Shown here: positions 1 through 42,525 of the stretch, in pieces
Position numbering within the stretch: the first letter of the stretch is position 1
How the letters are laid out: every line of letters begins with the position of its first letter
From: Chitinophagales bacterium
GTDB lineage: Bacteria; Bacteroidota; Bacteroidia; Chitinophagales; UBA2359
Length of the DNA stretch: 42,525 nt
Direction of reading: 5' to 3'
Assembly (NCBI GenBank): GCA_016787295.1
Contig: JAEUUX010000142.1
Span: forward strand, 1-42,525
Made by a program: the position numbers and the translations under genes
Notes under the pieces: model-generated
The model's database searches: none
What the model saw: the letters and a program-made list of their open reading frames with translations, nothing else
Told to the model about the DNA's origin: nothing

Positions 1-1
1 A

Positions 2-391
2 TACGAAATCATACGCGACACTGTGCAAATGCCTATTTCAAGCAGCAAAATACTATCCGACACCACAGCACAATCCACATACGACGGCACCAAAGCGGCT
101 ATGTTCGATGTCCAACTGACCTATCAAAAACCCCATGACACCACCACCATAAAGCAACACCTATCTGTGCCTCCCGTTGAGCATTATCCGCCATTGTCGA
201 ACAATTTTGCGTGGGCAAGCAGCATTGCCGAGTTCATGTTATTGGTACGTGATTCGTCCTTCAAAGGTACTGCCAACTATGTGGGACTAATCAAACGTGC
301 TACCGAAGCCAAAGGTCTCGATCCGACAGGGGAGCGTCAGGAGTGTATAACATTGATAGAACGATGGAAGAATCTGCCTAAACAGCGGTGA
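2..391 (+). CDS. VWA-domain protein, C-terminal DUF3520 part (5' truncated by window edge)
   Basis: The frame is open from base 2 and ends at TGA 389-391, so the true start lies upstream of the window; the GTG at 23 is internal. The visible 129 residues begin YEIIRDTV and include a stretch running from AWASSIAEFMLLVRDS to TANYVGLIKRA. That arrangement (xxFAxxxAEFxxLLRDSxxKG, then a helix ending in a Glu-rich FIxLIE-like segment) is what I recognise as the C-terminal domain of YfbK-type von Willebrand factor A proteins (DUF3520). In complete members a signal peptide or lipobox and a MIDAS-containing VWA domain precede it, so the protein is expected in the cell envelope. The substrate is unknown. 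Family assignment is from pattern memory; the VWA domain itself is not in view. Confidence 0.72.
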   Translation, partial: YEIIRDTVQMPISSSKILSDTTAQSTYDGTKAAMFDVQLTYQKPHDTTTIKQHLSVPPVEHYPPLSNNFAWASSIAEFMLLVRDSSFKGTANYVGLIKRATEAKGLDPTGERQECITLIERWKNLPKQR

Positions 392-420
392 AATAGGATT
401 TTTTACGAGTGATAAAGCCC

Positions 421-612
421 TATTTGGGTGTCCAATATCGGCTGCATTCCACATTAGAGCAGGATTATTATAGACAAAATAAAGCCAACAATCTGTTACG
501 AACGAATGCTAAACGCCCTCAAATGCTGTTTTGACCAATGCAGATAGCTTATTTGGGTGTCCAATATCGGCTGCCTTCCACATTAGAGCAGGATTATTAT
601 AGACAAAATAAA
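421..612 (+). repeat. 63-bp direct repeat, two copies
   Basis: Bases 421-483 recur at 550-612 with one difference (gctgcattcc versus gctgccttcc). The copies start 129 bp apart and are separated by 66 bp of unique sequence. Both copies can be read as YLGVQYRL(H/P)STLEQDYYRQNK in a plus frame, but neither frame has a credible gene around it. The second copy runs straight into the 612-640 terminator hairpin. Probably a non-coding duplication or a relic of a gene end. Confidence 0.85.
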
Positions 613-640
613 AGCGGCATTCCATTACGGAATGCCGCTT
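612..640. terminator. Bidirectional rho-independent terminator
   Basis: Perfect 12-bp stem AAGCGGCATTCC (612-623) / GGAATGCCGCTT (629-640) with loop ATTAC, flanked by A-rich DNA on the left and T-rich DNA on the right. It lies between the plus-strand DUF3520 gene and the 3' end of the minus-strand giant adhesin at 698, so it can serve both. Confidence 0.8.
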
Positions 641-697
641 TATTCATAGAAATAAGTCAGAACAAAGTGTATGTTATTGCCAATGATAGCAATAATT

Positions 698-3600
698 CTA
701 TCGCACTAAGGTCACGTTACCTGAATGGAATTTCTGTTGTTCGCCCACAAAATTGTATTTAATAGTATAGGCATACACATCTAATTCCTGCTCAATGCCT
801 TTGTATTTACCGTCCCAGCCGTCATTAACATTGGTCGATTCATAGATACAATTACCCCAACGATTCCAGATGGTGATATAATAGTTTTCTATTACACCAT
901 TTTTGGGAACTATGTTAAACACATCGTTTACATCATCGTTGTTGGGTGAGAATGCGGTAGGGATAACCAGAGCAGGCTGTCCTTCGGTGACAATCACCGT
1001 TACTTCCACTGTTTCGGAGCAAGCGTCGGCACTTGCAACGGTATAGGTGGTGGTTGTGGTGGGTGTTGCCACAGGATTAGCACAATCATCACAACTTAGT
1101 GTAGCACTATTTCCCCAAACATAACTGTCGGCTCCCGTTGCGGTCAATTGAGTGCTTTGTCCCAACATAATATTGGAATTACCTGTGACACTTATCGTCA
1201 CGGTTGGATTAACGGTCACGGTCAAAGTATCGCTATCGGTGGAACAAGCATTTTCGGCACTCAACACTATGTCAAAGCTACCTGCTCCACTTGGTGTATA
1301 GGTGCTTATCAGGCTGTTGGCATTGCTAAACGTGCCACTATCGCTACTCCACATTGTCGACTCGCTACCTGTGCTTGTGCCATTAAGCGTAATATTATCG
1401 CCCAAACAAATGGTTACATCTGGTCCTGCATCAAGCACCAAGTTATTGTCAATTTCGGACAAGGTAGCGGTAAGGCTGTTACTAATACAAGTTGGGTCTG
1501 TGTCGCTGACTACTTGTGCAGTATATGTGCCAATGGCAGTTGGGGTAAAGGTATTGCCTGTTGCCACTTCGTTGCCTGCTGCATCGTACCAATGTACTGT
1601 GGCTTCGCTATTGTTGTGACTAACACTAAACTCGGCGGTATTGGTTACGCCTTCGCACACACTCAAAGTTGTAGTTACAGTAAGGGGATCGGTCAAGTTA
1701 CAAGGAGCAGTACAGTCCTCAAATACCACATCAATTTGTGTGGGTTCACTATTACAAGTATTCAAACTTTGTACTGCCCAATATGAGATAGTGCCTGTGG
1801 TGTTGCTGGTAGGAGGCGTGAAAGTGTTGGTATTGCCTACCTCGGTAGTGAGAGTGGCATCGCTATACCATGTTACTGTTGCTCCGTTAGCCAAAGTAGC
1901 CGTCAAGACATCAGGTGTTTCGCCAATACAGTACGGATTATTCAGTCCGCTAATTGTTGGAGATGATACAGGTGTTTCAGTAATGGTTACTGCTTCTACG
2001 GTAAAGCATAGTGGATTAGCTACATCTACCACCCGAATAAAGTAAACACCAGTACTAACTGCTGTTGGGTCTGCTACGACACCTGTGGCAGCTCCATTGT
2101 TGGCATCGGCGGCGTTGTCGTAATAAGTCGGCGTTCCTCCTGTATTATTGTCAATAGCGTTGCCTAAATCGGCGGTTGCTCCTTCACAAACGCTTAGGTC
2201 ATGTACCTCTAATGTTGGTGGGTTAGCACAGGCACAATTGAAAGAAATATCAGTTGTCACGTTACAAGTTGTGCCAACGATTTGCACTGTTAGCGTGTGT
2301 GCGCCATTTGCTACACCATTGAATATATTGCTCGCTTGGAATGCGCCGTTGTCTATGGCATACTCCAAATTATTACCTGTCGCTGTCACAGTTACCGTTG
2401 CGGTAGTAGTACTTGTACAGTCGTGTGTGGCGCTGAGGTTGGTGGGAAGCGTCGTTGCGGTGATGTTAATTTGGTCGGTGGCACTACAGCCGTTATTAGT
2501 GACTGTAACAGTATAAGCACCTGCCCCTACATCAATAGTTTGTGTTACTGCACCATTGTCGCTCCACAAATAGCTATCAAAACCTGCGCCTGCATCTATT
2601 GTAGTAGTTTCGTTTTCGCAGATATTGGTATTGCCTGTAATAGTAGGTGTTGGTAAAGGTGTAACAGTTATCGTTATATTATCTGTAGCCGTGCAGTTAT
2701 TGGCATCGGTCACAGTAACAGTATAGATGTCGCTGGTAGTTACAGAAATTGTTGTGGTATTAAATCCATTTGACCAACTATAACTATCAAAACCTGCTCC
2801 TGCGTCTAAAGTAGTGTTATCGCCTTCGCAAATGGTATCAATACCTATTATGTTTACGTTGGCGGCGTTGCTGCCATTCACTGTTACCTCCAAAGTTGCT
2901 GTACAAAGATTATCATCGCTAACCGTAACGGTATATGTACCTGCGCTTAGGTTGTTGGCGCTTGTATTACTACCGTTTGGCGTATTCCAAGTATAGCTTA
3001 ATGTGCCAGTACCACCATTCGCCAAAATAGTAATGCTACCATTATTGTTACCACAAGCAGCATCGGTCACATTGTCTACTGCCAAAGTTGGAGCATCAAC
3101 AGCATCTATGACAATGCTTTCTACAGCCTCACAGTTGTTTTCATCACTCACAGTAACAGTATATGTGCCACCTGCCAAATTGTTAGCAGTGATATTACTG
3201 CCGTTTGGCGTACTCCATGTATAGGATAAATTACCTGTTCCGCCGTTGGCAGTAATGCTAATGCTACCATTAGCGTTACCACACGTTGCATCGGTGGTTG
3301 TATTGACAGTAATGGTAGGAGCGCCAATATTGCTAATATCTACTGCTTGAACAACCGTACAGTTATTACTATCTGTGACGGTAACTGCATAACTGCCTGC
3401 TGATAGATTGTCGGCTGTATTGTCATTGCCGTTGGGAGTATCCCATTGGTATGTCACTCCGTTGCCTGTGGCGGTGATAGTGGCAGAACCATTGCTTTGT
3501 CCGCAAGCGGCATCTGTTACAGCCACATTTGTTACCTGTACACCTGCAATAGCGTTAATGGTGTATGCAGTAGTAGTGGTACAACCTGCGTTGTCTGTGA

Positions 3601-6600
3601 CTGTGACAGTGTAAGTGCCTGCTGCTATGTTGTCAATGACGTTGCTGGTGCTTGGACTATTCGCCCAATCATAGTCGTATGGTGTTGTTCCATTGCTAAC
3701 AGTAATGCTTACACTTCCGTTGTCATTGCCACAAGTAGCATCAGTAACTGTGTCACTAGTGATTTGTGGATTTGATGAAGCTGCAACTTGTGTGCTTGCA
3801 GTAGCAGTACAGCCGTTATCGTCGGTGACTGTGACTGTGTATGTGTTAGCAGCAAGGTTATTAGCAGGGTTAGTGATACTTCCACCTGTCCAGCTATAGC
3901 TTAGGTTGTTTCCACCATTGGTTGCCACAACTGCTGAACCATTGTTCAAGCCGCAAGATGTGGGTGTTGCATTGATAGCACTAATGGTTACACCACCCAA
4001 AGAAGGTACGGTAATGGTGGTGTTGGTAGAGCAACCATTTTGTGTTATGGTTACTTGATAGTCACCACTTGCTAAGTTGTTAGCAGTATTGCTATTGCTC
4101 ACGGCAGGACTCCATATGTATGTTGCTCCATTTATGGCATCAAAGCTAATGCTGCCATTATTGTTGCCACAGTTAGCAGCAACGGTATTGATATTGGTAA
4201 TACTTGGTGCATTGCTTTGGGTAATGAGTTGTGATAAAGTCGCTGTACAGTTATTGTCATCTGTAACAGTAACGGTATAAGTGCCTGCGCTGAGGTCACT
4301 AACAGTATTGGTATTACCTGTGACGTTCCAAGCGTAGTCGATAGTACCTGTACCACCAGAAACAGTTACCGTAATGCTACCATTATTATTACCACAAGTC
4401 GCATTGCTGCTATTGTTAAGCACAAGCGTTGGGCTTGGTGAGTCATTAATGGTATAAGTTGCTACTTGTGGGCAGTTGTTGGTATCGGAGATAGTAACTG
4501 TATAACTATCTGCTGCCAAATTGCTAACAGAACCCGTATTAGTACTTCCTGCATTAGGAGACCATTGGTAAGTAATGCCGCCTGCGGGACTACTTGCGCT
4601 GATAGTGATGCTACCATTGGCATTGCCACAAGTGGCATTTGTAGTGGTTTCACTATCAATAGTTGGACCATCAGTATTTCCAATAGCGAAGGCTTGAGTA
4701 GCAGTGCAGCCACTATTGTCTGTAACCGTTACGGCATATCCACCTGCGCTTAAGTTAGTATTTGAGCCGTTAGATGTTCCCCAAGTATAGGTATAGCTGC
4801 TACCTGTTCCGCCCGATGCGGTAGCAATTGCGCTGCCATTGCTTTGTCCACAATTGGCATCGGTTGTTTGGACGCTTATGGTGATAAGGTTTGGTTCATT
4901 GATGGTAATACCTGCGTTGGCGCTACAACCATTAGCATCTGTCACAGTAACGTTATAGGTATTAGGAGATAAATCAGTAGGATTTTGTACATTACCTAAA
5001 CCATTGTTCCAAACAAAAGAGAAAGGAGATGTGCCAAATTCAATGGTGGTATTGATAGCACCATTATTTGCGCCATTACAACTTACATCAATGCCTGTTA
5101 AACTAATCGTAAGTGGATTGGTAGGTTCTGTTATTGTTGCTGAAGCACTTGCCGTACAATTATTATCGTCTGTAACTGTAACGGTATAAGTATTGGCAGT
5201 TAAACCGAATTGGTTTTGTTGGTTAGGTAAAGCATTGTTCCATGCAAAACCATAAGAACCCGCGCCGCCATTGACTTGCAAACTAATGCTACCATCTGAA
5301 CCATTAGCGCAGTTAATATTGTTAATAGTTGGGTTAATGGTAATTGCAGGGCTGCTATTTACCACTACTTGTGCTGTTGATGAACAACCATTGTCAGTAA
5401 TAGTTACTGTATAAGTGCCACCAGCATTAACGATTGCAGTTTGTCCATTACCCAAACCATTTGACCACTGATAACTATTGTGTGTACCTGCATCAAGAGT
5501 CAAGTCATCGCCTGCACAAATTGCTGCATTGCCCGAAATAGTAGCTGTTGGTATAGGATTGACGGTAACAACTATGGCACCAGTACAGTTTTGGGCAGGA
5601 TTACTGTTATCGGTATAAGTAATGGTAATATCGCCAGCAAAATTGAAATCTACATTCAATAGACCTGTGTTGTCTATATTACCCGCATTAGGAGGGTTTA
5701 TTTCCCAAAAACCAATAAGAGAGCCACCGGTTTGTATATAAACATCACTTGCTCCAGCACAAACCACAGCATTACCACTAACGGTAATGGTCGGACAACC
5801 GGGAATACAGTTGGTCACAAGGTCAACGCTACCTGAACAGCCATTGGCATCTGTTGCGACTATGGTGTGGTTGCCGTTGGCTACACCAATGAAAGGAGGA
5901 GTAACTATTGGTCCGTCTAAGGTGAAAGTAGTAGGAGTGCCACTAACAATATTTACACTTATATCGGCGGTAGCACCATTACAAATACTATTTGCGCTGA
6001 TAATAGGTGGCTGATTGACGACGACAGGAATAGTAGTATTGTCAGCGCATTGCCCTGCGTTAGGTGAGAAAGTATACGTGCCATCAACTATATTGTTGAT
6101 AACCGAAGGTGTCCATGTACCTGTAATACCTTCTAAAGACACTAAAGGTAAAGTTGGTGCGGTACTGCCACTACAGAATGGTGGAATAGGTGCAAAACTT
6201 GGAACTATGAGCGGAGTAACAGTAATAGTAACACTATTAGAACCTGCACAACCATTAGAATCAGTTACAGTAACAGTATAAGTTCCTGTATTGGTTATAG
6301 TGACAATATCTGTATTACCCAAGCCATTTGACCATTGATAACTCACAAAACCTGCTTCGGCGGTAATTGTTGTGCTTTCGCCTTGGCAGATAGTATTAAC
6401 ACCATCAATAATAGGTGTGATTGTCGGGCAGTTTGGGTCGCAAACTTGTATGCCATTAAGATTGACAGGAGAACAAATGCTGCTATCATCAATGATATAA
6501 TTGTAAGGAGTGCCAGAGGCTAAGGTTTCTGTATAACCGTTAGGAAGTGTATAAGGTGGTTCTCCTCCGGTAATGGTAACAACAACATTATAGTCAGTCG

Positions 6601-9600
6601 AAGCACCACCTACACATGTGGCAGTAGCTATGGTATTTAATGGGCTTATAAAGTGGAATGTTTTGTCCGCATTAGCACCTCCACAAGGTAGGGCAGGGCA
6701 GTTGGGGTCTGTATCGCACACCCAACGGAAACGATAATTGCCCGCTGTATTGACTGTTACGGTGACGTTGGGTGTAAATTCGTCAGGAGCAAAAGTGACC
6801 ACAATGCCTGTTGATGAACCATCTAAATAATCCCATTCCCAATGGCAATTCGTGGGCGGTGTGTTGCAAGCCAATCCCAATTCGTCAACCATATCTTGCC
6901 ATAATTGGCTACCTGCTGAACAAGAGCCATCGGGCAAACAAGCCGCACCCACTACGCTGGCAGGAGAAATGTCTACAGATAAACTACAGGTGTTTTCTAC
7001 TTCGGGCGGACAACTGTTGGCAGGAACACTTTCGATAAAACCGATTTTTACGGTATCTGTGGCGGTACATGAGCCATTGTCTTCTGTCCAAACTAATTCG
7101 TAAATACCACAAGCTGTCACATTAACAGTTGTTGTGGGAGAATTGAGGTTGGTGAAAGAAGCGGTTCCACCACTTGCTACTGACCATGAACCATTAGTGC
7201 CTGTGCCTGCCAAGACATAGATATAGCTACAAACCAAATTATCTTGTCCTGCTGTAAAGCTAGGGAGGGTCACTACATTAACAGTAGTGCTTGCTGTTCC
7301 TGAACAACCACTTGCATCGGTTACTGTGACGGTATATGTTCCGGCGGCATTGACATCAAGCGTTGGTGTTGCTACGCCGCCTGTCCATTGATAAGTTGCA
7401 AAGTTACCTGTGTTTAGGGTTGTTGTGCCACCTGCACAAATATCTGTGTTACCGCTAATGGTAGGCGTTAAATTATTGGCTTGTGTTACTGTGATGCTGG
7501 TACTTGATGAACAACCGTTGTCGGTGACGGTGACGGTATAAGTATCAGAAACGCCAACAGTTATGCTTGATGTATTTTGATTGCCTGCACTCCATAGGTA
7601 GGAGTCATATCCCGCACCTGCATCTAATTGTGTATCGACACAAAAAGTTGTAGAACCGTTAATAGTGGGTGTTGGTAAGCTATTAACCGTGATAGTTAGG
7701 CTTTCGGTATCTGTACAACCATTGCTGTCGGTAACGGTTAGGGTATATGGATAACTACCGTTGCTCAAATTGCTAACGTTTTGGGTGTTTTGAGTAGGAA
7801 TAGTGACCGTTGCACCCGACCAAGTATAGTTGCCATTGCCACTTGCAGTTAAGGTAGTACTGCCATTTTCGCAAATGGTGTTTGTTCCACCAATACCTGC
7901 AATAGGATTGGCGGATATGGTTAAGGTGGTATTAATGATAGTACTACAGTTGGCTATATTGCTAACCGTTACGGTGTATGTATAGGTGTTAGGTGTTAAA
8001 CCACTCAAATTTTGGCTATCATTATTTGGATTAACAATGCCAGAACCACTCCAGATATAGGAATTTCCGCCTGTTGCAGTTAGTGTGGTAGTAGCGTTTT
8101 CGCAAATACTATTATCACCAATAATACTCGCTACAGGGGTGGTATTGACATTGACTACATGACTGGCAGTTGCACTACAGCCGCTTCCATTGGTGACTGT
8201 AACGGTATAAGTGGTATTAGCAGTTGGTGTGACTGTAAGCTGAGTTGTATTGGTGGCATTTATGTCGTTCCACAAATAATTAGCACCTCCCGAAGCAGTC
8301 AGGGCAACGCTATTACCCTCACAAACGCTATTGTTGCCACTAATACTTGCATTGGGTAAAGCATTAATGCTTAAAGTAATAGAAGTTGAAGCGACATTAC
8401 ATAATGTGCCATTACCATCAGGGTCGTCGGTAATGATGGTAATAGTAACGCTTCCTGTTGTAATGTCTGTTGCCGAAGGTGTATACACTACATTGTTGCC
8501 TGTTGTGGTATTGAATGTTCCGCTACCTGAACTTGTCCATGTGGCTGTTGTTGCTCCACCACCAAGCGTAACGCTTAAATTGGCGGTATTATTAGAACAG
8601 ATTTGGGCAGTAGGCAGTGCAGAGATAGTAGGGGGATTGGGGCAAGAGCAACCTGCAACTATTACGCTAACTGTAGCAGTTGAACTACAGTTGTTGCTGT
8701 TGCTGACGGTTACAGTATAAACACCAGAGGCGATAACCGCCGCCGCCGTAATAGTGGGATTTTGCTGGACACTACTGAAACTATTAGGTCCTGCCCATTG
8801 ATAGGTATTTCCACCCGATGCGGTGAGGTTGATGTCACTACCCGTACACACATTGCCTCCGCCTCCCACAACAGCAGTAGGTAAACTGTTGACTGTGACC
8901 GTAACTGTTTCTGTATCGCTACATTGTCCATTTGTAGCTGTTACTGTATAAGCCGTATTGGTTGTGGGTGAAACGGTGACGGTGGCGTTAGCAGTATTAG
9001 CAGGGTCATTCCACACATAAGTAGCGCCACCTGAAGCGGTTAAGGTGATGTTGTCTCCCAAACAAATAGGATTGTTACCGCTGATAGCCGCTGTAGGTGT
9101 GGTCGTAACATTGACGGTTGTAGTAGTCGTGGCAGAACAACCTTGAGCATTGGTAACGGTAACGATGTAAGTAATGGTGTTACTCGGACTAACTGTTAAA
9201 ATCGATCCTGTAGTGTTGGCAGGGTCATTCCAAGCATAACTATTTCCACCTGATGCTGTAAGAATAGTACTTTGACCAGAACAAATATCGGTATTACCTG
9301 TAATAGATGGAGAAGGTATAGGGTTAACTACTACATCAACCGTAGCCGTAGCAGTACAAGTATTGCTATCTGTTACTGTAACAGTATATGTATAGGTATT
9401 GGCAGGAGTATTGTTAGGGATAGTAATGGTAGGTGATTGAACGGAACTACTAAAGCCGGCTGGTCCACTCCAACTATAGGCAGTTCCAACAGAAGCATTA
9501 AGGCTTATATCATTACCAGGGCAAGCAGGGCTTCCAATAGCACTTGCGGAAGCACTTGGCACAAAGTTGATCACATTTAGACTACTTGTGCCTGTACAGC

Positions 9601-11080
9601 CACTAACATCGCTAACTGTAACGGTATAAGTACCTACGCCCACAGTAATTGTTGGTGTAACTTCATTGTTATTTGACCACAAATAAGAACTGAAACTACC
9701 TGTAGCATCTAAGGTAGTTGTATTGCCTGGACATACTTGTGAAACACCACCAATTGTTGGATTAAGGTTGTTGGACTGGTTAACAATTTGTACATCAGTA
9801 CCTGTACAACCATTGCTATCACTAACAGTTACTGTATAGGTATTGGCAGTATTAACTGTAATAGTAGCAGTTGTTTCAGTGTTACTCCAACTATAAGTAG
9901 TGTATGCTCCTGCATTGAGCGTTGTATTGCCACCAGAACAAAAAGTCGCACTACCTGTGATTGTTGGTGCTGGATTGTTGTTGATTGTTACGCTGGCAGT
10001 AGTAGTGGTAGCACAGGCATTGGCATCGCTAACAGTTATATTGTAAGTATAACTACCTGCTCCCAAACCTGATAAAGTTTGAGGATTAGCACTTGAGTTG
10101 CTAATTCCCGTGCCGCTCCAATTGTAGGTAACTCCGCCCGTAGCCGTTAAAGTGGTAGAACCTGTTTCGCAGATATTAGTAGAGCCTGTCACATTTGCGT
10201 TAGGTAAGTTATTAACAGTCAAGGTGGCTGAGGCTGTACTGCTACATCCGTTGTTTGTAACAGTCACTGTATAAACACCATTATCGGTTGTTGTTGCGGA
10301 TGCGACATTGATAGGGTTGGTGGCAGAGGTAGATGCATTAGGTAATGTCCATTGATATGTGCCTCCACCTGATGCGGTAATGGTAGCGGCTGCTCCTAAA
10401 CAAACTGCATTGTTGTTAGGCGTACCTGAGTTTTCGGTAATGCTAATGCTGGGTGTTGGGACATTATTAATAGTGACATTTGTTGATGTGCTTGCAGTGC
10501 AACCATTGGCTGCTGTTACTATTACAACATAGTTGCCTCCGTTGGTTGTTGTAACAGATGCAGCACTAATCGGATTGCTGGTAGTGGTGGTGGCATTGGG
10601 CAAAGTCCATGTATAGGAATTTCCTCCCGAGGCAGTCAAACTCAATGCACTGCCTTCACAAAGTGTTCCATCATTGGCGGCACCTGATGTTTCGGTTATG
10701 GAAATACTTGCGTTAGGCAAAGCTGGAGCATTGCCAATCGTTGCCGAAACAGTTGTACTACAATTGGTTGTGGTATTGGTGATGGTAACGGTATATGAGC
10801 CATTAGCAACGTTTAACAAATCTTCGGTTGTTTCGCCATTGTTCCACAAGAAAGTATGTGTTCCTGGACTTGTGACGGAGAGGTTAATATCGCCATCAAA
10901 AGGAGTCGAACAAGCTGTATTGTCTGTTACGTTGGTAGTGGCAGTTGGAGCATTGGTGTTGTTGCCAATTGTTGCCGAAATAGTTGTACTACAATTGGTT
11001 GTGGTGTTGGTGATGGTAACGGTATATGAACCATTAGCGAAGTTGGTTAAATCTTCGGTTGTTTCGCCATTGTTCCACAA
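698..11080 (-). CDS. Giant T9SS surface adhesin, C-terminal part (CHU_C / type B sorting domain)
   Basis: 3,460 residues from the first ATG after the in-frame TAG. It is in the same frame as 11255-19762, and the frame is open back to 11254, so this is the C-terminal half of one 6,354-codon gene and has no signal peptide of its own. Contents in order (full-length numbering): Ig/PKD-like repeats of about 70-80 residues with motifs such as CSGQSTILTASGG and YTVTVTDxNGC. Then 11 SprB-like repeats, roughly residues 4800-5630, each opening with (A/S)CG(N/Q)xNGS. Then more Ig-like units. The last 91 residues (698-973) are a CHU_C gliding-motility C-terminal domain with IPTAFSPNNDDVND, WNRWG and DGWDGKYKG. 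That domain directs export through the type IX system and surface attachment. The product is very rich in Thr, Asn, Ser and Val and poor in Lys and Arg, typical of extracellular adhesins. If the TAG is real, this part is not translated from its own start. Confidence 0.85.
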   Translation of the reverse strand: MWNNGETTEDLTNFANGSYTVTITNTTTNCSTTISATIGNNTNAPTATTNVTDNTACSTPFDGDINLSVTSPGTHTFLWNNGETTEDLLNVANGSYTVTITNTTTNCSTTVSATIGNAPALPNASISITETSGAANDGTLCEGSALSLTASGGNSYTWTLPNATTTTSNPISAASVTTTNGGNYVVIVTAANGCTASTSTNVTINNVPTPSISITENSGTPNNNAVCLGAAATITASGGGTYQWTLPNASTSATNPINVASATTTDNGVYTVTVTNNGCSSTASATLTVNNLPNANVTGSTNICETGSTTLTATGGVTYNWSGTGISNSSANPQTLSGLGAGSYTYNITVSDANACATTTTASVTINNNPAPTITGSATFCSGGNTTLNAGAYTTYSWSNTETTATITVNTANTYTVTVSDSNGCTGTDVQIVNQSNNLNPTIGGVSQVCPGNTTTLDATGSFSSYLWSNNNEVTPTITVGVGTYTVTVSDVSGCTGTSSLNVINFVPSASASAIGSPACPGNDISLNASVGTAYSWSGPAGFSSSVQSPTITIPNNTPANTYTYTVTVTDSNTCTATATVDVVVNPIPSPSITGNTDICSGQSTILTASGGNSYAWNDPANTTGSILTVSPSNTITYIVTVTNAQGCSATTTTTVNVTTTPTAAISGNNPICLGDNITLTASGGATYVWNDPANTANATVTVSPTTNTAYTVTATNGQCSDTETVTVTVNSLPTAVVGGGGNVCTGSDINLTASGGNTYQWAGPNSFSSVQQNPTITAAAVIASGVYTVTVSNSNNCSSTATVSVIVAGCSCPNPPTISALPTAQICSNNTANLSVTLGGGATTATWTSSGSGTFNTTTGNNVVYTPSATDITTGSVTITIITDDPDGNGTLCNVASTSITLSINALPNASISGNNSVCEGNSVALTASGGANYLWNDINATNTTQLTVTPTANTTYTVTVTNGSGCSATASHVVNVNTTPVASIIGDNSICENATTTLTATGGNSYIWSGSGIVNPNNDSQNLSGLTPNTYTYTVTVSNIANCSTIINTTLTISANPIAGIGGTNTICENGSTTLTASGNGNYTWSGATVTIPTQNTQNVSNLSNGSYPYTLTVTDSNGCTDTESLTITVNSLPTPTINGSTTFCVDTQLDAGAGYDSYLWSAGNQNTSSITVGVSDTYTVTVTDNGCSSSTSITVTQANNLTPTISGNTDICAGGTTTLNTGNFATYQWTGGVATPTLDVNAAGTYTVTVTDASGCSGTASTTVNVVTLPSFTAGQDNLVCSYIYVLAGTGTNGSWSVASGGTASFTNLNSPTTTVNVTACGIYELVWTEDNGSCTATDTVKIGFIESVPANSCPPEVENTCSLSVDISPASVVGAACLPDGSCSAGSQLWQDMVDELGLACNTPPTNCHWEWDYLDGSSTGIVVTFAPDEFTPNVTVTVNTAGNYRFRWVCDTDPNCPALPCGGANADKTFHFISPLNTIATATCVGGASTDYNVVVTITGGEPPYTLPNGYTETLASGTPYNYIIDDSSICSPVNLNGIQVCDPNCPTITPIIDGVNTICQGESTTITAEAGFVSYQWSNGLGNTDIVTITNTGTYTVTVTDSNGCAGSNSVTITVTPLIVPSFAPIPPFCSGSTAPTLPLVSLEGITGTWTPSVINNIVDGTYTFSPNAGQCADNTTIPVVVNQPPIISANSICNGATADISVNIVSGTPTTFTLDGPIVTPPFIGVANGNHTIVATDANGCSGSVDLVTNCIPGCPTITVSGNAVVCAGASDVYIQTGGSLIGFWEINPPNAGNIDNTGLLNVDFNFAGDITITYTDNSNPAQNCTGAIVVTVNPIPTATISGNAAICAGDDLTLDAGTHNSYQWSNGLGNGQTAIVNAGGTYTVTITDNGCSSTAQVVVNSSPAITINPTINNINCANGSDGSISLQVNGGAGSYGFAWNNALPNQQNQFGLTANTYTVTVTDDNNCTASASATITEPTNPLTISLTGIDVSCNGANNGAINTTIEFGTSPFSFVWNNGLGNVQNPTDLSPNTYNVTVTDANGCSANAGITINEPNLITISVQTTDANCGQSNGSAIATASGGTGSSYTYTWGTSNGSNTNLSAGGYAVTVTDNSGCTATQAFAIGNTDGPTIDSETTTNATCGNANGSITISASSPAGGITYQWSPNAGSTNTGSVSNLAADSYTVTISDTNNCPQVATYTINDSPSPTLVLNNSSNATCGNNNGSITVTVSGGTGTIDYAWNVTGNTNTVSDLSAGTYTVTVTDDNNCTATLSQLITQSNAPSITNINTVAANCGNNNGSISFDAINGATYIWSPAVSNSNTANNLASGDYQVTITQNGCSTNTTITVPSLGGVTISAINATPTSCGLNNGSAVVATNGGNNLSYSWTGGSITNPANNLAANTYTVTVTDDNGCTATASTQVAASSNPQITSDTVTDATCGNDNGSVSITVSNGTTPYDYDWANSPSTSNVIDNIAAGTYTVTVTDNAGCTTTTAYTINAIAGVQVTNVAVTDAACGQSNGSATITATGNGVTYQWDTPNGNDNTADNLSAGSYAVTVTDSNNCTVVQAVDISNIGAPTITVNTTTDATCGNANGSISITANGGTGNLSYTWSTPNGSNITANNLAGGTYTVTVSDENNCEAVESIVIDAVDAPTLAVDNVTDAACGNNNGSITILANGGTGTLSYTWNTPNGSNTSANNLSAGTYTVTVSDDNLCTATLEVTVNGSNAANVNIIGIDTICEGDNTTLDAGAGFDSYSWSNGFNTTTISVTTSDIYTVTVTDANNCTATDNITITVTPLPTPTITGNTNICENETTTIDAGAGFDSYLWSDNGAVTQTIDVGAGAYTVTVTNNGCSATDQINITATTLPTNLSATHDCTSTTTATVTVTATGNNLEYAIDNGAFQASNIFNGVANGAHTLTVQIVGTTCNVTTDISFNCACANPPTLEVHDLSVCEGATADLGNAIDNNTGGTPTYYDNAADANNGAATGVVADPTAVSTGVYFIRVVDVANPLCFTVEAVTITETPVSSPTISGLNNPYCIGETPDVLTATLANGATVTWYSDATLTTEVGNTNTFTPPTSNTTGTISYWAVQSLNTCNSEPTQIDVVFEDCTAPCNLTDPLTVTTTLSVCEGVTNTAEFSVSHNNSEATVHWYDAAGNEVATGNTFTPTAIGTYTAQVVSDTDPTCISNSLTATLSEIDNNLVLDAGPDVTICLGDNITLNGTSTGSESTMWSSDSGTFSNANSLISTYTPSGAGSFDIVLSAENACSTDSDTLTVTVNPTVTISVTGNSNIMLGQSTQLTATGADSYVWGNSATLSCDDCANPVATPTTTTTYTVASADACSETVEVTVIVTEGQPALVIPTAFSPNNDDVNDVFNIVPKNGVIENYYITIWNRWGNCIYESTNVNDGWDGKYKGIEQELDVYAYTIKYNFVGEQQKFHSGNVTLVR
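2870..5345 (-). repeat. Array of 11 SprB-like protein repeats
   Basis: Eleven successive units of about 70-78 residues within the giant adhesin. Each has the opening pattern (D/N)(A/V)(T/A/S)CG(N/Q)xNGSI and closes with (L/I)SAGTYTVTVTDxNxCT. They match the SprB repeat family seen in Flavobacterium gliding adhesins. Unlike the 231-bp array at 10731-11655 they are diverged at DNA level, so they look old. Confidence 0.75.
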
Positions 11081-11655
11081 GAAAGTATGTGTTCCTGGAC
11101 TTGTGACAGAAAGGTTAATATCACCATCAAAAGGAGTCGAACAAGCGGTATTGTCTGTTACGTTGGTAGTGGCAGTTGGAGCATTGGTGTTGTTGCCAAT
11201 CGTTGCCGAAACAGTTGTACTCCAATTGGTTGTGGTGTTGGTGATGGTAACGGTCTATGAACCATTAGCGAAATTGGTTAAGTCTTCGGTTGGTTCGCCA
11301 TTGTTCCACAAGAAAGTATGTGTTCCAGGACTTGTGACAGAAAGGTTAATATCGCCATCAAAAGGAGTCGAACAGGCGGTATTGTCTGTTACGTTGGTAG
11401 TGGCAGTTGGAGCATTGGTATTGTTGCCAATCGTTGCCGAAACAGTTGTACTACAATTGGTTGTGGTGTTGGTGATGGTAACGGTATATGAACCATTAGC
11501 AACGTTTGGCAAGTCTTCAGATGCTACACCTGTACTCCAAGCAAAACTGTGCGTTCCTGCACTTGTTACACTAAGGTCAATGCTGCCATTAAAGGGAGAA
11601 CTACAAGCAGTATTGTCTGCGGGTGTTGTTATTGCCACAGGTAAAGAATTAATGG
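10731..11655 (-). repeat. 231-bp (77-residue) near-identical tandem repeats, 4 copies
   Basis: The marker ttgccaat recurs at 10731, 10962, 11193 and 11424, exactly 231 bp apart. Each unit encodes a segment with ATTNVTDNTACSTPFDGDIN, the block from TSPGTHTFLWNNGE to EDL, and NGSYTVTITNTTTNCSTT. Copies differ at a handful of positions only; the fourth (11424 on) has diverged more. Exact preservation of 77 codons implies recent in-frame expansion, and repeats this alike are hard to assemble. Confidence 0.9.
11255..11257 (-). other. In-frame TAG interrupting the giant adhesin
   Basis: Sister repeats read GGT TCA TAT ACC (GSYT) at this point; here it is GGT TCA TAG ACC, a single T-to-G change on the coding strand (plus-strand A to C at 11255). 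The same copy has plus-strand A to C at 11222 (Cys to Trp) and T to G at 11293 (Thr to Pro). Reading frame continues unbroken on both sides. Confidence 0.9.
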
Positions 11656-14600
11656 TCACATCAACTTGTTCTACAGTAAAACAAGTAGCATCGGCAGGAT
11701 TATTAACACGAATGTAATAGGTACCTGTGCCTACGGCTGTTGGTGTGATAATATCACCCGATCCTCCTGCATTAGCTAATGCTTGGGTACTATAGTATAC
11801 AGGACTTGTCCCTGTATTAGTGCCAATGGTGTTGGTTAGGTTTACTGTGGCATTACTCGCACTATTTTGACAGATAGCAGCAGGTGGATTGATGGCAAGA
11901 GTAGGTGCTGTACAAGCGCAACTTATATTAGTGGTAGCGGTATTGGTGCAATTGGTGCCAATTACGCGTACTGTAATAGTATAACCACCATTAGTTAAAT
12001 TATTAAATACGTTATTGCTTTGGAAAGTTGTGCCATTAGAAGAGTATTCCAATGTTCCACCGTCAACAACGGAGGCTGTAACGGTAATAGTTCCACTACC
12101 ATTAAAAGGCGTGGCTCCGCAACTAGTTGCTAAACTAATAGCAGGTAACGGATTTACTGTGACAGAGGCAGTAGTAATTGTTGAACAATTATTGGCATCG
12201 GAAACAGTAACAGTATAGGTGGTGTTAGCAGTTGGTGAAACAGTGATGGGATTAGCTCCTCCTGTACTCCAATCGTAAGTAGTTCCGCCATTGGCAGTTA
12301 AGGTAATAGGGTCGCCATTACAAATCGGAGCATTACCACTAATGCTAGCATTTGGCAAGCTATTGACAGTCACAAGCGTAGTAGTAGACGCTGTACAACT
12401 ATTGCTATCAGTGACGGTAACGGTATAGGTGGTATTGGCAGTTGGTGAAACTGTAATTGGATTAGCTCCTCCTGTACTCCAAGCATAAGTTGTTCCACCA
12501 TTGGCGGTCAAAGCTGTGCTTTGTCCATTACAAACAGTGCTTGTTCCGCTGATACTTGGCGAAGGAACAGTATGAACGGTCAAATTAACCGTAGCTGTAT
12601 TGGTACAACCATTATTAGTAACAGTTACGGTATAAACACCGTTATCTGTTGCTGTTGCGGCTATTATATTGAGTGGATTCGTAGTAGGTGTAGAGGCATT
12701 GGGTAATGTCCATTGATAGGTGCCGCCGCCTGAAGCGGTAATTGTAGCGGCTGCTCCCAAACAAATTGCATTGTTGTTGGCAGTGCCTGAATTTTCGGTA
12801 ATGCTAATGCTGGGAGCGGGATTATTGTTGACGGTAATGAGAGTAGTGGTACTTGCTGTGCAACCATTAGCATCAGTCACAACAACTGTATAGTTGCCAC
12901 CGTTAGCAGTTGTTGCAGCAGCAGTACTAAGTGGGTTGCTATTGTTGGTGCCGCCGCCGGGAACTGTCCATTGATAAGAGGCTCCACCTGTTGCTGTTAT
13001 ACTTAATGCACTGCCCACACAAAGCGTGCCATCGTTGGCAGTGCCTGATGTTTCGGCAATAGTGATGCTTGCAGTGGGTGCATTATTGACGGTGACTGTT
13101 ACAGTTGTGACAGTAGAACAACTATTTGCATTGGTGACGGTGACAGTATAGGTGGTGTTGGTAGTTGGCGAAACGGAAATAGGATTACTTCCACCTATAT
13201 TCCAAGTATAAGTTGTTCCTCCATTAGCGGTCAAAGTTGTGGTTTGTCCGCTACATATAGTACTTGTTCCGCTAATACTAGCATTAGGTAAAAGATTTTG
13301 GGTGATAGTGACAGTAGCTATGTCACAACAACCCGATGCGTCACAGGCTTGGTATTGAAAAGATGTTGTACCAGAGAAACCTGCAAAAGGAGTAAAAGTA
13401 ACTGTTCCCGCAGCAAAATTGACAGCGGAAATTTCGCCATCGGTAAATGGCGGTGGTGTGATGATATTGATAGATGCAATGGGGTTGCTACCAGCAGTGT
13501 CGTTGGTCAAAACATTGATAACTTGTGAAGCCTGACCTTGACAAATGCTGGCTATGTCATCAGTGGCATTAGGAGGTGTTCCTGTGGTGGTAGGGCGAAT
13601 ATAAATATCATCTATTGCCACGTCATAACCTATTGCACCGAAATTTTCGTTGGTGATGCAGATAGTATAACTACCGCCTGCTCCGCTATTGAATTGGTAA
13701 CTACCTGATGTCCATTGTTCGGTTTCAGGTACGCCAACTGTTCCTAAAAGTGTTCCATTGGCACTTAAACCCAATAAAGGTGTTGGAAGTCCTGTTCCTG
13801 TGGGCAAGATATTGATGAAATAGGCACCAAAACAATAGTTGGTGTTAGCTGCAAGCGAAACTGTTTGACACCAAATACGATTATTTGTACCCACATTACC
13901 CGCAGGAAAATCTACTATCATCATATTGCCCGAACCAGAAGTGTGGTCGTTTAGGTTGCTACTAAAGTCGCTATTACATGGATTAGGTGATGTTTGTACC
14001 GAAAAATCATATTGGCACAAAATCGGTTGTCCTGTTGAGCTATTGGTACAAATGGTGCCAGGACAAGGACTATAATCGTAGTTGCTGGTAAAATTAGTGA
14101 AAGGTGTGCCAGCATTAAAGGTCTCAAAACTACCATCTACGACCAAGTTAGCCCCGAAACAACCTGTTGTAGTGGTGCAACTACTGGGTGTAGTGCAAGC
14201 AGGTGTGGGTGTATAGGAGATAGCAGGACAAGCACCTGTGGCTGTACTACTAATGCTAATAGTAGGAGTAGATGCGATAGGAATGGCATTGCTAACAAAA
14301 CTATTGCCCGTCAAAGTGCCTGCAACACCTGTAACAGAAAAAGGACCTGTTCCATTGATGTCAAAGCTAACTGTATATTGAGTGCCTGCTATGTTGCAAT
14401 TTGTTTGTTGATTAGATAAACTCAATACTGTATTAACTGTTACAGAAGCACTTGTAATCGAAGAACAGTTATTGGCATTGGTGACTGTTACAGTATAAGT
14501 GGTATTGGAGGTGGGTGATACTGCTAAGGCAGCGTTTGTGCTATTATTGTTCCACAGATAGGTAGTGCCGCCGCTGGCGGTCAAAGTAGTACTATTTCCG

Positions 14601-17600
14601 CTACAAATGGCTGTACTGCCACCAATACTGGCAGTAGGTAATGGATTGACAGTAATAGCAAAAGGTTCTTCGTCAGAACAAGTCCCTACTGTTTTTTTGA
14701 TGTAGTAAGTTGTGTTGGTTGTGGGCGAAACGCTTGCACTTGCCAACTGATTAGCTACTGTGGCAGGTGTTCCACTATGGTAAGATATAGTTCCTGTAGT
14801 GCTGTTGGCATCATTGACAGTTAATGTACTTAAATCAAAAGACGAACCTATGCAAATGCTGGTTGAGTTTGGTGTGAGAGTTATACTGGGAGCGGCATTA
14901 ACATTCACACGGATTTGCAAAGTATCCGAACAACCTGTTGCACCAACAGTTTCGGTTAAAACATAAATATATTGACCTGGTGTGGTAGGAACAATAGTAT
15001 TAGAGGCTGACAAAACGGGATCACCATTGGAGTCAGTGTAGAATTGTGTGCCATTAGCTCCCGAATTGGTATAAGTCACGCTTGATAAATTGGCAGTTGA
15101 ACCATTACAAACATTAATGGTTTGCGAACTTGTGGCAGTTAGATTTGGATTGGGATTGACGGTTACGCTGGCGTTGGCAGTGCCGGAGCAAGATACACCA
15201 TTTTGTGTAGCAGTAACGGTAATAGTGTAGGTTGTGTTGGTAGTAATATTACTATAAGAAGCAGTTTGAGAACTACCTCCACTATTTGACCATATGTAGG
15301 AGTCGAAACCGCTACCTGCATCAAAAGCTACCGAGCTTCCGTTACAAATACCGATAGTAGCAGGTGTAATGGTTGTGGTGACAGCATTATTCACTACCAC
15401 TGTTACATTGGTCGCACTTTGACAACCGTTACCATCGGTGACAGTAACTGCATAATTGGTATTGTTGGCGGTTGCGTTGCTAATGCTTGCTCCATTGTTA
15501 CCATCGCTCCACAAATAACTGCTAAAAGCAGGGGTTACTGTTAGGGTATTACTTGCCGTGCCATTACAAAGTACATCGTTACCATTAATAGTAGGAGATG
15601 GTAATGGATTAATGGTAAAAGTGATGGGTGTTTTGGTACTTTCACAAGAGCCTACTACGCTAGCAACATAGAAAGTATAGGTAGTGGCAGAAGTTGCGCT
15701 ACCTACTACAACAGGTGTGTAGGCAGCAACGGTTTCGCCTATAATAAGCGTTGCAGGATTATTGGGGCCATACCATTGATAAGTACCCGGACTACCACTT
15801 GCGCTAATGCTGGGATTGGTGGTTGCCAAACCTGTATAACAAACAGCACTAATAGGTGCGACGCTGGGTGCAGTAATGGTATTGTTGTTGGTAATGGTGG
15901 TGGATACATCGGTAAAACAAGAGGTTGTAGGATTTTCAAAACGGAAAGTATAGTCTCCCGCAGCTAAGGCAGTTACTGGCGAGGTGCCAGTAACATCAGT
16001 ACCTGTTACGGTATTGTAACTTGTTCCCGAAGAATAATAAACATTGCCGCCACTAGGATTAGTAAAAGCGATTTGTCCGTTGTTGAGTGAACAAAGGCTT
16101 TGCGTTGGAGTCAATAAGCCTGCTGTTGGATTGGGATTAACTGTAATGGCTATATTGGTTGGAACAGTACATACGCCTTCCGTTACAGTCACGGTATAGG
16201 TAACGGTGGTAGGAGAGGCGGTAAGGTTAGTAGGCGCGAATGTGGCACTACTATTGCTACCGCCGCTGTTAGACCAAGAGTATGTTGCTCCAGCAATATT
16301 GTCGGCATCAAGCGTAATGCTATTGCCCGAACAAATGGTAGAGCTTGGCACTGCTACAATGCTGGGTGTAGGAGGAGCTTGAATGGTGAGTGTGACCGTT
16401 GCAGGAAGACTTTCACACCCCAAAACGGTATTCGTTACATAAAAATCATAGCTACCAGGGGTGCTTACATCTACTTGCGCAGCAGTGGGTGTATAGGTAG
16501 CATTGGTAGCCCCCGAAATGATGGTTGCATTATTGTTGGGTCCATACCACTGCCAAGAAGGACCTCCACCACCATTGGGCGAAGCCGTGAAAGTAGGTAT
16601 TATTCCATTAACACAGATGCTAGGATTATTGGGGCTGATGGTGGGAGTAGGAGGCAGCGCTGTAGCAGAACCAACACTAACTGTTACTTCTGTATAGCAG
16701 CCAGTAGCGTTAGTGGTATATACCAAAGTATAAGTACCTACACCCAAATTGGTCAGTGGTGAGGTGCCTGTTATATCATCTCCTGTGCTAACAAAACCTG
16801 AACCTGTTTCGACCGTAACACCACCAGGAGAAGGAAAAGCTAATGCACCGTTAGCTAAAGCACAGTTGGTGACATTGGTAATAGTAAGGTCAGCAGGCGT
16901 AACATTGGGTGGTTGGTTGATAGTAATTACTACTGCATCAGAAGATTTACAACCATTGCCGTCTGTAATTGTTACTGTATAGGTATTAGAAGTAGTGGGA
17001 TTGATAGTTTGGGTTGTTGCACTATTAGACCAACTATAAGAAAAGCCTGCACCTGCGTCTATGGTGGCATTTACACCCGCAAAGTTGTTATTACAACCAA
17101 TGAAATCGGAACCAAGATTGACCGTTGGCAAATCATTTACAGTAATATCAATATCATCGGTGACGGTACAAGTGCGCGTGGCGGTGGAAGTGCTACCATT
17201 GACCGCTGTAATCGTTACCACATAAGTATTGGTCACACTTACCGTATAGGTTGTTGTCCCTGCGGCGTTGGTAGGAGCAGTAATGCTACTAGCAGTGGCA
17301 CCCGTCGACCAAGCGTAGGTATAAGTACCACTTGATGGTGCAGTAGTAGGAGTAACTGCTACAGACAAAGTGGGAGCAAGTGCATTGAGACATAAACTTG
17401 TTGTAGATGTAGAGATGGTAGCCGTAACTTCTGGTACATTAGGGATAGTTACAGCAGCAGGAATATACGTACATTGATGGTCTATGCGAATGTTATTAAT
17501 GGCTGCTGAAAAACTTGTACCTGTACTCAAATTAGAAGCCCAGCGAACATTGTTATTATTCTGCCAAACAAATGCAATTTTGACATTAGGATTATTGTTG

Positions 17601-19762
17601 GCAGTAACAGGCAAGTTAATGGTTCGAGAACTCCAATTAGCTTTGGCAATACAACTTCCATTGTAGGTGCTGGGCGGGTCGTCTAATGCAAACCAGTTAG
17701 CACCATTGTCAGGACTGTAATACACTGTCATGTTATCACCTTTGGCAATAGGAGCGCTTTCTTCTACTTCTGCATATTCAAAATATAATTTGGGACCGAA
17801 ACCAGAGCCACCGCTCCAGCCCGTAAGGTTGATAGTGGGAGAAACGGCAGCCGTGCTTGTTAGGTTATTAGCTCCATAATTATATGCAGCAGGACTAGCC
17901 GGATTGGGATTGGTAGATATTTTGAGGGTAGCATCAGCACCCGCTCCTGCACAAGTTCCCACAGCTTGTCCACTTTCGCCCGTGCCAATGTTCCACGCAT
18001 TAGGAGATGCTCCATTAACAGTTTGCGGCATACCCGTTTGTCCTACTGTAGGTGTCATTGTCCAAGCATCACCTACAGCAATGGGCATACTCACAATGCT
18101 TCCCGTGCCGCTTACCGTTACGGTATAGGTGCCAGGAGCAAGTCCTGTAGCAGGATTAGTAGTAGCTCCTGTGTTCCATACATAAGCATGTCCGCCCGTC
18201 AAAGGAGAGGTAGCGCTAACGTTAGGCGTGAAATAAACAGGATTACCAACGGCATCAAAATTCACTACTGCTTGTCCATCATTGACACCAAAACAACTCA
18301 CAGGAATAGTATCCAAATCGGTTGCTTGACAGTTGGAGACACAAGTAGATAGGTAAACAGGTACAGGCACACGCGTTGCACAACCATTGCTTACTACCTC
18401 AGCATAATAGGTAGTAGTGCTGGTGGGCAAAGGACTTGGGGTATAAGTACTACCAACACTTAAGGTGGTACCTCCAACTGCTGCGCTATACCACACCACA
18501 GTAAAACCACCGGGATTGGTAACGGTTATGGGCGTTAATAAAGAATTTGTATTATAACACAATGTTCCTGCAACAGGAGTTAGTGTGGGATAAGGACTGA
18601 TGGTAAAAGTAATAGCCACCAAATTGCAGCGTTTGGTAGTAGATAGTGCAGCAGTGCTGGCTTGTGCAGCATATAGCGTAAGGGGAGTGGAATTGAAAGT
18701 ATAGGTAGCAGGTGCAGCAATAATGCTAGTGCTAGCATTCGTACCTTGCGAAGGGTCAGCCGTATACCAATATATCTCCGACGAAGCATAACCCGCCGAA
18801 CCTATAATAGCAGCATTGTGCTGGGTGAGGTCATAGTTGGTATAAGGCGTAGAACCACATAAATTTACATTCGAAATAGCCGTTAAAAGACCCGAAGGAA
18901 GCGAACCTGTAAAGAGCGTGCCAGCGGGATATTGGGTAGCGAAAGTCGTATTGTAATTTGAACAACTTATTCTTGAAACCCAATTCGCAGAATTATTAAT
19001 AGCCGCTATCCAACCTGCTTGACTTGTAGGAGCGGGCGAAGGCGGCACAAAATAACTAAAATCAGTAGATGTGGAGGGTGCCATTACATTACATTCCATG
19101 CCTGGCACAAGATTAGTAGTGCCTGTTGCAGGAGGAGTGCTTAAAGAAGCTGTTGTAAATCCAGCGGAAGAACTACTGAAACCATATAATACATTACTAT
19201 TGGGATAGGTGGCATTATTAGCTCCCGCAGGATTGGTCCATGTGCCGCCTTGCAAAAAATAAATTTGATCGCCACCAGAATTCATATTCATAGCAACATT
19301 GAAAGCAGAACCGCTCACAAAGGGGGGATTCGGGCAAGCAAGACTCCAAGTGCCCGGAGCAACACTATAGGGCATAGAAGAAGACGGATAAGTCCCTGCA
19401 TATGGATTGTTGGGTGAGGAAACAGGAGCTATACCTGATGAACTAAACGTAATAATAGTTCCAGCAGCAAGAGTAGCTCCTGTATAGGTCATACAAACTA
19501 AACCTTCGTTCTCGCCCCATGTATTGGAAGCACTAACATAAGCACAATCTGTAACGCAAATCTGTGTACCTGTCGTGATAGGTTTAAAACAAACAAAACT
19601 AATTTTGTCTTCCGTACTGGTGCCACTACACGCACCATTATTCGCATTCACCCCAATAACAGCAATATCGCCCTGAGATAGAACAGTTTGTGCAGATAGG
19701 GGTAGTGAAATGCTAAATAGGATGAGGCAAAGAGAGGTAAAGAAAAGTAGATTTTTATTCAT
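11255..19762 (-). CDS. Giant T9SS surface adhesin, N-terminal part (Ig/PKD repeats)
   Basis: 2,835 residues from ATG 19760-19762 to the TAG at 11255. The start is secure because it begins a classic signal peptide (MNKNLLFF, hydrophobic core, cleavage after LPLSAQ). Residues 25-310 form a beta-rich head starting GDIAVIGVNANN, resembling lamin-tail-like domains. At roughly 560-765 is a jelly-roll segment (AWTMTPTVGQ to INNIRID). Ig/PKD-like units follow (CSGNSTTLTASGGTTYLW type). At about 1870-2055 is a second lectin-like jelly roll (NLVVDGSFETF to VAIDDIYIRP). At 2067-2155 is a cadherin-like module with VLTNDTAG. Ig units then lead into the 77-residue repeats. Secretion to the cell surface is inferred from the signal peptide plus the CHU_C domain at the end of the downstream part. 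Expected role is adhesion or gliding. As it stands this half lacks a sorting domain and would not be anchored. Confidence 0.85.
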   Translation of the reverse strand: MNKNLLFFTSLCLILFSISLPLSAQTVLSQGDIAVIGVNANNGACSGTSTEDKISFVCFKPITTGTQICVTDCAYVSASNTWGENEGLVCMTYTGATLAAGTIITFSSSGIAPVSSPNNPYAGTYPSSSMPYSVAPGTWSLACPNPPFVSGSAFNVAMNMNSGGDQIYFLQGGTWTNPAGANNATYPNSNVLYGFSSSSAGFTTASLSTPPATGTTNLVPGMECNVMAPSTSTDFSYFVPPSPAPTSQAGWIAAINNSANWVSRISCSNYNTTFATQYPAGTLFTGSLPSGLLTAISNVNLCGSTPYTNYDLTQHNAAIIGSAGYASSEIYWYTADPSQGTNASTSIIAAPATYTFNSTPLTLYAAQASTAALSTTKRCNLVAITFTISPYPTLTPVAGTLCYNTNSLLTPITVTNPGGFTVVWYSAAVGGTTLSVGSTYTPSPLPTSTTTYYAEVVSNGCATRVPVPVYLSTCVSNCQATDLDTIPVSCFGVNDGQAVVNFDAVGNPVYFTPNVSATSPLTGGHAYVWNTGATTNPATGLAPGTYTVTVSGTGSIVSMPIAVGDAWTMTPTVGQTGMPQTVNGASPNAWNIGTGESGQAVGTCAGAGADATLKISTNPNPASPAAYNYGANNLTSTAAVSPTINLTGWSGGSGFGPKLYFEYAEVEESAPIAKGDNMTVYYSPDNGANWFALDDPPSTYNGSCIAKANWSSRTINLPVTANNNPNVKIAFVWQNNNNVRWASNLSTGTSFSAAINNIRIDHQCTYIPAAVTIPNVPEVTATISTSTTSLCLNALAPTLSVAVTPTTAPSSGTYTYAWSTGATASSITAPTNAAGTTTYTVSVTNTYVVTITAVNGSTSTATRTCTVTDDIDITVNDLPTVNLGSDFIGCNNNFAGVNATIDAGAGFSYSWSNSATTQTINPTTSNTYTVTITDGNGCKSSDAVVITINQPPNVTPADLTITNVTNCALANGALAFPSPGGVTVETGSGFVSTGDDITGTSPLTNLGVGTYTLVYTTNATGCYTEVTVSVGSATALPPTPTISPNNPSICVNGIIPTFTASPNGGGGPSWQWYGPNNNATIISGATNATYTPTAAQVDVSTPGSYDFYVTNTVLGCESLPATVTLTIQAPPTPSIVAVPSSTICSGNSITLDADNIAGATYSWSNSGGSNSSATFAPTNLTASPTTVTYTVTVTEGVCTVPTNIAITVNPNPTAGLLTPTQSLCSLNNGQIAFTNPSGGNVYYSSGTSYNTVTGTDVTGTSPVTALAAGDYTFRFENPTTSCFTDVSTTITNNNTITAPSVAPISAVCYTGLATTNPSISASGSPGTYQWYGPNNPATLIIGETVAAYTPVVVGSATSATTYTFYVASVVGSCESTKTPITFTINPLPSPTINGNDVLCNGTASNTLTVTPAFSSYLWSDGNNGASISNATANNTNYAVTVTDGNGCQSATNVTVVVNNAVTTTITPATIGICNGSSVAFDAGSGFDSYIWSNSGGSSQTASYSNITTNTTYTITVTATQNGVSCSGTANASVTVNPNPNLTATSSQTINVCNGSTANLSSVTYTNSGANGTQFYTDSNGDPVLSASNTIVPTTPGQYIYVLTETVGATGCSDTLQIRVNVNAAPSITLTPNSTSICIGSSFDLSTLTVNDANSTTGTISYHSGTPATVANQLASASVSPTTNTTYYIKKTVGTCSDEEPFAITVNPLPTASIGGSTAICSGNSTTLTASGGTTYLWNNNSTNAALAVSPTSNTTYTVTVTNANNCSSITSASVTVNTVLSLSNQQTNCNIAGTQYTVSFDINGTGPFSVTGVAGTLTGNSFVSNAIPIASTPTISISSTATGACPAISYTPTPACTTPSSCTTTTGCFGANLVVDGSFETFNAGTPFTNFTSNYDYSPCPGTICTNSSTGQPILCQYDFSVQTSPNPCNSDFSSNLNDHTSGSGNMMIVDFPAGNVGTNNRIWCQTVSLAANTNYCFGAYFINILPTGTGLPTPLLGLSANGTLLGTVGVPETEQWTSGSYQFNSGAGGSYTICITNENFGAIGYDVAIDDIYIRPTTTGTPPNATDDIASICQGQASQVINVLTNDTAGSNPIASINIITPPPFTDGEISAVNFAAGTVTFTPFAGFSGTTSFQYQACDASGCCDIATVTITQNLLPNASISGTSTICSGQTTTLTANGGTTYTWNIGGSNPISVSPTTNTTYTVTVTNANSCSTVTTVTVTVNNAPTASITIAETSGTANDGTLCVGSALSITATGGASYQWTVPGGGTNNSNPLSTAAATTANGGNYTVVVTDANGCTASTTTLITVNNNPAPSISITENSGTANNNAICLGAAATITASGGGTYQWTLPNASTPTTNPLNIIAATATDNGVYTVTVTNNGCTNTATVNLTVHTVPSPSISGTSTVCNGQSTALTANGGTTYAWSTGGANPITVSPTANTTYTVTVTDSNSCTASTTTLVTVNSLPNASISGNAPICNGDPITLTANGGTTYDWSTGGANPITVSPTANTTYTVTVSDANNCSTITTASVTVNPLPAISLATSCGATPFNGSGTITVTASVVDGGTLEYSSNGTTFQSNNVFNNLTNGGYTITVRVIGTNCTNTATTNISCACTAPTLAINPPAAICQNSASNATVNLTNTIGTNTGTSPVYYSTQALANAGGSGDIITPTAVGTGTYYIRVNNPADATCFTVEQVDVTINSLPVAITTPADNTACSSPFNGSIDLSVTSAGTHSFAWSTGVASEDLPNVANGSYTVTITNTTTNCSTTVSATIGNNTNAPTATTNVTDNTACSTPFDGDINLSVTSPGTHTFLWNNGEPTEDLTNFANGS

Positions 19763-19885
19763 ACGTAATTGTTTTTACTTTTTAGAGAAGGTTTTTTTAG
19801 CGGAAATCTATCCGTTTTGAACATAGACGCAATAAAGTATAATAAGGTTGCATCAACTTGTTTTTTTTTTAACAAAATTTTGCCA

Positions 19886-19893
19886 CAAAGTTA
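19886..19893 (-). promoter_or_regulatory. Bacteroidetes -7 box upstream of the giant adhesin
   Basis: TAACTTTG on the minus strand fits TAnnTTTG and lies 124 nt upstream of the start at 19762, giving a 5' leader near 120 nt that includes a poly-A tract on the minus strand (T-run on plus, 19861-19870). A properly spaced -33 TTTG is not evident; the nearest TTG is 26 nt away. Confidence 0.45.
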
Positions 19894-20168
19894 CGGCATA
19901 TCAACTTTTTTTTGTTGTACAAATTTAGAACTTTGTTACAGACCTCTAAAATTGCTTTGTAAATAGGCTATTAACGCAAGAATGGCAAAAAGTATTGTCC
20001 TAACTATGCATTATAAACTGATATTTTTGTGATATTGCTGCAAAACGCTGCAAAAGTAGGGTTTTTTACCAACAAAATGAGTAGAAAATTGCCAAAATAA
20101 CCTTAATATAATATCAACATTGCCCTGAATAGTCATGTTTGAGTCTTGTTTGATGTAGCAAGAGAATA
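19894..20168. other. Intergenic region without recognised gene
   Basis: A+T-rich gap between the giant adhesin promoter and the ruvC terminator. It contains GTTGTACAAA (19914-19923), close to a palindrome found twice elsewhere in the window. A minus-strand TAnnTTTG match (TACTTTTG, 20051-20058) has no good -33. I see no ORF or RNA structure here. Confidence 0.6.
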
Positions 20169-20216
20169 AAATTTTTCCGTAGCAGATGGTTTAAATCCAG
20201 CGCTACGGAAAAATTT
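20169..20216 (-). terminator. Terminator of ruvC
   Basis: Perfect 15-bp inverted repeat AAATTTTTCCGTAGC (20169-20183) / GCTACGGAAAAATTT (20202-20216) with an 18-nt loop, 16 bp past the ruvC stop. The arms supply the U-tract. Confidence 0.75.
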
Positions 20217-20232
20217 GTCGCACAAAATAGGC

Positions 20233-20802
20233 TTATTGTTTTACTTTATCGGGATTATTCGTAACAAAATTTTTCCAACTATTGCTTTTATTGGTTTTTT
20301 TTGCTTTATTTGGGGTACTGGTGATAGCATTCTGCCGCAAATAGTGACAAACTGCCACGCTTAGGGCATCGGTGGCATCGAGAAATTGAGGAAGTGTGTC
20401 TATTTTTAACATATGTTGTAGCATGGCTGCAATTTGTTCTTTGGTAGCGCTACCTTTGCCCGTGATAGCTTGTTTGATGGTGCGCGGAGCATATTCCGAT
20501 ACAGGAATGTTTTGCATCATAGCCGCTGCAATGGCAACACCTTGCGCCCTGCCGAGCTTGAGCATCGACTGCACATTTTTTCCGTGAAAAGGCGCTTCAA
20601 TGGCTAACTCATCAGGTTGATAGGTGGTGACGAGATAGGTGATTTTTTCGTAAATCTTTTTTAATTTTTCGTAATGATCTTCGTATTGATGTAGTTGAAT
20701 GACACCCAAACTTTCTATAGTTATTTTTTTATTATCTATGCTAATGATAGCATATCCCATAACTAACGTACCGGGGTCTATGCCAATGATTTTTTGTGCC
20801 AT
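20233..20802 (-). CDS. ruvC: Crossover junction endodeoxyribonuclease RuvC
   Basis: 189 residues. RuvC is the Holliday-junction resolvase that, with the RuvAB branch-migration motor, nicks symmetric strands to finish homologous recombination. The N-terminal IIGIDPGT carries Asp9. LAIEAPF gives Glu69 followed by FHGKNVQSMLKLGRAQGVA, the dimer/substrate helix. LDATDALSVAVCH supplies Asp142 and Asp145. These are the acidic quartet expected of the RNase H-like fold. Length is slightly above the usual 170-180 because of a basic, Asn/Lys-rich tail after residue 160. The ATG at 20802 directly precedes the conserved first strand, so the start is secure. It stands alone: ruvA and ruvB are not adjacent, as is common in Bacteroidetes. 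A strong terminator follows at 20169-20216. Confidence 0.95.
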   Translation of the reverse strand: MAQKIIGIDPGTLVMGYAIISIDNKKITIESLGVIQLHQYEDHYEKLKKIYEKITYLVTTYQPDELAIEAPFHGKNVQSMLKLGRAQGVAIAAAMMQNIPVSEYAPRTIKQAITGKGSATKEQIAAMLQHMLKIDTLPQFLDATDALSVAVCHYLRQNAITSTPNKAKKTNKSNSWKNFVTNNPDKVKQ

Positions 20803-21199
20803 GAAAATGATTTATTAATGGTTGAAAAAAAACGCTCAATGCTTGTCATTGTTAGCTAATAAACAGTATCAGAAAACAATAATATACAACATGAAATAAG
20901 GAAATAATTGGACTACATAATAAGCCATGAAACAGAAATGGATTAAACCATAAAGCAACTATTTTACGCTGCTATTGTTATGCTATTTAAAAAATATTGT
21001 TGTTAATAAACACGTTTAGCAGTATTATACCATGTTGTTCGTAGCCATAAAAAAGAAAACTCAATATGGCTTTATGCAATACAACTTGACATTTTTTTTA
21101 TCGTAAATAACTTAAATTTTGCATCAAGGAAAAGGCACTGTTCTTACAAAAAGAAACACATTGCCAAACGTACATTTCTAATAAAAAACATTGAAAATA
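20803..21199. other. Divergent intergenic region ruvC / flippase-like gene
   Basis: About 400 bp, A+T-rich. TTGACA at 21086-21091 and AAATTTTG at 21114-21121 could be a degenerate plus-strand promoter, but the spacing and the TA of the -7 box do not fit well. No convincing promoter for ruvC was found. No ORF or hairpin seen. Confidence 0.4.
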
Positions 21200-22153
21200 A
21201 TGCTTAAAAAATACCTACTTTTTTTCTTTCAATTAGTATTATTGTTAGCTTTATTGATAGTATTGTCAAAGCAAATAGGAACATGGTCACTACTTGTTGA
21301 GCAGTGGCGGATTATTGCTCAATATAATGCAGTGTTAACCTATAGTTTGATAAGCACAGTGATATTATTGAGTGTGCTAAACTATTTAGTGGAGGCACGT
21401 CGTTGGCAATTTTTATTGCAACATACTTTATCGCTGTCTTTATTGGCTGCTTTGCAAAGCGTATTGGCAGGTATAAGTTTAGGAATTATTACACCCAATA
21501 GGGTAGGGGAGTTTGGCGGAAGGGTATTAACTTTGCCACAACAACAAGCAAAAGCTGCGCTTATTATGGTGGTTGGTCAGTTGGCACAATTAATAGTCAC
21601 GATGGGAGCAAGTGCTATTGGTTTTGTGTATTATATGTACAAACAACCCTTATTACCTATTTGGACTATACAAGTTATAATGGCAGGAAGTGTTGTAGCA
21701 TGGCTTTTATTGGTAACAATATATTATTGGGGAATAGTTTATTTGCCTAAAGTTGCTTGGCTAAAACGTTGGATAACAGTAAAAGATACATTACAACAAT
21801 ACACAAAAAAAGAATTGCAAATTGTATTATTGTGGTCGTTATTGCGCTGGGTTATTTATGTAGTGCAGTATATGTTATTGTTAGCGGCATTTGAAATAAA
21901 GGCAAATAGTATGATGATGATAGGAATGATATGTAGTAGTTATTTTGCACAAACATTGCTACCTACATTTGGTTTGGTGGAAATTGGAGTTAGAGGAAAT
22001 GTAGCAGTATTTTTTGCGCAAAATTTTTCAACCTCACCGCATAGTGCTGTATTGTTAGCTTCTATTATGTTATGGTGTATCAATTTGGGTGTACCTGCTT
22101 TATTGGGTTGGTTTTTTTTAAGCAACTCCAATACAACAAAAGCAAAACTTTGA
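21200..22153 (+). CDS. Flippase-like integral membrane protein (LPG synthase TM / UPF0104 type)
   Basis: 317 residues from ATG 21200 (MLKKYLLFFF); a TTG at 21191 would add three residues, and ATG is preferred. Seven to eight hydrophobic segments span the protein. The segment around NYLVEARRWQFLL, then GISLGIITPNRVGEFGGRV, is the most telling: an Arg-Trp-rich loop followed by (T)PxRxGEF(G/A)GR is the hallmark of the lysylphosphatidylglycerol synthase transmembrane/UPF0104 (AglD-like) family. Near the C-terminus LLPTFGLVEIGVRGNVA is a second typical motif. Members are thought to flip or modify lipids or lipid-linked glycans in the inner membrane; the C-terminal catalytic domain of MprF is absent, so lysyl transfer is not implied. 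Stand-alone gene; no clear terminator follows. Confidence 0.8.
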   Translation: MLKKYLLFFFQLVLLLALLIVLSKQIGTWSLLVEQWRIIAQYNAVLTYSLISTVILLSVLNYLVEARRWQFLLQHTLSLSLLAALQSVLAGISLGIITPNRVGEFGGRVLTLPQQQAKAALIMVVGQLAQLIVTMGASAIGFVYYMYKQPLLPIWTIQVIMAGSVVAWLLLVTIYYWGIVYLPKVAWLKRWITVKDTLQQYTKKELQIVLLWSLLRWVIYVVQYMLLLAAFEIKANSMMMIGMICSSYFAQTLLPTFGLVEIGVRGNVAVFFAQNFSTSPHSAVLLASIMLWCINLGVPALLGWFFLSNSNTTKAKL

Positions 22154-22440
22154 CAAATAGCTGTAATAAAAAACGTAGCAAGAATAAGCATTAAAATAGT
22201 TATTGCTTATCAATAGATAGATAACAACAAGATAGAACTATTAAGAAAAAAGTAGTAGTAAAAAACACTTAAGCAGTTTATTGCTAATCTCAAATAGTGG
22301 TTATGGAATGCAATTAATTGCAAATAAGCATTAACAAAATAAGCATGATTATTACTTGCAAAGGTAGCGTTTTTTTATGATATTGTAGCTATATGTACAT
22401 TATTTTTTTCAAACAAAAAGCAATAAAAAAATAGTATTGG
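22154..22440. other. A+T-rich intergenic DNA
   Basis: No ORF of note. The string AATAAGCAT recurs at about 22183 (AATAAGCATT), 22325 and 22339. ATAAGCA (22184-22190) can pair with TGCTTAT (22204-22210) but no U-tract follows. A minus-strand TAnnTTTG match is present near 22358-22366 without an upstream -33. Confidence 0.4.
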
Positions 22441-22468
22441 AAAAATAGCAGCAAAATGCCCTATTTTT
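22441..22468 (-). terminator. Possible terminator of a minus-strand array transcript
   Basis: AAAAATAG (22441-22448) pairs with CTATTTTT (22461-22468), with an inner GCA/TGC pairing. Read on the minus strand it is followed by U-rich sequence. It sits just past the left end of the GCTAACAA array, opposite the minus-strand promoter at 22846-22876. Confidence 0.4.
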
Positions 22469-22480
22469 TAAGTAATATTC

Positions 22481-22722
22481 GCTAACAAATATACAGCTAT
22501 TGCTAACGATAACTTTATTTTTGCTAACAACTGCAAAATGCTTGCTAACACATATACTGATGCTTGCTAACAACTACATGATGTTTGTTAGAAAGTGTAT
22601 TGTTTTTGCTAACAACAAGGCTATATTTGCTAACAGATGCGTAATATTTAATGTTTCTTTAAGATTACTTTGCTAACAAATGCTTTATTATTGTTTGTAG
22701 TCATTGCTATTATTGCTAACAA
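22481..22722. repeat. 21-bp-phased array of GCTAACAA motifs
   Basis: GCTAAC begins at 22481, 22502, 22523, 22544, 22566, 22608, 22629, 22672 and 22715; six of the nine are the full GCTAACAA. Spacings are 21, 21, 21, 22, 42, 21, 43 and 43, that is one or two 21-22-bp steps. At the skipped position 22587 a degenerate GTTAGAAA is found. The register continues weakly to GCTG at 22736 and 22757. The 13 bp between motifs are not conserved apart from T-richness just before each motif. Two helical turns per unit suggests either protein binding on one DNA face or a decayed minisatellite. Confidence 0.85.
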
Positions 22723-22845
22723 ACAGTGGAATATTGCTGTAAATAGCTGTATTATTGCTGGTATTTGGAAGTAATTAATTACAAAAATAGAAATAACATA
22801 GTAAAAAAAATAAAGGTTATCTGGTATTTTTTTAAAAAAATTACA

Positions 22846-22876
22846 CAAAGTTAGTGTTTTTCTATGATTTTTCATA
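22846..22876 (-). promoter_or_regulatory. Minus-strand promoter reading into the GCTAACAA array
   Basis: On the minus strand, TATG (22876-22873), 19 nt, then TAACTTTG (22853-22846), a perfect TAnnTTTG. No protein-coding gene lies downstream on this strand before the flippase gene; the transcript would run through the motif array to the hairpin at 22441-22468. It overlaps a mirror-image plus-strand promoter. Confidence 0.45.
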
Positions 22877-22893
22877 AAAAACTCTTACCTTTG
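22863..22893 (+). promoter_or_regulatory. Promoter of the 22955 gene
   Basis: TATG (22863-22866), 19 nt, then TACCTTTG (22886-22893). The -7 box matches TAnnTTTG; the -33 has ATG in place of TTG. The predicted start of transcription is near 22898, giving a leader of about 55 nt to the ATG at 22955. Confidence 0.6.
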
Positions 22894-22954
22894 CCAAATT
22901 ATTACACGATTATACAATCATTTTATTTTTTGTTTTACGCTTTAAAATTGTACT

Positions 22955-23635
22955 ATGAAAAGATTATATAACATCTCTATTTTAGTTTTACTACAACATG
23001 CTCGTATTGTTATCGAATTATTAAAACAAGATTTAGATGTATTTGCAACACAAGATTCCAGCTTTAATGCAGCTAAAATTACGGAATTACAAGATTTATT
23101 AAATGAAGCTAATCAACTTCCTGACAAATCTATACTTGACGAACAAGCTGATTTAACTCAACAGTTTTTGGAATTAATTGAAGATGGCAAACAACATTAT
23201 AAAGAGTTGTTCTACTTTATTAGAAAAGCATTTAATAGCCAAATAACTATACAAAACCTATTAGGAAAAAACACTTTTTCGGCTGCCAAAAGAAATCAAT
23301 TAGCTTTTATTCAGTTTTTTAAAGTATTGAATGACATACAACCAAATTACGAAGCTGATTTATTAGCTGCGGGAGCCAAACCTGCTTTATTGGAGCGCAC
23401 CACTATTTTATGCCAAAAAATAGAAGCAATAAGTACTAAGCGAGAGATTTTTAAAAGAGAACGACAAGGGAAAACGGTATACCGTGTAGAAAAAGTTAAT
23501 GATTTATATGTTGCTATGAGTAACATTGAGCGTTTAGCGTTGCTTGTTTATCAAGATAACATCTCCAAAATAAAGGCGTACACCATTCCACGAGCTAATC
23601 GCAACAAAAAAATCACTACTACGCCGAAACGTTGA
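22955..23635 (+). CDS. Uncharacterised alpha-helical cytoplasmic protein
   Basis: 226 residues, not assigned to a family. No signal peptide and no clear membrane segment; the sequence is almost entirely predicted helix, with charged amphipathic stretches such as ITELQDLLNEANQLP and LTQQFLELIEDGKQHYKELF. A more distinctive central part reads YFIRKAFNSQITIQNLLG followed by FSAAKRNQLAFIQFFKVL. The tail is basic (RANRNKKITTTPKR), compatible with nucleic-acid or phosphate binding, but this is only a composition argument. The ATG is well placed behind a TAnnTTTG promoter. It lies alone between the GCTAACAA array and katG, transcribed away from the array. A helical bundle or structural role is conceivable; no function is claimed. 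Confidence 0.75.
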   Translation: MKRLYNISILVLLQHARIVIELLKQDLDVFATQDSSFNAAKITELQDLLNEANQLPDKSILDEQADLTQQFLELIEDGKQHYKELFYFIRKAFNSQITIQNLLGKNTFSAAKRNQLAFIQFFKVLNDIQPNYEADLLAAGAKPALLERTTILCQKIEAISTKREIFKRERQGKTVYRVEKVNDLYVAMSNIERLALLVYQDNISKIKAYTIPRANRNKKITTTPKR

Positions 23636-23876
23636 TGTTTTGTAAGTTACAAGTAATCATCTTGTAAAATTTTAGAGATAAATAGACAAATTTTATTACT
23701 AAAACGTTATTAAGTGCTTATAGCTTAATCATTACAATAGCTAAAAAGTATTTTGGAGGCATTAAAATGAAAAGTATTGCTTTTTGTTATCAATAGCATA
23801 GTAGTTAGTGTTGAAGGAAGTGTGTATGCTATATTTTGTTTGTTCATTAATGGGTTTCATATAGAGGCATATAACA
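23636..23876. other. Intergenic DNA, weak hairpin only
   Basis: TTACAAG (23647-23653) / CTTGTAA (23661-23667), followed by AAATTTTA, may end the upstream transcript weakly. Otherwise A+T-rich with no ORF; the strong terminator at 23877-23914 lies at its right edge. Confidence 0.45.
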
Positions 23877-23914
23877 AAAAATAGCCCTACCATAGCAATG
23901 GCGGGGCTATTTTT
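23877..23914. terminator. Bidirectional terminator, katG end
   Basis: 11-bp stem AAAAATAGCCC (23877-23887) / GGGCTATTTTT (23904-23914), 16-nt loop, with U-tracts available in both directions. It lies between convergent genes, 24 bp past the katG stop. Confidence 0.8.
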
Positions 23915-23937
23915 GTGGTATGAAAATTAGTAAAAAA

Positions 23938-26414
<2,477 letters not shown>

Positions 26415-26446
26415 CAAAGTTACGTTGTTTTTTTTGTTCTACCAAA
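26415..26446 (-). promoter_or_regulatory. katG promoter
   Basis: Minus strand TTTG (26446-26443), 20 nt, TAACTTTG (26422-26415): both elements of the Bacteroidetes housekeeping promoter with canonical spacing. It directs transcription towards katG through the 265-nt leader. Confidence 0.75.
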
Positions 26447-26631
26447 TTCTTTTGTAGGTTTTTGGGGATTTACAACGAACTTATAGAGGTATGCTATATT
26501 GCCTATTTACCTTGAAATAATACAATGAACTTTAAAGAGGTAGCCAACTTGTTAGGAATAAGACAAAATTGTCTGCTAAAAACAAATACTACCCCAAAAA
26601 GAATTGTTAAGAGAACTAAATACATGAAAAA

Positions 26632-26663
26632 TTTGGTAAACTAATCTAAACATTGTATCTTTG
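26632..26663 (+). promoter_or_regulatory. aroQ promoter
   Basis: TTTG (26632-26635), 20 nt, TATCTTTG (26656-26663). The match is complete, and the -7 box overlaps the upstream TTG codon at 26653, ruling that codon out as the translation start. The leader to ATG 26686 is about 17 nt. Confidence 0.75.
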
Positions 26664-26685
26664 CATTGTTAAATCCAAAAGTCAA

Positions 26686-27114
26686 ATGACCTTTCACATT
26701 ATTAATGGACCTAACCTTAACTTATTGGGCAAACGTGAACCCGAAATCTATGGTAATAGTACATTTGAAGATTATTTTGTAACTTTGCAGCGTGATTTCA
26801 AAATGTGCGAACTTCATTATTTTCAGAGCAATCATGAAGGTGCAATTATTGACCATTTGCACAACATTGGTTTTAGCTCCGATGGTATTGTGTTTAATCC
26901 TGGTGCCTACACACACACCTCTGTTGCTCTTGCCGATGCCATTGCTGCTATTAGTAGTCTTGTTATAGAAGTGCATATTTCCAACACCTTTGCTCGCGAA
27001 AGTTTTCGTCACCATTCCTATGTTTCCCCTGTTGCCAAAGGCATTATTGTAGGTTTGGGTTTAGACGGCTATCGGCTGGCACTACAATATCTATATACCA
27101 AACATTATTGCTAA
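26686..27114 (+). CDS. aroQ: 3-dehydroquinate dehydratase, type II (AroQ)
   Basis: 142 residues from ATG 26686; an in-frame TTG at 26653 would start inside the promoter and is rejected. AroQ converts 3-dehydroquinate to 3-dehydroshikimate in the shikimate pathway to aromatic amino acids, acting as a dodecamer in the cytoplasm. Visible hallmarks are INGPNLNLLGKREPEIYG with Arg17 and Tyr22 of the lid loop, SNHEGAIIDHLH, NPGAYTHTSVAL with Asn71 and His77, EVHISN with the catalytic His97, and FRHHS with Arg108. Length is normal (140-150). The stop codon is 2 nt before the ATG of a T9SS surface protein, so the two are probably co-transcribed despite unrelated roles. Confidence 0.95.
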   Translation: MTFHIINGPNLNLLGKREPEIYGNSTFEDYFVTLQRDFKMCELHYFQSNHEGAIIDHLHNIGFSSDGIVFNPGAYTHTSVALADAIAAISSLVIEVHISNTFARESFRHHSYVSPVAKGIIVGLGLDGYRLALQYLYTKHYC

Positions 27115-27116
27115 TA

Positions 27117-28508
27117 ATGAAATTGATTATTTTATTTGCGCTTATCTTTTTTTCTATAAATAGTGTTGTTCTATTGGCTCAAAACTGTGAGCCTTTTCCT
27201 GTACAAATTTTAGGCGATAATTTGCTGTGTGAGGGACAAACGGCTACTTTGACTGCCGATGTAGGAAATAGTTTTCTTTGGTCAACAGGTGCAACTACGG
27301 CAACCATTACGGTCACAGTAGCGGGAAATTATAGCCTTACTGTTACCGATGCCAATGGTTGTACAAGTACTAATTTTACTGATGTTTTGGTATTTCCTAA
27401 TCCAACACCTCAAATCATAGGCAATAATAGTGTTTGTCCAAATGGTGTGGCTACTTTGGCATTATCAACCAACTACCTTATATATATATGGTCAACAGGC
27501 AGCGACGACGCAAGTGTGCAGGTCAATAATGCAGGGACGTATACTGTTACGGTTTATGATTCTAACGCTTGTTCGGCTACTACAGCTATCAATGTAACAG
27601 CAAATCCTGCGGCTACAGCAACGCTCATAGGCAATGATTCTTTTTGTGAAGGAAGCAGTACAACTATTGGCGTAGCCGAAATAGGGCAACAATATGCCTG
27701 GTCGACGGGTGGTACTTCGCAAAATATTTTGGTGAATGCCGCCGGAGTTTATACCGTGACAGTAAGCAATAGTGTGGGTTGTTCAAGTATGCAAAGTATG
27801 TCGGTTACTATGGGTAATGCACCTGTTAGTATTCAAGGCGAAACGACCATTTGTGGTGATGCTCTGCTCACATTGAGTACCACACCCGAATATACTACAT
27901 ATATTTGGTCTACGGGCGAAAATACACCTACTATACAAGTAGGAGGCGGCACTTATGCTGTGACGGTGAGTGAAGGTGCTTGTGAAGGCAGTGCCAGCCA
28001 TATCATTACAGCTTTGGGGGATCCGCAGGTACAAATAAGTGGTAATTTGACCATTAGCGAGGGTATAAGCACCGAATTGAGCGCTATTGGCACAGATTTG
28101 GTAGCATACAATTGGTCAAGTGGTGGCATCACACCTAATTTGCAGGTCAGTCAAGTTGGTACATATACTGTCACGGTTACAAACAGTAACGATTGCACAG
28201 CTACCGCTACGGCGGTTGTAACAGAAGTGGTATTGTATCCATTGGCTATCCCTACTGCTTTCTCTCCAAATGAAGATGATGTGAATAGTTATTGGGGAGC
28301 AACAGCAGAAGATGTTGTGCAATATGAATGCCATATTTATGACCGTTGGGGTAGAGAGGTGTTTGAAGCACACCAAATTGACCAACGCTGGGACGGTACA
28401 TGGCGCGGTAAAGCCCAAGAAGTGGGCATATATGCCTATTGGGGAAATGTTACTTTTGCAGATGGTACACAAAAAGATTTTAAAGGTAATCTCACACTGA
28501 TCCGATAA
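27117..28508 (+). CDS. T9SS surface protein with five Ig/PKD-like repeats and CHU_C domain
   Basis: 463 residues from ATG 27117; a TTG at 27108 is in frame but sits inside aroQ and before the signal peptide. Residues 1-22 (MKLIILFALIFFSINSVVLLAQ) form a signal peptide. Five repeats follow, opening with ILGDNLLCEG, IIGNNSVCPNG, LIGNDSFCEGS, IQGETTICGD and ISGNLTISEG. Each has a (Y/F)xWSTG core and YTVTV(T/S)xxxGC end, like those of the giant adhesin. The last 90 residues are a CHU_C gliding-motility C-terminal domain: IPTAFSPNEDDVN, IYDRWGREVFEA, WDGTWRGK, GNLTLIR. This predicts export by the type IX system and surface attachment. It looks like a mini-version of the 698-19762 protein. It follows aroQ by 2 nt, so it relies on the aroQ promoter. 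No terminator is evident after it. Confidence 0.9.
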   Translation: MKLIILFALIFFSINSVVLLAQNCEPFPVQILGDNLLCEGQTATLTADVGNSFLWSTGATTATITVTVAGNYSLTVTDANGCTSTNFTDVLVFPNPTPQIIGNNSVCPNGVATLALSTNYLIYIWSTGSDDASVQVNNAGTYTVTVYDSNACSATTAINVTANPAATATLIGNDSFCEGSSTTIGVAEIGQQYAWSTGGTSQNILVNAAGVYTVTVSNSVGCSSMQSMSVTMGNAPVSIQGETTICGDALLTLSTTPEYTTYIWSTGENTPTIQVGGGTYAVTVSEGACEGSASHIITALGDPQVQISGNLTISEGISTELSAIGTDLVAYNWSSGGITPNLQVSQVGTYTVTVTNSNDCTATATAVVTEVVLYPLAIPTAFSPNEDDVNSYWGATAEDVVQYECHIYDRWGREVFEAHQIDQRWDGTWRGKAQEVGIYAYWGNVTFADGTQKDFKGNLTLIR

Positions 28509-28594
28509 TATGACATTTCGGAGACTTCTATATCCTAAAAATTTCTGAAACTCTACTTTATTAATAACATTCATTTTCCTAAATATTCCCAACA

Positions 28595-29167
28595 ATGCCT
28601 CATACTACCTTGCATGTCAAAAATATGGTTTGTCAACGCTGTATTAAAGTGGTGCGCGATGAGCTAACTAAAATAGGAGTCGACGTGGTCGATGTACAAT
28701 TGGGTACTGTTCTAGTCAATAATTTCAAATCTTGGAAAGAAGTAGAAACTACTTTGAACGACAACGGTTTTCGGTTATTGACTAATCGTGAAGAACAGGT
28801 GATAGAACGCATTAAGCAGGTTGCCATACAATTGGCGCGGCGTGAAACGAATGAACCTATTCATTTGCGCAATTCAGATTGGATAGCTCGCCAAATAGGT
28901 ATGAGCTATGGTAATATCAGTAAGCTATTTTCACAGAAAGAAGGTATTACCTTGGAAAAATTTCTGATTTTGCAGCGCTTAGAAAGGGTAAAAGAATTAA
29001 TTCAGGACAATGAATTTAATCTTAGCCAAATTGCGGAACAATTGGGCTATCAAAGTGTTCAACATCTATCTAACCAATTTAAAAAATACTTTAACCAGTC
29101 TGTTTCTGAATACAAAATACAATTGAATATTGCTATTGACCGAAAACCAATAGATAAAGTTGTTTAA
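28595..29167 (+). CDS. HMA-like domain fused to AraC-type transcriptional regulator
   Basis: 190 residues. Residues 1-70 resemble a heavy-metal-associated ferredoxin-like domain: LHVKNMVCQRCIKVV gives Met11, Cys13 and Cys16 in the MxCxxC arrangement, followed by VDVVDVQLGTVLV as strand and turn. Residues about 75-185 are an AraC/XylS DNA-binding domain with two helix-turn-helices: SDWIARQIGMSYGNISKLF, and LSQIAEQLGYQSVQHLSNQFKKYF, the latter with the conserved second-helix pattern. The usual 200-residue sugar-binding cupin is missing. Proteins of this layout recur in Bacteroidetes as short AraC regulators. Metal sensing is plausible from the CxxC but unproven, and no metal transporter gene is adjacent. 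The next gene (SPFH) is 62 bp downstream and could be a partner or target. Confidence 0.85.
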   Translation: MPHTTLHVKNMVCQRCIKVVRDELTKIGVDVVDVQLGTVLVNNFKSWKEVETTLNDNGFRLLTNREEQVIERIKQVAIQLARRETNEPIHLRNSDWIARQIGMSYGNISKLFSQKEGITLEKFLILQRLERVKELIQDNEFNLSQIAEQLGYQSVQHLSNQFKKYFNQSVSEYKIQLNIAIDRKPIDKVV

Positions 29168-29191
29168 TCAGGATAAAAAAACAAACAAAAT

Positions 29192-29206
29192 CCTCTTTTA
29201 AAGAGG
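29192..29206. promoter_or_regulatory. Small palindrome upstream of the SPFH gene
   Basis: CCTCTTT (29192-29198), one T, then AAAGAGG (29200-29206), 23 bp before the ATG at 29230. It could be an operator half-site pair or a short hairpin; no -7 box was found in this 62-bp gap. Confidence 0.3.
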
Positions 29207-29229
29207 TGTAAACCGTAAATTTAAATAAT

Positions 29230-30183
29230 ATGGAACCAGCATTATTACCACTCATTGTCATTGGACTAATTGTCTTTAGTGGCATCTACACCGTTCGTCA
29301 ACAAACCGTTGCCATTGTGGAGCGTTTTGGCAAGTTTAACGGTACGGCATTTCCGGGTCTTAATTTCAAAATCCCTTTTATTGATCGTGTAGCAGCGCGG
29401 GTTAATATGCGCGTTCAGCAGTTGGATGTGGTGGTGGAGACCAAAACGTTAGACGATGTTTTTGTAGATGTGAAGGTTTCTGTACAGTTTCAGGTGATGC
29501 CTGACAAGGTATATGAAGCCTATTATAAACTAACGAACATCCATGACCAAGTAAGTGCATACGTTTTTGATGTGGTGCGCGCTCGTGTACCTTTGCTCAA
29601 ATTGGACGATGTGTTCTCCAAAAAAGAAGACATTGCTATGGCAGTTAAGCATGAATTGCACGATACTATGGACGATTTTGGTTATGACATTCTAAAAGCC
29701 TTAGTGACGGATATCGACCCCGATGATAAGGTGAAACATGCCATGAACGAAATCAATGCAGCAACGCGCATGCGAATGGCAGCAAGCGAAAAAGGGGAAG
29801 CTGACCGAATTTTGAAAGTTAAAGCCGCCGAAGCAGAAGCTCAAAGTAAAGCTTTGGAAGGACAAGGTATTGCCAACCAACGAAAAGCCATTATCGAGGG
29901 TTTGCAACAATCTGTGGCAGAATTTCAACAATCTATTCATGGAGCAACCGCTCAAGATGTGATGATGATAGTGCTGTTGACACAATACTTCGATACCTTA
30001 AAAGATATTGCTGACCGCAGCCAATCTAATACGATTATGTTGCCCAATAATCCGGGTGGTTTGTCGGGTTTTGCTGACCAAATCCGCGAAGTTATGATTT
30101 CTGCCAACCTGATTAGCGCTAATCCAAATGACCGTATTCCTGCCAATTTCGCTAAACAAATGGATACTATTAAACAAGGTTAA
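29230..30183 (+). CDS. SPFH / band-7 (stomatin-like) membrane protein
   Basis: 317 residues. One N-terminal membrane anchor (about 5-22: LLPLIVIGLIVFSGIYTV) is followed at once by RQQTVAIVERFGKFNGTAFPGLNFKIPFIDRV, the typical start of the SPFH/prohibitin-homology domain (about 25-190), including the VKVSVQFQV strand and the RARVPLLKLDDVF loop. Residues 190-235 are Ala/Glu/Lys-rich (GEADRILKVKAAEAEAQSKA), the coiled coil that drives ring or cage assembly. The C-terminal part from DVMMIVLLTQYFDTLKDIA is also typical. Relatives (QmcA, stomatins, HflK/C) organise membrane microdomains and modulate proteases such as FtsH. No NfeD partner gene is next to it, and the cellular role here is unknown. 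Confidence 0.9.
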   Translation: MEPALLPLIVIGLIVFSGIYTVRQQTVAIVERFGKFNGTAFPGLNFKIPFIDRVAARVNMRVQQLDVVVETKTLDDVFVDVKVSVQFQVMPDKVYEAYYKLTNIHDQVSAYVFDVVRARVPLLKLDDVFSKKEDIAMAVKHELHDTMDDFGYDILKALVTDIDPDDKVKHAMNEINAATRMRMAASEKGEADRILKVKAAEAEAQSKALEGQGIANQRKAIIEGLQQSVAEFQQSIHGATAQDVMMIVLLTQYFDTLKDIADRSQSNTIMLPNNPGGLSGFADQIREVMISANLISANPNDRIPANFAKQMDTIKQG

Positions 30184-30295
30184 AACTTTACTGAACGCAG
30201 CTACAAAAGAATTTAAAAAAGGCTTTATCTACAGCCCAAATCCACTAAAAAACAAGATTTAAGTTAATTTAACAATTGCGTATTGTAGAATACCG

Positions 30296-30303
30296 TAACT
30301 TTG
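30296..30303 (+). promoter_or_regulatory. Promoter of the 30304-30415 RNA
   Basis: TAACTTTG is an exact TAnnTTTG box. A TTG at 30276-30278 lies 17 nt upstream, slightly short of the usual 19-20. It abuts the folded sequence that ends in a strong terminator, and no ORF starts before that terminator. Confidence 0.6.
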
Positions 30304-30415
30304 CCTCATCAAAACGCCTATTATAGTAGTTAAAGCTATCATAGGTAAAAAAGCGTGAGGTCATAGTTTAGTTGGATTTAGCAAGCTGTTTCGTGAGAAG
30401 CAGCTTGTTTTTTTT
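30304..30415 (+). ncRNA. Candidate structured small RNA (or terminated leader)
   Basis: The sequence begins immediately after a -7 box and ends in an 11-bp GNRA-capped terminator. CTCA (30305-30308) pairs with TGAG (30356-30359), CGC (30315-30317) with GCG (30353-30355), CTAT (30318-30321) with ATAG (30341-30344), and ATAG (30323-30326) with CTAT (30336-30339). The hairpin has a 9-nt loop and one T-C mismatch; A-rich bulges lie at 30309-30314 and 30345-30352. No ORF fits inside. It may act in trans, or be an attenuated leader of the barrel gene at 30465, whose own -7 box follows the terminator. I do not recognise an Rfam family. Confidence 0.5.
30382..30415 (+). terminator. Strong terminator of the RNA candidate
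   Basis: Stem CAAGCTGTTTC (30382-30392) / GAAGCAGCTTG (30397-30407), 11 pairs including one U-G, capped by a GTGA (GNRA) tetraloop and followed by eight T (30408-30415). Confidence 0.85.
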
Positions 30416-30430
30416 GTTCTGCGAATTTGG

Positions 30431-30447
30431 TATTTTTGTTGTACAAC
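30431..30447 (+). promoter_or_regulatory. -7 box plus palindrome before the barrel gene
   Basis: TATTTTTG (30431-30438) fits TAnnTTTG and overlaps the perfect palindrome GTTGTACAAC (30438-30447) at the expected transcription start. Leader length to ATG 30465 would be about 20 nt. Spacing to candidate -33 TTGs (14 or 23 nt) is off. Confidence 0.4.
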
Positions 30448-30464
30448 ATTGCTTTATTATTGCT

Positions 30465-31418
30465 ATGATCCCAAGAAGTATTTTTTATAGTTTATTGTGG
30501 TTATTAACCACAACATGTTGGGCGCAGATTTGGCAGACACAGAGCCAATTAGGGGTAGTGTATACTCATCAACAGCGAAGTGGTATGCTGCGCTATATGA
30601 CTTTTCATGACCATACGCTCGCCACACCCAACTATCATCAACACCTTTATTATAATCCGTTTACTGAAAATCGTGAGTATTATACTTATTTTCAACTATA
30701 TGTTCAGTCGCGCCTGAATAGGAGAGTGGTGGTGGCTGCCAGCATGACGCATCATCACAATTGGCGCAACGAAGATGATGGGCTGTTGCCACAATCATAT
30801 ACTACAAATGAAAAGGGTTTTGGCGACCTTCGCATAGCAGGACATTATTTGTTGTATGATAGCGAATTGTTTAGTATAAATCCTATTGTGCGGCAACAAT
30901 GGTGGCTTGGTGGTCAAATAACGCTTCCTACAGGTAGATATGATAATTTTAATGTGCTTAACGAATTGGAGCCTAAAATGCAGGTAGCTACGGGTGCTTG
31001 GCAACTGAATCCAAGACTGCATTATGTATTGGAGTATCAACGGTGGCAAGTGGCAGCGCAATGTTATTATCATTATTTTTTACAAAATCGCTTCTATTAT
31101 CGCTTTGGCAATCGTTGGCAGGCACAAATAGTGGGACAATATCAAGCGGTTTTAGGCAAATTAAGATGGACGGTTGGCACGGGAGTAGGATATGAACATC
31201 GAAAAGCTGATTTTATGAACCGACAAGCTATTCCAGAGGATACGGGCGGGCAATGGTGGACAATGGTGCTACAAAGCCAACTACAATGGCGTGCTTATCA
31301 ATTGGAAGGGGTGTATAGTCTGCCTTTTGTTCAAAAATTGAAAGGACGGCAAACGCAATTTGGCGTTTTTTTTCAGGTGAGCGTAGCTTGGAAATGGGGT
31401 GTGGGGGACAACGAATAG
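30465..31418 (+). CDS. Outer-membrane beta-barrel protein (transporter/MetA-pathway-like)
   Basis: 317 residues from ATG 30465 (MIPRSIFYSLLWLLTTTCWA, a signal peptide with cleavage after CWA or WAQ). The frame runs open back to 30372 but that part overlaps the terminator and promoter and is rejected. The mature protein alternates hydrophobic and polar residues in aromatic-girdled strands (YYTYFQLYVQSRLNRRVVVAA, QYQAVLGKLRWTVGTGVGYE) and ends in a strand FGVFFQVSVAWKWG, as in outer-membrane barrels. The internal GGQITLPTGRYDN is typical of the phenol-degradation MetA/'transporter' barrel family, whose substrates are mostly unknown. A strong terminator follows at 31431-31472, so it is a single-gene unit. 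Confidence 0.75.
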   Translation: MIPRSIFYSLLWLLTTTCWAQIWQTQSQLGVVYTHQQRSGMLRYMTFHDHTLATPNYHQHLYYNPFTENREYYTYFQLYVQSRLNRRVVVAASMTHHHNWRNEDDGLLPQSYTTNEKGFGDLRIAGHYLLYDSELFSINPIVRQQWWLGGQITLPTGRYDNFNVLNELEPKMQVATGAWQLNPRLHYVLEYQRWQVAAQCYYHYFLQNRFYYRFGNRWQAQIVGQYQAVLGKLRWTVGTGVGYEHRKADFMNRQAIPEDTGGQWWTMVLQSQLQWRAYQLEGVYSLPFVQKLKGRQTQFGVFFQVSVAWKWGVGDNE

Positions 31419-31430
31419 TGTAGAAATATA

Positions 31431-31472
31431 AAACACCGTACTTGTTCAAGAGAACACAGTACGGTGTTTTTT
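31431..31472 (+). terminator. Terminator after the barrel gene
   Basis: Perfect 12-bp stem AAACACCGTACT (31431-31442) / AGTACGGTGTTT (31458-31469), extended by TGTTC/GAACA around the loop AAGA, then a T-run to 31472. Confidence 0.9.
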
Positions 31473-31505
31473 TATAAAAAGTACAAAAATTTCGAATGGC
31501 GAAGC

Positions 31506-31584
31506 GCGTTAGGGATTGTAGGGGCAGCCGTTAGGCTGGTGCTTGCACCGTTAGCCCCGTAAAGCCCGACCCGCAGGGAAACGC
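31506..31584. repeat. Bacteroidetes-type intergenic palindromic repeat, multi-helix fold
   Basis: Closing stem GCGTT (31506-31510) / AACGC (31580-31584). Inner stem GGGGC (31521-31525) / GCCCC (31554-31558) encloses two hairpins: AGCC-GTTA-GGCT (31526-31537) and GGTG-CTTG-CACC (31538-31549). The unpaired parts AGGGATTGTA and AAAGCCCGACCCGCAGGGA are what I remember as constant in a repeat scattered between genes of many Flavobacteria and Cytophagia. G+C is far above the flanks. It sits between a terminator and the 3' end of a minus-strand gene, the usual place for REP-like elements. Confidence 0.6.
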
Positions 31585-31633
31585 CCAAAAAATAAAGATA
31601 ATAGAGATGGATATATGTGTGAATTTGAGGCGG

Positions 31634-33793
31634 TTATTTTTTATTACTCGGCAGATACATAGCGGCTTGCTCAAAGAAGATTTTGGCGCTATCGGTTTTG
31701 CCTAAGTTTTGGTAGGTGATGCCAATGTTGCGCAAGATGCTACCGTTGGTGGGGTCGAGGGTTAGGGCGCGTTTGTTGATGGCTAAGGCACGCGGAAAAT
31801 CGCGCTGCATACCATAGGCTACACCCATATCTTGCATAATGCCAATGGCACGTGGATTGGCGGTGGTGGTGGCTGCTATGCCCATTTTATCTAATGCCAA
31901 CTCGAAGTTTTCTAAGGCTTTGGGAAGGTTGTTTTTGCCTTTGCCATACAATACGCCCAAAGCATCGTATATTTGCCAAGTTTGTGTGCCGTTGGCGGCG
32001 GTGCTTTCCACAAATTGCAACATTTTGTCTATGTTGGCTTCGTTGCGTTGTGGATTTTGTGGGTTAGCTTCCATTTCGCTAAGGCGCGATATGTTTTCTA
32101 AGACTTGTGGGTGTTCAGGATTTTTGGATAATACTTGACGATAATGCACAAAAATAGAGTCGTAGTTGCGTGGCTGTTTGTGGAAATAGGCATTTGCCAA
32201 CAATAGGTGTGCATTTACCGATTCGGGATAGATGTTTAAGGCTCGGTTGAGGTAGGTAATGGCTTCGTTGATGGTATTGTCGCGCTGTTGTGCGTCTTTG
32301 ATTTCGGGTAGTTTTACGTCGAGCAGGGTGCCGCCCGCCGAAGTGAGGACTTTGGCGCTATTGGTAGAAACTTTTGCGTCGGTCAAAAACAAAGTGGCAT
32401 TGTCGTACCAAGCAGGCACGCGTCCGAGTGTTCGAACGCTAAAAAACAATATATATATGCCAAAAACAGCCAAAACTAAGGTATGGCGCGATATTTGTGG
32501 CAAGAGTTTGGGTAAGCCTACCACTATGCCATATCCCAACAATATGCAAAAACCAATGGACGGCATGTCCATAAAACGGTCGTTCATAAATGTACCGATA
32601 GGGAACAGCAAGTTAGACACTAACGAAAAACTTAATAGGTAGAAAGCAATGGCATAAGCAGGTAACTGACGGTTTCGCAAGCCGGCTAAGGCATAGATTC
32701 CCATGGCGACATAGAGGGTCAAAGATAATAATGCGCGCCAATCTGCCCAAGAAATAATAGGAATTTGCTTGGGATAATAGTCGTGTGTGAGCGGAATGGC
32801 AGTGAATAGGAGCTTAATATATAAGCCCATAGTATAGAAAATGGTGGCGTATTTTTCGCCAAAAGAAGCATTAAGGAAAGGGTCGTTGAGCAGTTCGGTG
32901 CTGTCTATTTTTTCGCCGCCCAAAAAATAACCCAAAATGGCAAAACGGAGAAGCATGAAAATAGCAGTACCTACCAATAGCGGACTGATGGCGGTTAGGT
33001 AATCTTTTTCGGTGCTTTTGCGAGCAAAAAAGTAGATGCTCAAAGGCACAATACCCACTAATGTAAGCACATTTTCTTTGGTGAAAAGCCCCAGCATAAA
33101 GACGACAAAACTACCGACTAAATATAGGTTTCGCTTTGGAGAATCTGGATTGTCTAAGTATTTGAATGTATAATACAATGTTAGGAGCGAAAACAAAATA
33201 CTTAGAATTTCCATACGTCCCTTGATGTTCGCCACCCACTCGACGTGTAGCGGATGAACAATATATAGCGCTGTGACGATGAAGGGCAAACTCAAATACC
33301 AAGGAAAACCCGCAGGGGTATAGGTTTGCAAAAAACGGTGCATGATGCGATACAATACAATGCCCAAAAGTGCATATAAAGCCACATTTACGAAATGGCT
33401 AAAAGCCGGCGCTTGACCAAATAAGGCATATTCTATAGCATAAGTGGTGATGACAAAAGGACGGTAGCGCCCGCCCGCAAGCAGGTCTTTTTGTTGTCCC
33501 CAAAAACCCACTAAACTTTCTTTTGACCAAATATCCCACAGCCCTCCGAAGCCTTTTTGGGTAAATTGGTTGCCTGTGATATACAACATATCATCGAGGG
33601 CATATTGGAAAGTCACCGAATAAATATATAAAGCAATAGCCAATAATGCTAATATACTGATGGGCAAGAGGTGTTCTTGCCAGAAAGGACGTTGCGTTGT
33701 AGTTGTTTTTTTAGGAACTATTTGGGTAGGTGTTACCTTAGAAGGTGGAGCTGCCACCTTAGCCTGTTGTTTGTCGGCTTTGTTCTTTGCCAT
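31634..33793 (-). CDS. TMTC-like GT-C membrane protein with C-terminal TPR repeats
   Basis: 719 residues from ATG 33793 (MAKNKADKQQ). An in-frame ATG at 33820 lies inside the TAACTTTG box (33818-33825) and is rejected. After a basic, Pro/Thr-rich cytoplasmic tail, a first membrane helix (41-60) leads to TFQYALDDMLYITGN. Here Asp67-Asp68 is the acidic pair of GT-C glycosyltransferases facing the outside. HPLHVEWVANIKGRMEILS is a second hallmark shared with TMTC proteins. About ten membrane helices fill residues 40-465. Residues about 500-719 are tetratricopeptide repeats (INEAITYLNRALNIYPESV, FPRALAINKRALTLDPTNG). In animals TMTC proteins O-mannosylate cadherin folds using polyprenyl-phosphate mannose. 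Here a role in glycosylating exported proteins is inference, though it fits a neighbourhood rich in Ig/cadherin-like surface proteins. Confidence 0.8.
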   Translation of the reverse strand: MAKNKADKQQAKVAAPPSKVTPTQIVPKKTTTTQRPFWQEHLLPISILALLAIALYIYSVTFQYALDDMLYITGNQFTQKGFGGLWDIWSKESLVGFWGQQKDLLAGGRYRPFVITTYAIEYALFGQAPAFSHFVNVALYALLGIVLYRIMHRFLQTYTPAGFPWYLSLPFIVTALYIVHPLHVEWVANIKGRMEILSILFSLLTLYYTFKYLDNPDSPKRNLYLVGSFVVFMLGLFTKENVLTLVGIVPLSIYFFARKSTEKDYLTAISPLLVGTAIFMLLRFAILGYFLGGEKIDSTELLNDPFLNASFGEKYATIFYTMGLYIKLLFTAIPLTHDYYPKQIPIISWADWRALLSLTLYVAMGIYALAGLRNRQLPAYAIAFYLLSFSLVSNLLFPIGTFMNDRFMDMPSIGFCILLGYGIVVGLPKLLPQISRHTLVLAVFGIYILFFSVRTLGRVPAWYDNATLFLTDAKVSTNSAKVLTSAGGTLLDVKLPEIKDAQQRDNTINEAITYLNRALNIYPESVNAHLLLANAYFHKQPRNYDSIFVHYRQVLSKNPEHPQVLENISRLSEMEANPQNPQRNEANIDKMLQFVESTAANGTQTWQIYDALGVLYGKGKNNLPKALENFELALDKMGIAATTTANPRAIGIMQDMGVAYGMQRDFPRALAINKRALTLDPTNGSILRNIGITYQNLGKTDSAKIFFEQAAMYLPSNKK

Positions 33794-33817
33794 AGCGATA
33801 TATACAAATTTTAGCGG

Positions 33818-33825
33818 CAAAGTTA
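33818..33825 (-). promoter_or_regulatory. -7 box of the TMTC-like gene
   Basis: TAACTTTG on the minus strand. It overlaps the upstream ATG at 33820 and so decides the start in favour of ATG 33793, with a leader of about 20 nt. No clear -33 TTTG. Confidence 0.55.
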
Positions 33826-33921
33826 GCTACTTTTTTCGAAAAATACAGTGTTTTTGTGTTTTTAGCTGCATTTCTACGATTAAATCTATCAATTGGAGTG
33901 TAAAAGTTATACTAAAAAGCG

Positions 33922-33929
33922 TACTTTTG
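33922..33929 (+). promoter_or_regulatory. -7 box of the methyltransferase gene
   Basis: TACTTTTG matches TAnnTTTG and is 31 nt before ATG 33961. A TTG lies 26 nt upstream, too far for a canonical -33. Confidence 0.5.
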
Positions 33930-33960
33930 CAGGTCAAAACAAAAATATACCCTATATATA

Positions 33961-34908
33961 ATGCCTTGTTTGTATTGCCAATCGTCTCGAGCAGCCCTGC
34001 TTTATAAAGCAACCGACATGTATGATTTTGTATTCGATGTGGTACAATGTCAGGTGTGTAAAGCTGTTTATCTCAGTCCCATGCCTACGTCCGAACAGCT
34101 CGACCATGCCTATAGCGACCATTATTATGGCGAGCAAGAGAAAAAATTTTTTAGCCCTTTTGAATGGGTGTTGGATTATTTTAGACAACAACGTGCCAAC
34201 AAATTAGCAAGTCATTTACCTGCCAATGGGCGCGTGTTGGATATTGGCTGTGGCAATGGACGCTTTTTGCACTTTGTGTCACAATTGGGTGAATATGAAT
34301 TGCATGGTGTGGAATTGCCGGGAAAAGCTGCGCAGCGCGCTGCACAAATTCCAAACATTCATCTCAAAATTGGTACGTTGGAACGCAACGATTTTGCTGC
34401 TGATACCTTTGATGCCATCACTATGTTTCATGTGGTTGAACACCTGCCTAATCCACCCGAATTATTGTCCATTCTTGCACAAATTGTCAAACCCAATGGC
34501 GTAGCTATTATTTCTTTTCCGAATATAGACAGTTGGCAAAGCCGGTTTTTTAAGGGAAAATGGTTGCACTTAGACCCGCCGCGCCATCTTTATTTTTTTG
34601 CCCCCACTGACTTTTCGCGCGAAATGAAAAAAATGGGCTTCGAAACGATAGAAACCAAATACTTTAACCCCGAATACAATCCCTTTGGCTTGTTGCAAAG
34701 CCTACTCAATTGTTTTACGGAACGGCGCGATGTGTTGTATGAACACCTAAAAAACAACCGAACCTACACTGCTAACTATAGTCGATTTAGTTTGTGGTTA
34801 CAGATTTTATTTTTCTTGGCAATTTTTCCTTTTTGCATTCTCGTCGATGCAGTAGAGGCGTTTTTTCGTAAAAGCGGAACGGTCGAAATGGTTTTTAGAA
34901 AACAGTAA
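33961..34908 (+). CDS. SAM-dependent methyltransferase with N-terminal zinc ribbon
   Basis: 315 residues. An N-terminal zinc-ribbon-like knuckle has Cys3-x2-Cys6 and Cys30-x2-Cys33. It is followed by a linker (SPMPTSEQLDHAYSDHYYG) typical of the C-methyltransferase/Methyltransf_23 group. SAM-binding motif I is RVLDIGCGNGRFL (91-103), with the acidic HGVELPG after strand 2 and the FDAITMFHVVEHLPNPPELL signature around strand 4. Near the C-terminus LWLQILFFLAIFPFCILVDAVE is a probable membrane or membrane-associated helix. Such proteins methylate sugars, quinone-like or small-molecule substrates and often work in surface polysaccharide synthesis; the substrate here is not deducible. Divergent from the TMTC-like gene with about 170 bp between the starts, and followed by a strong terminator. 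Confidence 0.88.
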   Translation: MPCLYCQSSRAALLYKATDMYDFVFDVVQCQVCKAVYLSPMPTSEQLDHAYSDHYYGEQEKKFFSPFEWVLDYFRQQRANKLASHLPANGRVLDIGCGNGRFLHFVSQLGEYELHGVELPGKAAQRAAQIPNIHLKIGTLERNDFAADTFDAITMFHVVEHLPNPPELLSILAQIVKPNGVAIISFPNIDSWQSRFFKGKWLHLDPPRHLYFFAPTDFSREMKKMGFETIETKYFNPEYNPFGLLQSLLNCFTERRDVLYEHLKNNRTYTANYSRFSLWLQILFFLAIFPFCILVDAVEAFFRKSGTVEMVFRKQ

Positions 34909-34921
34909 TAATGAATACCCC

Positions 34922-34960
34922 AAATCGGCTATCTTTTGTTGGAGATAGCCGATTTTTTTT
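34922..34960 (+). terminator. Terminator after the methyltransferase gene
   Basis: Perfect 13-bp stem AAATCGGCTATCT (34922-34934) / AGATAGCCGATTT (34943-34955) with an 8-nt loop and T-run to 34960. Confidence 0.9.
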
Positions 34961-35766
34961 GTCAATATTTCTTTAATTTCAGAATAATTTGTAATGCAAA
35001 GTAAAGGCAAAAATACTTTCCAAATTTAATATAGGCTCAGTTATGCACTCGAAGCAATAAAATAATAACAATTTAGTATAACATAAATACTAATAAAAGT
35101 GTTATTTTTGAATGAGGAATATTGTATCTATAAAAATAATATTATTTATATTATTTTACTCGCTTCAGGTAGCCTTCATAGACAACATCAAGAAAGATTG
35201 CCAGTTTTGTTAATTAATTGGATATAAAACAAAATACTTTGTAATACAAAGTTAATTTCTAAATCGAGAACAAAAATATAATCCAAAAATCTGCGAAAGC
35301 CTGACCACACAAACTTGCTCAAAGATCAATAATTTTTTTGTAAGTTGTACAACTAATAATGGGAAAATAACATTATATTTGCGGCAAGAAGTTGGTGTGT
35401 TTTCTAAGATAGGGTAGGGTGGGGGAGAGGTAGTTATACTGCTGTATAGAATTATATGGCACTAAGCTATTTTTCAAAGAAAATAACAAAAAACTAAAAA
35501 CACTATATAAATTCTCAGGAGGTAAAGATAGTATTTTCTTATGCTTATAAATGTCAATTTTGTTTTGATTCTATTCAATATGTATATAAAAAACATTATA
35601 TAAAAAGAGATAATTCTTTATATACAAAAGAATTCTGCTATATACATTATTTTAAGAGTTTATCATATTTATATAAAATAGAGAAAGAAGCTACTACTTT
35701 AATGGATAAAATAACACTTAATCAATAAATATTAAATATAATTTATTTGCATAAAACCGATACATT
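34961..35766. other. Very A+T-rich intergenic DNA with an ORF relic
   Basis: No intact gene. An open frame without an initiation codon runs 35498-35728 and reads like a protein fragment (KCQFCFDSIQYVYKKHYIKRD, then YIHYFKSLSYLYKIEKEATTL), possibly a decayed small gene. Other contents are GTTGTACAAC (35344-35353), TATATTTG (35374-35381, a plus-strand -7 match) and an isolated G-rich tract (35412-35430). All are low confidence. Confidence 0.4.
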
Positions 35767-36084
35767 ATGAAAAAAATATTTATATTATTAAATATAGTAA
35801 TTGTTCTTTTTATTCTATTCATAACATATTGTTATTTTGTGAATAAAGAAAAAAATGAACTTATAAAAGGAGCATCTATTCTAATACAAAAGGTAGATTC
35901 ATATAAGCTTTTAAAAAAAAGACTTCCTGAATCTGTAACAGAATTGGGAATTGAAGAACAAATGAATATTGGTCCTTATTATCAAAAATTAGATAGTAAT
36001 AGATATATTATATATTATAATATAGGTTTTGATGATTCGTTTGTTTATTACTCAAATCTCAAAGAATGGCGGCATAACCCATAA
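35767..36084 (+). CDS. Small uncharacterised protein with N-terminal membrane anchor
   Basis: 105 residues. Residues 4-25 (IFILLNIVIVLFILFITYCYF) are a membrane helix or uncleaved signal, followed by KEKNELIKGASILIQKVDSYKLLKKRLPESVTELG. The remainder, QKLDSNRYIIYYNIGFDDSFVYYSNLKEW, is beta-rich. The layout (anchor, long helix, small sheet ending in FxYxSxxKEW) resembles orphan pseudopilin-like small proteins seen in Bacteroidetes, but I do not recognise a named family. Base composition is extremely A+T-rich (the line 36001-36060 is 20% G+C), unlike neighbouring genes, and hints at an accessory gene. No promoter with a good -33 was found. Confidence 0.65.
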   Translation: MKKIFILLNIVIVLFILFITYCYFVNKEKNELIKGASILIQKVDSYKLLKKRLPESVTELGIEEQMNIGPYYQKLDSNRYIIYYNIGFDDSFVYYSNLKEWRHNP

Positions 36085-36234
36085 AATTAAGTAGTGTGGC
36101 ACTACATCCGATTGAGTATATTGTTCAAATAGATTAATAACCTGTTTTCCTTCGAAGTTTATTTTGCTGCTATCATCATACGATTTAACACTAAAAAAAC
36201 AGCTATTAATAATATTTAATAAAAAATTAATAAT

Positions 36235-36642
36235 ATGTATGTTCAAAGTAACTTAAAAGAAAGTGTATTTAATGCAATAATACTACTGTATATTTTATTT
36301 ATATATATGTGCATTGCACAAAATAAGAAATCTGTTTTTTTGTTTTGTATGTTATTTACTATTTTTATAGGAGGACTATCAAAAAAAAGGGTCTATGAAA
36401 TAGAAATATCAGAAAGTAATCTTTATTTGACTTATTATTATTTAGGAATGAAAAAAGAGATAATTTTGCCCTTTAATGATTTTGAAGGTATTTTAAAAAA
36501 AGGAGTACATTTTAGAACAGGAGAGCATAAAATTTTACAGATAAAAACAACAAATCATCAAAGAATAACATTTGAAATAAATGAATTTAGTGTTGAAAAA
36601 AATGATTTTAACGAACTTGTTAAATTACTTGTTAAAAAATAA
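36235..36642 (+). CDS. Small uncharacterised membrane protein, PH-like tail
   Basis: 135 residues. Two closely spaced N-terminal membrane helices (about 11-28 and 33-48) are followed by a soluble beta-rich part: YEIEISESNLYLTYYYLG, KEIILPFNDFEGILKKG, KILQIKTTNHQRITFEINEF, then a C-terminal helix NDFNELVKLLVKK. Two hairpin helices plus a seven-strand/one-helix tail is the plan of bacterial PH-like membrane proteins, so that fold is suggested, not shown. Like the gene 150 bp upstream it is strikingly A+T-rich and could belong to the same acquired block. Function unknown. Confidence 0.65.
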   Translation: MYVQSNLKESVFNAIILLYILFIYMCIAQNKKSVFLFCMLFTIFIGGLSKKRVYEIEISESNLYLTYYYLGMKKEIILPFNDFEGILKKGVHFRTGEHKILQIKTTNHQRITFEINEFSVEKNDFNELVKLLVKK

Positions 36643-37000
36643 TTTGTAATCCTATTTCATCTCATAAACACCATAAACCCACCCTTTTTTTTGCTTTGTA
36701 GTGGACTTTGTTCATTTTGCTTTATAATTGTCATTGATTTCATTGAAAAATATGTTTTTGGGGCAAAAAATTACCAAAATTGTCATAATCCAAAAAAAAA
36801 TAGCTCATCGAGTAATCTTTTGCCTTCTAATTGCTTTTATAAATATAGTTCATTAAAATTGGGAAACACTTGTTTATATGCTCATTGTTTGGGAATATTA
36901 CAATGCTAAACGGTTTAATTTATAGGGTAATTTTGTCGTAATAACGTACAAAAATTGCATATCACAAAATTAACTTTTTTATACATAAACAATTATTTTT
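36643..37000. other. Intergenic DNA upstream of the T9SS protein
   Basis: A+T-rich, no credible ORF. TAATTTTG (36928-36935) matches the -7 consensus 66 nt before ATG 37001, without a matching -33. Low-confidence promoter for the 37001 gene. Confidence 0.35.
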
Positions 37001-39454
37001 ATGAAAAACAAAACTATCTTAGTTGCTCTATGTGTTTTTATGGCTTCAACCTTGTTTACTAATGGACAAAGCCTCCCAACAGTAGCAATTGGTCGAGCTT
37101 GGTCAGAAACCGCTATGATTAATATGTCAGGTATGGGGAATTATGCTCCTCATCGTTACTTTATGCAAGACACCTTAGTTTGGAACACAAAAACTTACCT
37201 AAAAGTCTATGAAACGCTCCAAAATGTCTATGTCGACTACCAAGAAGAACCTCCTTATCCTGTTTATTATTACAACACATGGTCAATACCCATCGCACGT
37301 AATGCCATGCGCCAAGAGGGTGACAAGGTATGGTTAATTGGTCTTGACCCTGTTACAGAAACAGTAACAAGCACCGAAGAATACCTACTCTACGATTTTT
37401 CGGTCGAAAACATAGGCGATTCCCGACAATTTTATATACCGGGATTATTAGACCCCATCTTAGCCACTTGGACTGTCACCAACATCACCCCATACACCTT
37501 AGCAGACGGCACACTCACCCGAAGCATAGATTTTGATATATACAACCCCACCAACGACCAAACATACACCGATACATGGATAGAAGGCATAGGAAGCACC
37601 TATAGCATTATCAACCGACTCAACATTGGCAACTGTTTTGATATGTGCGGCACCTTTGACGTTGATGATTATTGTGCCGACGGAGCAACATGGCTGGGAA
37701 ATAACTGCACCGCCATTCCCACAGCACTATGCAATAATGCACCTATTATAGAACACATTTGCAGTTCAACTCCAACACAAAGCACCTCTGCCAACAACAG
37801 TTATATCCCTCCAAATGCCATTTATGGAATACAACTGCCCAACATCACTGCCAACCAAATGGTGTGGCTCAATGCAGTTGGGGACACTATAACTGCTGCC
37901 TATGATTCCGCTAATGAATCTTATTACCTAACCAATATTCCCGAAGGAACATATACATTACACCTATACGACACCTGCAACAATTTAGCCTTCGAGCAAA
38001 CATACACCACCAACGAAAACCTATTAAACTATCCTTACAGTATCGCTGATACTAACCCTTGTACACCTTGCTCCACGACAATCAACTTCACCACGCTTCC
38101 CATGCCTTACCAATTGACTTGGAGCAACGGCATGACAGAAAACTTTGTTATCAACCTTTGTTCAGGCAATTATGAAGCTGCACTACAAAAATATGGCTGC
38201 TATCGCAACTATTCTTTCATGATAGAAGATAGTACTCCCACGCTTGAAATACGCTCAGACAATATTATCACAACACCCTCTGAATGCGGATTATCGGGCG
38301 AAATAGATGCTTCCACCGCCATAGTAGGAGGCACACCTCCGTATAATTATTCATGGCAAAACTTCCCAAGTCCACAACCTAACCAAGCGCATATAACCAA
38401 TCTACAAGCAGGTAATTATACTTTGCTTGTTAGTGATGCTAATTTGTGTACTGCAACAACCACTATTATCGTTGGTCAAATTCCAGATTTAATTACTTTT
38501 GCTAATGCCACTAATGCGCTTTGCAATGGTGGAAATGGTAGTGTAGAAATAACTGCTATAAGCGGCACTCCACCATACATAGGTACAGGTACATTCAACC
38601 AAAGTGCTGGTACACAAACCTATACCGTTACCGATGCAAATGGCTGTACTGCAACTGTTTCTGCAACAGTCTTAGAACCTACTATTATGGCCGTCTATGC
38701 ATATGCGAACGATGCTCTTTGTAATGGAGAAAACGGTAGCATAACTGTTACCGCCACAGGTGGTACTGCTCCTTATATAGGTGCAGGTACATTCGTCGAA
38801 AGTACTGGTATGTATGCCTACACAGTTACCGATGCAAATGGTTGTATTGCAACTGCTTCTGCAACAATTTCAGAACCTACTGCTTTGGTAACCTCTGCAA
38901 ATGCGACTAATGCTGCTTGCAATGGTGAGAATGGTAGTGTAGATTTATTTATTATAGGTGGTACAAGTGCATATACTTATGCTTGGGACAATGGTAGCAC
39001 CACAGAAGACCTATCTGCGATTCCTGCTGGTATATATAATGTTACTATCACCGATGCTAACAATTGTTCAACTTATACCTTTGTAGAAGTGGAAGAAGAT
39101 CCTCCTTTGGATTGCAACGACAACAACCCACTAACCATCGACCAATTAGACACTGAAAACTGCACCTGTTCGCACACTTATGTAGGCATAGAAGAAACAT
39201 TTTCGGAAGCGTTTTATATATACGCGTATCCAAATCCTGCTGACTCTGACAACGACCTCTCGCTTCGCTACCAACTACCACCCAATACCTCCAAAGCTAT
39301 TCTACAGCTATACAACCTACAAGGGCAATTAGTTTTGTCCCAAAACATACAACAAACGCAAGGCAATATATCCATCAATTTGCCAACAGGTATGTTTTTA
39401 GCCCAACTTTTCGCCGATAATCTAAATATTCACACCAAAATTATTGTTCGCTAA
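37001..39454 (+). CDS. T9SS type A secreted protein with SprB-like repeats
   Basis: 817 residues. The signal peptide is MKNKTILVALCVFMASTLFTNGQ. Residues 24-240 form a beta-rich head (YFMQDTLVWNTKTYLKVYE, AMRQEGDKVWLIGL, EYLLYDFSVENIGD) of a type often found at the front of T9SS proteins. From about residue 410 to 700 there are four SprB-like repeats (ALCNGGNGSVEIT, ALCNGENGSITVT and AACNGENGSVDLF, each ending YxVTDANGCxAT or similar). DCNDNNPLTIDQLDTENCTC is a calcium-loop-like linker. The last 80 residues (YAYPNPADSDNDLSLRYQL to LNIHTKIIVR) are a type A sorting domain, recognised by the type IX translocon and usually cleaved during surface attachment. The two middle SprB units are near-duplicates. 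Single gene, ending at a long hairpin (39471-39504). Confidence 0.88.
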   Translation: MKNKTILVALCVFMASTLFTNGQSLPTVAIGRAWSETAMINMSGMGNYAPHRYFMQDTLVWNTKTYLKVYETLQNVYVDYQEEPPYPVYYYNTWSIPIARNAMRQEGDKVWLIGLDPVTETVTSTEEYLLYDFSVENIGDSRQFYIPGLLDPILATWTVTNITPYTLADGTLTRSIDFDIYNPTNDQTYTDTWIEGIGSTYSIINRLNIGNCFDMCGTFDVDDYCADGATWLGNNCTAIPTALCNNAPIIEHICSSTPTQSTSANNSYIPPNAIYGIQLPNITANQMVWLNAVGDTITAAYDSANESYYLTNIPEGTYTLHLYDTCNNLAFEQTYTTNENLLNYPYSIADTNPCTPCSTTINFTTLPMPYQLTWSNGMTENFVINLCSGNYEAALQKYGCYRNYSFMIEDSTPTLEIRSDNIITTPSECGLSGEIDASTAIVGGTPPYNYSWQNFPSPQPNQAHITNLQAGNYTLLVSDANLCTATTTIIVGQIPDLITFANATNALCNGGNGSVEITAISGTPPYIGTGTFNQSAGTQTYTVTDANGCTATVSATVLEPTIMAVYAYANDALCNGENGSITVTATGGTAPYIGAGTFVESTGMYAYTVTDANGCIATASATISEPTALVTSANATNAACNGENGSVDLFIIGGTSAYTYAWDNGSTTEDLSAIPAGIYNVTITDANNCSTYTFVEVEEDPPLDCNDNNPLTIDQLDTENCTCSHTYVGIEETFSEAFYIYAYPNPADSDNDLSLRYQLPPNTSKAILQLYNLQGQLVLSQNIQQTQGNISINLPTGMFLAQLFADNLNIHTKIIVR

Positions 39455-39470
39455 ACAATTATATACGACA

Positions 39471-39504
39471 AAACCTCGCCAATGTGTGTACATTGGCGAG
39501 GTTT
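39471..39504. terminator. Hairpin between convergent genes
   Basis: Perfect 15-bp stem AAACCTCGCCAATGT (39471-39485) / ACATTGGCGAGGTTT (39490-39504), loop GTGT. The U-tracts are only three long, and CGCGCGCG follows on the right. It sits between the plus-strand T9SS gene and the minus-strand moxR end. Confidence 0.7.
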
Positions 39505-39540
39505 CGCGCGCGTTGTGGGGTATAACAAACGATATACTTA

Positions 39541-40506
39541 TTACAACAAATCTTGAATAATTTTTTCGATAGAAATACCCTCAGCTTCTGCCTTATAGTT
39601 TTTGATAATACGGTGTCTTAATACGTCTTCTGCAACAGCTCGAACGTCTTCGATATCGGGCGAATACTTGCCACTCAAAGCCGCATGACCTTTGGCTCCC
39701 AACACCAAATACTGCGAAGCACGTGGTCCTGCACCCCAAGACAAATAATTGTTGGTGATGGTTGAGGCGTATTCGGTATTTGGGCGCGTTTTGGAAGCTA
39801 ATTTTACTGCGTATTCCAACACGTTTTCTGATATAGGAATTTTGCGAACCAATTTTTGGAAAGCTATAATTTCTTGGTCGTTGATGAGTTTGTTCATCAC
39901 AATATCGCGGTTACCTGTGGTATTTTTCACCACGTCCAACTCTTCGCGGAAGGAAGGATAACCCACTTTGATATTGAACATGAAACGGTCTAATTGTGCT
40001 TCAGGCAAAGGATATGTACCTTCTTGTTCAATTGGGTTTTGGGTTGCCAAAACAAAGAAAGGACGCGGCAAAAGGTGCAATTCTCCGCCCAGAGTCACGG
40101 CGCGTTCTTGCATGGCTTCGAGCAAAGCGGCTTGTGTTTTAGGTGGAGTACGGTTAATTTCGTCTGCCAAAAGGATGTTGGCAAAGATAGCACCTTTGAT
40201 AAATTTAAAATTGCGGTGTTCATCTAAAATTTCCGCACCTGTAATATCCGACGGCATTAAGTCGGGTGTAAACTGTATGCGTTTAAAACTTAGGTCTAAT
40301 ACATCGGCAATAGTTTTGACCAATAAGGTTTTTGCCAAACCGGGAACACCCACCAAAAGCACGTGACCATCGCAAAAAATGCTGAGTAATACTTTTTTGA
40401 TAACTTCTTCTTGACCGACAATGACTTTGCCAATTTCGCTTTTCAATTGCTTATAACTGGCAGATAGAGCATCTACTGCTTCCACATCGGATTTATAGTT
40501 GGACAT
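39541..40506 (-). CDS. MoxR-family AAA+ ATPase
   Basis: 321 residues, normal length. Walker A GVPGLAKT (53-60), Walker B ILLADEINR (Asp115-Glu116), sensor 1 FVLATQNPIEQEGTYPLPEAQLDRF with Asn157 and the arginine-finger region, and the C-terminal lid with WGAGPRASQYLVLGAKGHAAL all match the MRP subfamily of MoxR ATPases. These act as chaperones that mature partner proteins, usually VWA-domain proteins encoded nearby with a DUF58 gene. Here neither lies next to it: upstream is a lipase, downstream a convergent T9SS gene. It therefore stands alone in this window. A TACCTTTG box at 40611-40618 is its probable promoter. Confidence 0.93.
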   Translation of the reverse strand: MSNYKSDVEAVDALSASYKQLKSEIGKVIVGQEEVIKKVLLSIFCDGHVLLVGVPGLAKTLLVKTIADVLDLSFKRIQFTPDLMPSDITGAEILDEHRNFKFIKGAIFANILLADEINRTPPKTQAALLEAMQERAVTLGGELHLLPRPFFVLATQNPIEQEGTYPLPEAQLDRFMFNIKVGYPSFREELDVVKNTTGNRDIVMNKLINDQEIIAFQKLVRKIPISENVLEYAVKLASKTRPNTEYASTITNNYLSWGAGPRASQYLVLGAKGHAALSGKYSPDIEDVRAVAEDVLRHRIIKNYKAEAEGISIEKIIQDLL

Positions 40507-40610
40507 GATAGGTAAATTAAAAATGAATAATAAAACAGCAAAAGTTGCTCAAATAATGGCTAATGGCAACTTCAGGTATTGTTTTAGGACAAAAAACGCC
40601 AAAACGAGTG

Positions 40611-40618
40611 CAAAGGTA
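40611..40618 (-). promoter_or_regulatory. -7 box of the MoxR gene
   Basis: TACCTTTG on the minus strand, with ATG in place of TTG about 20 nt upstream (near 40641-40639). Predicted leader about 100 nt to ATG 40506. Confidence 0.5.
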
Positions 40619-40685
40619 CGCTTATTTGCCGATTTTTGCATAGTTTAACTAATTTTTTTGTATTTTTTAACGCTATACAAGTGTT

Positions 40686-41999
40686 TTAATCAAACACAGG
40701 AACAATTATCCCATCTGTAGCCGACCGCCAATTTTTGACGTGCATGCTTCTGCCATTATATTGCAATGTGATAGAACCTTCGGGTGTAGTTGGCATAAAG
40801 AAATCGATGCCATTCAAAAACGGAAAATTGCCAAACGTTCCAACAGGATTTAGTTCTGTAGTAGAGTCTCCATCATCGTAGAGAAAGAATGCAATAGCTG
40901 TCTTATCAGCAGGGGCAAAATCTTCTGTAGCCAAATCTATGCCATTCACCGAAAAATCGTCGCGTCCTGCAATAATGGCTTGGTTAGCCGAAAAAACCGC
41001 CATGACCGTTTGTGCATCGTTCGAGGGCAGGCTGCCCAACAAAATGCCCGCCAACGAAAAAGGCGGCGGCAGCACACGCAAATATACCAAATGGTCGGAG
41101 TGGGTAAAACCTTCGCGGTAGTAGTGTATGGTGCGGTCGCTGGCACCCGTTCCGCGTACTTCCAACTCCAAAGGTTGCGATTTTGGCACCACCACAGGTC
41201 CCCACGTACCATTGCTATTGGTGGTCAATTGGTGCAAAGGTGTGTCGCTCAAGCGAAAACCCGTAGCAGGGTCAACAGGATATATCTTAATCGTTCCAGC
41301 ATTGATAGCTTGATTTTCGCCCAAAGTGAGGGCTTTTCCTGCAATTTCTATTGCTTCGACATCGTCACTAATAAAAGCTGTAAGCGGAGCCGTATTGTTG
41401 TTGAAAAAACCATACATTGCTAAAAAAGTTAAAGTACCAGTGGCTACTTGATAGTGGTCTAAGTTGGGCAAACTAAGGTTAATAGCTCCCGGAATAGTGG
41501 AAGTACCGCTCACCAAATCAGCAGGTGAGCCGATATTGAGGGTAGGAACAGAAGCGTTAGCAGTCCCTGCTGGTGCGTTTTGGGCGCTGCTGCCAACATG
41601 TACGTAATGTGCCACTTTTGCAGCTCGAACGGGATCCGAAAGATAGGTATAGCACGTGCCGCCGCCCGCCGAATGACCCACCAAATCCACTTGTGTAGCG
41701 CCAGTCGTTGTCAATACTTCGTTAATCAGCGCATCTAAAGCGGCGCTGTTATCTGCTCCAAAACCTGTGGTGTTCCAATCAAAAGCGCGCAAATGCGACC
41801 AACAATAGCCATTGGTATGAAAGCGCTGAAATTGTTTGGCGTAGGTGTCGCCCGAAGCTAAAAAACCATGTACCATGACCACAGGACGGAAATCGGGATT
41901 ACAGGTGGTGGGTAATAAGTCTTCTTTGGTGCAAGACTGCCACGACCAAGCCAGCACTATCAACCAACAACTTGTCAAAAATGTAAATCTTTTTTTCAT
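40686..41999 (-). CDS. Secreted alpha/beta-hydrolase lipase (AF1763-like), probable lipoprotein
   Basis: 437 residues from ATG 41999 (MKKRFTFLTSCWLIVLAWSWQSC); an ATG at 42032 is in frame but would push the signal peptide inward. Cys23 after WQS is a plausible, imperfect lipobox, so it may be a lipoprotein. RPVVMVHGFLASGDTYAKQF carries the oxyanion His44-Gly45, and VDLVGHSAGGGTCYTYL the nucleophile Ser110 (GHSAG, with Ala where many lipases have Met or Gln). NLDHYQVAT probably supplies the catalytic His. Residues about 225-437 form beta-rich modules with a carboxy-terminal lobe as in archaeal AFL-type lipases, which cleave long-chain acyl esters. Expected location is the outer membrane or surface. 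No clear promoter was found in the 90-bp gap after the upstream terminator. Confidence 0.82.
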   Translation of the reverse strand: MKKRFTFLTSCWLIVLAWSWQSCTKEDLLPTTCNPDFRPVVMVHGFLASGDTYAKQFQRFHTNGYCWSHLRAFDWNTTGFGADNSAALDALINEVLTTTGATQVDLVGHSAGGGTCYTYLSDPVRAAKVAHYVHVGSSAQNAPAGTANASVPTLNIGSPADLVSGTSTIPGAINLSLPNLDHYQVATGTLTFLAMYGFFNNNTAPLTAFISDDVEAIEIAGKALTLGENQAINAGTIKIYPVDPATGFRLSDTPLHQLTTNSNGTWGPVVVPKSQPLELEVRGTGASDRTIHYYREGFTHSDHLVYLRVLPPPFSLAGILLGSLPSNDAQTVMAVFSANQAIIAGRDDFSVNGIDLATEDFAPADKTAIAFFLYDDGDSTTELNPVGTFGNFPFLNGIDFFMPTTPEGSITLQYNGRSMHVKNWRSATDGIIVPVFD

Positions 42000-42081
42000 C
42001 TGTAAAAATTTTGTAGGTGTGTTATAGAACAAAAAGGCTGCAATTTACGTCGATTTCTATACTTTTAGCTATTATCAAACT

Positions 42082-42125
42082 AAAAAAATAATGTCTGCCA
42101 TAGTTTTGGGATTATGGCAGACATT
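42082..42125 (-). terminator. Terminator of the orphan sorting-domain gene
   Basis: 13-bp stem AATGTCTGCCATA (42090-42102) / TATGGCAGACATT (42113-42125), 10-nt loop. On the minus strand it is followed by a T-run (A-run 42082-42088 on plus). Confidence 0.85.
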
Positions 42126-42143
42126 GATATTGTTAGAAAAGTA

Positions 42144-42443
42144 CTATCTTAGAATGTTTAATTTATGAGTTTGAATAGGAAAATCTGCGTGTCGGGTTTG
42201 GTAAAAATACATACCATCGGGTAGATGGGCAACAGAAATAGTAGTAGGGCTATTCATGCTGATAGTTTGGCTCAAGACCATTTTTCCGCTTATATCTACA
42301 ATGGTCAAATGAGCAGTTTGGTCATTTTGTACCAAAGGTTGTACTTGAATTTCGTTTTGAGCAGGGTTAGGAGAAATGTTAAGAGTAGGCTGTACAGAAA
42401 AAAGAAAAAAGTTCTCCGTACTTTTGCGCTGTGAAACAAACAA
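42144..42443 (-). CDS. Orphan T9SS type A sorting domain (start uncertain; possible gene remnant)
   Basis: The frame ends LPDGMYFYQTRHADFPIQTHKLNILR and contains NISPNPAQNEIQVQPL and TIVDISGKMVLSQ, a complete type A type-IX sorting domain (about 80 residues). In known cargo this domain follows a large effector region and a signal peptide. Here only about 15-25 codons precede it and no signal peptide is evident, although a hydrophobic LLFLF lies just after an upstream in-frame TGA near 42475. The only candidate start upstream is TTG 42443. A good minus-strand promoter (42475-42505) and a strong terminator (42082-42125) bracket it, so it is transcribed. It is either the 3' scrap of a deleted cargo gene or a decoy-like mini-protein; the former is more likely. 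Confidence 0.55.
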   Translation of the reverse strand: MFVSQRKSTENFFLFSVQPTLNISPNPAQNEIQVQPLVQNDQTAHLTIVDISGKMVLSQTISMNSPTTISVAHLPDGMYFYQTRHADFPIQTHKLNILR

Positions 42444-42456
42444 AAATAACAGAGAA

Positions 42457-42475
42457 CCCGTCTGAAAGACGGGTC
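42457..42475. other. Hairpin at the 5' end of the sorting-domain transcript
   Basis: ACCCGTCT (42457-42464), GAA, AGACGGGT (42468-42475): 8-bp perfect stem. It sits at the predicted transcript start and could be a 5' stabilising hairpin, or the terminator of a minus-strand gene beyond the window (T-rich sequence follows on minus). Confidence 0.5.
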
Positions 42476-42505
42476 AAAGATAGTACAAATGTTTGGAAAA
42501 ACAAA
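42475..42505 (-). promoter_or_regulatory. Promoter upstream of the orphan sorting domain
   Basis: Minus strand TTTG (42505-42502), 19 nt, TATCTTTG (42482-42475): a complete Bacteroidetes promoter. It reads into the orphan sorting-domain frame. Confidence 0.6.
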
Positions 42506-42525
42506 GCACTATCTCGTGGGTCAGA

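Follow-up and report, generated by a model that had tools for sequence, protein, structure and literature searches.

Why does a six-letter motif recur every two turns of the DNA helix upstream of a gene for a small, predicted helical protein, and what could such an arrangement be for? The question was raised by a sequence-only reading of the window, i.e. the 42,525-nucleotide stretch analyzed here, which makes up all of contig C231 in the 5.4-Mb draft genome of a Chitinophagales bacterium. Two options were offered there for the repeated motif: a minus-strand transcript of about 400 nt, and a DNA array of sites on one face of the helix. The comparisons described below suggest that the array is probably a non-coding, helix-phased set of DNA binding sites controlling the plus-strand gene to its right (Table 1).

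The phased array and its flanks

All nine exact GCTAAC motifs were found where the sequence-only reading had placed them, 21-22 bp or double that distance apart, and a degenerate filler was present at every skipped position (Table 1). With two further weak units, the register is kept over 14 positions (nine exact and five degenerate) between 22481 and 22757, successive positions being 21 or 22 bp apart. The sites thus lie at whole numbers of helical turns, as in a helix-phased multi-site operator. The core can be written as TTGCTA(ACA). The best hexamer of the 801-bp intergenic region is present there 10 times and forms 8 phased successive pairs, whereas the maxima in 1000 dinucleotide shuffles of this region were 7 and 2, respectively, and the observed values were reached in none of them (0/1000). 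Both the count and the phase are far beyond chance.

Spacers had been described as unconserved; compared with the core, their conservation is in fact far lower (column heterogeneity p = 5e-5). Adjacent spacers keep some similarity (TGATGCTT, TGATGTTT), which makes an origin of the array by duplication likely. Because only the core is common to the units, the array was not reported by Tandem Repeats Finder. It was also correctly stated that no coding frame explains the array: the frame shifts at each 22-bp step, and the wider set of arrays is devoid of codon periodicity (see below).

Table 1. Features of the window and of related arrays; positions without a locus name refer to the window
Feature	Position	Strand	Description and basis
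Phased array	22479..22777	+	14 positions at 21-22 bp; sequence, hexamer statistics, column conservation
Exact GCTAAC units (starts)	22481, 22502, 22523, 22544, 22566, 22608, 22629, 22672, 22715
Degenerate units at skipped positions	22587, 22650, 22693
Further weak units	22736, 22757
Gene associated with the array	22955..23635	+	226 aa, predicted all-helical; multi-copy Bacteroidia family; profile searches
Candidate promoter -7 box TACCTTTG (TAnnTTTG) of the downstream gene	22886..22893	+	Pattern scan, consensus match only
TAACTTTG, minus-strand promoter box of the sequence-only reading	22846..22853	-	Judged a chance match
AT-rich inverted repeat with T tract, terminator of the sequence-only reading	22441..22468	.	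Sequence; not supported
Example 21-bp arrays, genome G000	L019 3942-4321; L041 1-537; L044 11701-12214; L051 6951-7274; L102 3376-3803
Small proteins adjoining arrays	L015 257-904; L066 581-952; L083 8420-9022; L012 297-1274; L032 274-732

The array had further been credited with a promoter and a terminator of its own, and this part of the proposal was not sustained. The presumed promoter box is one of 7 matches to TAnnTTTG on the two strands of an AT-rich region of about 0.8 kb, which is the level expected by chance, and no minus-strand match was detected at the C10 paralog. The terminator scan returned no terminator-like hairpin (0 found), and no promoter-terminator pair was kept at the homologous locus. 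RNA hairpins within the repeat units were also considered and rejected, dyads and folding being not in excess over shuffles. With flanking elements at chance level and not found at the paralog, the minus-strand repeat RNA is left without support. The link of the array to the plus-strand gene on its right had been overlooked.

A candidate -7 box stands between the array and this gene, 69 bp before the ATG (Table 1); no -33 box was identified with it. At the paralogs, box TACTTTTG is found 131 bp (C10) and 50 bp (C128) before the ATG.

The downstream gene family and its arrays

The window array lies about 185 bp upstream of the gene, whose 226-aa product does not have the C-terminal domain of its 316-aa paralog. 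The product was recognized by the NCBIfam profile NF052641 (PQLLE_fam) with 42.8 bits (E = 4.7e-11), short of the curated cutoff of 80 bits, and thus appears to be a distant relative only. The proteins of the family have about 220 aa of predicted helix at the N-terminus, often followed by a further, Ig-like domain, which in the one member tested was CarboxypepD_reg (Ig-like). Their helical part corresponded to no Pfam family. The AlphaFold2 model of the window gene product is helical and of low confidence (mean pLDDT 67), and no recognizable DNA-binding domain was found in the encoded protein. A fold search with this weak model (best E = 0.19, coiled-coil/BAR-like proteins) was not meaningful, and the best hit of a PDB profile search (E = 0.0024 over 42 residues) was judged to be coiled-coil noise. 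Searching with a six-sequence profile, we found the family in 23 of 296 Bacteroidia genomes, with up to 20 copies per genome when all candidates were scored. No relatives were detected in phage, plasmid and viral collections. The neighbors of the window gene are ordinary genes, and no neighbor gene recurs at the family loci beyond a few near-relatives.

A 21-bp array was present directly upstream of the C10 paralog (59% amino acid identity to the window gene product), of the more distant C128 paralog and of a UBA2322 homolog (G011, 27% identity); as a base rate, 4.5% of the open frames in this genome have an array in the 700 bp before them. The C10 and window units align in register, and the phase of 21-22 bp is kept while the spacers have diverged. 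TTGCTA is retained in both arrays, in 10-14 of the 14 units per position, and cross-identity between the two arrays is 0.71-1.0 in the core columns and 0.03-0.45 elsewhere (chance 0.27). In both paralogous arrays core and spacer conservation differ (p = 5e-5). The columns of the repeat unit have thus not decayed uniformly, as those of a neutral minisatellite would, and the refuting outcome named in the sequence-only reading, motifs and spacers decaying alike, did not materialize. The G011 array (L013 8961-9640) consists of more than 20 units in two halves, which look like inverted, diverged copies, with a run of N inside; TCAAAGA....TAACTA.G is common to both halves and the spacers differ.

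The association between array and family rests on 30 family loci, out of a family for which more than 55 places were listed. At 23 of these, lag 21 or 42 was the top autocorrelation lag in the 1.5 kb upstream, compared with 6 loci at which it was strongest downstream (Fisher p = 2e-5), and two of these six were short loci where the upstream array was counted again. About a quarter of the family loci show no array; those with arrays come from genomes of about ten bacterial families. Their arrays look like that of the window, with short cores, changing spacers and exact 21-bp steps over 5-14 units, and copy number varies widely, with as few as about 5 and as many as over 20 units at different loci. 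The distance from array end to ATG is as short as 19-55 bp in several relatives, and the array could therefore sit in a transcribed leader at those loci.

Conservation within the unit was compared over 23 arrays, with boundaries and register set by hand. Conserved columns were contiguous (combined p = 4e-11), a codon-period (3-bp) signal was absent (p = 0.995), and 10.5 bp was the strongest harmonic tested (mean power 0.26, expected about 0.1; p < 1/3000). The 10.5-bp signal held when the arrays of this genome were omitted and when one array per subfamily was used. Lag autocorrelation of conservation was lowest at 5-6 bp and positive at 10 bp. Over the 23 arrays conservation is concentrated on one face of the helix, as it would be in an operator, and the pattern fits protein contacts on one face of B-DNA, often in two patches per 21 bp. 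Taken alone, the window array shows the 21-bp but not the 10.5-bp modulation (0.08); it has one core per 21 bp, not two.

Similarity of the array motifs follows that of the proteins (Mantel r = 0.67, p = 0.0002; r = 0.63 once pairs above 75% identity are left out); the loci are partly related, and the Mantel and one-per-subfamily tests address kinship only in part. TGCGGA or GCGGAC recurs in L182, L185, L203, L204 and L205, which belong to two bacterial families; the window and C10 have TTGCTA in common. CGGA, the commonest conserved tetramer, occurs in the consensus of 10 of the 23 arrays and the next tetramer in 6. The core is found in either orientation among loci, which, together with the inverted halves of the G011 array, is as expected of DNA sites. 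Across the relatives, period and position recur while the letters of the motif vary among loci; the core is kept at C10.

Explanations of the array

Could the array simply be an old 21-bp tandem repeat, of the kind in which this genome abounds, that has decayed where it stands? Of the 68 arrays in the 1.25 Mb sampled, 27 have a period of 21 bp, far more than any other, two a period of 22 bp and nine one of 41-42 bp; the period-21 arrays carry many different unit sequences, and many have no link to the gene family. Intergenic 6-mers repeat at lag 21 at 21 times background, and at 4.8 times after the visible arrays have been masked. The partial similarity of adjacent window spacers points in the same direction. 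Since homogeneous 21-bp arrays are so abundant here, which the sequence-only reading could not take into account, the period alone is no proof of function. The contrast between core and spacers, strong in both paralogous arrays, speaks against neutral decay, as does a core common to paralogs with 59% protein identity, at which distance neutral DNA should be unalignable. The same is true for the recurrence, with helical-phase modulation, of arrays before genes of a single family in genomes from about ten bacterial families. Young arrays of the genome are homogeneous (most with 0.85-0.97 column identity) and on average have no clustered conserved columns. On this evidence an aged neutral minisatellite appears unlikely, with some chance left to it. 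The array might also be a substrate of recombination and expansion, whose copy number tunes or switches the downstream gene in the manner of a VNTR with no specific protein bound. The range of copy numbers between loci and the abundance of young 21-bp arrays are compatible with this, but the window and C10 arrays are too diverged for easy recombination and conserve cores rather than whole units; we consider such a role decidedly improbable.

The repeat might instead be transcribed, either as a minus-strand RNA with repeated UUGUUAGC or as a repeated mRNA leader on the plus strand bound by an RNA-binding protein. In some relatives the array comes so close to the start codon that it may be part of the leader, and a minus-strand TAnnTTTG match is available. 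A transcribed repeat is nevertheless improbable: besides the failure of the flanking elements, cores occur in both orientations, the repeat units have no general fold or dyad signal, and a 10.5-bp modulation is expected of double-stranded DNA, not of single-stranded RNA. Least credible, and very improbable, is a repeat coding for a heptapeptide (21 bp = 7 codons, GCT AAC = Ala-Asn) that would be broken here by the 22-bp steps. Of 21 arrays, 16 can be read through in one frame, giving plausible heptads such as RKSITGG in L181, and in the window, short runs of units between the 22-bp steps translate as [FIL]-A-N. By eye, coding was convincing in L181, L184 and L204, but it was rejected by the codon-position tests. 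Open frames were no commoner than in shuffles, 5 of the 21 arrays had stops in all frames, third codon positions were hardly relaxed (0.59 vs 0.62), 3-bp power was lacking, and GCT and AAC are conserved as DNA, third positions included.

Of the two options offered at the outset, it is the DNA array of sites on one helix face that has gained support, from the core kept between paralogs, the 10.5-bp conservation and the link to a single family. If the array is such a set of binding sites, a protein, probably a dimer or oligomer, would touch one face of the DNA, meeting the short core every two helical turns, and in many of the homologous arrays a second contact would follow one turn, or half a period, from the first. 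Many weak sites, filled cooperatively, could then make up a nucleoprotein platform controlling expression of the gene. Array and gene would constitute a self-contained unit that has no recurrent neighbors and occurs several times per genome. Tandem duplication of 21-bp units, frequent in this genome, is the most likely origin of the array, and selection may then have kept core and phase while the spacers drifted. A protein binding at the array and regulating this gene could be the encoded protein or another regulator; as no neighbor gene recurs, self-binding by the encoded protein is possible. A more far-reaching version, speculative and distinctly unlikely in our estimate, is a hitherto undescribed, self-contained Bacteroidia module, with up to 20 copies per genome, in which a helical (often also Ig-like) protein assembles into a nucleoprotein complex on the locus-specific, 21-bp-phased array of its own gene, motif and protein co-evolving.

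Several known systems resemble the array in part. Plasmid iterons share the single helical phase, their direct repeats measuring about 20-22 bp; here, in contrast, there is no Rep-like gene, plasmid match or plasmid context, the chromosomal neighbors are ordinary, and several copies occur per genome. In ParMRC-type centromeres the parC repeats lie upstream of the partition operon and are bound along one helix face, an arrangement alike in having a repeat array upstream of a gene, but no ParM/ParR-like neighbor is present here. Bacterial minisatellites and VNTRs share the fixed-period tandem units, in which this genome is rich at 21 bp, whereas the family arrays keep their cores, not their spacers, and their position upstream of one family. 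The closest studied geometry, with the same two-turn spacing of weak sites, is that of the Bordetella ptx and fha promoters, where BvgA~P occupies multiple weak sites every 22 bp upstream of the promoter; at ptx six dimers bind, one monomer per turn, on one DNA face, and two imperfect 21-bp direct repeats have been noted (PMC7250471). BvgA~P, however, is one regulator for several genes and binds as up to six dimers, as opposed to up to 14 or more sites, locus-specific motif letters and a single-gene unit repeated across a bacterial class in the present case. The TAACTGA direct repeats of Beggiatoaceae, Cyanobacteria and Bacteroidetes also form arrays upstream of genes, but with one fixed heptamer that was proposed to act after transcription (PMC4679880), unlike the 21-bp period, locus-specific cores and unconserved spacers seen here. 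We found nothing in the literature on such arrays or on PQLLE, and as far as our searches show, no conserved DNA element tied in this way to a multi-copy family of genes has been described before. Array and gene, taken as one unit, give a first handle on the gene family. The natural series of phased arrays with different cores makes the rules of multi-site binding and a possible protein-site co-evolution addressable, and a genome prone to 21-bp tandem repeats may turn them into regulatory DNA.

Other repeats of the genome

Intergenic arrays with units of exactly 21 bp are unusually abundant in genome G000 (examples in Table 1), and many contig ends fall within them. TTGCTA was considered as a genome-wide site and rejected: it is also found in perfect arrays at C2/C260, C94 and C150, and the hexamer alone is not diagnostic. 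The reversed control pattern was also frequent (16 matches, compared with 32 for the TTGCTA pattern), largely because of the richness of the genome in tandem arrays. The C150 array (L176, contig positions 632-931) is a perfect 21-bp repeat of TTGCTAAAGCCTTAACTACAA just upstream of a biotin transporter (BioY-like) gene. At L207 (1038-1485) a lipoprotein-like open frame (MKKLLALIATIILFAIVLSSCKSHELCPAYGK...) runs in frame through a 21-bp array. Two dispersed families have longer units, one of 42 bp with the internal palindrome TTTCTCATGAGAAA (L017 1-169, L062 6449-6602, L083 9836-9965) and one of 41 bp at three loci (L012 1-132, L068 1-367, L100 17956-18358). Intergenic DNA of G000 also shows strong autocorrelation at 73-75 and 54 bp, possibly due to CRISPR arrays.

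Other small helical proteins adjoin 21-bp or 41/42-bp arrays, mostly just downstream of them (Table 1), and several have a fibronectin-III-like or related C-terminal domain. The association with arrays may extend beyond the one gene family. In the window itself, positions 698-19762 contain two giant minus-strand open frames (3460 and 2835 aa) that look like PKD/Ig-like adhesins, and 231-bp tandem repeats (10731-11619) extend from the end of one frame into the start of the next.
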